A stretch of 64,000 nucleotides of DNA from Geosiphon pyriformis (taxonomy: Eukaryota > Glomeromycota > Glomeromycetes > Archaeosporales > Geosiphonaceae). The stretch spans positions 311,341 through 375,340 of the forward strand of contig JAAOMT010000134.1 of assembly GCA_016748015.1 (NCBI GenBank), given 5' to 3'. The notes beneath the pieces are model-generated. The model searched no databases and had not been told where the DNA came from. It saw only the letters and a list, made by a program, of their open reading frames with translations. A program made the translations under genes and the position numbers. Below, one piece after another: positions 1-64,000 of this stretch; within the stretch, counting starts at the first letter, position 1, and each line of letters opens with the position of its first letter.

Positions 1-360
1 TTTTATTCTTATTTCTGATTTTCCATATGGTAGGAGTGTGATGGACTGCTCATTTTTAATTACTTCGCCTTTTTCCTCTATTGTTTCAGCAAAATTTGCT
101 TCAATTCCTTTTCCTGTCGATCCGAAACCAAAAGTTCCTCTCGTTGTTTGTGACAATTCCTCACGATTTTCCACTGGCACAAATTTCCCAATTTTTACCA
201 ATGGTAGGAAAATTGCTTGTGCAATCTTTTCCTTAGATTCAATGGTATAAGGCTTTTCTGAATTGTTCTGTAGCAAAACCATCAAATTTCCAGTGTATCC
301 GGAGTCAATTACTCCTCCTTGAACACTTATTCCTTTTTTTGCGAGGCTTGATCGCGACGC
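1..360 (-). CDS. Partial Ty3/gypsy pol: dUTPase domain with motifs intact
   Basis: The minus strand is open for all 120 codons, with no start or stop in the window. It shows trimeric dUTPase motifs in order: SRSSLA (motif 2), GVIDSGYTG (motif 3, with the catalytic Asp), EKIAQAIFLPL (motif 4) and RGTFGFGSTG (glycine-rich motif 5). dUTPase hydrolyses dUTP to dUMP and limits uracil incorporation into DNA. The same domain occurs in the Ret1, Ret3, Ret4 and Ret5 polyproteins, where motifs 3 and 5 are damaged; this copy is a distinct and less decayed relative. The reading frame ends abruptly at an adapter-like sequence at 361. It could derive from a functional retrotransposon or, less likely, another dUTPase gene; the similar flanking pol sequence favours the retrotransposon. 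Confidence 0.8.
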
Positions 361-379
361 CTGTCTCTTATACACATCT
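361..379. other. Tn5/Nextera mosaic-end sequence (probable library artefact)
   Basis: These 19 bases read CTGTCTCTTATACACATCT, an exact match to the Tn5 transposase mosaic end used in Nextera library adapters. The dUTPase frame stops exactly at its left edge and unrelated sequence begins at its right edge. It is most likely an untrimmed adapter or a chimeric-read join built into the assembly. Confidence 0.93.
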
Positions 380-747
380 GGGATATTTAATTTGAAAGTA
401 TGATTTAAAGTGGAGTTTGTTGGATAAAATTGGATCTATTGCTTGATAAGTTATGATTTTTATTACTTGATTGATCCTTTCCCAATATTAAAACTACTGT
501 ATATATACATGTTTGTAGTTCTACGAGAAAATACTTTCTTTTTGATATTTCAACCTGGTGCTTGCTGCTATCACCAATTGGTGTTGGCTGCTATTGTGAA
601 CTGGTGCTTGCCACTATCGCGAGATGGTGTTTGCTACTATGTTAATCATTACCTTTCTAAGATTATTACTGTGCTATATTATGATTGAATAGTTTGTATT
701 ATTTTTATGATTCTTTTTGCTAAATTCTTAAACTGTAACACCAGCAC
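380..747. other. Non-coding stretch upstream of LINE-a
   Basis: No convincing reading frame. It holds a TATA-like run near 495-505 and the 23-bp tandem repeat at 556-641. It may be the 5' region of LINE-a or an older LTR remnant; the sequence does not decide. Confidence 0.5.
556..641 (+). repeat. 23-bp imperfect tandem repeat, about 3.7 copies
   Basis: Units start at 556, 579, 602 and 625 and each opens with TGGTG followed by a variant of CTTGCTGCTATC. The first three units are 23 bases long and the fourth is partial. Differences between units are mainly transitions. Confidence 0.8.
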
Positions 748-1416
748 TGCTTTAGATGTCAAGAAATGGGCCATCTGGCTGTGGATTGCAAAATTTTCCC
801 ACCTTCTGCTCCCAAGATTCCCAAGGTTTTCAAGTCTCATTTTGTGGGTTCTGCTTCATATACCAAGACTGCTGCTTCTTCTGGTCTTTCTGAGTTTTCT
901 CCTTTAGTGGCTCTTTCGGCTGCTTCTACTGCTGATCCTGCTGTTAGTTCCAGATTGGACTCTTTGGAAAAGCAGATTTCAGATTTGGCTGCTCTGGTTA
1001 GGTCTATTGTTGAGCCTGTTGGTTCTTTGGTTGCTTTAGTGTCTTGTCTTCTTGATAATAATGCTGTTAAGACTGTTCAGGTCGAGAAAGATATCATTTT
1101 CATGAAGAGTGCTGCTAACAATTTCTCTAACCTCATGGTCAGAGTTTCCAAAGACATTGCTTGTCTTAGATCTGAGATTGACTTTGGTGATATGGATTAT
1201 GATAATATGCTGGCTGCTAAGTCTTCCTTTTTAAGTAAGGACACTATTGAGTGTGTTATTACTTTGTGGCAGATGTTTGGTGCTAAGACCAAGGGCAATA
1301 TTGAGTCTACTTGATTGTTTCTTAGTGAGTTTATTTTTGACTCTAGAAATCTGAATGGTATTATTGAGAGAATTTGTGGGTTGGAGTTATTCTTACCTAC
1401 TTCTGATTCAGCATAG
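748..1416 (+). pseudogene. LINE-a ORF1 remnant: CCHC knuckle plus coiled-coil
   Basis: The frame opens with the zinc knuckle CFRCQEMGHLAVDC (748-789; C-X2-C-X4-H-X4-C), continues through a Ser/Ala-rich linker and a heptad-like region rich in Leu, Ser and Lys, and meets TGA at 1312-1314. Reading on, the same frame continues for 33 codons to TAG at 1414-1416, so the TGA is probably a lost Trp or Arg codon. The match to LINE-b ORF1 on the other strand covers the knuckle, the FKSHFVGS segment and the coiled-coil. ORF1 proteins of this type bind element RNA and form multimers. The RRM-like N-terminal part present in LINE-b is absent, so this copy is 5'-truncated. Confidence 0.72.
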
Positions 1417-1553
1417 TGAGTTCTTGATTAGGCCAAGTGTCTAATCACGTGTAGAAAATGCATTATGTATGCCTATAATGTAATCTCTTCTGTGGTATCA
1501 TAGTTTTAGGTAGTATGTGGGTCTCACTCATTAAAATAAAAATAAAAAAAAAA
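1417..1553 (+). repeat. LINE 3' tail following LINE-a ORF1
   Basis: Elements such as CACGTGTAGAAAATGCAT and a terminal GGGTCTCACTCATTAAAAT before an A-rich run align with the tails of LINE-b and LINE-d on the opposite strand. The tail follows ORF1 with no ORF2 between. Confidence 0.6.
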
Positions 1554-1975
1554 TTTATACAAAAAAAAAGATTTATATTTATTATTAACTATAAATATTA
1601 AATAACAAATAAATAAATTTAAATAAATTAACCAAAATTTAACTGGTTTTATTAAATATTTGTTATTATAATATTAATAATTACAAGTATTATAGTACTT
1701 TTAAAAAGTATAATTAATAAATCTAATATTTTTAACATTATATATTAAAATATTTTTAAATAAAATCAAATATTAAAAACAAAATAAACTTAATTTATTA
1801 ATATAAATTTTATTGATTTTTTTAAAGTCTTAATTTTTTTTAACTTTAAAAAATTATCAAGTTTTTAAGCAAAATATTATTATTTATAATAAAATAATAT
1901 TAAACTTATTTTTAAAATTTAAAAAATTTTTAAACATATTAACAATTATTTTATTAAAAATTTTTATTTATTTAT
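1554..1975. other. AT-rich spacer between two LINE tails
   Basis: Almost pure A/T with runs of AAATTT and TTTAAA. No gene, LTR or tRNA is seen. It separates the 3' ends of LINE-a and LINE-b, so it may combine their A-rich tails and duplicated target DNA. Confidence 0.6.
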
Positions 1976-2130
1976 TAAAGTTTAACAAGTAAGGCCCAAA
2001 AGCTATCTAAAACAATACATCAAATTAAGTAATCTAAACTAGGTGCTAATCATGCACTTTTTACACATGACCAGTCACTTGAACCAGTCAAAAACACACT
2101 ATACTAATGCTACAAAAAAAAACTTACCCA
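1976..2130 (-). repeat. LINE 3' tail of LINE-b
   Basis: On the minus strand the segment carries GACTGGTTCAAGTGACTGG, CATGTGTAAAAAGTGCAT and a terminal CCTTACTTGTTAAAC before an A-rich end. It aligns closely with the tail of LINE-d (57776-57903) and with the tail that ends LINE-c, which marks one LINE family. Confidence 0.75.
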
Positions 2131-4250
2131 AAGATAACATCTTTTAAATAACAAAAAACAAAGTTGCACTACAAAAAACCAATCCAATTAGCCACTTGGC
2201 AGTTTTAAAGAGATTAGTTCTAATATCAACAGATTCATACTTGCAAAAGAACATCAAATTAGAAAACATCTTATCACTTATAATAGGTGGAAGCTCTGAA
2301 TCACCAGATATATTAATGTCTTTTATGTAGTATTCTTTCTTTAAAAAAACCACTTTTTTCTCCAACTTACCAACCATTTTACTAAAAAAACCCATATGTA
2401 CTAAAACCTCATTAATCTTAAGGCCAAGTTTACTACTCGAAACCAAATTTCTATTAATAAATTGTTCAAACACTTTGACCAAAGAATCAACAAACTCATC
2501 AATAGATTCTACTAGAGCAGAAAGCTTGGCCAAATCAGATTCCAGAGAGGTCAACTAAAATGACAATAAAGAATTGTCAACAGCCACAGAAAAAAGAGCA
2601 GAAGCAATCAACAAAGAAAACTCAAAAAGCTTGGAAAGAGAAGAGACTTTTGCATATAATACAGAATCCACAAAATGTGATTTAAACAACTTGAGAGTCT
2701 TGGGAGAGAGAAGTAGAAAAATCCCATAGTTTACAACCAGATGACCTATCTTTTGACATCTAAAACAATACTAATGACCAGGAGTTTTCTACCAAATATG
2801 GTATTTTCTCAATGTACTAGTTTTGATAATTGCAGAATCTAAATCAGCCTAAAACCCAAATGTAACCAGAGCAAACCAAGAATGATGACCAGAATCAGGA
2901 GTCCAAGGAATGAAACATGTCTGACCACCAACCTGAGAAATCATATTACTAATCTCAAAGGCAGTACAGCCAGAAGAAAGATTGACCAATTTGGCCTTAA
3001 ATTTATTATAAGACAGAATAGTCTTATTTTGATTCACCAAGGAGAAAATTCTAATATTATTCTTGTCCATCAAAACTGACCAATAATTCAGAGCAGACAC
3101 AGCAAAGTTTAACTTCTCAAAATAAACCACCACATATTACCAAATGCCAGCAGACTTCAATACAATATAAGCAATTACACCAAAAACACTAAGAACTGTC
3201 TTAATATTAATGGCAAACACATTTAAAGACACATTATGCAATACAACAGCAGCAGAAGGGGAGCCAGACTCAGAAACCACCAAAAACTTGGCAATTTTAA
3301 GAATGACAAGATGAATAGAGCTTGTAAGCTTGATCAAAAATACAGCATCCAAAGAGGTTTGAGAAGCAAACTCCACACAGAAAAGTTTCATATTGTTTTT
3401 TGTAATTGACTTTGCACCCAAAAAACCATGCACAGACTGAAAAACAGTCTTAACATAAGCCAATTTGATCTTAAAAGTAGCACCAAACACCAAAGTAAAG
3501 ATCATTCACCCAGCAAATCTTTGACAATTAATAATAGTCTCCTAAACACCATCAGAAGTAGCACCAGAAACTAAAAAAAAAATGATTCAGTTTTTATTTA
3601 ATTAGCCCAGTTTTCAAAAACAGATAATTCAACAAAAAAAGATTGTTTTGCTTCTAAAACTGGCAATAATCTACCAGAAAACACCATATTTGGCAATACA
3701 GCTAGTGATTAATCTTGACCTATCTCAGATGACATGCCAAATGATACAACAGAGATCTTATCTAAGATCTTATTGGGAACCACAAAGAGGTTTGGTGTAA
3801 TAATAGCAAAGACAAGTAACTGCTCTCATTTTCCTGAACTTTTGGTCTTTTTAACTATATTTTTTAAAGAGATAATACTAATAGCATCAGGTGTTAAAGC
3901 AAGAAAGGGGAAAACCAGCTTGTTTACAGGTCTATTATTAAAAACTTTTGAGCTCTTAATTGGAGTGGAGACAATACTGGGACTAACCCAAGTGTGTCTC
4001 TTTGAAGGAACTTTGACTGGCAAAAAACCAGCCAAAGATGAAGAAGTTGCTTTAGTAGCTATTAAAAACAGCTTTTCATGATTATTAAGTAAAGAAAAGA
4101 CTTCTAAAACATTCTGCCTAATTGCTTTTACAACAGAAAGAGCTCCTTTGGTTGAAATTTTATTAGATATCTCAGGAAAGATATTAGGTACAGCTTTTTT
4201 ACTCTTTGCTCTGGTTGTGGTTATAAAATTAAGAAGACAAAGAGTTTGTT
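2131..4250 (-). pseudogene. LINE-b ORF1 remnant: N-terminal region, RRM-like region, CCHC knuckle, coiled-coil
   Basis: Minus-strand blocks in order are an N-terminal region (4250-3700, with KVFNNRPVNKLVFP), an RRM-like region (3505-2849, with YVVVYFEKLNFAVSALNYWS), a knuckle at 2767-2726 reading CFRCQKIGHLVVNY, whose last Cys is now Tyr (TGC to TAT), and a coiled-coil (2554-2144). Several in-frame stops and shifts break it. The stop near 2142 looks like CAA changed to TAA, after which a short stretch leads straight into the LINE tail. Nothing of ORF2 (endonuclease or RT) lies between. The family role is RNA binding and ribonucleoprotein assembly. The 5' side ends about 120 bp before the solo LTR at 4375. 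Confidence 0.75.
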
Positions 4251-4374
4251 ATTACTTCTTAAAATTTTAAATTTAAAAATTTGGTGTAATAATAAAAATA
4301 TTTTTAATAATTAAAAAAGTAATTAATACAATTAAACAACTAATAAACTTAATTCTAAATTTTATAAAACCAAC
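4251..4374. other. AT-rich gap left of solo LTR
   Basis: A short A/T-rich stretch without coding potential. Its last five bases, CCAAC, are the left copy of the solo LTR target duplication. Confidence 0.6.
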
Positions 4375-5199
4375 TGTTACTCATAAAAGAAAAACAGATA
4401 TAAAAAATAATAAACCAATAAGGAAGTAGTAGTTAACATGTAAGCACATTGCTCAGCAATGTAAGCATTGCTCAAGAAATCATAGCACATTGTTCAGGAA
4501 TGTGAGCAATCTTATAGAACATAAATTTATGTATATATAGCAGTAGTATCAGAAGCTAAAAAAGAAAGAGACTAAAAGTTAAAAAGACTGAGAGTCAATA
4601 GGACTCTCAGAGTCAATTAGACTTGCAGGTTATAATGATTAAATACTCTTCCTTCAAAAGATAGAATACTATAACTTGAAGTAAAATCACTTCCATATTA
4701 ATGAAATTATTCATTATCCATAAATTCATGTTATTATCTATTATTTAACCTGCTGGCACAATGGCTCTTGATCACAGCTATTGACAGGATACTTATTTCT
4801 TATTTTATTTTATTTTCTTTATTTCTTTATTTTCTTTTATTTTCTTTATTTTATTTTCTTTTCTTTTGTTATTCACTAAATTGATTAAAAAGATTAAGCA
4901 CTGAATTATTAACGTCACGGATAGCCTGGTAAAAAACCCAGAAATAAGGGTAGAATTATATATATATTAATGGATAACTTACCAGAAAAGCACAACTGCC
5001 AGAATAAACTGACCACCAAGCTGAAGACAAAAATTGGGAAAACAACTTGAGAAAGCAACCAAAACCAACTATATTGAATCTCTGTTCATTATACAAAGAA
5101 CTCAACCAAAACCTTTAGATATCAACAACAATAAATCAATTAAGCACCAAGTTATGAGTTTGTTATTTGCTTTGAGATCCCAAAAAATCATCTGTAATA
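4375..5199 (+). mobile_element. Solo LTR, family A, with 5-bp target duplication
   Basis: It starts TGTTACTCATA and ends CTGTAATA, where family members end GTAACA, so the final CA is now TA. The flanking pentamers 4370-4374 and 5200-5204 are both CCAAC. Inside, in order: a palindrome array built on CATTGCTCAGCAATG (4444-4510), a TATA box GTATATATAG (4531-4540), the hairpin CAATGGC...GCTATTG (4759-4783) with TGATCA in its loop, a long T/C tract, and the U5 octamer AGCACCAA. No internal gag-pol remains, so it arose by LTR-LTR recombination. Confidence 0.9.
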
Positions 5200-5204
5200 C
5201 CAAC

Positions 5205-5493
5205 CAATTTTTTAATTAAGTTTTTAAGAAAATCAACTTAAAATTAATAATAATTTTAAAAATAACAAAATTATATAACATAAAAAAACAGTAGTTTTAA
5301 TATATAAATTAAATTAATAAATTAATTTATAATAGTTTTAATTAATATAAAAAACTAAACTTGAATCTTTCTTTTGTCAATTTTCTAACCACAATAAAAG
5401 TGAAAATTTATTGAAAAATTTATTTTTTATTTTTTATTTTATTTCTCTTTAGTTATTTTTTCCAACTCATCTCTTTTTATTGTAATAAAACTA
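5205..5493. other. AT-rich intergenic stretch
   Basis: A/T-rich sequence with a T-rich run at about 5405-5460. No gene is seen. It may be the 5' untranslated part of LINE-c, whose ORF1 starts at 5494. Confidence 0.5.
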
Positions 5494-6641
5494 ATGGGCT
5501 CTTCTGCTAATAGTTCTGGTTTGAATTCAACTGGTTTAAAAACTTGCTCAAATATTAAGTAAAAGCATGTGAAGAATATATACTTTTATAGTATGTTTTA
5601 TAAAAAGCCAAAAAAGCTTAATATAAGTATCAATATAATTAACTCATTTGTTAATCTTTTAAGTCTTAAAGATATAAGTGTCTTTGATGATAAATCTATA
5701 GTGTCTTGGAAAAATAAAGTTAGTAGTAAAACCAGTAATATTAGCAGTTTATCAGATATGAAAAATATAAAGAACATGGTTGCCAAAGAAACTAGCTATA
5801 TAAATTTAGATACTTTAGTAATCAATAATAATATAGACAATACCATGCTATAAAAAATTTACACTTAAACATATATGTTGAATTAACTGCCAAAAACCTC
5901 TTTATTTGTAGATTTAAACAATAATAAAAACATCTTAATACTTTTGTTATCTAAGTTTAATAGCTTTAAGCAACTTTTATTGATCAGATTACATGTTTCA
6001 GAAAAATGAAATTTCAATTTGGCAAAGTCATTCACATTGAATATTAAGTTGTCTGCTGTGTTTAGTAAACTAATAATAATAAATTAATTACAGTAAAAAA
6101 TTTTTTTATTGTATTGATGGTTTTGGAGAAACATCTATTCCTTCAAAATTTCTAAGGATTATCAGATTATTTTTTATGTTAGAATTGAATTTGTATAAAA
6201 CAAAAAAATTGGCAATTTGTAAAAAAATTATAATGAATAATAATATAAAGAAAATAAATAGTTGTACAGATTAAAAAATAATTGTCAAAAAGATTTCAGT
6301 AGATCTTTTCAAATTAGCTATAGAATTAGTGTTTTCTAAATTTGGCAAAATTGTGTTAATTAAGATGCAATCTATTGGTTTTTGACAAAAAGCTCTAGTA
6401 AAATTTGAATTAGCTGAAATTGTCAATTTGGTTACAGCCAAGTGATTTGTTTTTATAAGAAAAAATTCTGTTTGTGTAACAAAGACTGTTAATAATAAAC
6501 AAACATAAGTTTTTAGAGATTAACATTAGGCTTTATTGTTTACTTTGTTAGTTGACATTACTGCTTATAATCTTTCTAATTTTTTGGTTTCATATAAAGA
6601 GTAAATTTGTTTTATTAGTCACAACTTAAGTTTATATATAT
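5494..6641 (+). pseudogene. LINE-c ORF1 remnant with RRM
   Basis: ATG at 5494 opens MGSSANSSGLNS, a Ser/Asn-rich N terminus. The frame meets TAA at 5560 and continues through a Ser-rich acidic region. Around 6120 it reads GFGETSIPSKFL. An RRM-like domain lies at about 6270-6450, with FSKFGKIV resembling an RNP motif. The end is riddled with stops where related ORF1 proteins have Trp or Gln, for example NKQT*VFRD*H, so decay was by transitions. The family protein binds RNA. The frame is cut at 6641 by the LTR of Ret1. The sequence resumes after 56438 in a much later part of a LINE (ORF2 RNase H), so ORF1 and the end of ORF2 may come from one deleted copy or from two copies. Confidence 0.75.
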
Positions 6642-7609
6642 TGTTACTTATAGAAAAGAGTACAAAAAAAATAGTAGAAAAAACAGATAAGAAAAATAGA
6701 CCAATAAAAAAATAGTATTAAATACAGAAGCACATTGCTGGTAAATTATGACACATTGTTCAGCAATATAAGCAATATCAATAAATTATGACATATTGCT
6801 TAGCAATATGAACAATATTAGTAGATTAGAGCATATTGTTCAACAATGTGAACATTGCTCAAGAAATTATAATACATTGTTCATAAATGTGTAAAATTTT
6901 GTAAAACATTAATTATGTATATATAGTAAAAGTATTAGAAGCAAAAAAGACAGAATTCACAATTAGAACACACAGTTAAAATCTTCAGTTAAGAAACACA
7001 GTTAAAAACAGTTCAAAATCCACATTACATATTAATAAATTATTAATTACTACTTGAATTTATGTTATTATTGCTTGATTAAAAAATATTAAATTATCTC
7101 CATTCTATCAATACTCTATATTAATAGAATTCAATACTTAATCATACTAAAACAATAGCTTTTAATTATGACTATTAACAGAATACTAATTTCTTCTTTT
7201 ATTTTATTTTTTGTTATTTTATTTTTTATTTTTTTATTTTTGTTTTACTAACTGATTAAAAAGATTAACATGTAGGATATTAACATTAGAATATAGCACT
7301 AGTAAAAGACCCAGAAATAAAGATAAACACTTGAAATTAAGGATAGCTTACCAGAAAATATTAACCACCAAGCTGAGAAAAAAATTAATAAAATATAAAT
7401 ATTTCAGAAAGTAATGAACAACAAAGTACACCAATTTGAGAGTTGAAAAAACACTAGAAACATCACCAAAGAATATTAATATTGAATCTTTGTCTATTAT
7501 ACAAAGAACTTAACCAAAATTTTCAAATATTACCAATACTATTTAGCTATTAAACACCAAGTTACAGGTTTGTTATTTGTTTTCAGACCCCAAATAATTA
7601 CCTGTAACA
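6642..7609 (+). repeat. 5' LTR of Ret1 (family A, long palindrome array)
   Basis: It starts TGTTACTTATAG and ends CCTGTAACA. The CATTGCTCAGCAATG-type array runs from about 6732 to 6890 with several decayed units, followed by TATATATAG near 6917-6926, a weakened hairpin around 7150-7180 and a T-rich tract at 7195-7250. Its partner is 55441-56438; the two differ at many sites. Confidence 0.85.
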
Positions 7610-7610
7610 T

Positions 7611-7660
7611 TTGGTGCTCTCTGTGAGGTATAATTTAACAAAAAACCAGTACCAACAACA
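7611..7660 (+). promoter_or_regulatory. Primer binding site of Ret1 with downstream complement
   Basis: Two bases after the LTR, TTGGTGCTCTCTGTGAGG begins. TGG followed by sequence complementary to a tRNA 3' end is the usual Ty3/gypsy arrangement; the tRNA is not identified. Downstream AGTACCAA is a one-transition variant of AGCACCAA, the complement of TTGGTGCT that is intact in Ret3, Ret4 and Ret6. Confidence 0.7.
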
Positions 7661-7673
7661 ATTATCTAAAAAA

Positions 7674-8575
7674 GTGATAGACCAAAAAGTATAGAAAAAA
7701 ACCATTTAAGATTCATAAAATCTTTATTTTAGCATTATAAAAATTATCTTAAATTAACAAATAACTATTGGCCAGCAGAATCAGTTTTCAATTTCTATGT
7801 TAACAAAAAAATCAAATCATACTTGGGAGCCAAAGAAGATTTAGAAACCACTCTCAACAACTTTAACAGTAAATTATTTCAAAGTACCACACTTTCTCCA
7901 AACTATCTGTTTGTATCAATAATCATAAAAATAAATAAAAAAAATTAGAAATTACATACAACAGAAATTTTTTATTATCATTGCAGACAAAAAAAACTAC
8001 AAATCCCAGCAAAAACACTAAAAAGAATACAACTACCTACTTGGAAGAAACCAAAAGTTGTTTTATTTATTCACTTATTATACTATTATACATTAGGAAG
8101 TACCATCAACATAATATTAGCAGACACATTTACATTAATTATAAAAACACCATCAGCAAGAATCACATTTCAAAGCCAACAAAAAAAAGCTGATTTATTG
8201 GAAACTTACAATAATTACTTTAAAGAATTTAAATTGTGATTATTAACACTATCAAAATTTTAATTACCACCATTTCAACCCAACTTCAAAACCACTAATT
8301 TTTGGAAAATAACTGACTCTAAAAAAGAAGAAAATAAGAATCAGAAATTTAATTATCAAAACCTAATCATAAAAACCTGGAAATTCAAACTCTAATTGTT
8401 TTAACTTAACAAAACCTGAACAATCCAAACCCAGCTTCTATTGTTTTCCAAAACTTACCTTCAATAATTGTGATCAATTCACCATTAGTTATCCTGATTG
8501 TTAAACAACAACAATAGCCACAACAACCACTTCAACCACAATTACTACAACAACTATTACCAATGGTATATATAC
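7674..8575 (+). pseudogene. Ret1 gag, N-terminal part
   Basis: The frame begins at a GTG (7674) in the position of the GTGGCAGAA conserved in the other family A copies; no in-frame AUG is seen. Decayed blocks match the Ret6 gag N terminus, such as the PAESVFNFYV-like segment near 7775. The end is Gln/Pro-rich and stops at 8575, where the Ret2 LTR is inserted. The frame resumes at 27134 with LITKLEKF, which fits the homologous Ret4 gag. Many stops and frameshifts make it non-functional. Gag forms the particle core. Confidence 0.72.
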
Positions 8576-9266
8576 TGTTATGAGTTAAAGTAACAAGCTA
8601 ACAGATAGCAAAAGAGAACAGAATTGTAGAGTAATAAAAGGAATCAAAGGGAATTTAACTTCAAAGAGTGAATTGAATAGGTATAAATTCAATGTGTGAG
8701 ATCAGTTTCATAAAATATTTCAGTCACTGTACTTTTCAAAAGATAACCGGGAAATCTGAAGGTAGAGAAATAGTTCATACTGTTAACAAATGATTATGTC
8801 TAATATAATTTTATGCCTTATGTTGGTGTACTTAGAATTCAATATTAGGTATCAGATGTACTTTTCAGTTACGTTTTATTCAATAATCTTCAAATGTTGC
8901 AATTACACGTTTTAAAAAAAGGGTAAGGAATAACCAACAAGTAATTTTTTATTCCAAGATGTTCAGATACTTAAAAATAGAAAAAGAAAAATTAGTAATA
9001 AGAAAATAATTGAGATAAAAGTTGTTATTTTATTAATTTTCTTTTTTTAATTCTTACATACTTTTTTATAGCTAGAAGATTTATTGCTTATATAGCTATT
9101 AAAAATGGTCAATGATCAGATCAATGATCAGGTTAATAATCAAGTCAACAGTTAGATTATTGATCAGGTCAATGATCACTTTCTAAAAATAGAGTGGCTA
9201 ATTTATATGACATCAATGGCTAATACATGTGATAATTAATAGAAAGTATAAGTTTCAACCATAACA
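8576..9266 (-). repeat. 3' LTR of Ret2 (family B)
   Basis: Termini are TGTTATG and CATAACA. Read on the minus strand it has an array built on TGATCATTGACC (plus coordinates 9106-9181), then AGCTATATAAGC as TATA box (9087-9096). The internal side at 9267 reads, on the minus strand, TTTGGAAAGGATGA, a good polypurine tract. Differences from the 26443-27133 copy are overwhelmingly transitions. Confidence 0.88.
9087..9181 (-). promoter_or_regulatory. U3 palindrome array and TATA box (family B)
   Basis: On the minus strand, units of TGATCATTGACC and close variants precede AGCTATATAAGC. The core TGATCA is a palindrome. A second copy is at 26945-27050. Confidence 0.62.
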
Positions 9267-9487
9267 TCATCCTTTCCAAAGAGATTAAGCTCCAGCAAAA
9301 TCAAGTTATTTATGGAGTAATCTATTTGAAGAGTTTTATTTAACTCAAAGCTAACTAGTTTGTTGAAGTTTTTTGTGGATAAGATATATAACACTTAAAG
9401 TGAAATGAGTTTTGTATTTAAGAAACCAAATCTTTGTATTAGAGTTTTGGCTTTTTTAGCAATAGTTAAAACTCTTGGGACATCTAA

Positions 9488-9805
9488 CTATATAATGTCC
9501 AAAATTTCTGCCTGTATTTCTAAAGTTGTTTTCTTTTTGAGTTTTATATTCTTTATGATTTTACCAAGGTGACCATAGAATTCTAATTGTCTTTCATATG
9601 ACAAGTTTTTGTCTATGGATAAGATTTTTTGGAGTGTTTTTCCAATTGTGTTAGAAGGTGGGAGTATAGCTGCTGTTATACTTTCCAACAGATATTTATC
9701 TATTTTACTACCAATTTTTTTTCTTCTGGTAGTAGTTTTCTTTGGTCTAATAACAGTATGTGTTTCACTATTATCAGTTATAGTGGTTTGTTTTCCAATG
9801 GTCAA
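9488..9805 (-). CDS. Ret2 pol C-terminal extension, function unknown
   Basis: An open 105-codon minus-strand segment downstream of integrase, Lys/Arg- and Thr-rich with TTRRKKIGSKIDKYLLES and a helical C-terminal part. It shows no chromodomain or other recognisable fold and no similarity by eye to the family A extension. It is probably the last part of the family B polyprotein, or a separate small ORF before the polypurine tract. Confidence 0.5.
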   Translation of the reverse strand: MTIGKQTTITDNSETHTVIRPKKTTTRRKKIGSKIDKYLLESITAAILPPSNTIGKTLQKILSIDKNLSYERQLEFYGHLGKIIKNIKLKKKTTLEIQAEILDII

Positions 9806-11395
9806 AGTAGCATTTGGATAGTTTTTGATCTAATACTCATGAAGAGTATAGAAGACATTTTGAATGTTTTGATCCAGAAAATAATTGTTCATATTGATTG
9901 AAGATACCTCTGTTTTGCAAATAATGCATTTATTTATACTTGATTTTTGCTGATCAATTGAGTTAGTATTATCACAACAGACAGCCAATCAAGTCGTTTA
10001 TAATATTTCTTGAGTTATATATCATAAACAAAACAATTATTGAAGATTGTTCCAGATTGATCTTGAAAAATATAAAAACCATTGTTCAAAACTTTGTTGA
10101 CTAAAAAGGGTCTTTTCCACCAGCTAAAAAATTTATTACTATAGATATTGTCTCTGTCTAAATAGTATTCCAATACCAAGTTACCAATACTTAAAAAAAG
10201 TGTTTTATAGGTTTTCTTTCTTTTAAGCTTTTCTTAGAATTGTTTTATTTTTTCAAAAGCAATTATTCATGCTTTTATTAAGGAGTCAAGAATAGTACTA
10301 AGTCTTCTTTGCAAAATGTCTTTGTAATTTCCTATTGTGATTTCTTTAAAGGGTATTGTTTCAATGTTAGTTTCTATTGGTAGTGTTGCCATGCATCCAT
10401 AGAACAGATAGAAAAGTTCATAACTTGTTATGTCATGATTTACAGTTCTATAAACAAACAAAGCTGAAAGCAGTACTTTGTCTCATAAGTTTGTTTCTTC
10501 ACTGGTTTTGACTAGGGTTTTACATAATGTTCTATTGAAATGTTCTATTAGGTCATTTGTTTGAAAATGGTAAAAAGAAGAAAGTTTGTGATGTATTCCT
10601 ATTTTCTTGTAAAGTTTTTCAACCAGTGTACTGAGAAAAGTTCTTCTTCTATTAGATAAAATTTCTTTGGGGCAGTCATAATGACAAATAATATTTTTAT
10701 AAATGAAATTGGCTATTGAGACTGCTGTTTGATCTGGGGTGGCTCTTGCTTCTACCCACTTTATAAGATAGTTGGTAGCTGTGATAATGTATCTGTTGTC
10801 ATTAAGAGTTATTATTAAAAGTTCAACAACATCTATACCAATTCTGTCAAATGGTTGACCAACAAAGATTGGATAGATATCTTCTTTACAATTGGGTTTG
10901 CCTTTTCTTTGGCAGATGTTACAGATTTTGATGTATTCAACAATGTCCTTTTCCAAGGTAGGCCAATAATAGCAAGTTAAGGTTTTCTGAATTGTTTTTG
11001 TTTTTCTAAAGTGTCCAGCTAATGAGTCATTGTGCATATTATATATTACAATTTCTCTTTCTTCAAATCTAATGACTCTCTGAAGGCGGTCAGAATTTTT
11101 TCTATTTCTTTTATATAATTGGTTCTGGTGAATCAAATAAAAATTTGATTGTTTGTGCAAATGTTTTTTTTGCTGTTGAGTGTATTCTAGTGGGTATTGT
11201 CCTTTATCCAAAAATTTTATTAAGGCAGAGTAGTTGTTCAAGTCTATTATTGTGTTTGTTTGTGAAGTAGTTACTAATAATTAAGTTGGTTTGGTTTGAG
11301 AGGTTTGTACTGTTATTAGATGGTAAGTCTAGAGAGAGTATTGGCATTTTAATAATTTGCTTCTTTGTGATGTTGTATATCATAGTCGAATTCAT
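9806..11395 (-). pseudogene. Ret2 integrase
   Basis: The largest open piece (11241-10483) has the HHCC zinc-binding region (MHNDSLAGHF ... CNICQRKG) and the rve core. Of the DDE triad, the first Asp (GIDVV) and the Glu (LIEHFNRTL) are present, but the second Asp is Asn in EILSNRRRTF, and the following Gly is Arg, both G-to-A changes. A further piece (10461-10267) holds the C-terminal region with AYRT-like FVYRT and FYLFYGCMATLPIE. Integrase inserts the cDNA. The frame changes near 10470 and 11210 show indels. Confidence 0.8.
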
Positions 11396-12435
11396 TCAAG
11401 TGGAGTATCCAGCAAGTTATTTGTTTGTGTTCTAGATTCTTTTTATTGTGCAGCCAAACCAAGGCTTGATGATCTGTTATCACTAAGAATTTTGCACCAA
11501 AAAAATATTGATCTCAGTAACTAGTAGCCCAAACTACTGCTAAACATTCTTGTTTAGTAATTGAATAGTTTTTTCTGCTGGTGTGAGGGATCTACTGGCA
11601 TATGCTATGATATGTTCTCTGCCATTTTCATTTTTCTGTGAAAGAACAGCACCAAGTCTATAACCAGATGCATTAGTGTGGAGAATGAAAGGTTGGTCCA
11701 GATTAGGTTGCTTAAGAATTGGTTCAGTAACAAGTTTTTTCTTTAGAATTTCAAAAGCTTTTTGTTGATGAGTGCTCCAGTAATAATTGACATTTTTTCT
11801 GAGTAGCTGATTGAGAGGAAAGACAATTTTGGAGAAATTTTTGATAAATTTGTGATAGTAAAAGGCCAAACCAAGAAAAGAGCATAGTTTAGAAACATTT
11901 ATTGGTTGTCTAATGTTCTGAACTTTTTCAACTTTAGCTGGGTCAGAAAAAATTCCATCTTTTGTAATAAAATGCCCAAGAAACTGGGTAGATTGGCATC
12001 CAAAGAAAGATTTGATTGGATTGATCTTAAGGCCAGCATTTTTGAGCAGATCAAAAACCTTCTGTAAATGTTTAAGATGTTCATCTCAGGTTTTTGAATA
12101 TACTATTATGTCATCCAAGTAAACCAGAACAAAGTTTTCTTTTACTGATTCAAACACTTTATCCATTAGACATTAAAAGATGGGAGGAACATTGATGAGA
12201 CCAAAAAGCATGACTGTAAATTCATAAGTGCCATATTTGGTAATGAATGCAGTTTTTTTTCTGCTTTCTAGATCCATCTCTACTTGCCAGAATCCAGCAG
12301 TTAAGTCAATAGTTGAGAAGAAAGCAGCATCATTGAATTTATCTAGCATTACATCAATTTTGGGAAGTAGGTACATGTTTCTTATAGTGATAACATTTAG
12401 TTGGTAGTAGTCAACACAAAAGCATAGGGTTCTAC
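11396..12435 (-). pseudogene. Ret2 RNase H and C-terminal half of RT
   Basis: RNase H (11869-11540) shows FILHTNASG where families have TDASG, so the catalytic Asp is Asn. RT includes LCFCVDYYQLN, STIDLTAGFWQVEMD and, near 12110, YLDDIIVYSK with the YxDD intact. The right edge at 12435 is the Ret3 insertion; the N-terminal half (WAFPVVVIFKKSG) resumes at 22301. With one copy of the 4-bp duplication removed, the frame reads KKSGTLCFC, as expected for Ty3/gypsy RT. Confidence 0.85.
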
Positions 12436-13230
12436 TGTTACAGATAATTATTTGGGGTTTTAAAGCAAATAACAAATCCATAACTTGGTGCTTGATTGGT
12501 ACTCTGGCATAGATATCTAAAAGTTTTATTGATCTGAAGGTTTGTTGTAAAGTTCTTTGTATAATGAACAAAGATTTAACAATTGTTTTCAGTAGCCTCC
12601 CAGAATCACAATTCTGTCAAATTTTTTTCTTAGCATGGTGGCCGGTAATTCTCCTGGTAAGCTATCCTCAAATCTATGAGTGTTCTACCTTTGTTTTATG
12701 GGTTTTTTACCAGTCACTATGATGTTTGTATCTCAGCACTTAATTCTTAATCAATTTAGTAAAATCACAGAAATAACAAAAAAAATAAAATAAAAAAAGA
12801 TAAAGAAATAACAAAAGCAATTGCAAGTTGGTATCCTGTCAATAGCTGTGATCAAAAGCTATTGTTCCAATGTGGTTAAGTATCAATTACTATCAACATG
12901 AAGTGTTAATAGAGGGAGTGGATTTGAGATAGAGAATAATTATTTATTGATATTTATGGATGGAAAGATTGCTTAGATAAAATCTAAACTCAGAGATCTG
13001 TCTTTTTTACTTCTAATGCTACTACTATATATACATAATTTGGGTTCTACAAGATTGCTCACATTCTCGAGCAATGTGCTATAATTTCTCAAGCAATGCT
13101 CATATTGCTGAGCAATGTATCATATTTTCTTGACATTGCTCCACATTGCTGAACAATGTGTTCATGTGTTAATTACTACTTTCTTATTGGCCTACTATTT
13201 TCTATATCTGTTTTCTTTTTATGAGTAATA
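12436..13230 (-). repeat. 3' LTR of Ret3 (795 bp, full palindrome array)
   Basis: The left edge TGTTACAG and right edge GAGTAATA are the minus-strand LTR end and start; CA has become TA at the right. The TATA box is at about 13019-13036 and the array of CATTGCTC/GAGCAATG palindromes at 13053-13165. The hairpin CAATAGC...GCTATTG is at 12840-12864 with TGATCA in the loop. Next to 13230 the minus strand reads AAAAGAAAGAGATAA, the polypurine tract. Confidence 0.9.
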
Positions 13231-13243
13231 TTATCTCTTTCTT

Positions 13244-14280
13244 TTAATATTGAGCTCCATTAAAATCTTCATTTTGAATTAATTCTAGTACTTCTTTTTC
13301 AAGTATTGTTTGTTCAATTCTGTTTCTCACATTTTCTACCTGTGTATTGTTCATTTTTCCCCATTGGTTAATGGTTATAGTTTCCATATCAGAGTATAAT
13401 AGTATTTTTAGATAGTTCTGAAATATGTTGTGTAATCAGTACATTGTTTTAACATGTAGTGTTAAATTTGTTTTCTTTCCAATAAATTCTTCAATTTGCT
13501 GTATTATGTTTTGGTTGAATATTCTCTTGGATTTGTCAATATACAACTCTTGAATATTCAACTTTTGACCTAACTGGTAGTAGCAATATGATATTGGAAG
13601 TTGTTCTGTCCATTGCTTCCAATTTTTTTTTGTAAGCTCTTCTGCTGATGCCATATTAGGTATTTTCTCAAAAGTGTTTTTTACTTTTTCTATTAAGTTA
13701 TCTGTCCAGTTTTTATTGTTTTTTGGTGGCCGCTAATATGGTGTATTCTTTGTCTTTCTTTGAGTGTTTTAATAGCAAATTATTTGATTGTTAATAACAA
13801 TTTCCATGTCTAACTGTTATTGACTTAAGGCCTGGAATAATTGTTGAGCTATAGTGTAAATATGATCTGATATTTCCATTTTTCTTGGTTGCTTTTGTCA
13901 CATGTACTGTGTCTTTATATACTTTTGGTTGTTCAATTTGACATGTTTGGTTTAATAACTATGATTGGTTCCAGATCTCATGAAATCTCATCTGATTAAA
14001 CTAGTATTCTTTATACTCCCAGTTGTGAAATATTATTGGTGGATGATAATGCTATTTGGTAATATGGTTTCAATCGATCATCATGTGCTGCTTTGGCTAA
14101 GATTTTGTTGTCCCATCTTAATTTATAAGCTCCATTTCCTAAAATTTTTTTTATGTGAAATAATCTGTCTCATTTGGTGTCAAATTTTCCACTCCATTGT
14201 TTTTTTGCTTTGGTATAATGTAATAGTACTTTGTCTCTAATCTTGAATTCAACTGGTTTATCTGGTAATTGGTTATTGTG
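13244..14280 (-). pseudogene. Ret3 pol C-terminal extension, function unknown
   Basis: Downstream of integrase the minus strand encodes a segment conserved in Ret1, Ret4 and Ret5. The best piece (13654-13436) has YQLGQKLNIQELYIDKSKR, then FNQNIIQQIEEFIGKK. The polyprotein ends FNGAQY plus TAA at 13246-13244, directly against the polypurine tract. The part nearer 14200 resembles the integrase C-terminal SH3-like region (KVLLHHTK). No known domain is recognised in the rest. The residue pattern is retained between diverged copies, which suggests protein-level selection before decay. Confidence 0.6.
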
Positions 14281-15267
14281 TCATTTTTTTTGCTTTTCTT
14301 GTGACTTTTGGATGTTATCAGCTGCTTTTTGTTGTCTGTTTTCTAGTGTTTCTATTAAGTTATATGTTCTTTTCAACAATGTTTCTTGAAAATTATCTTC
14401 TGTTATTGATTCAGTTGAATATGTATTGATCTCTATCTCAACTAGTAATGTTGTTGTTTTACCATATACCAATTCAAATGGTATTGCTTGTGTGGTATCT
14501 TGTTTTATTGTCCAATAAGCAAATAATACTGATGGTATAAACAAATTCCATTCGTCCTGGTTTTTTTGGCTAATTTTGGCTATTGCTTCACACAGTGTTC
14601 TGTTGAATTTTTTAACTAACTCATTTGTTTATAAATGATATGGTAATGACAATGGCTTTTTAATTCCAAATCTTTGACTTAATTCTGTCAATGTTCTGTT
14701 TACAAAGTGAGTTCCTTGATCTGATAATAATTTTTTTGGACATTTATGTTAACAGATCAGATCTTGATGAACGAATTTGGCAACAAATTCTGCATCTGCT
14801 CTTTGAATAGCTTTTGCTTTTGGCCATTTAGTGAGATAGTTTATGGCTACTGCAATATATTTGTTGCTTCTGCTGGTGATTGTTAATGGTCCAACTAAGT
14901 CAATTCTAATTCGATCAAATGGTTATTCCACTTTGATTGGTCTCAATGGTTTACTGGGTTTTGTTCTTCCTCTTCTCTGACAAGCATCACAATTTTGAAC
15001 ATATTGAATAATGTCTGAATACATTGAAGGCCAATAGTATCTTTTTCTAGTTCTTTTCATGGTTGCTTTTTTATGAAAATGTTCTGCTGTTGGATTTGAG
15101 TGCATATTGAATAATATTGTCTCTTTCTCTGGTTTTGTAATTACTCTTGTTGACTGGTCTGGATTTCTTCTGTTTTTCTGGTACAGTATATTTTGATGAT
15201 TGATAAAATATTTTGATTGTTGTTTTATGTTGTTTTGTTCTTTTTGAAATAATTTCTCCTTAAACAA
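14281..15267 (-). pseudogene. Ret3 integrase
   Basis: The zinc-binding part is intact at CDACQRRG (near 15000). The core has RIDLVGPL and LLSDQGTHF with both Asp residues, but the region of the third catalytic residue reads ELVKKFNRTL where families have GLVERFNR, a Glu-to-Lys change by G to A. In-frame stops lie near 14935, 14750 and 14635. A C-terminal piece, 14544-14281, holds FELVYGKTT and a Gln/Lys-rich helix. Confidence 0.82.
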
Positions 15268-15828
15268 TTGGATATTTATATAATGATGAAGTTGTTAGTA
15301 TTTTTGTATATTCATCTTTTGTTATATTTTTGGGTTGAAGTGTTTTTAGATTTGTCTCATTTGCAACAAACTATTAGCATTTCCATTGTCTTTTCCTTTT
15401 TTATAATGTACTGTATAATTGAATGGTGAAAGTTCTATTTTCTATTTGTTATGGTGGTTATCTCCGAATTCTTGCTTCTGGATTAAAGTCAATCTTTTGT
15501 GATTCATGTATATTTCAAACTTTTGGTTTAAGTATTCTTTCCCTTTTATGACTGCCCAATAAATTGCTAAGTGTTTTAATGCTGGTGTTCCATAGTTTTT
15601 TTCAGCTGGACTTAAGCTTCTACTGGTGTAAGCTACTGGATGTTCTCTTCCATCTGGTTCTTTCTGTGATAGTACTGCTTTTAATGCTTGACCTGATGCA
15701 TCAGTAGTGATGATGAATGGCTTGCTATGATCTGAATAGATTAGTACTAGAGCTTGAATAAGCTTTCTTCTTAAGGTATCAAAAGCTTCTTGCTGGGTTT
15801 CTGTCCATTCATACTTGGTGTTCTTTGT
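15268..15828 (-). pseudogene. Ret3 RNase H
   Basis: The minus strand reads FIITTDASGQALKAVLSQK (first catalytic Asp kept) and LSPAEKNYGTPALKHLAIYW, where the catalytic Glu of LEHLA is Lys. RNase H removes the RNA strand after minus-strand synthesis. It is joined to RT by a TAA at 15829-15831 that replaces a sense codon. Confidence 0.75.
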
Positions 15829-16713
15829 TTAAAGCTGGTGCAATGGTTGAGCTATTTTGGAAAAGTCTTTGATAAAGTGGTGGTAGTATCTGGCAAATCC
15901 CAAGAATGTTCTCAATTCTGTGAGATTATTTGGTACTGGAAAGTTTTTAACAGTCTCTATCTTATCTGGATCTGTTTTGATACTGTCTTTGCTCACAACA
16001 TGTCCCAAAAATTTGAGTTCAGTTTTTTCAAAGAAGCATTTAGTGGCATTTAGCTTTAATCTAGCTCTTTTTAATTTTTTGAATACTTGTTGTAGATGAT
16101 GCAGATAATCATCAAATGTTTTTAAGAACACATTGGTGTCATCCAAGTATACGTCTACTGATTTCCATAGTAATTTAGTATAGACAATTTCCATAAGCCA
16201 TTGAAATGTTGCTGAAATGTTCATTAAGCCAAATAGCATGACTTCAAACTCAAAATTTCCCTCTCTTGTGGTAAATGCTGTTTTCTTTTTGTTAGCTAAA
16301 TTCATGGCTACTTGCCAATAACCACTATTTAAATCCAGTGTTGAAAACCATTTATTTCCTTCAAAAGTGTTAAATAGTTCTTGGATCTTTGGAGTTGGAT
16401 AACTATTACTTTTAGTTACTCTATTCAGTTTTCGATAATCTACACAAAAACGGATTTTTCCATTTTTCTTCCAGACTAGTACTACTGGTAATGACCATAA
16501 ACTCATTGATGGCTGAATTAGTCTATTGTCAAATATCCAATTGATTTCCTGATGGATAATCTCGTGGCTAGCTGGTGGTTCTCTATATGCTCTTTGTTTT
16601 ATTGGCATTGTATCTCCAGTTTTGATCTGGTGCTGGATTATGTTAGTTCTGCCAAATTTATTTTTACTGGCAAAGATGTTATTGAAATTGTTGAATAACA
16701 TCTTAAGTTGCAT
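15829..16713 (-). CDS. Ret3 reverse transcriptase (open segment)
   Basis: An open 294-codon segment beginning MQLKMLFNNFNNIF, the connector into RT. RT motifs in order are IRFCVDYRKLN, FSTLDLNSGYWQVAM, EFEVMLFGLMNISATFQW and YLDDTNVFLKTFDD with YxDD intact, then LKFLGHVVS and LRTFLGFARYY. Of the family A copies in the window this RT is the longest open one. It is part of a gag-pol polyprotein, so the ATG is not a true start; a TAA precedes it. Confidence 0.88.
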   Translation of the reverse strand: MQLKMLFNNFNNIFASKNKFGRTNIIQHQIKTGDTMPIKQRAYREPPASHEIIHQEINWIFDNRLIQPSMSLWSLPVVLVWKKNGKIRFCVDYRKLNRVTKSNSYPTPKIQELFNTFEGNKWFSTLDLNSGYWQVAMNLANKKKTAFTTREGNFEFEVMLFGLMNISATFQWLMEIVYTKLLWKSVDVYLDDTNVFLKTFDDYLHHLQQVFKKLKRARLKLNATKCFFEKTELKFLGHVVSKDSIKTDPDKIETVKNFPVPNNLTELRTFLGFARYYHHFIKDFSKIAQPLHQL

Positions 16714-16716
16714 CTG

Positions 16717-18099
16717 TTAAAGTGGGTCTAAATTTCCCAAATTCATCTGTTCCAATTGTTCTGGTTGGAACAGATAACATTTGTTTTGTCCATAAATGGT
16801 TTGTAATATAATATCCACATATCCACAAAGCTGTGAAAAATCTGGAATGTAGTTTGGTGGTTGATCCTCAATTTCAGTAATTAAGTATCTGATGGTGGTT
16901 TCTTTTGGTATTTCAATAACATTTCTGGTTGTGTTGTAGATGAGAATTTTAATATTTTTGGGGCTTTTGGCTGATATGTAGAAATTAGTAAGTTCAATTT
17001 CTTCTGATTCACAAATGGTGGTTTTTGCTTCAAACAACTGAGCTTGATTCTTTACTTCTCTTTTTATGGCTAACATATACTGGTCATATGGTGAAATAGA
17101 AATTGATTGACAGATTGAGATAATTTCTCTTTTGTTAATAATCTCTTTCTCCACCATATTAATTGGTATGTCTATTCTATCCATTGATCCAAATTTCTGT
17201 ATCTCTCTAACTGTAATTCCTAGTTTTTTCTTGTTTCCTACTGAGACTAATTGAGCTACTTTTACTAGAGGTAGAAATATTGCCTATGTTATCTTTTTAT
17301 TTGGATCTATGATATATGCTTTTTCTAAGTCATTTTGTAGCATAGAAATAATATTTCCTACGTATCTTGTGTTAACTATTCTTCCTTTGATGTTGATCCT
17401 CTTTTTCGCTAAACTACTCTTGGATGCTAGTTGAACCATTGTTGTTGCTAGAATTTCCAGTGCTATTTTCAGATCGATGCAAGTGCACAAATGTGGTTCC
17501 AATTTGATGAAATTTTTCCCTAGATATCTCAGATCAAATCTTGCATCAGTATCATGTGCATGTTCAGGCATAATACTTTCATCATTATCGCTGAACCATT
17601 TAAGCTCTTGTTCTTTGGTGAGATCAGGAAGTGTGATAAATGCTTCAAGATTTGAATTGGAGTTTGAATTATTGTAGTTTTTGTTGTTATATTGAGCAGA
17701 GCTGGAACCATTGTTTTTGTTATTATCGTTGTTGGAGTTTGAATTGAGATTGAAAGTTGATTCTGATTCTGATATGCAGCTGCTGATTGGTTCTTCTTCC
17801 TCTGAAATTATGTAGATCATGTGTGGTAATAGATTGTAAATAAGATCACACTCATTACAATATTGGAAGTCACAGGAAATTAAGCAGTATTGACATAGTC
17901 GAATATTCAATTGTTCTAGGCATTGCTCTTGCTCTTCTCTAGTGGGTGCTAATTCCTGGTAGTATTCATGAAATTGTTTTGGGTCTAGAAGATTTATGAC
18001 TGGTTCTGGGTCCCAGTCAAGTTCTATGAGTTCTGGAGGATTGTTTTTGATTTCTCTGATTTCTTCTGATAATGCTCTTTCTATCTTGGCTATTTCCAT
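16717..18099 (-). pseudogene. Ret3 dUTPase domain and linker into RT
   Basis: Two open pieces, 18099-17284 and 17184-16717. The first has an acidic Asn/Ser-rich linker, then dUTPase motif 1 (DARFDLRYLGK), motif 2 (SKSSLAKK), motif 3 now RIVNTRYVG and motif 4 (KKITQAIFLPL). Motif 5 at the junction is decayed. Compared with the fragment at 1-360, the motif 3 Asp is Asn and Gly is Arg, all G-to-A. The second piece has a beta-rich segment with IPKETTIRYLITE that precedes RT in many Ty3 elements. Catalysis is unlikely. Confidence 0.82.
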
Positions 18100-18480
18100 T
18101 CTCCATATTTCATCATCATCGTGTGGACAATTGTCTAATCACTGTACAGCTCTTCTCCAGGTGGCTTCAATTGGTGTCTCTTTTTTGACCCAATTATTAA
18201 TAAAAATCATGTACTGACACAAAGTGTCGCATGTTTCTTCTTGACCAGGAATGTCATTCCATAATCTTTTGTCAAGTAAGATTTCTCTACAAGCTAGGCA
18301 AGATTCATTGTCTTATTTTCCTTGCTGTTTTGGTTGTCCAAAGCGTTTTATGATGCACACGTGACAGTAGAATTTGGTTGCCATTTGGTATTTTTTATTG
18401 TTGCCACAGCATGCACTCATTAATGACAATTTCTTGCTACAATCGATGCATATCAGCTTTGGTTGATGATAACTCGATCA
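17840..18480 (-). pseudogene. Ret3 cysteine-rich module between protease and dUTPase
   Basis: The minus strand shows paired-cysteine motifs: CIDCSKK and ACCGNN, then FYCHVC, ESCLAC, CDTLCQY, and last CQYCLISCDFQYCNECDL. The spacing suggests two or three zinc-binding knots. The same cysteines recur in Ret1, Ret4 and Ret5. No known family is recognised. A nucleic-acid or host-factor binding role is possible but only inferred. Internal stops are present (for example near 18316 and 18139). Confidence 0.6.
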
Positions 18481-18848
18481 TTGTGGTGATGTATATGTAT
18501 AAGAGATGTAAATGGCAGTTGGTAATGGCTTTTCTTTCTTTACTTTTTTTTTTCTTTTTCTCTTTCATCTCATTTCTAAGTTATCAGTTCTTCTGAATTG
18601 TGATCAGTTTTCCAGAGTTGGTCAGTGTTCCAGGTAAGTTCTTCCTTCTGCTTTCCTTTGTTGTTGTTGTCCTAGAAGAGTATTGGTGGCAACTCATTGT
18701 GGTCTTTGTCAGCCCAGAATACTTGATAGGCTTTGCAGGTAGGTTTCTTTTCTTTTTTCTTGAATTTGATAAGAAGTGCTGGCATGTTGGGGGTTTTGAA
18801 ATGGCCATACATGGCTGGTACTTGTATGTGTTGACTGTTCTGGCTGAG

Positions 18849-19300
18849 TTAAAGTTCCTGCATCATCCAGTTAAGTATGGCATTGGTTTTAGATAACCAG
18901 TCATTTCCTACCAATGTCTGATATTGAGTTGCTTTCATCACTAGGACTTTGATGGGAATGATAATGCCATTGACTTCAAAAGGGAAGTCATTAATTTCAC
19001 CAATAAGAGTTTTAGTTGTTCCATCAGTAGTGATTATGTGAGTGTTAGCAGTGCAATTAACTTGGCAACCTAATTGGTCCATGAGTTGTTATGTAATGAT
19101 GCTGCCAGCTAATCCACTGTCTAGTATCAGCTTAATAGCATGACCATTAACCTTTGCATTAGTGTATATGGCAGTAATCAGTTTGGTGTCAAGAGTGGCT
19201 CCACTAAATAATGGGACTGTCATAGTTTCCTTGAGTTTGAAAAGAAAAATAGCTGCTAAAAATTTGTTGTAAAAGATGGTTGCTAGTAGAATATTGCTAG
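18849..19300 (-). pseudogene. Ret3 aspartic protease
   Basis: The minus strand reads AIKLILDSGLAGSIIT, with the catalytic DSG intact, then a TAA in place of Gln or Arg, then MDQLGCQVN. The open part ends LVGNDWLSKTNAILNW, which matches the conserved end of retropepsins in this family. The protease cuts the polyprotein. Its frame is shared with gag and differs from that of dUTPase-RT. Confidence 0.82.
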
Positions 19301-21545
19301 TAAGTGACTGTTTCTGGCTGGATTCTGGATTGTTGGATGTGACATCTTCTAAGATAACCAGAAGACTTAAATAGTGTTGGGAATTTGGATTTTGGGCATA
19401 CCCAGTGTCCGAATTCCATTGTCAGAATTCCAATTGTTGTGTCAAGGAATTGGGGATTGGTTGATGGACTACTATTGACAATCTTCAGCTTTGTTGTGTC
19501 AGTCTTGGCCTTTGGGTTCTGTTTTGAGATAAGTTCTGTAGTGGTATTTGAATTGGTTGGAACTGATAAATTACATGAGGCTGTGACTAATAAATAAGTT
19601 AAAACTGCAGTTAATAAATAATGGAGTGTATTGGCTGATAAATTGGTGGTTAATAGATTGGCTGTTGTGTCATAGATAGGTAATTTGGTTGATATGGTGC
19701 TAGATTGGGTTGATAATTCAGAGCTTGAAACCAGCAATTGGGGTTTCGATATTGATTTCCCGATCATGAGTTATTATTATAAGATCAGCAATTGGCTCTA
19801 ATGTGGTCTTGTTTACCACAGTTATGGTAGACATGTATTTCTTGTTGTTACAGCTGATTTGACAATGAATGTGACTGATTTTGGAAACAATTTGTGTTTC
19901 TTGGATTATTGCACCATTATAATAGTTGATAAATTGCATGATTGTCAGCTAAGTATTTTTCTAATTTCTGATTAATTGATTTACTGAGTTGTTTCAATTT
20001 GGAATCCAAGTCAGATGATCCATTTATAACTAGGTTAATGGCTTGTACATAGTTTGTTTCAAGTTTTGCCGATTCAAAATCTCTTGTATTGGTGACTGTA
20101 TTTTGGAGAGTTTGTAAATACATTAGACATATGCATTGAAGAAGGCTACTGCATAGTTTACAGATAAACTGGTTTAGAATCTGTGGTGCTGTAAAATAAT
20201 CAGCCTAAATTGCTTAAATTTGGTGCAAGTTCCTGTGGAAGCATCCCAAATAAGTGGTAACTGCTTTAATTTTTCTTTGTTTAATTGTGGTGAAAGTGTT
20301 GGCCAGGCAATTAATGCTGTTATTATTACTGAAATATCCCAAGAATGCAGTTTTAAATTCCTGAAATGTTTGAGGTTTAATGGCTAGATTCTGATACCAC
20401 AAGTTGGCAGTATCTTGTAGAAAATAGGGAATCACTTGGAGGGCTCTGTTATTATTCTACCTATTGGCTGCGATGACTTTTTCCACATCATTAAGTTATA
20501 CTTGGGCGTCATCCTCTTTGCTGGTAAATTTCTCTATTTTAGCAATTGGAGCATAAGTCATTGGATCCAAGTTTGGTTGTTAAATTTGTTGTTGTGACTG
20601 TTGAAGTGACTGTTGTGGTTGCTGTAATGGTATTTGTTGTGGTTGGATCAGTTTAGCTGGTGGCTGATCAATGATGATTATTGGAAGTAAGTTTTGCTAA
20701 TTAATTAATTTGGGGTTTGGATTGTCTTAATTCAGTAGTGTTTGAATATTCGGAGTTCCGATTTCCAGATTTTCTAAGTTTAGATTTTGCTAAGTTTGCA
20801 AGTTCAGAATTTCAATTTCCAGGTTTTCTGGAATCAGGTTCTGGTAAGTAAATTTTTGATCTTCAGATTCTTCTTTTTTTTCTTTTTTTTCTGATTTTGT
20901 TATCTTCCAAGGACTTGTGTTTCCAAAATCTGGTTGAGATAGTAGTGATTAGAATTTTGATGGCATTGGCGATCATGATTTAAATTCTTTAAAATAATCA
21001 CTGTAAGTCTCTAGTAATTCTGCTTTCTTTTGTTTACTTTGAAATGAGAGTTGTTCAAATGTTGATGTTGTGTTTGATGTGAATACACCTGTTGATGAGA
21101 TATTGATAGTGCTTCTGGGTATATAGTGATATGATGGATTTGTTGGTAATTCAACTCTGGTTTTCTTCCAAGTGAATGGTTGTATTTGTTTTGGTGTTAC
21201 TGCTGGTGTTTGCAATCTTTCTTTGTCTTTGTCTGTGTAAGTAATAGGAAATTGTTGTTGTGTGTATTTTTCAATAGTTTAATTGATTTCCCTGATGATT
21301 GGTGTAAAACTATAGTTTTTTGGTAAGCTGGTATGTTGAAATAATTCTGTATAGAAATTTTCTCTTGTAAATTCAATGTTAACTGTTCCTCTTAAGCAGT
21401 CTGTGATTTTATCATTGATGTAGAAGTTAAAAGTGGATTCTGCTGAAAAGTGGTTATTGTTTAACCCTAATTGTTGGCTATACTATTGAAACAAAAATTT
21501 AGTGAATCCTAAATGGTTTGCTCCTATGTTTTCTAATTCTGCCAC
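19301..21545 (-). pseudogene. Ret3 gag with CCHC knuckle
   Basis: It begins at GTG (21545-21543) in GTGGCAGAA; no in-frame AUG precedes it. Blocks: N-terminal region, PSYHYIPRSTINIS segment (21215-20973), Gln/Pro-rich stretch, capsid-like region (20435-20214, AFLGYFSNNNSIN and TYLGCFHRNLHQI), a helical region (20123-19917) and a knuckle near 19835-19793 reading YHNCGKQDHIRANC, in which the first Cys is Tyr. Several stops and shifts interrupt it. Confidence 0.78.
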
Positions 21546-21588
21546 TTTTGAATAACTGTTGTTGGTGCTGGTTCTCTGTAGGATTATA

Positions 21589-21607
21589 CCTTACAAGAAG
21601 CACCAAA
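21589..21607 (-). promoter_or_regulatory. Primer binding site of Ret3
   Basis: Reads TTTGGTGCTTCTTGTAAGG on the minus strand, directly after the 5' LTR. AGCACCAA, the exact complement of TTGGTGCT, follows a few dozen bases downstream (plus coordinates about 21560-21567). Confidence 0.72.
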
Positions 21608-22300
21608 TATTACAGATGATTATTTGGGGTCTCAAAGCAAATAACAAATCCATAACTTAGTGCTTGATTGGTACTCTGGCATAGATATCTGAAGGTTTTA
21701 TTGATCTGAAGATTTGTTGTAGAGTTCTTTGTATAATAGACAGAGATTTAACAATTGTTTTCAGTAGTCTTCCAGAATTGCAATTCCATTAAATTTTTTT
21801 TTTTAGTGTGGTGGCCGGTAATTCTCCTGGTAAGCTATCTTCAAATCTATGAGTGTTCTACTTTTGTTTCACAGGTTTTTTACCAGTTACTATGATGTCT
21901 GTATTTCAGTATTTAATTCTTAATCAATTTAGTAAAATCACAGAAATAACAAAAAAAATAAAATAAAAAAAGATAAAGAAATAATAAAAGCAATTGCAAG
22001 TTGGTATCCTGTCAATAGTCGTAATCAAAAGCTATTGTTCCAATGTGGTTAAGTATCAATTACTATCAACATGAAGTGTTAATAGAGGGAGTGGATTTGA
22101 GATAGAGAATAATTATTTATTGATATTTATGGATGGAAAGATTGCTTAGATAAAATCTAAACTCAAAGATCTGTCTTTTTTACTTCTAATGCTACTACTA
22201 TATATACATAATTTGGATTCTACAAGATTGCTCACATGCTAACTACTACTTTCTTATTGGCCTATTATTTTCTATATCTGTTTTTTATTTATGAATAATA
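21608..22300 (-). repeat. 5' LTR of Ret3 (693 bp, palindrome array lost)
   Basis: Pairs with 12436-13230; mismatches are nearly all transitions. Between the TATA region and the distal U3 the palindrome array is missing: GATTGCTCACAT runs straight into GCTAACTACTAC, removing about 102 bp. Terminal CA/TG is TA at both ends. Confidence 0.9.
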
Positions 22301-22751
22301 CCACTTTTCTTGAATATTACTACAACTGGAAAAGCTCATTCACTCTTGGTTTTTTGTATGAATCCAAGATTTTTCATCTGGTTTAATTTTTTTTTGATAA
22401 ACTCATTATTGCATTGATTGGATTGATAAGGTTTCAAATAGATAAAACAAGTTTTTTTGTAATGATAGTATGTTGTATTACATAAGTTCATCTAGGAGTG
22501 TCACCTTCTTTTGAAATAACTGAGCTATTTCTAGCCAACAGATTTTCAATGTCTATTTTTTTTTTTTTAGGGGAAGGTTTTCTTTGTTCTACAACTAGTG
22601 ATTGGATTTCAGATGGTTCATTCTCAAAAGACTTTTGTACTTTTTTAAGTTCTTTTCAAGGTATTAAGCTAATTGGTTTCCAATCTTTGTAATAGATCAG
22701 ACAGAATTTGCATTCATTATTTGGTGAATACAAAGGTTTATTATACCAGTA
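22301..22751 (-). pseudogene. Ret2 RT N-terminal part and connector
   Basis: The minus strand has SEWAFPVVVIFKKSG at the Ret3 junction (22330-22301), preceded by an N-terminal RT region with NQINAIMS and a linker with several stops. It is the missing half of the RT that continues at 12435. Confidence 0.75.
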
Positions 22752-23560
22752 CTATGTACAAAGACCATGCCACCAATAACTGTATTTGGTTTTCTTGCCA
22801 GGTTTTCTGTCAAAAGTTCTTCTGAAGATATTATAGTAGAGCCAGCAGATCAGCTTGCCATTTACTATAATTCCTTCTTTGTTAGCTTTAACATTGTCTA
22901 GTGGCTTGCCATTACTGGTGAAAATAGTATAGGCAAGTTCAGCAGTTTTTTCTGGTTCTTTTTGATCTTCATTATTACTTTCATCATTATCTGATTTATC
23001 TGATTGTTCTTCTTCTTGGTTCTGTTTGGTTGCTGGAGGAGTTGTCCAATAACAGCATTTAATCACAATAGATTTTTTACCACATCTAATGGTTAGCTCA
23101 CAAAGTTCATAGTCAAGTAGTGCTTTGGCTTTCTTAAGCCACTTATTACCAACAATGATAGTATACTCTTTTGCTTTAGATACTTCCATGTCTGTTTTGA
23201 TGCTAATACTATTGATGTAAACAAGAACAGCTTTGGCTATATCCAGACCTTTTTTTTTTGTCACCATGTACATTAGTTATAGGCTGGGTAGAAAGTTCAT
23301 TAATCTTTCTTCCAATGGCTTCCAGAAAGTGTTTGGCAATTACACTAATAGATGATTCACTGTTTAGAATCAAATTAATAGAGTAGCCAGCCACTTGGGC
23401 TTTGCAAATCAGAGGAGTGACATTGCTGTTATCAACAAGTCCAGCTTGGTGAGAGTGTTTGTTGCTTTTTGGTGTCTTTTTTTTTGGTATCAATAATTTG
23501 CAAAGATTTTTTCTGAACTGTGGATGGGTCATTAGTTGGCCAAATGTAATGTGTGCTGGG
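22752..23560 (-). pseudogene. Ret2 aspartic protease
   Basis: Two overlapping frames (23775-23209 and 23273-22752) carry GYSINLILNSESSISVI, where DSGSS is expected: Asp to Asn and Gly to Glu, both G-to-A, so the catalytic residue is lost. The later part has YTIIVGNKWLKKAKALLDYE. A frameshift in a run of A near 23260 separates them. An acidic Glu/Asp/Ser-rich linker (SDKSDNDESNNEDQKE) follows. Confidence 0.78.
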
Positions 23561-24195
23561 GTTTTCATAAGATCTTTAACAACAAAATAAGGGCCAGATT
23601 TTTGTACTATTTCTGAAGGTTCCAACTTTGGAGAATTTTTAAAAACTTTGGTCTTTGGTGGCTCATTGTTGTTAGCAGTAAAAGTTGAGGCTTTGTTGGG
23701 ATTTAAAACGAAATCAACCTTGGCTTTCTTCTTCTTTTTTGTTAAGTCAGAGGTGCTGATTGCCAGTTCATTCATATCATGATCATTATCAGTTAGGTTA
23801 AAAGCATAAAAAGAGTTTTCTTCTGGTTGGCTTGCATTCTCATTCTTTGAAAGTGGGCCTACCAGTTTAAAGGCTAATAAACAGTAGCTTCAACTAAAGA
23901 ATTCTTTTCAAAGAAATTAATGTTGACATGATTGGGTCTTTGATTGGGAATATTATTGTTGTTGAGTCTGTTATTTTGGGTGTCATTATTTCTAAGAGCT
24001 GGAGAAGGCAATAGAGGATTGTTGTAGTCTCTAGAAAAGTGTCCAGTTAATCTACAGTAATAGTACACAGGTGGGCCACAATTTTGTTGTCTTTGATATA
24101 GTGGTTGTTGGGGCTGATTAAAATGGGGTTCAAATCTGGGTCTTTGGGGTTGTTGGTTGTCTCTGACTGCTTGAGCTAATGATTCTAATAGCCAA
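23561..24195 (-). pseudogene. Ret2 gag C-terminal region with CCHC knuckle
   Basis: The knuckle reads YYYCRLTGHFSRDY (24080-24010), where related proteins have Cys at the first and last positions; both are now Tyr. It is followed by an Asn/Pro-rich tail and a basic stretch TKKKKKAKVDF (about 23745-23715). The fragment ends at 24195, where a solo LTR splits the gag. Confidence 0.75.
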
Positions 24196-24414
24196 TGTTA
24201 CCAGACAAAATTAGAGATATTGTTTAGCATGAAATTACTCTTATAAATCTTATCATTAATTAGCATATATTATCATTTCAAATTATTACTTATTACATTA
24301 ACAAAATATTCGAAATTATCATTTAATTAATAACCCAATTTGTACATAACACAAATGTAACCTAATTGCAATGATTAATCATGCAATACTCTGAACTATG
24401 TAATATTCAAAAAG

Positions 24415-24565
24415 TTCACCAAAATTTGTAAGAAATTCGCCGAAATAATTGATAGTTTGCAGAAATAACTTGTAGTTTGCCGAAATGTATCTTTAGTTTA
24501 GCAAAATTATAGAAAATATCAAAGTTCAAGTTCATAGAATAGTGTTATGACAAGTTGTATAAAAG
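24415..24565 (+). promoter_or_regulatory. U3 repeat array and TATA box (family D)
   Basis: Three to four copies of a unit near TAGTTTGCCGAAATAA, about 21-23 bp apart, then TATAAAAG at 24558-24565. Confidence 0.6.
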
Positions 24566-24716
24566 AAGAGCTTCTCTTTTCAAGGAAATGTATCTTACTT
24601 CAGATTAAAAAAAAAACAATTAGAATAATCATTTACACCCAAAGACAAATAAATATCAAATAATTTGAAAAGCCAAATTCTTAAATTATTTCACTTGAAA
24701 TTAACCAATTCTTACT

Positions 24717-24758
24717 AACAGTTTGAAATTGACTAGTTACCAATTTCAGTAAACTGTT
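24717..24758 (+). promoter_or_regulatory. Long hairpin in family D LTR
   Basis: AACAGTTT pairs with AAACTGTT and, inside, GAAATTG with CAATTTC; a 3-base bulge (AGT) and a 9-base loop. Fifteen base pairs in all, located between TATA box and pyrimidine tract, like the family A hairpins. Confidence 0.65.
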
Positions 24759-25170
24759 AAAGCACTTCCAGGCCTGGATCTGAAACAACTTCCATAAAAT
24801 CATCAGTTTTACTTTTTCTTTTACATTTCTTTTATTCTCTTTCTTTTCTTATTATAAATTATTTGGGTAGCCTACAGATGAGAATTCCTGTAAAAGAGTT
24901 GACTTTTACAGCAAAGTAACTATACATTTTTAGTGAGCTTCCAGACAAGCAATTCCTGGGAAAAAGTTGACATTTACTACAACGTAACTATACAAAGTAA
25001 CTGGCACGGAATTGGCCATTCCACTTATAAGCCCAGCAGTTCAAATTATAGGAGATAATTTGAAGATAAATTCAGTTACTGGAGGATTTAACCACATCCA
25101 GAAAACGAAAATCCACAGCAAACAGGCATCAACAACATTTAAGAAAAGAGACCAAAAACCTCCAGTAACA

Positions 25171-26400
25171 CCAAACAAGATTAGCAGTAAGTCTGTCTAT
25201 TAATTGTTTATTGGGATCATAAATGTGAGTGGCAAAAGAGGTAGCAGCCATTTGTGGAGCTGGAACCATGACAGAAGCAGGAGCAAAAACTGGAAGAGTA
25301 GATCCTAGGTGCATTCTTTGGTTGTCTTCTATTCTCTGAGCAAGTTCAATGGCCATATTTATTGTAAAATTATATTTTAGAGCTAGGAGAGGCCAAAGAG
25401 CATATGATAGATCAGTTTTCAGTCCTTTTGTAAAGAAATATATTTTCTGCTCTTCTGTCCAATTTCTTTTAGAGTCTACCTGTTTAATGAGTTTTCTTAT
25501 TGCTTTAGCATATTCTGTCACAATCTGACCAGAGTCTTGAGTTCTTCTTTCTAATTCCATATGCCATTTGGATATTAAGATAAAAGTTCTAAATTTTATT
25601 TCAAACTGGGTAGTGAAAGAGATGTTGTCTTCTCCAGCATTTGCCAGTGTTCATCTAATAATTTTTTGCTGGGCATTGGCATTGGTTTCTTGTGAGAACC
25701 AAGTAACAGAAAAGCCTTGAAGGTAGCTACCAACGATTTGGAACTTGTATTCATTATCATATTGGTTTGCTGTAGCAGCTCTTTCAAAGTCATCCAACCA
25801 TTCAATTGGATCTTAGACATTACCTCTGAATAATAATAATGGGATGTTGTTTCTTCACCCTAAAACAGTCTGTATACCTTGAAGGGTAATCAGAATGTTT
25901 TGTTGCAGAGAGTCTTAAGTCATTGGTTTAGGTGTAACTGTTTGTGTGGAGTGTTCTGATTCATTTGAGAAGAGATCAAAAACAGAAGCAGTTTGATAGC
26001 TTTTTTCTTCTGTTCAAAGGGTGTTTTAGCTAACTGGTGGGCAGCAATCTAGATGTGAATTTGGTGATTCAGATATTCGAAATCAAGGAGCTGTTGTTCA
26101 AAAGTTGTGGAATATAAAAGCTGATTAATGCTGTTGTTTTTTTCTTCAAAGTTGTCTTCAAGATAAGCTTGATTGAAGTAGTAAGTTGTATAGGCTGTAT
26201 AGGTTTCAGCTGAATACTTGTTCAGGAACCAGTTGCAAAAGTCTTGGAATTATTTACTGGATTGTTTTTTAATGGGAAAACAAATCAAGCAGGAGGGCAA
26301 AGGATTGAGTTCAATAAAGTTTAGATTGTTTTTGTTGTGTGCTTCAAAGTGTTTTTCTGATTGTTGTGGCAGGTATGAATAATTACTCATACAATAGAAA
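25171..26400 (-). pseudogene. Ret2 gag, capsid-like domain and N terminus
   Basis: The minus strand carries the retrotransposon gag fold: PIEWLDDFERAATANQ (about 25820), FSVTWF, then an open segment 25560-25129 with WTEEQKIYFFTKGLKTDL and NFTINMAIELAQRIED. The N-terminal part (26400-25860) is broken by stops. The end ANLVW is split by the family D LTR. Confidence 0.78.
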
Positions 26401-26419
26401 ACAAAGTGGATTTTGACAA

Positions 26420-26436
26420 CCTCACAAGGAGCACCA
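26420..26436 (-). promoter_or_regulatory. Primer binding site of Ret2
   Basis: Reads TGGTGCTCCTTGTGAGG on the minus strand, six bases after the 5' LTR. It is nearly the same as the family A sites, so both families probably use the same tRNA. The flanking complementary octamers of family A were not found here. Confidence 0.72.
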
Positions 26437-26442
26437 CTTTTA

Positions 26443-27133
26443 TGTTATGGGTTGGAGTAACAAGCTAATGGATAGCAAGGGAGAACAGGATTGTAGGGTA
26501 ATGAAAGGAATCAAAGGGAATTCAACTTTAAAGAGTGAATTGAATAAGTATGAATTCAATGTGTGAGATCAGTTTTATAAAATATCTCAGTCGCTGTACT
26601 TTTTAAAAGATAACCGGGGAATCTGAAGGTAGAAGAATAGTCTGTACTATCAACAAATGATCATGCCTGGTATAATTTTATGTCTCATATTAGTGCTCTT
26701 AAAATTCAATATTAGGTATCAGATGTACTCTTCAGTTATGTTTTATTCAATAATCTTTAAATGTTGTAATTACATGTTTTAAAAAAAGGGTAAAAAATAA
26801 CCAACAAGTAATCTTTTATCCCAAGATATTCAAATACTTGAAAATAGGGAAAGAGAAATTAGTAATAAAAGAATAATTGAGATAAAAGTTGTTATTTTAT
26901 TTATTTTTTTTCTTTGATTCTTACATACTTTTCTACAGCTAGGAGATTTATTGCTTATATAGCTATCAAAAGTAGTCAATAATTAGGTCAATAATCAGAT
27001 TAATAATCAGGTCAATAATTAGGTCATTGATCAGGTCAATAATTACTTTCTAAAAATAGAGTGGCTAATTTATATAACATCAGTGGCTAATACATGTAAT
27101 AATTAATAGAAAGTATAAGTTTCAACCATAACA
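26443..27133 (-). repeat. 5' LTR of Ret2 (family B)
   Basis: Same length (691 bp) and ends as 8576-9266. The array of TGATCATTGACC-like units lies at 26975-27050 and is more decayed (ATAATTA in place of ATGATCA). Flank on the right resumes Ret1 gag. Confidence 0.88.
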
Positions 27134-27648
27134 ACACTAATTACCAAATTAGAAAAATTCAATGGTGAAGAAAACAATGTCCAAGTTTGGTTGAACAATG
27201 TTGCAAAAGTCATTACCACCAATAATTGGAATGATGCTAAAGCTCTTCAAGCCATTCCATATTTTTTCTAAAATACTGTCAATTTATAGTATTAAAGCAT
27301 AATTCAAAAGCCCCAAAATTTTAATGATTTCAAAACTGAATTTTTGAAATATTTTAGTAATAATAACAACATTAATTGCCTTATAACTGCCTTTACTACC
27401 ATTAAACAAAAAAAAATTGAAGCTGTTACCATGTACCTAAAATGTTTCCATAGAAATTTGCACCAAATACAAGCAATTAATGCAAATTATTTTACAGTAC
27501 CACAGATTTTAAACCAGTTTATCTGTAATCTATATAGTAGTATCCTTCAGCACATATGTCTATTACATATATAAACACTCTAGAATGCAGTTAAATATGT
27601 CAGAAATTTTAAATTAGCTGAATTAAAAGCTAATTATGCTCAAGCCAT
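27134..27648 (+). pseudogene. Ret1 gag, capsid-like region
   Basis: Continues the frame cut at 8575: LITKLEKFNGEENNVQVWL, then AIPYFF, EFLKYFSNNNNIN, FTTIKQKKIEAVTMYLK and NQFICNLYSSILQHI. It matches the Ret3, Ret4 and Ret5 capsid regions. It stops at 27648, where the family C solo LTR is inserted. Confidence 0.8.
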
Positions 27649-27695
27649 TGTTACCCGAGTAGAAAAACCGATCCAAAGTTATGAAGAAATGTGAC

Positions 27696-27988
27696 CAAAA
27701 CATAACATAACACAGAATAATGCACAATAACGTTGGATAATGCATTATAACATAAGATAATGTGTTATAACGCAGGATAACACAGAATAGTGCGCAATAA
27801 TGTAGGATAATGTGTTATAATGCAGGATAACACAAAATAACATGTAATAATGTCAGATAATGTGTTATAACATAGGATAACTAGCAATAACATAGAAAAA
27901 TGAAGCAATAACAGAAACAACAAAGCAATAGCTAGTAATAGCAAGACAATTGAAAGCAATCCTGTAAAACCAAAAGAATGTATAAAAG
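27696..27988 (+). promoter_or_regulatory. U3 palindrome array and TATA box (family C)
   Basis: About 200 bp of near-repeats of GATAATGTGTTATAAC with CA/TG-rich spacers, then TATAAAAG at 27981-27988. Confidence 0.62.
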
Positions 27989-28247
27989 CAAGTAGTTGTA
28001 GAAGTGAGAAAAGACAAACAAATAGATACAAACCTCTAAACCAGAATTAAAATATCCATATCTCTTCATCCTTTATTATCTTCCCTATTTCATCTCCTGA
28101 AATAAACCAATTATTAAAGAAATCAGAATCACAAATTTATGTTCTCAAACTTCGTGGAATTTACGTGAATTAACCCTTGTCTTATACCTCCATTCTAGAA
28201 CAGATGCTCTTAGCATAACTGTCTCAAACCTATTAATAATTTGGACC

Positions 28248-28270
28248 AATCACTCTTGATCATGGTGATT
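28248..28270 (+). promoter_or_regulatory. Hairpin in family C LTR, covarying with family A
   Basis: AATCAC, loop TCTTGATCATG, GTGATT. Loop and flanks (TTGGA, ATACTAA) match family A, while two adjacent stem pairs are changed on both sides. Confidence 0.65.
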
Positions 28271-28731
28271 AATGATACTAATTTATCTTTTCTCTCTTTT
28301 CTTTTCTTTTCTTTTTCTTTTTCTTTCTTTTTCTGTCTTATTTTTGTGGAGTGGCAACATAGTAAAATTGACTGTCTGGGAATAGACTTCGTGATAGCCT
28401 GGTAAAAGAGGGAAGCTTCCCTTAAGTTTTGGATATTAACATTATCTTGTTAGCTTACCAAAAGGGCGAAAAGACAATGCCAGACCCTAACAACTGCGCT
28501 CGTTAGCTCAGAAAAGAAAGCTCACATTTATGAAAAATGTTGTAATCAACAAAAGACAAACTTTGTGTCTTATAACCAAAGAACTCAATAGATAAAATTC
28601 ACATTCAGGAATAGACTTTCAGAGACTGATAATCAAGACTAAGCCAACAGAATTACACAGAAAATGCATCATCAATAATTGAGAGCCCTCAATGTTACTA
28701 TTTCTCATACTTACCAAGTTTACCCATAACA

Positions 28732-29460
28732 CCGTTAACCTAATAATGAATAAATCATCTGATTTAAACTCCAAATTAAAACAATTTAGTAATTCTATTA
28801 ACCAAAAATTGGAGAAGTACTTAACTAACAATCAAGCAATATATTAAATCCCACAATATTATAACAATTTAGGAACTTTCAATTGGTTCCAAAATTAGTT
28901 ATGTCCCCCTTCATTATCAACTCATCAATTATGATTGCAAAAAATGCATATCTGTTACAATTGTGGTAAACAAAATTATATAAGAGTTAATTGTTATGTC
29001 AGAATTAACAATTAACAATTGAAAAATCAATATTGAAACCTAATTGTCGATTTCAAACTCTGAATTATTAATTAAGTCAAGAATTATATTAATCTTATTA
29101 CATCCAAATAATGCAACAAGCAATATACTTACTCCAATTTATTAGCTGCCAGTACCAGTAATATATCAACTACAACCACAAGTCATTTATCAACCCCAAT
29201 CATTTTAAACACTGCTACCAAATTCAGCTCAAATAACACCTAAAAACCAGAGACTGAGAATAATCCATATTTAGCAAAACTAGAGATTAACAATGATTAT
29301 GTACCAATTAATCTCCAGTTCATTTAGTCAATCATTAAGATTATGTCAACAGAGTTTGGGAACTGGATACAACCAAAACCCAAATTTTCAGAACTATTTA
29401 AGTCTTCTGATTACTTCAGAAGATGTCAAACTTAGCAAACAAGAACCCAATTAAACCCAG
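28732..29460 (+). pseudogene. Ret1 gag C-terminal part with knuckle
   Basis: Starts NLIMNKSSDLNSKLKQFSNS, which matches the Ret4 and Ret5 gag. A decayed knuckle lies near 28950-29005 (YNCGKQNYIRVNC-like). A Gln/Pro/Tyr-rich stretch follows, and the region ends before the protease. Multiple stops. Confidence 0.72.
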
Positions 29461-29960
29461 CTATTCTTTAACAATATTTTATTAGCAATCATTATTGAAA
29501 ACAAATTACTTACTGTCATTTTCTCTTTTAAACTCAAGAAACCAGTCAAAATGTCTCTATTCAGTAGAGCCACTCTTGAAGCAAAGCCAATCACTGCAAT
29601 ATATACTGATATAAAAGTCAATGGCCACTCTATCAAACTAATTCTTAATAATGAATTAGCAGACAGTATTATTACAAGACAATTCATGGACTAATTAGGT
29701 TATTAAGTTGATTGTGTTGCCAGTACCAGAATTATTACTGCTAATAAAATGACAAAAATGCTTATTAATAAGATTAATAACTTTCTATTCAAAGTCAATG
29801 GCATCATCACACCAATTAAAGTCTTTATCATAGAAGTTATTTAATATTAAGCTTTTATTGGTAATAACTGGCTGTTTAAAACCAATGCAATGCTTAACTA
29901 GAACATCCAAAAATTACAACTGAGCCAAAATGGCCAAAACATTTGAGTACCAGCCACTTG
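29461..29960 (+). pseudogene. Ret1 aspartic protease, catalytic residue lost
   Basis: The frame reads HSIKLILNNELADSIITRQFMD near 29625-29690 (shown here as two parts, HSIKLILNNE and LADSIITRQF). Other copies have LDSGSAGS at this place, so Asp, Ser and both Gly residues changed by G-to-A. The end VGNNWL-like segment is at 29860-29880. Confidence 0.8.
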
Positions 29961-30860
29961 TGGTCATTTCAAAACTGCCACCAACAAGCAACCACTAATT
30001 GAGTTTGAAAAAGAAGAAAAAAAACCTATCTGGAAAATGTATTAGATATTATGAGCTAAAGAAGATTACAATGAACTACCACCAATTCCAGACTGGAAAA
30101 AAAAAGCAAAAGAACCCAAAGCAACTATTTTTACTTATATTCTATATACTACTTATTATGCCAACTTACCATATTGTTGGCCAAAGCTAGTTTGTGTTAA
30201 TTGTAACAAAAAATTGTCATAAATAGGCACATGCTATGGTGATGACAAAAAATGATCTATAACAACAAAATACTACTGTCACCTATGTATTTTTGAATGT
30301 TTTGAATGACCAAAAAGACAAAGAAAATAGGACAATAAACTATGTCTTGCCTGTGAAGAAACTCTGTTAGACAAAGGAATGTAGAATAACATTCTTAATT
30401 ATGGAGAAACATATGATAAATTGTGTTAATACACAATTTTTATAAGTGATTGGATAAGAAAAAGAATGCCAATAAATACTGTCTGAAGAAGAGCTATAAA
30501 ACATTTAGACAGCTGTTCACATAATAATGACAAAATCTGGCAAATAACAATTGCCAAAATCAAAAGTGTGTTTTTAGAAAAAATAAAAACAATCAAAGAC
30601 AATTTACCAAAACCCAAAGAAATCATTTGGATCCCAAACCCCAATATTACTCTAAAGGTTATAAATTCAGAACAATTTTATAAACACTATCAGAAATTAG
30701 CACTCACTAAAGAGAAACAAGAACAATGTTTAGAATAGCTCAATACTTGCTTATGTAATCATCATTTAATTCTGTATGATTTTCAATATTGTAATAATTG
30801 TGACATTATTTACAATCTACCATCATACATAATCTATTTAATCTCTAATTATAATTTCAA
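29961..30860 (+). pseudogene. Ret1 cysteine-rich module
   Basis: Same order as in Ret4: LNCNKKLS, GTCYGDD (one Cys now Tyr), YYCHLCIFECFE, LCLACEE and, at about 30770, a decayed third cysteine pair (YCNNCDIIYNLPS). Stops replace Trp and Arg codons. Confidence 0.65.
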
Positions 30861-31740
30861 ACAATATATTGCACTTTCAGATCTCTTGATAAAGCAGGAA
30901 CTAAAATGGTTTAGCAATAATGAAGAAAATATTATGCCAGAATGTGTACATAATATTAATATAGAGTTTAATTTTAGATATCTGAAAAAAATGACCATCA
31001 AATTAGAACCATATTTGTACACTAGCATTGATCTTAAAATAGCACTGGAAATTCTAGCAACAACAATGGTTTAATTAGCATTTAGATCTAGTTTAGTAAA
31101 GAAAAGAATCAACATCAAGGAAGAAATAATTAATGCAGAATATGTAAGAAATATTATTGCAATACTACAAAATAATTCAGAAAAACCATATATATTTAAA
31201 TTAAATAAAAAAATAGCATAGGCAATATTCCTACTTCTGGTTAAAATAACCCAGTTAGTATTAATAGGAATAAGAGAAAAATTAAAAATTACAGTCAGAG
31301 GAAAAAATGAATTCGGATTAATAAATAGAATAAATATACCAGTCAATATAACAGAAAAGAAATCAATTAACAAGAGAAAAATTATCTCTATCAATCATTC
31401 AGTTTCTATTCTGCCATATAACTAGTATATGTTAGTAATAGAAAAAAAAGTAAGAGATCAACTCCAGATTTTTGAAGCAGAATTAACTATTTGTGAATCA
31501 GAAAAGATTGGAATTACCAATTTTTATATACTAGCCAAAAACTATAAACACCTCAAAATTTTCATTTCCAACATGACTAGAGACACCATCAAAATACCAA
31601 GCAGTACTATTATCAGATACTTAAGTACTAAAGTTGAGAATCAACCACCAAGTACCATTCCAGATTTTTTATAACTGTGTAAATATGTGAATATCATATT
31701 ACAAATTATATACAGATGGAAAAAATGTTATTTGCTCCAA
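30861..31740 (+). pseudogene. Ret1 dUTPase domain and linker
   Basis: Motif 1 region IEFNFRYLKKMTIKLEPYL, motif 2 FRSSLVKKRI, motif 3 decayed to EEIINAEYVRNI, motif 4 KKIA followed by a stop then AIFLLLV. Motif 5 is lost. The connector ITNFYILAKNYKHLKIFI and IPDFL follow. Inactive. Confidence 0.75.
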
Positions 31741-32010
31741 CCAAAACAATTAGACCAAATAAACTTGGAAAACTTAGACTTACTTTAATACATACAGCTC
31801 AAAATATTACTCAATAATTTCACCAATATTTTTGCAAGTGAAAATAAGTTTGGCAGAACTGATATAATTCAGCATCAAATCAAGATTAAAGATGCTATGC
31901 CAATCAAACAACAAGCATATCAAATACCACCAGTCAGCTATAAAATTATTTGACAAAAAATCAACAAAATGTTGGACAATAAGTTAATTCAACCATCAAT
32001 GAGTCTATAG
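31741..32010 (+). pseudogene. Ret1 RT, N-terminal part
   Basis: Connector QLKILLNNFTNIFASENKFG then the RT entry DAMPIKQQAYQIPPVS and LIQPSMSL. It ends at the Ret4 insertion; flanks are ATAG (32007-32010) and ATGG (52167-52170), one transition apart, and joining them gives MSLWLLPIVLVWKK. Confidence 0.82.
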
Positions 32011-32778
32011 TGTTACTTATAAAAAGAAAATAGATATAGAAAATAGCAGACCAATAAGAGAATAGTATTTAGCATATGAACACATTATTCAGCAATGTGA
32101 AGCAATGTCAGAAATCATGGCATATTGCTCAAGAAATCATAACACATTGCTTGGAAATGTGAGCAATCTCATAGAACATCAATTATGTATATATAGTAGT
32201 AGCATTAGAAGTAGAAAAGAGCAGAATCCTTTAGTTAGAAATCTCCAATTCACAAATATTGAATAAATAAATTATTTACCATCCAAATCCACTCTTTACT
32301 ATCTAAACTCCATGTTGATAGCAATTGATACTTAACCACATTGGAACAATAGCTCTTGATCATGACTATTGATGGATACTAACCTGTATATTGCCTTGGC
32401 TCATTTTTTTATGTTATTTCTTTTATTTTCTTGTTTAATTGTTGTTATTATTAACTCTATTGAGGATTAATGTGTGGGGTACTGACATCAAGATATAGCA
32501 CTGGTAAAAGACCCAAGAATAAGGGTAGGACACTCGATTGAGAATAGCTTACCAGGAGGAATACCAGCCATCAAGCTAAAAAAGAAATTGACAAAACTGT
32601 GGTTTCAGGAAGCTACAAATAAAACTATTACCACTGAATCTCTGTCTATTATACAAAAAACTCAACCAAAGCCTTCAGATAAACACACCTTCAGATATTA
32701 CTAACAACATTATATTAATTGAGCACCAAGTTACGGGTTTGTTATTTGTCTTGAGACTCCAAGTAATCACTTGTAACA
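32011..32778 (+). repeat. 5' LTR of Ret4 (768 bp, short array)
   Basis: Starts TGTTACTTATA, ends CTTGTAACA. The CATTGCTC-type array (32080-32165) is about 100 bp shorter than in the 3' LTR. TATA box near 32188; hairpin CAATAGC...ACTATTG at 32347-32371 with TGATCA in the loop; U5 octamer AGCACCAA at 32722-32729. Confidence 0.9.
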
Positions 32779-32779
32779 T

Positions 32780-32824
32780 TTGGTGCTCCCTGTAAGATAT
32801 AATCTTACAGAGAACCAGCACCAA
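32780..32824 (+). promoter_or_regulatory. Primer binding site of Ret4 and complementary octamer
   Basis: TTGGTGCT at 32780-32787 starts the primer site. AGCACCAA at 32817-32824 is its exact complement, 29 bases downstream, and a second exact complement lies upstream in U5 (32722-32729). Confidence 0.72.
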
Positions 32825-32838
32825 CAAATAAATCAACA

Positions 32839-33181
32839 GTGGCAGAATCAGAAAATATAGGAGCAAACCATTTAGAATTTGCAAAATTCTTATTTCAACA
32901 CTACTGTCAACACTTAAGATTAATCCCAAATCACATACCAGCAGAATCAGCCTTCAACTTTTACGTCAACGAATAAAATGCCTACTTATTAAGAACAGCA
33001 ACAAATACTGAATCAGCAAAGAAAACTTTTTACAACAAATTAATCCAAAACAGCAGCTTACCAACAAACTATAATTTTGCATCCATCATCACTGAGATTA
33101 ATAAAAAAATTAAACATTACACACAACAGAGATACCCAATTACTTACGCAAGTAAAGACAAAAGAAAACTACAAACACCAA
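32839..33181 (+). pseudogene. Ret4 gag, N-terminal part
   Basis: GTG at 32839-32841 within GTGGCAGAATCAG opens AESENIGANHLEFAKFLF. The frame reads AESAFNFYVNE then a TAA, and ends KRKLQTP at the Ret5 insertion. It resumes at 43303 with AVTPQC. No AUG precedes the conserved block. Confidence 0.8.
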
Positions 33182-34039
33182 TGTTATGATTGAATATTTA
33201 GAGTTTCAAGTTAAATAACAAACCTGTAACTTGGTGCTTAAAAGTTATTTCTGTTGATGATATTCTGAAAGTGTTGTATCTGAAGGTTTTAATGGAGTAC
33301 TTTGTATAATAGACAGAGATTTAATAGTGCGGCAATTTGTCATTTGTTGTCAGTTGTTTTCCCAATTTCTTTCTCAGCTTGGTGGCCAGATTTATTCTGG
33401 CAGTTGTGCCCTTCTGGTAAGCTAACTGATAATATATATAAATCTACTCTTATTTCTGAGTCTTTTACCAGGCTATTCATAATGTCAATAACTTAATGCT
33501 TTTAATCCTCAATCAATTAGTATGTACAACAAAATCAAAGAAAGAAAGAAAAAAAAATAAAAAAAATAACAATGATGAAAATAAGCCAAGGCAATTTGGT
33601 AAGTTAGTATTTCGTCAATAGCCATGATTAAGAGCTATTATTCCAGCATAGTTAAGTATCAATTACTATCAACATGAAGTGTTGATAGTGGAGAATGGAT
33701 TGAGATATAAAATAATTGGGAACTGGAAGGTTGCTTAGATCAAATCTAAACTAAGAGATCTGTCTTTTTAGCTTCTAACACTACTGCTATATATACATAA
33801 TTAAAATTCCTCAATTTCTCGATTCTTTACAACAAGAATCTTGGAATTTCTGGAATCCTGTGATTCCTTTGAGAAAAATCCTGGAATTTTGGAATTCTGC
33901 AATTCTTTGTGTGAGAATTCTGTAATTCCTAAAATCCTGCAATTTTTGAAAAAAAATCCTGGAATTCTACATTTACTATATCTACTTCTGATTGGCTAAT
34001 AATTATGCTACTATATTTCCTATATTTCTATGAGTAGCA
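33182..34039 (-). repeat. 3' LTR of Ret5 (858 bp)
   Basis: Plus-strand left end TGTTATGATT, right end GAGTAGCA. The array of GGAATTCC/GGATTCC-like units is at 33808-33980 beside the TATA box (about 33788-33800). The hairpin CAATAGC...GCTATTA is at 33616-33640. The adjacent polypurine tract on the minus strand is AAAAGGAGGAAATAA. Confidence 0.9.
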
Positions 34040-34052
34040 TTATTTCCTCCTT

Positions 34053-34930
34053 TTAATATTAAGCTTTGTCAAAATCCAACTCTTTTAATTCCCCCTCTTG
34101 AAGTATCTCCTGGATTTTGTTTTCAATAATTACTTGTGTTATTTGAGTTTGTAATTCTTCAAATTGAGCATTGGTGATCTTTTCCAATTGATTACTGGTA
34201 ACCATATCCATTGCTTTGTTAAGTAAGTTTTCTGGTCGATCCTAAAATGCTGTGTGTATTTGGTATATAGTTCGAGCTTGTGTGAATAAATTATTTTTTC
34301 TCACAAAATGTTCTAGTTGTTGTAGTATTGTTGTGTCGAATAACTGCTTTGTTTTATCCATATATAAATTTTGAATATTTACGTGTTGTCCCAAGTAAAA
34401 ATAACAATAGTTTCTTGGAAATTGTTGTGTTTACCAATTCCAAGTTTCCTTAGTCAACTCTTGATATATTGACTCTTTTGTCAATTTTTTTATTGCCAAT
34501 TTTACTTTTGTAATGATTTTGTTGATAGTATTTTCTGGTTTCTTCTGTTTTCTGTGTTGCAATGTCTTTCTAGTATCTTGATATCGAATGGTTTATTGAT
34601 TGATTGTAATCTCCATTTCTTGGTGCTAGATCAATTGAAAAAGTTGTTGTGCTAGTGAGTGAATGTTGTCTGTAATCTCCATTTTTCTGATATTTCCTGT
34701 CATGTTTACCATGTCTTTATATATTCTTTTTGATGGATCAATTTAACGTGTTGTTGTCAATAATAATAATTGGTTCCAGATCTCGTGGAATCTCATCTGG
34801 TTGGACTATTATTCTCTGTACTCCTAATTGTGGAATATTATTAGTGGATGGTAGTGTAGTGTTGTGGTATGATTTCAGTCAATCTCTATGTGCTGCTTTG
34901 ATTAAAATTTTGTTGTCCAGTCTTAACTTG
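34053..34930 (-). pseudogene. Ret5 pol C-terminal extension
   Basis: The minus strand carries YFYLGQHVNIQNLYMDKTKQ, then LFDTTILQQLEHFVRKN, which keeps the pattern seen in Ret3 and Ret4 despite many substitutions. It ends LDFDKA, stop, Y, stop at 34053, just before the polypurine tract. Function unknown. Confidence 0.6.
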
Positions 34931-36198
34931 TAAGCTCTATTTCCTAGAATTTTTTTTATGTGAAATAGTCTATCCCATTTGAAATCGAATTTTTCACTCC
35001 ATTGTTTTTCCACTTTGGTATGATGTAAGAGTACTTTGTCTCCAATCTTGAATTCAACTGGTTTGTTTGGTAGTTGACTATTGTGTCTTTCTTTTTGTTT
35101 CTTTTGTGACTTCTGAATATTATCAGCTGCTCTTTTTCATTTGTTTTCTAATGTTTCCATTAAGTCATATGTTCTTCTCAGCAATGTTTCTTGAAAATTT
35201 TTTTCTGTTATTGGTTCAGCTGGATATGTATTAATTTTTTTTTCTACTGGTAAGGTTGCTGTTCTACCATATACTAATTCAAATAGTGTTACTTGTGTAA
35301 TATCTTGTTTTATTGTTCAATAAGCAAATAATACTGATGGTATGAACAAACCCCATTTGTCCTGGTTTTCTTGGCTGAGTTTGGCAATTGCTTTACACAA
35401 TGTTCTATTAAATCTTTCAACTAAATCATTTGTTTGTGGATGATATGGTGATGATAGTGGTCTCTTAATTCCGAATCTCTGGCTTAATTCTGCTAATGTT
35501 TTATTTACAAAGTGGGTTCCTTGGTCTGATAATAGTTTTTTTGGATATCTGTGTCAACAGATCAAATCTTGATGAATGAATTTGGCAACGGATTCTGCAT
35601 CCGCTCTTTGAATTGCTTTCGCCTCTGGCCATTTAGTGAGATAGTCCATAGCTACTGCTATATATCTGTTTCCTCTGCTGGTGATTGTTAATGGTCCGAC
35701 TAAATCAATTCCAATCCAATTAAATAGTTGTCCCACTTTGATTGGTCTTAATGGTTCACTGGGTCTTGTTTCTCTTCTTCACTGACAAGTGTCACAATTT
35801 TGAACATATTGGATGATGTCTAGATATATTGATGGCCAATAGTATCTTTTTCTGGTTCTTTCCATGGTTGCTTCTTTGTAAAAGTGTCTGGCTGTTGGAT
35901 TTGAATGCATGTTGAATAATATTGTCTTTTTTTCTGGCTCTGTAATTACTCTGGTTGGTTGATCTAGACTCTTCTATTTTTCTGATAAAGTATATTTTGG
36001 TAAGTGATAAAATATTTTGATTGTTGTTTGATTCTCTTTCATTTCGTTTGAGATAAATTCTCCTTGAACTGTTGAGTGTTTATATAATATTGGAGTTGTT
36101 GATATTTTTGTATGTTCATCTTTTGTTATTTTTCGTTGGTATTGTTCTGGTTTTGTTATATTTTTGGGTTGAAATGTTCTTAAATTTGTCTTATTCAT
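34931..36198 (-). pseudogene. Ret5 integrase
   Basis: Zinc region with CQ pairs decayed near 35785. The core piece 35736-35554 has IGIDLVGPLTITSRGNRYIAV and WPEAKAIQRADAESVAKFIHQ (given here as fragments of the segment). LLSDQGTHF with its Asp is near 35540-35515 and the Glu region LVERFNRTL near 35430-35405 appears kept. Stops at the tail of each piece. C-terminal part includes KVLLHHTKVEKQWSEKFD. Confidence 0.75.
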
Positions 36199-36713
36199 GA
36201 CAAACCATCAGCATTTCCATTGTCTTTTCCTTTCTTATAGTGTATAGTATAAGTATATCGTGATAGTGCCATTTTTCATCTGGATTGGTGGCCGTCATCA
36301 AATTTTTGCTTTTGAAGTAATGTTAACCCTTTATGATCCATGTATATATCAAACTTTTGGCTCAAGTATTCGTTTTACTTCATGACTGCCCAATAAATTG
36401 CCAAATGTTCTAGTTCTAGTGTTCCATAGTTCTTTTCGGCTGGTGTTAGACCTCGGCTGGCATATGCTACTGGATGTTCTTTGCCGTCTGGTCTCTTCTG
36501 AGATAGTATTGCTCTTAATGCTTGGCCTGATGTATTGGTAGTAATAATGAATGGTTTGTTGTGATCTGGATAGATCAGTACTGGAGCTTGAATAAGCTTT
36601 CTTTTCAGAATATCAAAAGCTTTTTGTTGACTTTCTGTCCATTCATATTTGGTATTCTTGGTTTGCAGATTATTAAGTGATCAAGCTATCTTTAAAAAGT
36701 TCTTTATAAAGTG
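36199..36713 (-). pseudogene. Ret5 RNase H
   Basis: The minus strand shows FIITTNTSGQALRAILSQK, where TDASG is expected, so the catalytic Asp is Asn. LTPAEKNYGTLELEHLAIYW retains the Glu. A stop follows near 36380. Confidence 0.72.
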
Positions 36714-37607
36714 TCAATAATAGCTTGTGAATCCCAAGAATGATTTCAATTCAGTCACATTGGTTGGTACTGGAAAGTTCTTTACTATCTCTATTTTTTT
36801 TGAATCTGTTTTGATGCCGTTTTTACTGACTATGTGTCCCAAGAATTTTAGTTCTGTCTTGTCAAAGAAGCACTTTGTTGCATTTAACTTTAGTCCTGCT
36901 CTTTTTAGCCTTTCAAACACTTGTTGAAGATAATAAAGATAATTATCAAATGTTTTTGAGAATACATTGGTGTTATCTAAGTATACAACTACTGATTTCC
37001 ACAATAAGCCAGTATAAACAATTTCTATTAGCCATTGGAAAGTGGCTGGGGCATTGGTTAAGCCAAAAGATATTACTTTAAATTTGAAATTCCTTTCTCT
37101 AGTAGTGAATGTCATCTTCTCTTTATTGGCTGGATCCATGACTACTTGCCAGTAACCACTATCTAAGTCTAATATTGAGAATCATTTGTTTCCACCAAAA
37201 GCGTCGAATAATTCCTGAATTCATAAAGTCGGGTAGCTGTCTCCATGAATTACACCGTTGAGTTTTTTGTAATCCACACAAAATCAGATTTTTCTATTCT
37301 TCTTATGGACAAGTATCACTGGTGATGACCATGGGCTCATAGATGGCTGGATTAGCCCATTGTCAAGCATTCGATTAATTTCTTGACAAATGATTTCATG
37401 GCTGGCTGGTGGTACCCTGTATGCTTGCTGTTTGATTGGCATTGCATCTCCAGTCTTGATTTGATGTTGGATGATGTCAGTTCTGCCAAATTTGTTTTCA
37501 CTGGCAAAGATGTCATTGAAATTGTTGAGTAACATCTTGAGCTGCATATGTTGTAGTGGGTCTAGATTTCTTATGTTCATTTGTTCTAATTGTTCTGGTT
37601 GGAGCAA
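36714..37607 (-). pseudogene. Ret5 reverse transcriptase
   Basis: Two open pieces, 37607-37284 and 37139-36714, separated by decayed sequence. Motifs: connector LLNNFNDIFASENKFGRTD, LIQPSMSPWSSPVILV, FKVISFGLTNAPATFQW and YLDNTNVFSKTF, where the second catalytic Asp of YLDD is Asn (GAC to AAC). Confidence 0.82.
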
Positions 37608-38470
37608 ATAACATTTGTCTCATCCATAAATTGTTTGTGATATGATGTCGACATATGCACAAAGTTGTGGAAAGTCTGGAATGGGGTTTGGTTGTTGGTC
37701 TTCTATTTTTGTAATTAAATATCTGATGGTGATTCCTTCTGGTATGTTGATGACTTTGCCAGTGTAGTTGTAGATGAGAATTTTTATGCAGCTATAGCTC
37801 TTGGCTAGTATGTGAAGATTGATCAGTTCAATCTCTTCTGATTCACAAAGGTTTGCTTCAGCTTCAAAAATCTGTTCTTGCTCCTTTTCCTTTTTTTCTA
37901 TTGCTAGCATGTACTGGCTATATGGTGGAATGGAAATAGCTTGACCAGTTGAGATAATTTCTCCTTGGCCAACAATTTCTTCCTCTGCCATATTAACTAG
38001 TACCTCTATTCTACCCATTGACCCAAATCCCTGTATCCTTCTTGCTGTTATTCCCAATTCCTCCCTTGTTCCCACTTCCACTAAGCTGGCTATTTTGACT
38101 AATGGCAGGAATATGGCCTGTGCTATCTTTTCATTTGGCTCAATTATATAGGCCTTTTCTGAGTTATTTTGTAGCATGGCACTGATATTTTCTGTATATT
38201 CTGCATCTACTATTCCCCCTTTAATATTAATCCTCTTCTTTGCTAAACTACTCCTAGATGCTAAAAGAACCATGGTTGTTGTTGGAATCTCTAGAGCTAT
38301 TTTCAAATCAATGCATACTCATGCGTTTGGTTCCAATTTGATGACATCTTTTCCTGGATATCTTAGATCAAACTCTGCATCTGTATTATGCATATATTCC
38401 TACATGATACCTTCATCATTATGACTAAACCATTTAAGCTTTTTTTTTTTAGAGAGGTCAGGGAGTGCGA
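37608..38470 (-). pseudogene. Ret5 dUTPase domain and linker
   Basis: Motif 1 is near 38390-38350 (AEFDLRYPGKDV), motif 2 ASRSSLAKK, motif 3 GGIVDAEYTEN (Asp kept, both Gly lost), motif 4 EKIAQAIFLPL, motif 5 RRIQGFGSMGR. The open piece 38306-37620 is the longest for this domain outside Ret3 and Ret4. The C-terminal part has IPEGITIRYLITKIEDQ before RT. Confidence 0.82.
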
Positions 38471-38525
38471 TATATTGTTCGCAGTTTAAATTGGGATTTG
38501 AATCTGAGTTGGAGTCATTGCCATT

Positions 38526-39310
38526 TTAAATGGAGCTGGAACCATTATTCTTGTCGTCATTGTTGTCAGAGTTTGAATCAGGATCGAATGGTAATTCTGA
38601 CTCTGATGTGCAGCTGCTGATTGGTTTTTTTTTTTCGGAGATCATGTAGATCATGCATGGTAGTGGATTGTAAATAAGATTACAATCGTCACAATATTCA
38701 AAATTACTGAGAATTAAACAATAACAATACAGTCTTGTATTCAACTGTGCTAGCCATTGTTCTTGCTCCTCTCTAGTGAGTGCCAAGTTTTGGTAGTGCT
38801 TATAGAACTCTTCTGGTTCCAAAAAATTTATGACTGGCTTTATGTCCCAGTCAAGCTTGATGGGTTCTGGTGAGTTGTTTTTAATTGTCCTGATTTCTTC
38901 TGGCAATGCATCTTCAATTTTGGCGATTACCATTTGCCATAATTCATTGTCATCATGTGGACAACTGTCCAATCACTGTACAGCTCTTCTCCAGGCAGCT
39001 TCTATTGGTGTCCTTTTCTCGACCCAGTTGCTAATGAAGATCGTGTATTGGCAGGAAACATCGCATGTTCTTTTTCTCCCAGAAATGTTGTTCCACATTC
39101 TTTTGTTGAGAAGAGTTTTTCCACAGGCTAGACATGGTGTATTATCCCATTTTCCCACTCATTTTGGTCTTCCAAAACATTCAATGAGGCATGCATGGCA
39201 ATAGAACTTGGTTGCCATCTGATATTCTTCGTTGTCATCACAGCATGTGCCCATTGATAACAATTTTTTGTTGCAATCAATGCATATCAGTTTGGGTCGG
39301 CAATAGGTTG
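38526..39310 (-). pseudogene. Ret5 cysteine-rich module
   Basis: Minus-strand cysteines: KLICIDCNKK, GTCCDDNEEY, KFYCHACLIECFGRPK, a TGA at a former Arg/Gln, then TPCLACGKTLLNKRMWNN, RKRTCDVSCQYTIF and, further on, YCYCLILSNFEYCDDCNL. An acidic Ser/Asp/Asn linker leads to the dUTPase. This is the best preserved copy of the module. No known domain recognised. Confidence 0.65.
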
Positions 39311-39719
39311 ATGATTGTTGTTGACCATAGGTGTATAAGATATAAGTGTTGTTGGCTTGAGTGTTTTCTTCCTCCCTCTCTTTCCCTTTTCCCTTTTCTT
39401 CTTTCTACTCCCAACTTGATGGTTCTTCCTGTTCGTTGTTGGTCCAGATCAAATCATCTGTCTCCCAGATCAGTTCCTCTTTTTGCTTTCCCTTGGGGTT
39501 GTCATTCTATGAGAGTATTAACAGCAGTTTGTTGTGGTTTGGATCGGCCCATAAGACTTGGTAGGCTTCCCAAGTAGGTTTTGTCTATTCTTCGAAGTCA
39601 ATTAGTGGTGCTAATAAGTTGGTGGTCTTGAAGTGACCACATGTGACTGGTATTTGTGTGTGTCATTCATTCTAACTGAGCTGGAGTTCTTGTGTGATTC
39701 AGTTGAACACAGCGTTGGT

Positions 39720-40313
39720 TTTAATTAGCCAATTATTACCAACTAGTGCTTGGTACTAAGTTGTTTTCATTACCAAGACTTTAATAAGGGTGATGATGCC
39801 ATTAACTTCAATTGGGAAGTCGTCAATTTCGCCAATAAGCATTTTCGTGGCACCATCTGCAGTGATGATTCTAGTACTGGCAGTTTGATCAACTTGGCAA
39901 CTTAATTGATTCATGAATTGCTTGGTAATGATGCTGCCTGCTGAATCACTATCAAGGATGAGTTTAATAGGGTGTCCATCTACTTTTGCATTAGTGTACA
40001 TTGCTGTGATGGGTTTTTCTTCAAGAATGGCTCCACTGAATAGTGGTAATTGGAATGGCTTTTCAAGTTCAAAAGAGAAGATGGCTGCTAATGATCTATT
40101 ATTAGTGACAGTTGCTGGTGGGATGTTGTTGGTAAGTGTTGTCTGTTGGTTAGATTCCAAGTTGCTGGATGTGGCATCTTCTGAAGTGACCAGAAGACTT
40201 AAATAGTGTTGAGAATTTGGGTTTTGGGTGGTACCAGTACCCGAATTCTGCTGCCAACATTCTATTTGCTGGTTTGATAAACTGGGGATCAGTTGGTGAA
40301 CTATCATTGCCAA
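39720..40313 (-). pseudogene. Ret5 aspartic protease
   Basis: Reads HPIKLILDSDSAGSIITKQF, with the catalytic Asp kept but Gly of DSG now Asp. It continues through GATKMLIGEIDDFPIEVNGI to a stop near 39756 and YQALVGNNWL. Upstream is a Ser/Thr/Gln-rich linker. Confidence 0.82.
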
Positions 40314-42368
40314 TCTCTAATTTTGAGTAATTCTAAGTCTTGGGTTTCCTGATGTTATAGTAGCTGAGTTTTTGGGGTGGTGTTTGAATTGGTTGGGGTT
40401 AATAGATCACTTGAGACAGCTAATAGATTATTTGTGGCTGCAGTGAATAAATTGTTGGGTTTTGATAAACTGGAGGTTGATATACTGGTGGTTGATAGAT
40501 TGGTTGCTGTGTTATTAGTAGGTAAGTGGTTTGATATTGTGTTAAGTTTGATTGATGATTCAGAGTTGAGAACTGGCGATCAGGGTTTCGATATTGATTT
40601 TCCGATTGTTGGTTATTTAAACGCTGGCAGCAGTCAAGTTGAATATGTCCTTGTTTACCATAATAGTGGCAGATACGTGTTTTCTGTTGTCACTGTTGAT
40701 TGGTCGATGAAGATAAACGTGGTTGATTTTGGCCATGATTAGAGTTTCCTTGATTATTGCATTGTTGTGCAGGCTGATAAATGACGTGATTGTTAGCTAA
40801 GTATTCTTCTAATCTCTTATTAATTGATTCACTGAACTTCTCCAATTTGGAATCCAATTTAGATGATCCATTCATTACTAAATTAATGGCTTGGGCATGG
40901 TTGGCTTCTGACTCAGTAGATTCAAAATCTCTGGCGCATATGACTGTATCTTGAAGTGTGCCTGGATGCAATGGATGTACATGTTGCAAAATGCTGCTGC
41001 ACAGGCCATGAATAAACTGGTTGAGAATCTGTGGTGCTGTGAAATAGTTGGTGTTAATTGCTTGAATTTGGCACAGATTTCGATGGAAGCATTCCAGGTA
41101 AGTGGTGACTGCTTCAGTTTCTCCTTGTTTCATAGTGGTGAATGTGTTGACTAGGTGATTAATGCTGTTATTGTTGCTGAAGTATCTTAGGAATTCCACT
41201 TTGAAGGCATTAAAATCTTGTGGTTTATTAATCAAGCTCTGGTATCATGAATTGGTGGTATTCTTGAGAAAGTAGGAAATGGCTTGCATTGCTTAGGCGT
41301 CATTCCATCCATTGGCTGCGATGGTCTTTTCTACATCATTCAGCCATACTTGAGTGTCATCTTCTTCGCCAGTAAAGTTGTCAAGTTTTGTGATTAGTGC
41401 ATAGGCCATTGGATCTAAGTTGAGTGGTTGTGGTGGCTGTTGAAGTAGTTGTTGAAGAGGTAACAGTTGTTGGGATGGTACTTGAGGTGGTTAAATTGGC
41501 TCACCAATTGGCTCAATTGGTGGTTGATTAATGACAATAACTGGAGGTAGGTTTTGCTAATGAATTAACTCAGGGTTTTGATTTCTTTAATTTGACAGAG
41601 TTTGAATATTTGGCATTTCAATTTCTAAATTTTCTAAATGTTGCTGAGTTTAAATGTTCTGATCTTCTAGGATTGGGTTTTGGTAATTGAATTCCTGATC
41701 CTTGTCTTTTTCTTTTTCTGATTCAGTAATTTCCCAAGGACTGACAGTTCCGAAATCTGGCTGATGAGATGGTAATTAAAATCCTGATGGTGTTGGTGAT
41801 CTTGATTTAAATTCTTCAAAATAATTGTCATATGCTCCTAATAGTTCATTTTTCTTTTGTTTACTCTAAAACGCAATTTTTGCTAATGGCATCTTTGTAC
41901 TGGTGAACACGTTTGCTGATGCAATGTTGATAATACTTCCGGGCATGTGATAGTATGATGGATATATTGGAGATTCAATTCTTTGTTTCTTCTAGTTAGG
42001 AATTTGTATTCCTTTGGGTGTTACTGCTGGTGTCTGTAGTTTTTCTTTGCCTTGTCTTGATAAGTAATAGGGAATATTCTTTGTGTATATCTTTCAATTT
42101 CTTGGTTGATTTCTTTGATGATAGGTGCAAAGCTGTAATTTCTTGGTAAGTTAGTGTGTTGGATTAGTTCCGAATAGAAATTTTCTCTTGCTGATTCAAT
42201 GTCAACTGGTCTTCCTAGGAAATCTGTGATTTTTTTGTTGACGTAGAAATTGAAAGCTGATTCTGCTGGGTAATGGTTGTTGTTTAGGCCTAGCTGTTGG
42301 CTGTACTGTTGAAATAAAAATTTCACAAATCCTAAATAGTTTGTCTCTATTATTTCTGATTCTGCCAC
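40314..42368 (-). pseudogene. Ret5 gag with CCHC knuckle
   Basis: It begins at GTG (42368-42366): VAESEIIETNYLGFVKF, LGRPVDIESARENFYSELIQ. The capsid-like part (41235-40690) has EFLRYFSNNNSINHLV, TYLECFHRNLCQIQA and NQFIHGLCSSILQHV. The knuckle near 40660-40610 reads CHYYGKQGHIQLDC with the second Cys as Tyr. Capsid and N-terminal region are in different frames, so indels are present. Confidence 0.82.
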
Positions 42369-42430
42369 TTTTGGTTTGGTGTTGTCGGTGCTGGTTTTCT
42401 GTAGGATTATACCTCACAGAGAGCACCAAA

Positions 42431-43302
42431 TGTTATGATTGAATATTTGGAGTCTCAAGTCAAATAACAAACCCATAATTTGATGCTCAAAAGTTATTTC
42501 CGTTGATGATATTCTGAAAGTGTTGTATCTGAAGGTTTTGATGGAGTTCTTTGTATAATAGACAGAGATTCAATAGTGCAGCAATTTGTCATTTGTTGTC
42601 AGTTGTTTTTCCAATTTTTTTTTCAGCTGGGTGGCTGAATTTATTCTGGCAGTTGTGCCCTTCTGGTAAACTAACTGATAATATATATAAATCTACCCTT
42701 ATTTCTGGGTCTTTTACCAGGCTATCCGTGACGTCAATAACTTAGTGCTTTTAATCCTCAATTAATTAATATGCACAACAAAATCAAAGAAAGAAAAAAA
42801 ATAAAATAAAGAAAATAACAATAATGAAAATAAGTCAAGACAATTTGGTAAGTTAGTATTTTGTCAATAGCCATGATCAAGAGCTATTGTTCCAGCATGG
42901 TTAAGTATCAATTACTATCAACATGAAGTGTTGATAGTGGAGAGTAGATTAAGATATAAAATAATTATTTATTTAATAATTGGAAACTAGAAGATTGCTT
43001 AGATCAAATCTAAACTGAGAGGTCTGTCTTTTCAGCTTCTAATACTACTGCTATATATACATAATTGAGATTTCTCAATTCTTTGATTCTTCATGACAGG
43101 AATCCTGGAATTCCTGGAATCCTGCAATTCTTTTGAGAGAAATCTTGCAATTCTGGAATCCTGCAATTCCTTGTGTAAGAATCCTGTAATTTCTGGAATC
43201 CTGCAATTCCTGAGAGAAATCCTGGAATTCCATATTTACTATGTCTACTTCTGATTGGCTAATAATCATGCTACTATATTTCCTATATTTCTATAAGTAA
43301 CA
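42431..43302 (-). repeat. 5' LTR of Ret5 (872 bp)
   Basis: Plus-strand ends TGTTATGATT and AAGTAACA. TATA box 43051-43060 (minus strand GTATATATAG), array of GGAATTCC-type units 43068-43235, hairpins 42865-42889 (CAATAGC/GCTATTG, TGATCA in loop) and 42915-42937 (CTATCAACA/TGTTGATAG). Confidence 0.92.
43051..43235 (-). promoter_or_regulatory. U3 palindrome array and TATA box (family A variant, GGAATTCC type)
   Basis: On the minus strand GGAATTCCAGGATTCC-like units precede GTATATATAG. The flanking LTR sequence is family A (CCAATCAGAAGTAG beside the array; GCAGTAGTATTAGAA after TATA), but the array is unrelated to the CATTGCTC type. Confidence 0.65.
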
Positions 43303-44660
43303 CCAGCAGTAACACCTCAATGTATCCAACCACCTACTTGGAAGAAACACAGAATTGAATCACCTACAAATCCATCATACTATTATACTCCTGGAAGTGC
43401 CATCAATATTGCAGCAGTAGGCACATCTACATCAAATACGACATCAACATTTGGATGATTCCCATTTCAAAGTAAACAAAAGAAAGAAGACTTATTAGGA
43501 TTATACGGCGCATATTTTGAAGACTTTAAATTACAATCGCCAACATCATCAGGATTTCGATCACCACCACCTCAACCAGATTTCAGAACTGCGAGTTCTT
43601 GGGAAGTTACTGAATCAGAAAGAAAACAAAAAAAAGAGAAAGAAGAATCTGAGGATTAAGAATTTACTTAACAAAACCCGATCCCAGAAAATCCGGAATT
43701 TGAAACCCCAAACATTCAAACTCTGAAACATTTAAATCTAGAAAATCCAGAAATTGAAACTCCGAATTTTCAAATACAGTACAATCAGAACGATTGAAAC
43801 TCCAACATTAATAATCAATAACACTTACCTTCAGTAATTGTGATCAATCCACTATCAGCTCCACCAAATGCTAAACAACAACAACAGCCACAACTGCTAT
43901 CTTAACAAAACCAACAGCAACCACAACAACAACCAATGGCTTATGCTCCAATTGCCAAAATCAAGAAATTTACCAAAGAAGAGGACGACACCCAAGTATG
44001 GCTCAACAATGTGGAAAAAGCCATCGCAGCCAATAAATAGAATAATGACAGAGCCCTTCAAGTGATTCCCTATTTTCTACAAAATACCGCCGACTCGTGG
44101 TATCAGAGTTTAGATGTTAAATCTCAAACATTCCAGGAATTCAAAACTGCATTTTTGGGATATTTCAGTAATAATAACAGCATTAATCACTTAGCTAACA
44201 CCTTCACCACAATCAAACAAGGAGAAACTGAAGCAGTTACCACTTACTTAGGACACTTCCATAGAAACCTGCATCAAATTCAAGCAATTGATGCCAACTA
44301 TTTCACAGTGCCACAGATTCTCAACCAGTTTATCCATGGCCTGTGCAGCAGCATCTTGCAACATGTACATTCATTGCATCCAAGCACCCTTTAAGATGCA
44401 GTCACATACACCAGAGATTTCAAATCAGCTGAGTCAAAGGCCAATTATGCTTAAGCTGTTAATCTAGTAATGAATAGATCATCTGAATTGGATTTCAAAT
44501 TGAAACAATTCAATGATTCACTTAATCAGAAATTGGAGGGATACTTAGCTAACAATCACCCAATTTATCAGCCTTTTCAATGATGTAATAATCAAGGAAA
44601 TGCAAATTGTTTCCAAAATCAGTTGCATTCATCATCATCAATAAATCAGCCATGGCAATA
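43303..44660 (+). pseudogene. Ret4 gag, central part
   Basis: Continues AVTPQCIQPPTWKKHRIE and NPSYYYTPGSAINIAA, then a Pro/Gln-rich region. The capsid-like block (44062-44394) has MIPYFLQNTADSWYQSL, AFLGYFSNNNSIN and NQFIHGLCSSILQHV. After TAA at 44392-44394 comes NLVMNRSSELDFKLKQFNDS. Stops replace Trp and Gln. Confidence 0.8.
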
Positions 44661-45135
44661 AGAAACACAAATTTGCCACAGCTGTGGTAAACAAGGTTAC
44701 CTTAGAGCCAATTGCTGTGTTTATAGTAACCAACAATCGGGAAATCAATATCAAAACCCTGATTACCAGTTTCCAACTTCGAGTTACCAATCCAACCCAG
44801 CCCCATATCAACTAACTTATCTACCAATAATACAACAGCCAATATATCAACCACCCATATATCAACCTCCAGTTTATTAACTGCAACCACTGATAATATA
44901 TCAACCATTACAGCCACAAATAATTTATCAGACATCCACAGTTCAAACATTGCCATCAAACTCAGCTCAAATGACATCAAGAAACCCTAGATCAAGAGTC
45001 ATCCAAAACTGGAGATTGGCGATGGTTATTCACCAACCAATCTCCAATTTATTCACCCAGCTGTCAGAATTATGACAAAGGAGTTCAAGAACCAGGTATA
45101 CTCAAAACCTGAGTTCCCAGAACTATTTAAGCCTT
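44661..45135 (+). pseudogene. Ret4 CCHC knuckle and Tyr/Gln/Pro-rich linker
   Basis: CHSCGKQGYLRANC (44678-44719) keeps its Cys residues but the His is Tyr. A linker of YQPP/IYQ repeats (about 44820-44940) follows. It links gag with protease in the same frame. Confidence 0.72.
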
Positions 45136-45627
45136 TTGGCTACCTTAGAAGATGCCTCACCCAACACTTGTGAACCCAAACAGAAGCAATCACTTACCAA
45201 TATTCTACCAGCTACTGTCATGGAAGACGAGTCTCTAGCAGCTATATTTCTTTTCAAAATTGAGAAACCAATAGAAACTCTTTTGTTCAGTGAAGCCGCA
45301 CTCGAGAAACAACCTATCACAGTGATGTACACAGATGCCAAAATTGATGGTCAGTCCATTAAACTGATTCTAGATAGTGGATCAGCAGGCAGCATCATTA
45401 CAAGACAGCTCATAGACCAATTAAGTCACCGAGTTAATCGAGCTGCTAGTGTAAGGATAATTACTGCTGATAGAACCACCAAGACTCCAATTGGTGAAAT
45501 AAATAACTTGCCCATAGAAATCAATGACATCACAGTACCAATCAAGATATTAGTCATGGAAGCTACCCAATACCAAGCACTGGTGGGTAATGACTGGCTG
45601 TTCAAAATCAATGCGACACTCAATTAG
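45136..45627 (+). pseudogene. Ret4 aspartic protease, catalytic motif intact
   Basis: QSIKLILDSGSAGSIITRQL contains the undamaged DSGSAGS. It ends YQALVGNDWLFKINATLN before a TAA at 45625-45627, where Trp is expected. The downstream linker contains a run of ten A (about 45746-45755) across which the frame changes relative to the rest of pol. Confidence 0.85.
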
Positions 45628-46019
45628 AACACCCAAGAGCTCCAGCTTAGCCAGAACGGACAACACACATGTGTACCAGCCATGTGTGGTCATTTTAAAC
45701 TCATTACTATGCCATCAGCTCCACTTATCAAATTCAAAGAAGAAAAAAAAAACCTACCTGGAAAGCATACCAAGTCTCTTAGGCTGATAAAGACTACAAC
45801 GAGCTACTATCAATACTTTCTTGGGATGACAAGAGAAAAGAAAAGGAAAACAAAGAACTTACCTGGAATACTAACCAAAACTGGAGAACTAATTATGATC
45901 AAGATGAACCAGCAAACTGAGAATGAGAAAAAATTAATAAGGGAAAGGGAAAGAAGAAACCACTCTTACCAGCAGCACTTATAGTTTATATGCTTACATT
46001 TCAATACCACCATCCAATT

Positions 46020-46700
46020 ATCATTGACCAAAATTAGAATGCATTAATTGCAGCAAAAAATTGTTATCAATGGGCGCATGCTGTGGTGATGACAAGGAAT
46101 ACTCCATGGCCACAAGATTCTACTGCCACCCATGCATCATAGAGCACTTTGGATGACCAAAACGACAAGGAAAGTGAGATAACCAATCATGTCTTACATG
46201 TAGAACTATTCTACCTGACAAAGGAATGTGGAATAACATTCCTGGGTGTGGAGAAACATGTGATGAGACATGCCAGTACATTATACTAATAAACGATTAG
46301 GTAAGTAAAGGAATACCAATTAACGACACCTGGAAATGAGCATTGCGACAATTGGAAAGATATCTCCATAACAAAGATGAACTATAGAGAATGGCATATG
46401 CAAAAGCAGAAGGTGTGACAACCAGTGAATTACTAAAGATCAAAAACAACTTTCTATCTCTTTCTGAACCTGAATACGTCCAAATTTTTGATATCTTTGG
46501 CAACATTAAAAATGATCCAGAAGAATTTCATGAACATTACCAGCATTTGGCACCTACTAGGAAAGAACAAAAGCAGTGTTTAGAGCAGTTAAATACTCAA
46601 TTATGTCAACATTGCTTAATTCCCTGTGACTTTTAGTATTGTAATAAGTGTGATCTCATTTACAATCCACCATCATGCATGATCTACACAATCCCAGAAG
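46020..46700 (+). pseudogene. Ret4 cysteine-rich module
   Basis: LECINCSKKLLSMGACCGDD, RFYCHPCIIEHFG, SCLTCRT, CGETCDETCQY and, at about 46585-46660, CQHCLIPCDF then a stop, YCNKCDLIYNPP. All cysteine pairs of the module are visible in this copy. Stops lie at former Arg and Trp codons. Confidence 0.65.
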
Positions 46701-46859
46701 AAGATGAACCAATAAGCAACTGCACAGCAGAATTGGAATAAACTTTCAATCCCGATTCAAACACTAATAATGACGATGATGAAAACAATGGTTCCAGCTC
46801 TGCTCTGAATGACAATGAAATTTACAATGATTCAAACTCTCATTCAAACCCTGAAACAT

Positions 46860-47752
46860 TTATTGCACTTCCTGATCTCACTAAGGAACAGGAATTTAAA
46901 TAGTTCAGCAATAATGGCAAAGGTATCATGCCAGAGCATATGCATAATACTAATGCAGGGTTTGATCTAAGATATCCAGGGAAAGATGCCATCAAACTAG
47001 AGCCACATTTATGCACCTGCATCGATTTGAAAATAGCATTGGAAATACCAGCAACAACCATGATTCAACTAGCTTTCAGAAGTAGTTTAGCAAAAAAAAG
47101 GATTACTATAAGAGAAGAAATAATTGACACCAGATATGTGGGAAATATCATGGCAATACTACAAAATAACTCAGAAAAGACCTATATCATAGAACTCAAT
47201 GAAAAGATAGCACAGGCAATATTTCTGCCTCTGGTTAGAGTAGCTCAGTTAGTATCAGTGAGAAAAAGGGAAGAATTAGAGATAACAACTAGAGGAATAC
47301 AGGAATTCGAATCCACAGATAGAATAGATGTACCAGTTAATATGGCAGAAGAAAAAATGATTGGCCAAGGAGAAATTATCTCAACTGGTCAAGTAATTTC
47401 TATTCCACCATATGACCAGTATATAATAATTATAGAGAGAAAGGTGAAAGATAAGGATCAAATTTTTGAAGCAGAAACAAGCCTTTGTGAATCAGGAGAG
47501 ATTGGATTCATCAATCTCCACATACCAACCAAAAACCACAACCATATCAAAATTTCCATTTACAACACCACAGAAGATGACATCACAATACCAGAGGGAA
47601 CTATCATTGAATACATAAGCACTGAATTAGAAAATCAACCACCAAGCATTATTCCAGACTTTCCACAGCTATGTAAATATGTAGATATTACGTCACAAAC
47701 AATCTACAGACAAAATGAATGTTATTTGCTCCAACCAGAACAATTGAAATAA
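46860..47752 (+). pseudogene. Ret4 dUTPase domain and linker (274 open codons)
   Basis: Motif 1 DAGFDLRYPGKDAIKLEP, motif 2 FRSSLAKKRI, motif 3 EEIIDTRYVGN (Asp kept; Gly residues replaced by Glu and Arg), motif 4 EKIAQAIFLPL, motif 5 RGIQEFESTDR (two Gly replaced). This is the longest continuous family A dUTPase segment here. It continues through LCESGEIGFINLHIP and IPEGTIIEYISTE to a TAA at the EQLEQM site. Catalysis is doubtful without the glycine-rich motif. Confidence 0.85.
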
Positions 47753-48650
47753 ATGAACATGAGAAATTTGGACCCACTTCAACATATGCAACTCAAAATG
47801 TTACTCAACAACTTCAATAATATCTTTGCTAGCAAAAACAAATTTGGCAGAACTGACATCATCCAACATCAAATCAAAACTGAAAATGCTATGCCAATTA
47901 AACAATGAGCATACAGAGTACCACCAGCCAGCCATAAGATTATTCATTAAGAGATCAACTGAATGTTTGACAATGGGCTAATTCAGCCATCTATGAGCCT
48001 ATGGTCATTACCAGTAATACTTGTTCAGAAGAAGAATGGAAAGATCAGATTTTGTGTGGACTACAGAAAACTCAATGGAGTCATCCATGGAAACAGCTAT
48101 CCAACTCCATAAATCCAGAAGCTATTCGATGCTTTTGGAGAAAATAAATGGTTCTCAATACTGGATCTGAATAGTGGATACTGGCAGGTAGCCATGGATC
48201 TAGCAGACAAAGAAAAAACAGCTTTTACGATGAGAGAAGAGAATTTTGAGTTTGAAGTCATGCCATTCGGCTTGATGAATGCTTCAGTCATATTTCAATG
48301 ATTAATGGAAATAGTATATACTGGCTTATTGTGGAAATCAGTAGTCATCTATTTAGATGACACCAATGTGTTCTCCAAAACATTTAATGATTATTTGCAT
48401 TATTTACAACAAGTGTTTGAAAGGCTATAACGAGCAGGACTAAAGTTAAATGCCAATAAGTGCTTCTTTGGCAAGACAGAATTAAACTTTTTAGGGCACA
48501 TAATAAGCAAAAACGGCATTAAAACAGATCCAGAAAAGATAAAGATAGTCAAGAACTTTCCAGTACCAACTAATGTGACAGAGTTGAAGTCATTCTTGGG
48601 ATTTGCAGGCTATTATTGATGCTTTATCAAAAACTTTTCTAAGATAGCCC
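47753..48650 (+). pseudogene. Ret4 reverse transcriptase
   Basis: Connector LKMLLNNFNNIFASKNKFG, KIRFCVDYRKLN-like segment near 48045, FSILDLNSGYWQVAMD and YLDDTNVFSKTFNDYL (48351 onward) with YLDD intact, then LGHIISKNGIKTDPEK. Five or more stops (for example TGA for Trp at 48299-48301) break the frame. Confidence 0.82.
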
Positions 48651-49150
48651 AACCACTCAATTATTTCTAAACCAAGAATGTGAAATACAAATGGATAGAA
48701 GCACAACAAGAAGCTTTTGATATTCTAAAAAGAAAGCTTATACAAGCTCCAATACTGATTTATTCAGATCACAATAAACCATTTATCATTACTACCGACA
48801 CATCAGGCCAAGCATTGGGAGTGGTACTATCACAGAGAAGACCAGATGGAAAAAAACATTCAGTCACATATGCCAGCCAAGATTTAACTCCAGCTAAAAA
48901 AAATTATGGAACACCAGAACTAGAACATTTAGCAATTTATTGGGCAGTCATGAAATAGAAAGAATACTTGAGCCAGAAGTTTGAGATGTATACAGATCAC
49001 AAAGGACTGACATTACTCCAAAAACAAAAATTTGGAGATGGCAGACAATCCAAATGAAAAATGGCACTCTCGCCATATACTTATACCATATATTATAAAA
49101 AGGGAAAAGACAATGGAAATGCAGATGGTTTGTTACAAATAAGACAAATC
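48651..49150 (+). pseudogene. Ret4 RNase H
   Basis: Open piece 48680-48958 has FIITTDTSGQALGVVLSQR with the Asp kept and LTPAKKNYGTPELEHLAIYW with the Glu kept. A stop at 48956-48958 precedes KEYLSQKFEMYTDHKGLT, which holds the third Asp. Confidence 0.8.
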
Positions 49151-49399
49151 TAAGAACATTCAACCCAAAAATATAACAAAATCAAACCAAATCCAACAAA
49201 AATATAACAAAAGATGAACACACAAAAATACCAACAATTTAAACATTATATAGATACTCAGCAGTTTAAGGAGAAATTATCTTAATCAGAACGAAATAGT
49301 ATCAAACAATAATCAAAATATTTTATCACTCACCAAAACATACTTTATTGGAAAAATAGACAAAATTCAGATCAACCAACTAGAGTAGTTACAGAACCA

Positions 49400-50200
49400 G
49401 AGAAAGAAACAATACTGTTCAACATGTACTCAGATCCAACAGCAGGACATTTCCACAAAGAAGCAATCATGGAAAGAACCAGAAAAAAATACTATTGGCC
49501 ATCAATGTATCCAGACATCATCCAATATGTTCAAAATTATGATTTTTGTCAAAGAAAAGAAGGAACAAAACCCAGTGAACTACTGAGACCAATCAAAGTC
49601 AGACAACCATTTGATTGCATTGGAATTAACTTAATCAGACCATTAACAATTACCAGCAAAGGAAATAGATATATTGCAGTAGCCATGGACTATCTCACTA
49701 AATGACCAGAAGCAAAAGCAATTCAAAGAGTGGATGCAGAATTTGTTGCCAAATTTATTTATCAAGATCTGATTTGTCAACATAGATGTCTAAAAGAATT
49801 ATTATCAGACCAAGGAACTCACTTTGTGAACAGAACACTAGTAGAATTGAGCCAAAGATTCGGAATTAAAAGACCACTATTATCACTATATCATCCATAA
49901 ACAAATGGTTTAGTTAAAAGATTTAATAGAACATTGTGTGAAGCAATCGCCAAACTCAGCCAAAAAAACCAGGATGAATGGAATTTGTTTATACCATTAG
50001 TATTATTTGCTTATTAGACAATAAAACAAGACACTACACAAGTAACACCATTTGAATTAGTATACAGTAGAACAGCAACATTACCAGTCGAGATAGAAGT
50101 CAACACTTATCCAACAGAACTAATAACTAAAGACAATTTTCAGAAAACGTTGCTAAGAAGAACATATGACTTGATAGAAACTCTAAAAAACAAGCAATAA
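49400..50200 (+). pseudogene. Ret4 integrase, triad damaged
   Basis: Zinc region HFHKEA...NYDFCQRK (one Cys is Tyr). Core: GINLIRPLTI, where the first catalytic Asp is Asn; LLSDQGTHF with the second Asp; GLVKRFNRTL with Lys for the catalytic Glu. All three changes are G-to-A. The C-terminal part has FELVYSRTATLPVE. Confidence 0.82.
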
Positions 50201-51286
50201 AAAGCAGCTGATAACATCCAAAAATCACAAGAGAAACAAAAAAAGAGACATGATAACCAACTACCAAACAAACCAGTTAAATTCAAGATTAGAGACAAAG
50301 TACTTCTACATCATACTAAAGCAAAAAAACAATGGAGTGAAAAATTTGACCCCAAATGGGATGGACCATTTCACATTGAAAAAATTCTTGAAAATGGAGC
50401 TTATAAATTAAGATTGAACAACAAAATCTTGACCAAAGCAGCACATGGTGATTGACTGAAACCATATTACCAAATAGCATCATCATTCACCAATAATATT
50501 TCACAATTAAAAGTACAATGAATACTAGTTCAATTAGACAAGATTCCACGAAATCTGGAACCAATCATAATCATTAAACCAAACACATAAAATCAAACAA
50601 TAAAAGAGTATATAAAAACACAGTATACATGATAAAGGCAACCAAGAAAAATAAAAATACCAGATCAGATTCACACAATAGCTTAACAATTGTTTCAGGC
50701 TTTAAGTCAACAACAGTTAGATATAGAAATTATTATTAATAACCAAACAATTTGCTATCAAAACACCAAAAGAATAACAAAGAATACACCATATCAGCGT
50801 TCACCAAAGAATGATAAAAACTGGTCAGATAACATAATTGAAAAAGTAAAAAACACTTTTGGAAAATTACCTATTATGGTACCAACAAAAGAACTTACAA
50901 AAGAGAATTGGAAGCAATAAACAAAACAACTTCCAATATCATACTGTTACTACCAATTAGGTCAAAAGTTGAATATTCAGGAATTGTATATTGACAAATC
51001 CAAGAGAGTATTTAACCAAAACATAATACAGCAAATTGAAAAATTCATTGGGAAAAAGATAAACTCAACACTATATGTGATAACAATTTATTGACTGCAC
51101 AACATATTTCAAAACTATCCAGAAATACTGTTACACTCTGATATGGAAACCATATCCATTAACCAATGGAAAAGAATGAACAATACACAAGTAGAAGACA
51201 TAAAGAACAGAGTTGAACAAACAATACTTGAAAAAGAAGTATTAGAATTAATTCAAAATGAAGATTTCGATGGAGCTCAATATTAA
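50201..51286 (+). pseudogene. Ret4 integrase C terminus and pol C-terminal extension
   Basis: KVLLHHTKAKKQWSEKFDP and GAYKLRLNNKIL form the SH3-like integrase tail. Then comes a conserved extension: NIIEKVKNTFGKLPI, YQLGQKLNIQELYIDKSKR, FNQNIIQQIEKFIGKK and a final EDFDGAQY plus TAA at 51284-51286. It ends against the polypurine tract AGGAGGAGATAA. Function unknown. Confidence 0.65.
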
Positions 51287-51367
51287 AGGAGGAGATAATG
51301 TTACTCATAAAAAGAAAATAGATATGAAAAATAGCAGACCAATAAGAGAATAGTATTTAGTATGTGA

Positions 51368-51584
51368 ACACATTGCTTAACAATGTGAAACAATATCAGA
51401 AATCATGACATATTGCTTAACAATATGGAGCAATGTCAGAAAACACAGCATATTGCTCAACAATATAGAGCAATATTAGAAAATTAGAGCATATCGCTCA
51501 GCAATGTGAGCATTGCTCAAGAAATCATAACACATTACTCGGAAATATAAGTGATCTTGTAGAACATCAATTATGTATATATAG
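51368..51584 (+). promoter_or_regulatory. U3 palindrome array and TATA box (family A, CATTGCTC type)
   Basis: Tandem, imperfect units of CACATTGCTCAGCAATGTG with dyad symmetry fill 51368-51553, followed by TATATATAG at 51576-51584. Decay has changed several CATTGC to CATATTGC. It is the likely promoter-enhancer of the element; function is inferred from position. Confidence 0.65.
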
Positions 51585-51686
51585 TAGTAGCATTAGAAAT
51601 AAAAAAGGGCAAAATCCTTTAGTTAGAAATCTCCAATTCACAAATATTGAATAAATAAATTATTTACCATCCAAATCCACTCTTCA

Positions 51687-51759
51687 CTATCAACATTCCA
51701 TGTTGATAGCAATTGATACTTAACCACACTAGAACAATAGCTCTTGATCACAGCTATTA
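51687..51759 (+). promoter_or_regulatory. Two hairpins in the transcribed LTR leader
   Basis: Hairpin 1 (51687-51709): CTATCAACA, 5-base loop, TGTTGATAG, a perfect 9-bp stem. Hairpin 2 (51735-51759): CAATAGC, loop containing TGATCA, GCTATTA. Both recur in the other family A LTRs, and hairpin 2 has a covarying counterpart in the family C LTR. Confidence 0.7.
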
Positions 51760-52166
51760 ACAAATACTAACTTGCACATTGCCTTGGCTCATTTTTTTAT
51801 GTCATTTCTTTTATTTTCTTGTTTAATTGTTGTTATTACTAACTCTATTGAGGATTAACATGCAGGGTACTAATGTCAGGATATAGCACTGGTAAAAGAC
51901 CCAAGAATAAGAGTAGGACACTCAATTGAGGATAGCTTACCAGGAGGAATACTGGCCATCAAGCTGAGAAAAAAATTGATGAAACTGAGGTTTCGGGAAG
52001 CTATGGATAAAACTATTACCACTGAATCTTTGTCTATTATACAAAGGACTCAACCAAAGCCTTCAGATAAACACACCTTCAGATATTACTAACAACATTA
52101 TATCAATTGAGCACCAAATTACGGGTTTGTTATTTGCCTTGAGACCCCAAGTAATTACTTGTAACA

Positions 52167-53340
52167 ATGGTTATTACCAATAGTACTAGTTTGGAAGAAA
52201 AATAGAAAGATTTATTTTTGTGTGGATTACAAAAAACTCAACAGTATTACTCATAAAAATAGTTATCCAACTTCACAAATCTAAGAATTATTCAATGCTT
52301 TTGGAGAAAAGAAATGATTTTCTACATTAGATTTGAATAGTGGTTATTGGCAAGTAGTCATAAATCTAGCTGACAAAGAGAAAACAACATTCACTATACA
52401 AGAAAAAAATTTTAAATTTGATGTTATGCCATTTGGTTTAATAAATACACCAGCCACTTTTCAATGGCTTATGAAAATCATTTATACTGGACTATTATAG
52501 AAATCAATAGTAATATACTTGAATAACACCAATGTATTTTCAAAAACATTTAATGATCATTTCTATCATCTTTAGCAAGTGTTTAAGAAATTAAGAAGAG
52601 CTGGATTAAACTAAATACAAACAAGTGTTTCTTTGGCAAAACAGAACTGAAATTTTTGGAACATATTATAAGTAAAAACAGCATCAAAATAGATCCAGAC
52701 AAGATTGAAATTGTCAAAAACTTTCCAGTACCAACAAATCTCACAGAATTAAGAGGATTCTTGGAATTTGCTAAATACTATTGTTACTTTATCCAAAACT
52801 TTTTCAAACTAACTTAATTATTTTATTAGCTTTAAGCCAAGACTGTGAAATATGAATGAACTAAAGCTCAACAAAAAGCTTTTGACATTTTAAGAAAAAA
52901 ACTTATTCAAGCCCCAATATTGATCTATTTGGATTACAGCAAATCATTCATTATTACTATTAATACATTAAATTAAGCATTAAGAGCTGTATTGTTCAAA
53001 AAAAACCAAATAAAAGAGAACACTCAGTAGTATATATTAGCTAAAACTCAAGTTCAGCTAAAAAAAACTATAAAACTTCAGCATTAGAACATTTGGCTAT
53101 CTATTGGGTTGTTATTAAATAAAAAAAATACTTAAGTCAAAAGTTTGATATATACATTAATCACAAAGAATTAACATCAATCCAAAAACAAAAATTTAAA
53201 GACAACTGCCATGCAAGATAAAAAATAGAACTTTCACTATTTAATTATATAATATATTATAAAAAAGAAAAAAAAACAGAAATGCTAACAGTTTGTCATA
53301 AATAAAACAAATCTAAAAACATTTTAACCCAAAAATATAA
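52167..53340 (+). pseudogene. Ret1 RT and RNase H, heavily decayed
   Basis: Resumes LLPIVLVWKKNRKIYFCVDY and DLNSGYWQVV. The catalytic YLDD is YLNN (about 52510), both Asp codons changed. RNase H FIITINTLN has also lost its Asp. Stops replace Trp throughout. Confidence 0.8.
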
Positions 53341-55426
53341 CAAAAAATGAACACACAAAAATATCTACAACTTCAATATTATATTAATACCCAACAGTTT
53401 AAGGAAAAATCATCTCAAAAGAAACAAAACAACATAAAAAAACAATTAAAATATTTTATTATTTACCAAAATATATTATATTAGAAAAACAGAAAGAATT
53501 TAGATCAACTACTTAAAGTAATTATAGAATCAGAAAAAGAAACAATATTATACAACATGTACTTAGATCTGACAGCAGAACATTTTCATAAAAAAGCAAC
53601 CATAAAAAAACCAGAAAAAGATATTATTGGCCATCAATATATTCAAATATTATTTAATATATTTAAAATTGTGATGCTTGTTAGAGAAGAAAAGAAACAA
53701 GACCCAGTAAACCACTAAAACCAATTAGAGTAAAACAATTATTTGATCAAATTGAAATTGACTTAGTCAGACTATTAACAATAACTAGCAAAAGCAATTG
53801 TTATATAGCAGTAGCCATGAATTATCTCACTAAATGACCAAAAGCAAAAGCAATTTAAAAAGCAAATGCAAAATTTGTAGCCAAATTTGTTTATTAAAAT
53901 TTGATTTGTCAACATGAATATCCAAAAAAATTATTATTAAATCAAAAAACTTATTTTGTAAACAGAACATTAACAAAATTAAGTCAAAAATTTGGAATTA
54001 AGAGACTATTATCATTATCATACCATCTACAAACAAATGGCTTAGTTGAAAAATTCAACAGAATATTATGTGAAGCAATAGTCAAGATTAGCCAAGAAAA
54101 CCAAGACAAATGGGATTTGTTTATATCATCAGTACTATTTGCTTATTGAACAATAAAGCAAGATATTACACAAGCAATACTATTTGAATTTGTTTATAGT
54201 AGAACAGCAACATTACCAATTATGATAAACATTAACACATATCCAATGAAACCAATAATAAAAGCCAATTTACAAAAAAAATTGGTAAAAAGAACATACA
54301 AACTAATGGAAACTTTAGAAAACAAAAGACAAAAAGCAGCTGATAATATTTAAAAGTCACAAAAAAAACAAAAAAAATGACATAATAACCAATTATCAGA
54401 TAAATAAATTGAATTCAAAATTGAAGACAAAATATTATTACATCATATCAAACAAAAAAACAATAGAGTAGAAAATTTGACTCCAAATAAAATAGATTAT
54501 TTTACATGGAAGAAATTTTAGGAAATAAAGCTTATAAACTAAGATGAAACAATAAAATCTTAGTTAAAACAGTACATAAAGATTGACTGAAACCATATTA
54601 CAATATAGTATTATTATCTACTAATAATATTTTACAATTAAGAATACAAAGAATACTAGTCAAATCAGATAAAATTCTACAAGATCTGAAACCAATTATA
54701 ATTATTGATACAAACACATCAAAATAATTAACCAAAATAATATAAAAAAACACAGTATATGTGACAAAAGCAACAAACAAAAAAATAGAAATTCTAGACC
54801 ACATCTATTTAATAGCTCAACAATTATTTCAAGCTGTAAATTAACAACAATTAAATATAAAAATCATTATTAACCACCAAACAATCTGCTATTAGAACAC
54901 CAAAAGAGAAAAAAAAACAAAAAATACACTATATCAGCAACTACTGAACTTAACAAAATATTGATTAGATAAAATAATAAAAAAAGTGAAAAATACTTTT
55001 AGAAAAATACTCATAATTGGCCCAACAAAGGAGTTAACAAAAGAAAATTGGAAACACTAAACAGAACAACTTCTAATATTATATTGTTATTATTAATTAG
55101 GACAAAAGCTAAATATTTAGAAACTATATACTGACAAGTCCAAAAAAATATTCAATCAAAAAATAATACAGCAAATTGAAGACTTTATTAGAAAAAAAAC
55201 AAATTCATTACTTCATATTAGAACAATTTATTAACTATATATCATATTTTAAAATTATTCAAAAATACTACTACACTCAAAAATAAAAACAATAACCATT
55301 AATAATTAAGAAAAAATGAACAACTCACAAGTAAAAGACATAAAAACCAAAGTTGAACAAATGGTATTAGAAAAAAAAGTAATGAAATTAATTCAAAATA
55401 AAGATTTTGATAAAGCTCAATATTAA
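53341..55426 (+). pseudogene. Ret1 integrase and pol C-terminal extension
   Basis: Recognisable pieces: HFHKKA, IVIDLVRLLTIT-like core with decay, open piece 53901-54149 with LVEKFNRILCEAIVKISQ (the catalytic Glu kept), where the second Asp region reads LLLNQKTYFV (Asp to Asn). The C-terminal extension has YQLGQKLN- and DKSKKIFNQKIIQQIEDFI-like blocks and ends with AQY plus TAA at 55424-55426. Confidence 0.75.
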
Positions 55427-55440
55427 AAAAAAAGAGATAA

Positions 55441-56438
55441 TATTACTCATAGAAAAAAATACAAAAGAAATAAAAAGAAAAACAGATAAAAAAAATAGAC
55501 CAATAAAAAAATAGTATTGAGCATATGAGCATATTGCTGGTAAATTATGGCATATTGCTCAGAAAAATAAGCAATGTCAGTAGATTAAAGCATATTGTTT
55601 AGCAATGTAAATAATGTTAATAGATTAGAACACATGTGAGCATTGCTTGAGAAATTATAGCATATTGCTTATGAATGTATAAAATCTCATAGAACATCAA
55701 TTATATATATATAATAAGAATATTAGAAGCAAAAAAAACAAAATTAATAGCTAGAACTTACAATTAAAATTTCTGCTTAAAAAACACAATTAGAAACAGT
55801 TCAAAATCTATACACATGTTAATAAATTATCAATTACCACTTGAATTCATGTTATTATCACTTGATTAAAAAAATATTAAAACATTTTTACTTTATTAAC
55901 ACTCTATATTGATAGAATTTAATACTTAATCACTTTAAAACAATAGCTCTTAATTATGACTATTGACAAAATACTGATTTTTTATTTTTTTTTATTTTTT
56001 ATTTATTTATTTTTATTTATTTTTTTTTGTTTCATTGATTTATTAACTGATTAAAAAGATTAACATACAGAGCATTAATGTCAAAATATAGCACTGATAA
56101 AAGATTCAGGAATAAGGATAGATATTTATAATTGAGAATAGCTTATCAGAAGATACCAGCCACCAAGCTAAGAAAAAAATTGACAGAATATAGATATTTC
56201 AAGAAGCAACAAACAATAAAGCACACTAACTCAAGAGTTAAGAAAACACTAAAAACATTACTAAAGAATATTACTATTGAATCTCTGTTCATTATATAAA
56301 AGACTTAACCAGAATCTTCAGATTATATAAATCTTTAAATCAATCTACACTTTCAGATATTATTTATTATATTACTTATTAAACACCAAATTATAAGTTT
56401 GTTATTTGTATTAACACCCCAAATAATCACTTGTAACA
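55441..56438 (+). repeat. 3' LTR of Ret1 (998 bp)
   Basis: Starts TATTACTCATAG (TG now TA) and ends CTTGTAACA. It shares insert sequences such as GCATATTGCTGGTAAATTATG with 6642-7609 and not with the other family A LTRs, which identifies the pair. Confidence 0.87.
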
Positions 56439-57735
56439 GTAGTTTTTTGTTTTTTACAATAGCTGAGTTATAGGCTATTGTACTGTTCTTGGAATGTGTT
56501 CTACTTTTTTGTTTAGTTGTTTTACATCTAAATAGTCAATCTGCTATTAATGTATGTGTTTTTGAGATTTTTTACTGTATTAGACTTTCATAATCAATGC
56601 TAAATAAAAAGAAGACATATTGCTAATTTGATTAGAAATAAATATTTTTTTGTTATATAAGTAAAGATTAAAACCTATTTGAATATTTCAAACAATATTT
56701 GAGCTAATAGAATAGCAGATAAAACTGTTTACTTTTTTTTCTCTATTAATTGGAATTTAGAAATGTTTTATAATGACTGAAAATATAATTTTATTTGGCA
56801 ATACTTATTATTTTGTTTACAATTTGTATATATCTATTTGTTGTGCTTGATAAAAGGCTGGTCCTGGTTTTAATATAATTTCAAGTGTGCTAATTAGAGA
56901 AATAGATTGGTTAGCTACTGCAAGAGTTTGGCATTTTAACTTGCATATACTTTCTAAGTTTATTAGTAGAAAGTCTACAAATATGTATATGTACTTAATA
57001 AAAACTGTACACAAATAACTATTAATAGTAGTTTAAAAAAAATTATATAATAAGTTATATTTTGGTGTGCTGTATTTATTATATGATAAGATAGAATTAT
57101 TTGACCATGTTTTTGCTTGTGTTGAAGATAATAGTATTTAGAAAAATATTTTGGCAGAAGCTTCTAAGAAACAAGTATTATTAGTAAATATTTATTGCCT
57201 ATTCTTTTTTGTTGTTTTGTAAACACTTTCTTAATGTTCATCAAATGTGAATTTGTATATAACAGTTTGCAAGAAATTTATACTAAAAGATTAATATATT
57301 AAAGCTGTCACAGTTTTTGATAAAAATATAAAGATAGCTTCTGCTTTAGTTGAATACATAAAATATTTGGTAGAATTGTATCAGACTAAGATATAACTTA
57401 TAAGATTAAAGCATAGAATAAACATAAAAAAAACTGGATTAATTAAAAATAGTGGCATGATTTCAAGTTTGCTTTGTTAAATGGTATTTATGTTGTTAAA
57501 TAGAATAGTTCATTTGTTTAGTATAGTAAAGTTTTTTGTAGTTAGTTTTAATAAGCATAAACAGTGCTTTTTTTTTTCTGGTTTATATAAAAATGTAGTA
57601 TTGTTTTGTCTGATTCAAGTAGTTAGCTATATGTAATAGAAATGTAAACAGTATTTAATTTGAATTATTTAGTTTAGTTCTATATATTAGATAGCTATTA
57701 AACTTTACTTATTAAATATTTAATAAAAAAATATA
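56439..57735 (+). pseudogene. LINE-c ORF2 C-terminal remnant and 3' tail
   Basis: Plus-strand pieces match LINE-d ORF2 in order: LNSQSAINVCVFE (RNase H, about 56535-56575), NRIADKTV, KAGPGFNIISSVLIREIDWLA (as two parts, KAGPGFNIISS and VLIREIDWLA), LIKTVH, then the zinc-binding segment FDHVFACVEDNSIWKN (one codon now a stop) and FFFSGLYKN near the end. The tail after 57610 aligns with the LINE-d tail on the other strand. Heavily decayed. Confidence 0.75.
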
Positions 57736-57903
57736 TAAAAAACTTAAAAACATATTTAAAACCAAATAATTTTTTTTTATTAAGGTTTAATGAATAAAGC
57801 CTAACTGCTATCTAGTACAGAAAACCAAACTAAATGAATTAAACTAAATGCAGTTTACACACTTTTTACATGTGGCCAGCCACTCGGACCAGTCAAAGTA
57901 ACA

Positions 57904-58608
57904 CTATGCATCTATCTTAATATACAAATTACCATCCAAACCAGAAAAAAAATGGCACAACCTACATCTACCAAAATTAACAGTGAAAGACTCTATTACA
58001 CCAAGCATACAAACCACCCTATCCGATAACAAAGACACTATACAATAAGACAAGCCCAATATCACACCATCATCATTAGCCAAACTGGCTTTTTTCATAT
58101 CTACTTTATGCTTAAATCTAACAAGTTATATCCTAGTGTGATATAATTCCACCACATACTTAACAAAACCCACCAAAGCTAGAGCAGCCTTTTTTCTACT
58201 CTCAAAAACCAGAGTAGTCTCAATAAGCCAACTTTTTAACACAAAGCCCTTATAAATTGCAGCATACAAACTCACATCCAAAGAACACGACGAAAGTGAA
58301 TACAAGACAATTGAGCCAGGTGAGCAAAAAAAACCAGTCAAAAATATCTATTTATTAGCAGTCTCCACCAAGATCTCCTTCCAGAAAACAGTGTCCCCAG
58401 AACAAGTAAAAACATGATCAGACAATTTCATCTCACTACACAGCAAACACAAAACTCCAAGATAATTCTTATCATACAACCTTTTTCTAACTGCCACTGA
58501 CAGCTGTCTATGCACCGCTTTTATCAAATATGTGTGCAGATTAGCCAACCTCCTACTAGTAAACCCAGAAAGCATGTGTAAATTGGGATGCCAAACATCA
58601 GTAGTCAC
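57904..58608 (-). pseudogene. LINE-d ORF2 C terminus with zinc-binding region
   Basis: Pieces 58608-58348, 58341-58126 and 58098-57904 hold VWHPNLHMLSGFTSRRL, LCLLCSEMKLSDHVFTCSGD (a C-X2-C...H...C arrangement) and HFFSGLDGNLYIKIDA, which ends the protein at a TAG codon, 57904-57906. The last segment is the conserved end of this LINE family. Confidence 0.78.
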
Positions 58609-58611
58609 AAT

Positions 58612-59805
58612 CTAGTCTACTTCCTTAAGCATAATACTTGGGATTACATCATAACCAGGACCAGCCTCCCAATAAGCATGGCAAATTGATTGGTATATAT
58701 TGCAGACAAAATAATGGGTATTATTGGATACAGCAGTGCCTTCAGCAACCAGAAACCACTTCCAAATCCCAACCAGTAAAGTAAGAGAAGAGACAGTGGT
58801 CTTATTGGCTAATTCATCAGCCTTAATATTGCCCAGAATCTCTGAATGTCCTTTAATTTTCATCTATTTAACTAAAATGTCCTTTTTTTTGATGAGATTA
58901 ACAACATGCAATCACTCAATCCAACATTGACTGTGGAAATCAGGCATAGTTAAAGAAGTCTCAAACACATAGGCATCAATTGCAGATTGACTGTTCAAAT
59001 ACAGAGTTATATTATATGAAGCTGGAACACACTTCAAAGCCAACAGTAAATCAAACACCCTAACCTTAATGCTCACATTAGCCACTGAAAAATAAGCTGC
59101 AGCCCCACAAGTCACTTTAGCAGAACCAGCACTCTTCAAAGGCCTATCTGTATAGACTTTAATATAATCTGACCAAACATCCAACAAACTGCTATGCACA
59201 TCTAAAAATTCACTGAAATCCAAAACATTTAATACAGGCAGATTAAAACTGATAGCAGACCCAGCTTCCAAAGCAATGACATTATTCATGAACTTAAACA
59301 CTAATGTAAACCAATAAAGAACAGGGCCTCTTGGATCCAGCCTCTTCCACTGCCGAAATGTTTTCCAATCCATCACCACACCCTTTTTGTCTAGAAGTCT
59401 GTTACCAAATGCAATCCCAAAATGCTTTAAAGAAAGGACAGAGTCATAATACATAGATTTTTCTAAGATATTGAATATTAGAAATTTACAAGACCCACGA
59501 AAAGCACTGGACAGATTGTTCACCAAAGACAACTCATTCTCCAAAAAAATTCTTACAATTCTAGCCAAAAAATTGTTTATAGGACTGACACACAACTTGA
59601 CAGGGAATTGCAAAAAGTTCAGAAGAAACCACTCCAGAACTTGTAGGTCTAAGAATCTATGCTCAAAAAGACACCCAAGAATACTACATTTATTGGAAAA
59701 GGAGACCAGAGAAGCTAGCTTCCCTTCAGACTGGATCTGCTCAAAAGGTTTCAAACCATATAAAGACAGATGATATAGGACCTCATTGGAAAAGTCATGT
59801 AACAA
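58612..59805 (-). pseudogene. LINE-d post-RT region and RNase H
   Basis: The 297-codon piece 59805-58912 carries WKTFRQWKRLDPRGPVLYWF and then RNase H motifs VYTDRPLKSAG (first Asp) and LYLNSQSAIDA, where DSQ is NSQ. The next piece (58863-58612) has KIKGHSEILGNIKADELANK. The same NSQ occurs in LINE-c, so it may be an old family feature. Confidence 0.8.
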
Positions 59806-59844
59806 AGCAGCCTTGGCTTTGAGACTCTTTCAAATCATAACATC

Positions 59845-60831
59845 TCATTTATGACAAACATCTAATGAAACAAAACTAAACTGTATCCAATAGCCAACAA
59901 TAGGTTGCAAAACAACTGAAACCAAATAAAAAAATTGTTTATTCATAATAGCCTTTTTCAACATCATATTAGAAAAAAACTTGACATTCTTATGAGCCTG
60001 AGCCAAACTGGGCTTAAAAATACTCTCTGTAAACAAAAATATGCCCAAGTATCTATGAAATTCATTTTTCTTAGCAATTGAGATTAACAAACCATTAATC
60101 AGAAGTAAGACATCCTTGACACCTTGATTAATGAGAATAGCCACCGTTTTGTCATTATTAATTAAAATATCATTGATAATAAAGAACTCACTAGCAATAT
60201 TCAAAATATACTGTGTCAAAGCTTGACTACTCTTGACCCAAATTGTGCCATCAACAAATGCACTTGCAGCCAAAAAAGAAGTCTTCTTTCTAACAGTCTC
60301 AACTCTGTCTGTCCTAGCTACAAACTGGATATCAATATAATAGCTGCACAAATGTTCATGCCTTTTGACCTCACATAAAAGTGGATCATAGAAAATCCTC
60401 TAAAGAAATGGGAAAAAAACCTTGCTTTGATCCAAACCATTATGTATCTTATAACCATTTAAAAGACCAAAATCCATCATTACCCTATTAATTTGACTTT
60501 CATGAATGCCACCAAAGAAGCTGATAAACTAACTGCATATTTTAATATGGCACAAACTAGTCTACAAATTATACCAGCCCACTGAGTTATAAGCTTTGTG
60601 CATGTTTTGCAAAACCAGCCAAAGTTCTTTATTCTTTTTCAAAGCATCCCTCACTATTGACCCAACAGCAAAAATAGGAGATTGAGTTGAAATGCCCTTT
60701 AATACCAAAAAGTTATCACCACAAAGAACATTAAATTTGTTATAAGCTGATGAAATTTGATCAGATAAGATTTTGGACAAGATTTTCTGAGCTGTTTCAA
60801 TTAAAATAATAAGTCTAGTATTTATCAACAC
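59845..60831 (-). pseudogene. LINE-d reverse transcriptase
   Basis: The first piece (60831-60562) has NTRLIILIETAQKILSKILS and WLVLQNMHKAYNSVGW. The second (60351-59845) has ASAFVDGTIWVKSS, where LINE RTs have FxDD: the second catalytic Asp is Gly (GAC to GGC). NDILINNDKTVAI and YLGIFLFTE follow. Stops lie between 60560 and 60352. Confidence 0.82.
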
Positions 60832-61155
60832 ACTATTCTATTCATAAGGCTTGGGAATTATTGATACCTATGTTTTCCTCCAAGATATAGGAGTCACACT
60901 CAGTATTAAACATGAATTTAGCAGCTTCAAGAGAAAAGCCAGAACCTCTACACCACAATGTTTTCAGAACTCATTAGGTATTCTTGACAACCCAGCAGCC
61001 TTTTTATTTGGCAGATTGCCAACAACTAAGGACAATTTCTCCATGTTAATCTCCTTCATTACACCAAAAAAAGCACAATCATCAACATAGTTTAAAGACA
61101 TATACTGATAAGACCAAAGATCAGGCATCTGTGAGAGCATTAACTGCTTTCTTAT

Positions 61156-61671
61156 CTACTCTTTCATAATCTTATTAACTTTAAGCTTGATTTCACCAGG
61201 CTCAATTACCAACTTATTATCTACCACTAAGTGATTCAAAACGACCTTGCAAAATAGATGCTCCAAAACACTTTTTATTATCCTTCCTTTGTCAGAACAG
61301 AAATTCTCCATATAATAATTAATAGTCTTTTTAATAGCAGCATCCTCAGATGCTCTTGACTCATAATATTTAGACTTCCAATATTCTTTCTTCACAATTA
61401 ACAAATGTTTCAACAACTTTGATAGACCAGCACCATTTAGAACCAACCCAGCAAGCTTAGATGTCTTTTCATTATCAACAGCTGACCAAACTTTGACAAA
61501 CCTGTCAGATTCCAAAAGATCTCCAGAACTAAAAGCTTTTATAATTCTTGAAACAAGCAGCTTTAGTTTGAAGAACTTTGAAGATTGTCTGTTTTTTGAG
61601 CAATCATATTCACTAAACCAATGTCTGGAAAAAATCACATCAGCAGCATGCACTAAAATTTTTCTCAACAC
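61156..61671 (-). pseudogene. LINE-d linker between endonuclease and RT
   Basis: Open 171-codon segment with helical, charged sequence such as LIVKKEYWKSKYYESRASED and KTINYYMENFCSDKGRII. It matches in position the region that precedes RT in LINE ORF2. No catalytic motif. Confidence 0.7.
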
Positions 61672-61806
61672 CTTTCACATTGCATCCAGGTTACTGTTGT
61701 TCTTCACTTCTTGAAACTTAGTTGAATATGTTAGCAATCCAGCCAAAAAAAGCTTCTTAAAGTGCACCCATTGTGTCTTATTGGCATTCTCCAACTTAAA
61801 TTTCTA

Positions 61807-62282
61807 TCAGTCCTTATTGGCTTGTTTGCGAGCACTGTTAAGATGAGTGTCTAGAAGTCTACTCAAACCAACTAAAACTGAAATTGATTTATGATCTGTA
61901 TTAAAAAATTTTAACATATCATTGACAATATACAATACCACTGCAGACGCCAGATTACTACTCACAAAAATGAAGTCAATAACTTTTAAAATGCCTCTAG
62001 AATTGTCCCAAGTAGAAGTCTTGACTAAAGAATGTTCTTGAAATAAGTTAACTAACTCTATGTCTAAACAAAACTTATAACTGGCACTTTTTTTAGACCC
62101 ATTCTCATTAAAGTCCCCACCCAAAACAACAAAGCTGCTAGAATTAACTGCCTTAGCTATGAGAGAGTTGATCTCTGAGACCAGCCCAAATCTAATCTCA
62201 GCAGATGTACCAGCATATAAACCCAAAAATATAACTAAAATTTTGCATTTAAAGAGAAACCGAACCAAAATAAGATGACCAG
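61807..62282 (-). pseudogene. LINE-d APE-type endonuclease, C-terminal part
   Basis: Reads VVLGGDFNENGSKKSASYKF (GGDFN motif), STWDNSRGILKVIDFIFVS and NTDHKSISVLVGL (the SDH-type motif with Asp-His). These match the catalytic end of AP-like LINE endonucleases that nick target DNA. The N-terminal half lies beyond the Ret6 insertion. Confidence 0.85.
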
Positions 62283-63183
62283 TGTTACTCATAGAAATAT
62301 AGGAAATATATTAGCATGATTATTAGCCAATCAGAAGTAGGCATAGTAAATGTGGAATTCCAGGATTCTTCTCAGGAATTGCAAGATTTCAAGAATTTCA
62401 GGATTCTCCAATGAGGAATTGCAGGATTCCAGAATTCCAGAATTCCTCTCATAGGAATCGCAAGATTTCAGGAATTCCAGGATTCCTGTCATGAAGAATC
62501 GAGGAATTGAGGAATCTCAATTATGTATATATAGCAGTAGTATTAGAAACAGAAAAAACAGAATTGATAAGACAGAATTTTTAGTCCAGAACAGAAATCA
62601 TCAAATAAATAAATATTTCATATCTCAAAACCACTCTCCACTATCAATACTTTATGTTGATAGTAATTGATACTTAACCACATTGGAACAATAGCTCTTT
62701 ATCACGGCTATTAATGAGATACTAACAAATTGCCTTGGCTTATTTTCTCTATTTTCTTTATTTTTATTTTTCTTTATTTTATTTTCTTTCTTTCTGTGAT
62801 TTTGTTGTTGTATACTAATTGATTAAAAAGATTAAGCACTGGGTTATCAATGTCAAAGATAGTCTGGTAAAAGACCCAGAAATAAGGGTAGGATTTTATA
62901 TATTATTAGATAACTTACTAGAAGGGCACGACTACCAGACTAAATCCAGCCACCATGCTGAGAAAGAAATTGGGAAAACTCTTGGAAAGATACATCTACT
63001 ATCAACACTATTGAATCTCTGTCTATTATACAAAGGACTCCATCAAAACCTTCAGATACAACACCTTTAGATACAAAATCTTCAAATATAACACTTATAG
63101 AATATCATCAATGGAAATAGCTTTCAAGTACCAAGTTACAGATTTGTTATTTAATTCAACAGCAGAAATAATCACCTATAACA
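62283..63183 (+). repeat. 5' LTR of Ret6 (901 bp)
   Basis: Starts TGTTACTCATAG, ends CTATAACA. The array is at 62352-62518, TATATATAG directly after, hairpin 1 at 62641-62663 (CTATCAATA/TGTTGATAG) and hairpin 2 at 62689-62713 (CAATAGC/GCTATTA; loop palindrome lost). Confidence 0.9.
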
Positions 63184-63184
63184 T

Positions 63185-63229
63185 TTGGTGCTCCTTGTGA
63201 GATATAATCCTACAGAGAACCAGCACCAA
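63185..63229 (+). promoter_or_regulatory. Primer binding site of Ret6 inside a complementary octamer pair
   Basis: TTGGTGCT at 63185-63192 and AGCACCAA at 63222-63229 are exact complements; U5 has the variant AGTACCAA at 63127-63134. Confidence 0.72.
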
Positions 63230-63245
63230 CAACACCAAACCAAAA

Positions 63246-64000
63246 GTGGCAGAATCAGAAATAATAGAGACAAACCATCTAGGATTTGTAAAATTCTTAT
63301 TTCAACAGTACAGCCAGCAGCTAGACCTAACCAACAACCATTACCCAGCAAAATCAGCTTTTAACTTTTACGTCAACGAAAGAATCACAGATTTTCTAGG
63401 AAGACCAGTTGACATTGAATCAGCAAGAGAAAATTTCTATTCGGAACTAATTCAACACACCAACTTACTCAGAAATCACAGCTTTGCACTTATCATCAAA
63501 GAAATCAACCAAGAAATTGAAAAATATACACAAAAAACATTCCCTATTACTTACCAGGACAAAGGCAAAGGAAAACTACAGACACCAGCAATAATACCCA
63601 AAGGAATACAAATTCCTAACTGAAAGAAACAAAGAATTGAATTTCCAATATACCTATCATATTATTACATGCCTGGAAGTACCATCAACATTGTATCAGC
63701 AGACGCGTTTACCAATACAAAGATGCCATTAGTAAAAATCGTGTTTCAGAGTAAACAAAAGAAAAACAAACTATTAGTAGCATACAGCGATTATTTTGAA
63801 GGATTCAAATTGAGATCACCAATACTATCAGGATTTTGATTACCACCTCATCAGCCAGATTTTGGAACTGTTAGTCCCTGGAAAATTACTGAATCAGAAG
63901 AAGAAGAAGACAAGGATCAGGAATTCAATTACCAAAACCCAATCCTAGAAGACCAGAACATTCAAACTCAGCAACATTTAGAAAATTCAGAAATCGAAAC
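63246..64000 (+). CDS. Ret6 gag, N-terminal half (partial)
   Basis: It begins at GTG 63246 in GTGGCAGAA: VAESEIIETNHLGFVKFLF, SAFNFYVNERITDFLGRPVD, ENFYSELIQHTN. A TGA at 63621-63623, where Ret4 has Trp, interrupts it; the frame then reads KKQRIEFPIYLSYYYMPGST and FQSKQKKNKLLVAYSDYF, another TGA near 63838, and an acidic segment SEEEEDKDQEFNYQN. It forms the particle core. No AUG is present upstream in frame. Apart from these two stops it is the best preserved gag in the window. Confidence 0.82.

Follow-up and report, generated by a model that had tools for sequence, protein, structure and literature searches.

The accessible part of the Sirevirus report describes 13 elements with element-specific palindromic motifs. 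Of 127 LTR copies, 117 are found in the upper LTR half, and according to a figure legend these motifs stand upstream of the TATA box (PMC2829016). Groups of Tnt1 elements differ in U3 and conserve RNase H, a pattern that the available text calls modular evolution and discusses as escape from host control (PMC1838419). BII boxes in the Tnt1 promoter bind defence-induced factors, according to a further paper (PMC3316501). ONSEN/COPIA78 LTRs have repeatedly gained and duplicated host-factor sites of the form nTTCnnGAAn in evolution, as stated in the excerpted study (PMC5059998). A preliminary description of the arrays treated here knew of no account of such an exchangeable array, a claim that cannot stand because the Sirevirus LTR arrays and the Tnt1 U3 modules precede it (PMC2829016; PMC1838419). 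Among the listed papers on arbuscular mycorrhizal or other fungi, none pointed to such LTR arrays, which is weak evidence of absence.

The DNA analysed here (the window) is 64 kb long, belongs to an AT-rich, probably fungal genome of 124.7 Mb (406 contigs), and contains nested LTR retrotransposons whose LTRs start with TGTTA and end with TAACA. Five groups of LTRs, A, A', B, C, and D, carry arrays. Genome searches, one of five for each group, provided 30 copies of A, 20 of A', and 12 each of B, C, and D (86 loci, L001-L086). Each search scored approximately 40 candidates and returned the most query-like ones, with array lengths biased towards the query, and the 1009 to 3328 first-look candidates per search are rough figures and not copy numbers. 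The LTR start pattern missed L021 and L085, for which a default start entered the later counts. LTR orientation could be fixed because a polypurine tract (PPT) directly precedes the LTR start. By eye, about half of the 30 genomic A copies have such a tract directly 5' of the start, as do several copies of each of the groups A', B, C, and D. This test places the group B LTRs (8576-9266 and 26443-27133) on the minus strand.

The traits of Ty3/Gypsy elements are present, namely TG...CA LTRs after a polypurine tract and gag, protease, reverse transcriptase (RT), RNase H (RH), and integrase (INT) in the order RT-RH-INT. Open reading frames in three bodies, two of A and one of A', match gag, aspartyl protease, RT, RNase H, and integrase, and the order is RT-RH-INT wherever the complete set was detected. 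Therefore, these three elements are Ty3/Gypsy-type, a domain-based assignment that covers the A and A' bodies. The A element at 12436-22300 has minus-strand matches to RT (15829-16716), RNase H (15442-15828), and the integrase zinc domain (14923-15294). The A element ending at 52166 matches protease (45076-45627; best Ty3-type match Peptidase_A2B), RNase H (48671-48958), and integrase (49313-49705). The A' element at 33176-43302 matches gag (40690-41244), with a protease also present, RT (36714-37181), and, below the cut-off, the integrase core (35317-35553). Additionally, a dUTPase domain (PF00692) is found in the body of the A element ending at 52166 (46904-47752, plus strand, E 4e-20), in A element 12436-22300 (17284-18138, minus strand, E 5.9e-5), and in A' element 33176-43302 (37620-38318, minus strand, E 2.5e-17). 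This domain precedes RT in elements 12436-22300 and 33176-43302 and follows the protease in 33176-43302 and in the element ending at 52166. A dUTPase has already been described in fungal Gypsy elements, according to the accessible part of that work (PMC2864245). Rfam gave no hit at gathering score in the whole window and none up to E=1 in 51560-52200, and ARAGORN (bacterial code) reported zero tRNAs in the window.

The LTR that first drew attention is a group A LTR of 868 bp (51299-52166, plus strand; TGTTAC...GTAACA), recognized by its ends and by self-BLAST and directly preceded by a polypurine tract (51285-51298, plus strand). Its U3 head holds a CCAAT box (51339-51343, plus strand), and its array (51367-51549, plus strand) consists of five dyad units that start at 51369, 51409, 51449, 51490, and 51531, the last one degenerate. 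TRF detects a tandem array of period 40 at 51367-51540 (score 153). The TATA box TATATATA is located at 51576-51583 (plus strand), 277 bp from the LTR start; the TATA pattern also accepted ATGTATAT three bases earlier, which gives 274 instead of 277 for A copies. The A motif quoted in the preliminary description is not found exactly in this interval, where the unit reads CATTGCTTAACAATG with two mismatches; the exact motif occurs at 4447. With at most two mismatches, the A motif has 12 matches in the window, against a shuffle mean of 0.07.

Further A arrays lie on the plus strand at 4438-4508 (two clear dyad units; solo LTR 4375-5199), 6742-6883 (LTR 6642-7609), 32080-32151 (shortened; LTR 32011-32778), and 55546-55680 (degenerate; LTR ending at 56438), and on the minus strand at 13056-13160 (LTR 12436-13232, the 3' LTR of a minus-strand element). 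The A' arrays, with GGAAT/ATTCC, occupy 62354-62515 on the plus strand (LTR 62283-63183) and 43100-43229 and 33837-33966 on the minus strand (LTRs 42424-43302 and 33176-34039), and the A' motif with at most three mismatches has 22 matches against 0.33 in shuffles. Both B arrays are on the minus strand in solo LTRs, one with six 12-bp units at 9107-9178 (LTR 8576-9266), after which TATATAAG follows at 9087-9094 on the same strand, and one at 26975-27043 (LTR 26443-27133). The C array has a 10/20-bp period (27697-27901, plus strand; solo LTR 27649-28731; TATA 27981-27988). The D array consists of four direct units of 20-21 bp that are not palindromic (24433-24507, plus strand; solo LTR 24196-25170; TATA 24558-24565). 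The D motif has 11 matches against 8.0 in shuffles, 17 of 100 shuffles reaching 11, and four of the 11 stand in tandem at 24433-24507. The solo D LTR is flanked by a possible 4-bp target duplication, CCAA (24192-24195 and 25171-25174).

All five groups carry a group-specific tandem array in the stretch from the LTR start to the TATA box. The statement that all arrays lie 5' of the TATA box is thus borne out, for B only if read on the minus strand. The stronger statement that an array stands upstream of every LTR TATA box meets an exception in LTR 21610-22300 (minus strand), whose U3 (22199-22300; TATA 22199-22206, 94 bp from the start) is without an array. This is the 5' LTR of element 12436-22300, whose 3' LTR (12436-13232) has one; the aligned parts of this LTR pair are 93.8% identical. 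Since both LTRs of an element are alike at the outset, the array was lost or gained after insertion.

Among the fetched, query-like copies, each group has an almost fixed spacing from LTR start to TATA box. It is 274 in 20 of 28 measurable A copies (range 263-279), 242-243 in all 20 A' copies, 330 in 10 of 10 C copies, 356-361 in 12 of 12 D copies, and 172 in 8 of 11 B copies. The other B spacings are 160, 171, and 184 (one copy each), 160 and 184 corresponding to one 12-bp unit less or more. The A LTRs of the window vary more than the fetched copies, with TATA offsets of 157, 177, 199, 259, 276, and 277. A B-type array in L011 (2901-3020) has 10 units of 12 bp, compared with about six in the window copies, a case of unit gain or loss. 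Autocorrelation in the first 10 copies per group gives periods of 40 for A, 8 and 39-40 for A', 12 for B, 10/20/50 for C, and 20/41 for D. Helical phasing is not claimed: the A, C, and D periods are near multiples of 10 bp, but B has a period of 12 and A' an 8-bp sub-period.

Dyad symmetry was measured as the number of bases in inverted repeats with arms of at least 6, relative to dinucleotide shuffles, in 83 of 86 copies (L014, L058, and L059, in which the TATA pattern had no match, were left out). Group A arrays contain 69.8 dyad bases vs. 11.8 in shuffles (28 of 29 copies with p<0.05), with 28.9 in their own R segment. The corresponding values are 56.1 vs. 12.0 for C (9 of 10 copies; R 19.8) and 18.2 vs. 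3.1 for B (7 of 12 copies; R 6.3). A' arrays exceed shuffles (33.1 vs. 14.1; 6 of 20 copies) and are hardly above their own R segment (26.6). D has 0 dyad bases vs. 2.4 in shuffles, and none of its 12 copies reaches p<0.05. Permuting the columns of the unit keeps the tandem structure (first 10 copies per group, 200 permutations). The observed dyads were reached by no permutation for A or A'; for C, by none at period 20 and by one at period 10; for B, by 12-15 at period 12 and by a single one at period 24; and for D, by 194-200 of the 200. The arrays had been introduced as palindromic, a term that suits A and C strongly and A' fairly, is doubtful or marginal for B, and fails for D, a direct repeat.

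By their 200-nt TATA/R region, the six array-bearing A LTRs of the window form three clusters, with identities of 44-52% between clusters and 67-92% within, and in each of the six, one or more units agree with the A dyad at all 19 positions when transitions are allowed. The dyad is therefore kept across LTRs whose R regions are about half identical. This persistence argument is limited to six window LTRs in three R clusters and does not separate selection from recombination that could have spread one array.

Array length varies, by whole units in B and widely among the A LTRs of the window; L011 has reached ten B units, one of two sister LTRs of element 12436-22300 has no array, and D is without a dyad. 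Such features would be expected of neutral minisatellites, generated in U3 by slippage or recombination, in which dyads are chance features multiplied with the unit. This origin is nevertheless unlikely, given that the array occupies the same place 5' of the TATA box in all five groups and that column permutation with the tandem structure kept rejects chance dyads for A, A', and C. The persistence of the A unit in LTRs with such divergent R regions likewise argues against it. Moreover, TRF (period of at least 8) found 80 tandem arrays elsewhere in the 86 loci that are mostly of other types: by eye, about 18 are further copies of the five types, and the remainder are mostly AT-rich or pyrimidine-rich, together with a 15-bp repeat near the LTR end.

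Arrays of sites 5' of a TATA box are the usual layout of an upstream activating region, and we therefore consider it likely that each array acts as an upstream activating (enhancer) module, specific to its group, in LTR promoters of the Ty3/Gypsy type, with host proteins binding the units and driving transcription from the TATA box. The preliminary description had suggested a modular enhancer. This idea gains support from the U3 position of the arrays, their tandem multiplicity and symmetry, the persistence of the A dyad, the difference in history described below, and array replacement between related elements, a sequence basis that falls short of proof. We infer binding, activation, factor identity, and the mode of exchange. 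Host sequence-specific proteins would bind the array cooperatively, as dimers on the dyad units of A and C, and would recruit RNA polymerase II to the TATA box, probably assisted by a CCAAT factor in A and A'. Several points count against the enhancer reading: D units are not dyads, B is marginal, CCAAT is less common outside A and A', and the fetched copies look old because putative LTR pairs differ by about 10%. In three such pairs, inferred from place and strand, 81 of 84 differences are transitions.

Each of four arrays is rich in a short motif. GCAAT/ATTGC occurs 9.59 times per A array vs. 2.16 in shuffles, GGAAT/ATTCC 12.7 times per A' array vs. 1.63, TGATCA 2.75 times per B array vs. 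0.24, and GTTAT/ATAAC 12.7 times per C array vs. 1.37. A 25-base pattern of the A unit has 253 occurrences in the genome and none when read backwards. CCAAT occurs in the U3 head of 29 of the 30 A copies and of all 20 A' copies, mostly at one offset; among the 12 copies each of B, C, and D, it occurs in 0, 4, and 8 heads, respectively. GCAAT is presumably linked to C/EBP-like proteins and GGAAT, we assume, to TEA proteins. The genome encodes DNA-binding domains of the HSF type (nine matched stretches) and the TEA type (two matched stretches), and a protein of either type is a candidate for binding the A' array, as a lead only. Two-part GAA/TTC sites number 2.40 per A' copy vs. 0.53 in shuffles, and three-part sites do not exceed 0.5 per A' copy. 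LTRs with heat-shock elements have three or more contiguous GAA/TTC pentamers, a trait that A' arrays as a group do not show, and full heat-shock elements in A' were rejected, the enrichment being confined to two-part sites.

Alternatively, the dyads could form cruciforms or, since the transcript has U3 at its 3' end, hairpins in the RNA, with a role such as that of a small-RNA source or of a packaging or stability element. The arrays do fold better than shuffles, with z-scores of -3.65 for A, -3.46 for A', -2.89 for B, and -4.13 for C, compared with -1.25, -1.92, 0.08, and -0.17 for the respective R segments (first 12 copies per group, 10 for C), and palindromic clusters of maize Sirevirus are reported to attract small RNAs, according to the available part of that report (PMC10760457). 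However, a folding z-score cannot separate a protein site from a hairpin, as a dyad folds in either role, and the D array has zero dyads and a folding z-score of +0.35. Covariation among 151 A units from 30 copies decides against selection for hairpins in group A. Summed over seven pairs, 878 Watson-Crick pairs form within units. Reshuffling the arms inside each copy gives 872.7 +/- 5.0 (878 is reached in 343 of 2000 reshufflings), and reshuffling them between copies, with the unit index kept, gives 881.6 +/- 4.7 (1614 of 2000). For one of the eight pairs in the A dyad, that of positions 7 and 13, pairing is more frequent inside the same unit than between units (0.662 vs. 0.590), but overall compensation between the dyad arms is absent in group A, the only group covered. 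Because of this and because most changes are transitions, the A arms must decay largely independently after insertion. These results apply to the resident copies of group A, and they speak against hairpins being maintained there. A hairpin role for the arrays is thus quite improbable. The suggestion of a hairpin array had been right about the folding of A, A', B, and C, and it finds neither compensation in A arms overall nor dyads or stable folding in D.

A separate 25-nt hairpin occurs in R, at 51735-51759 (plus strand) and at homologous places in A, A', and C LTRs, with the form CAATAGC-loop TCTTGATCAYG-GCTATTG. A degenerate pattern finds it in all 62 loci of A, A', and C. Its pair 5-21 is A-T in 50 of 50 A and A' copies and T-A (5), C-G (3), T-G (2), or C-A (2) in the 12 C copies. 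Unlike what is seen in the U3 arrays, this is a compensatory change between families, and the R hairpin may be a leader or packaging structure. After it, at approximately 51765-51825 and homologous places, TACTAA (or a near match) and then a long run of pyrimidines are present in the inspected copies of A, A', and C (10 each). This arrangement resembles a 3' splice site with its branch point or, alternatively, a CT-rich tract of a promoter.

Along the 3' parts of three elements, identity between A and A' is 0.80-0.83 and then 0.71-0.72 in upstream internal sequence, 0.56-0.58 in the last 500 bp before the PPT, 0.51-0.54 in the U3 head, and 0.26-0.41 in the array. It is 0.57-0.74 at the start of TATA/R, 0.65-0.68 in R, and 0.57-0.65 in U5; in one of the two comparisons between A and A', there is almost no rise at the TATA box (0.56 before the PPT, 0.57 at TATA). 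The profile between two A elements is 0.80, 0.85, 0.86, and 0.81, then 0.43 in the array, where unit number differs, and 0.68-0.72 thereafter. Pairwise alignment of A and A' arrays gives 0.34-0.39, vs. a shuffled mean of 0.30 and a maximum of 0.40, the latter computed for the A/A' pair only. The arrays had been called unrelated in sequence, and B, C, and D are indeed not above 0.40 with each other or with A and A', save that the A array of LTR 51299-52166 scores 0.45 with C, which we read as shared AT-rich composition.

Thus, the block from late internal sequence to array seems to have a history of its own that differs from that of its neighbours, which fits recombination between related elements; alternatively, the same block may have diverged fast in place. 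Exchange of the 3'-internal/U3 block would probably proceed by recombination or by template switching between co-packaged RNAs. One can tentatively imagine a single Ty3/Gypsy lineage that exchanges a cassette, and thereby shifts from one host transcription factor to another, unrelated one, but retains TATA/R and the upstream body, so that co-resident families would divide host regulatory niches by whole-array exchange. The cassette would comprise the last ~500 bp of internal sequence and U3 up to the array. We regard this scenario as possible but clearly not the likelier course.

Replacement of the array between A and A' would also fit escape from repression, with the arrays as sites of repression or insulation, either host silencers or an insulator similar to that of the Drosophila gypsy element. 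Decay of the copies is compatible with silencing: 84-94% of the substitutions between LTR copies (all 86 loci) are transitions, the fraction of CpG cells with C>T is 0.28-0.37 in A, A', C, and D, with none in B, and CpG observed/expected in the window is 0.16, which together suggest strong DNA methylation of these LTRs. With C>T at 0.07-0.21 in other contexts, methylation-type decay seems to reach beyond CpG. Methylation of transposable elements is treated in Rhizophagus, in the accessible part of one study (PMC8647823). However, a purely repressive site should be lost, and the dyad is kept in the six array-bearing A LTRs of the window, which makes repression or insulation highly improbable as the role of the arrays.

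With the arrays taken as probable activating modules, what is new here is a Ty3/Gypsy, probably fungal, case of an already-known array type. Tnt1 is a Ty1/Copia element. As in Tnt1, the related elements A and A' have a similar coding part and R with an unrelated U3, and in the available Tnt1 text the difference, mainly in U3, is interpreted as a way to evade host control or to adapt to it. Tnt1 differs in its Solanaceae hosts and in that its regulation, as far as the excerpted sources go, was established by experiment, whereas the present case is known from sequence alone. Relative to ONSEN/COPIA78, A' is enriched in two-part and not in three-part GAA/TTC sites. The picture of LTR promoter evolution is unchanged by these arrays, whose sequences could be used as baits for the host DNA-binding proteins that these elements employ.

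The likeness to Sireviruses extends to several features in the accessible part of that report: element-specific palindromes, at least eight copies per element, a place in the upper LTR half 5' of the TATA box, motif sequences that differ between elements, and discussion as cis-acting transcriptional activators (PMC2829016). A palindromic motif cluster 5' of the TATA box is clear in A and C, weaker in A' and B, and absent from D. Sireviruses alone are Ty1/Copia elements of plants with a CGG-CCG core in all but one, and their motifs often also stand before the ENV gene and border CpG islands, again according to the available text (PMC2829016). The elements described here have Ty3-type domains and domain order, their units are AT-rich and by eye without a CGG-CCG core, and one group (D) has direct repeats only. 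The plant precedent of palindromic arrays 5' of the LTR TATA box is thereby extended to Ty3/Gypsy elements of a probably early-diverging fungus, in which five unrelated arrays stand side by side in one genome.
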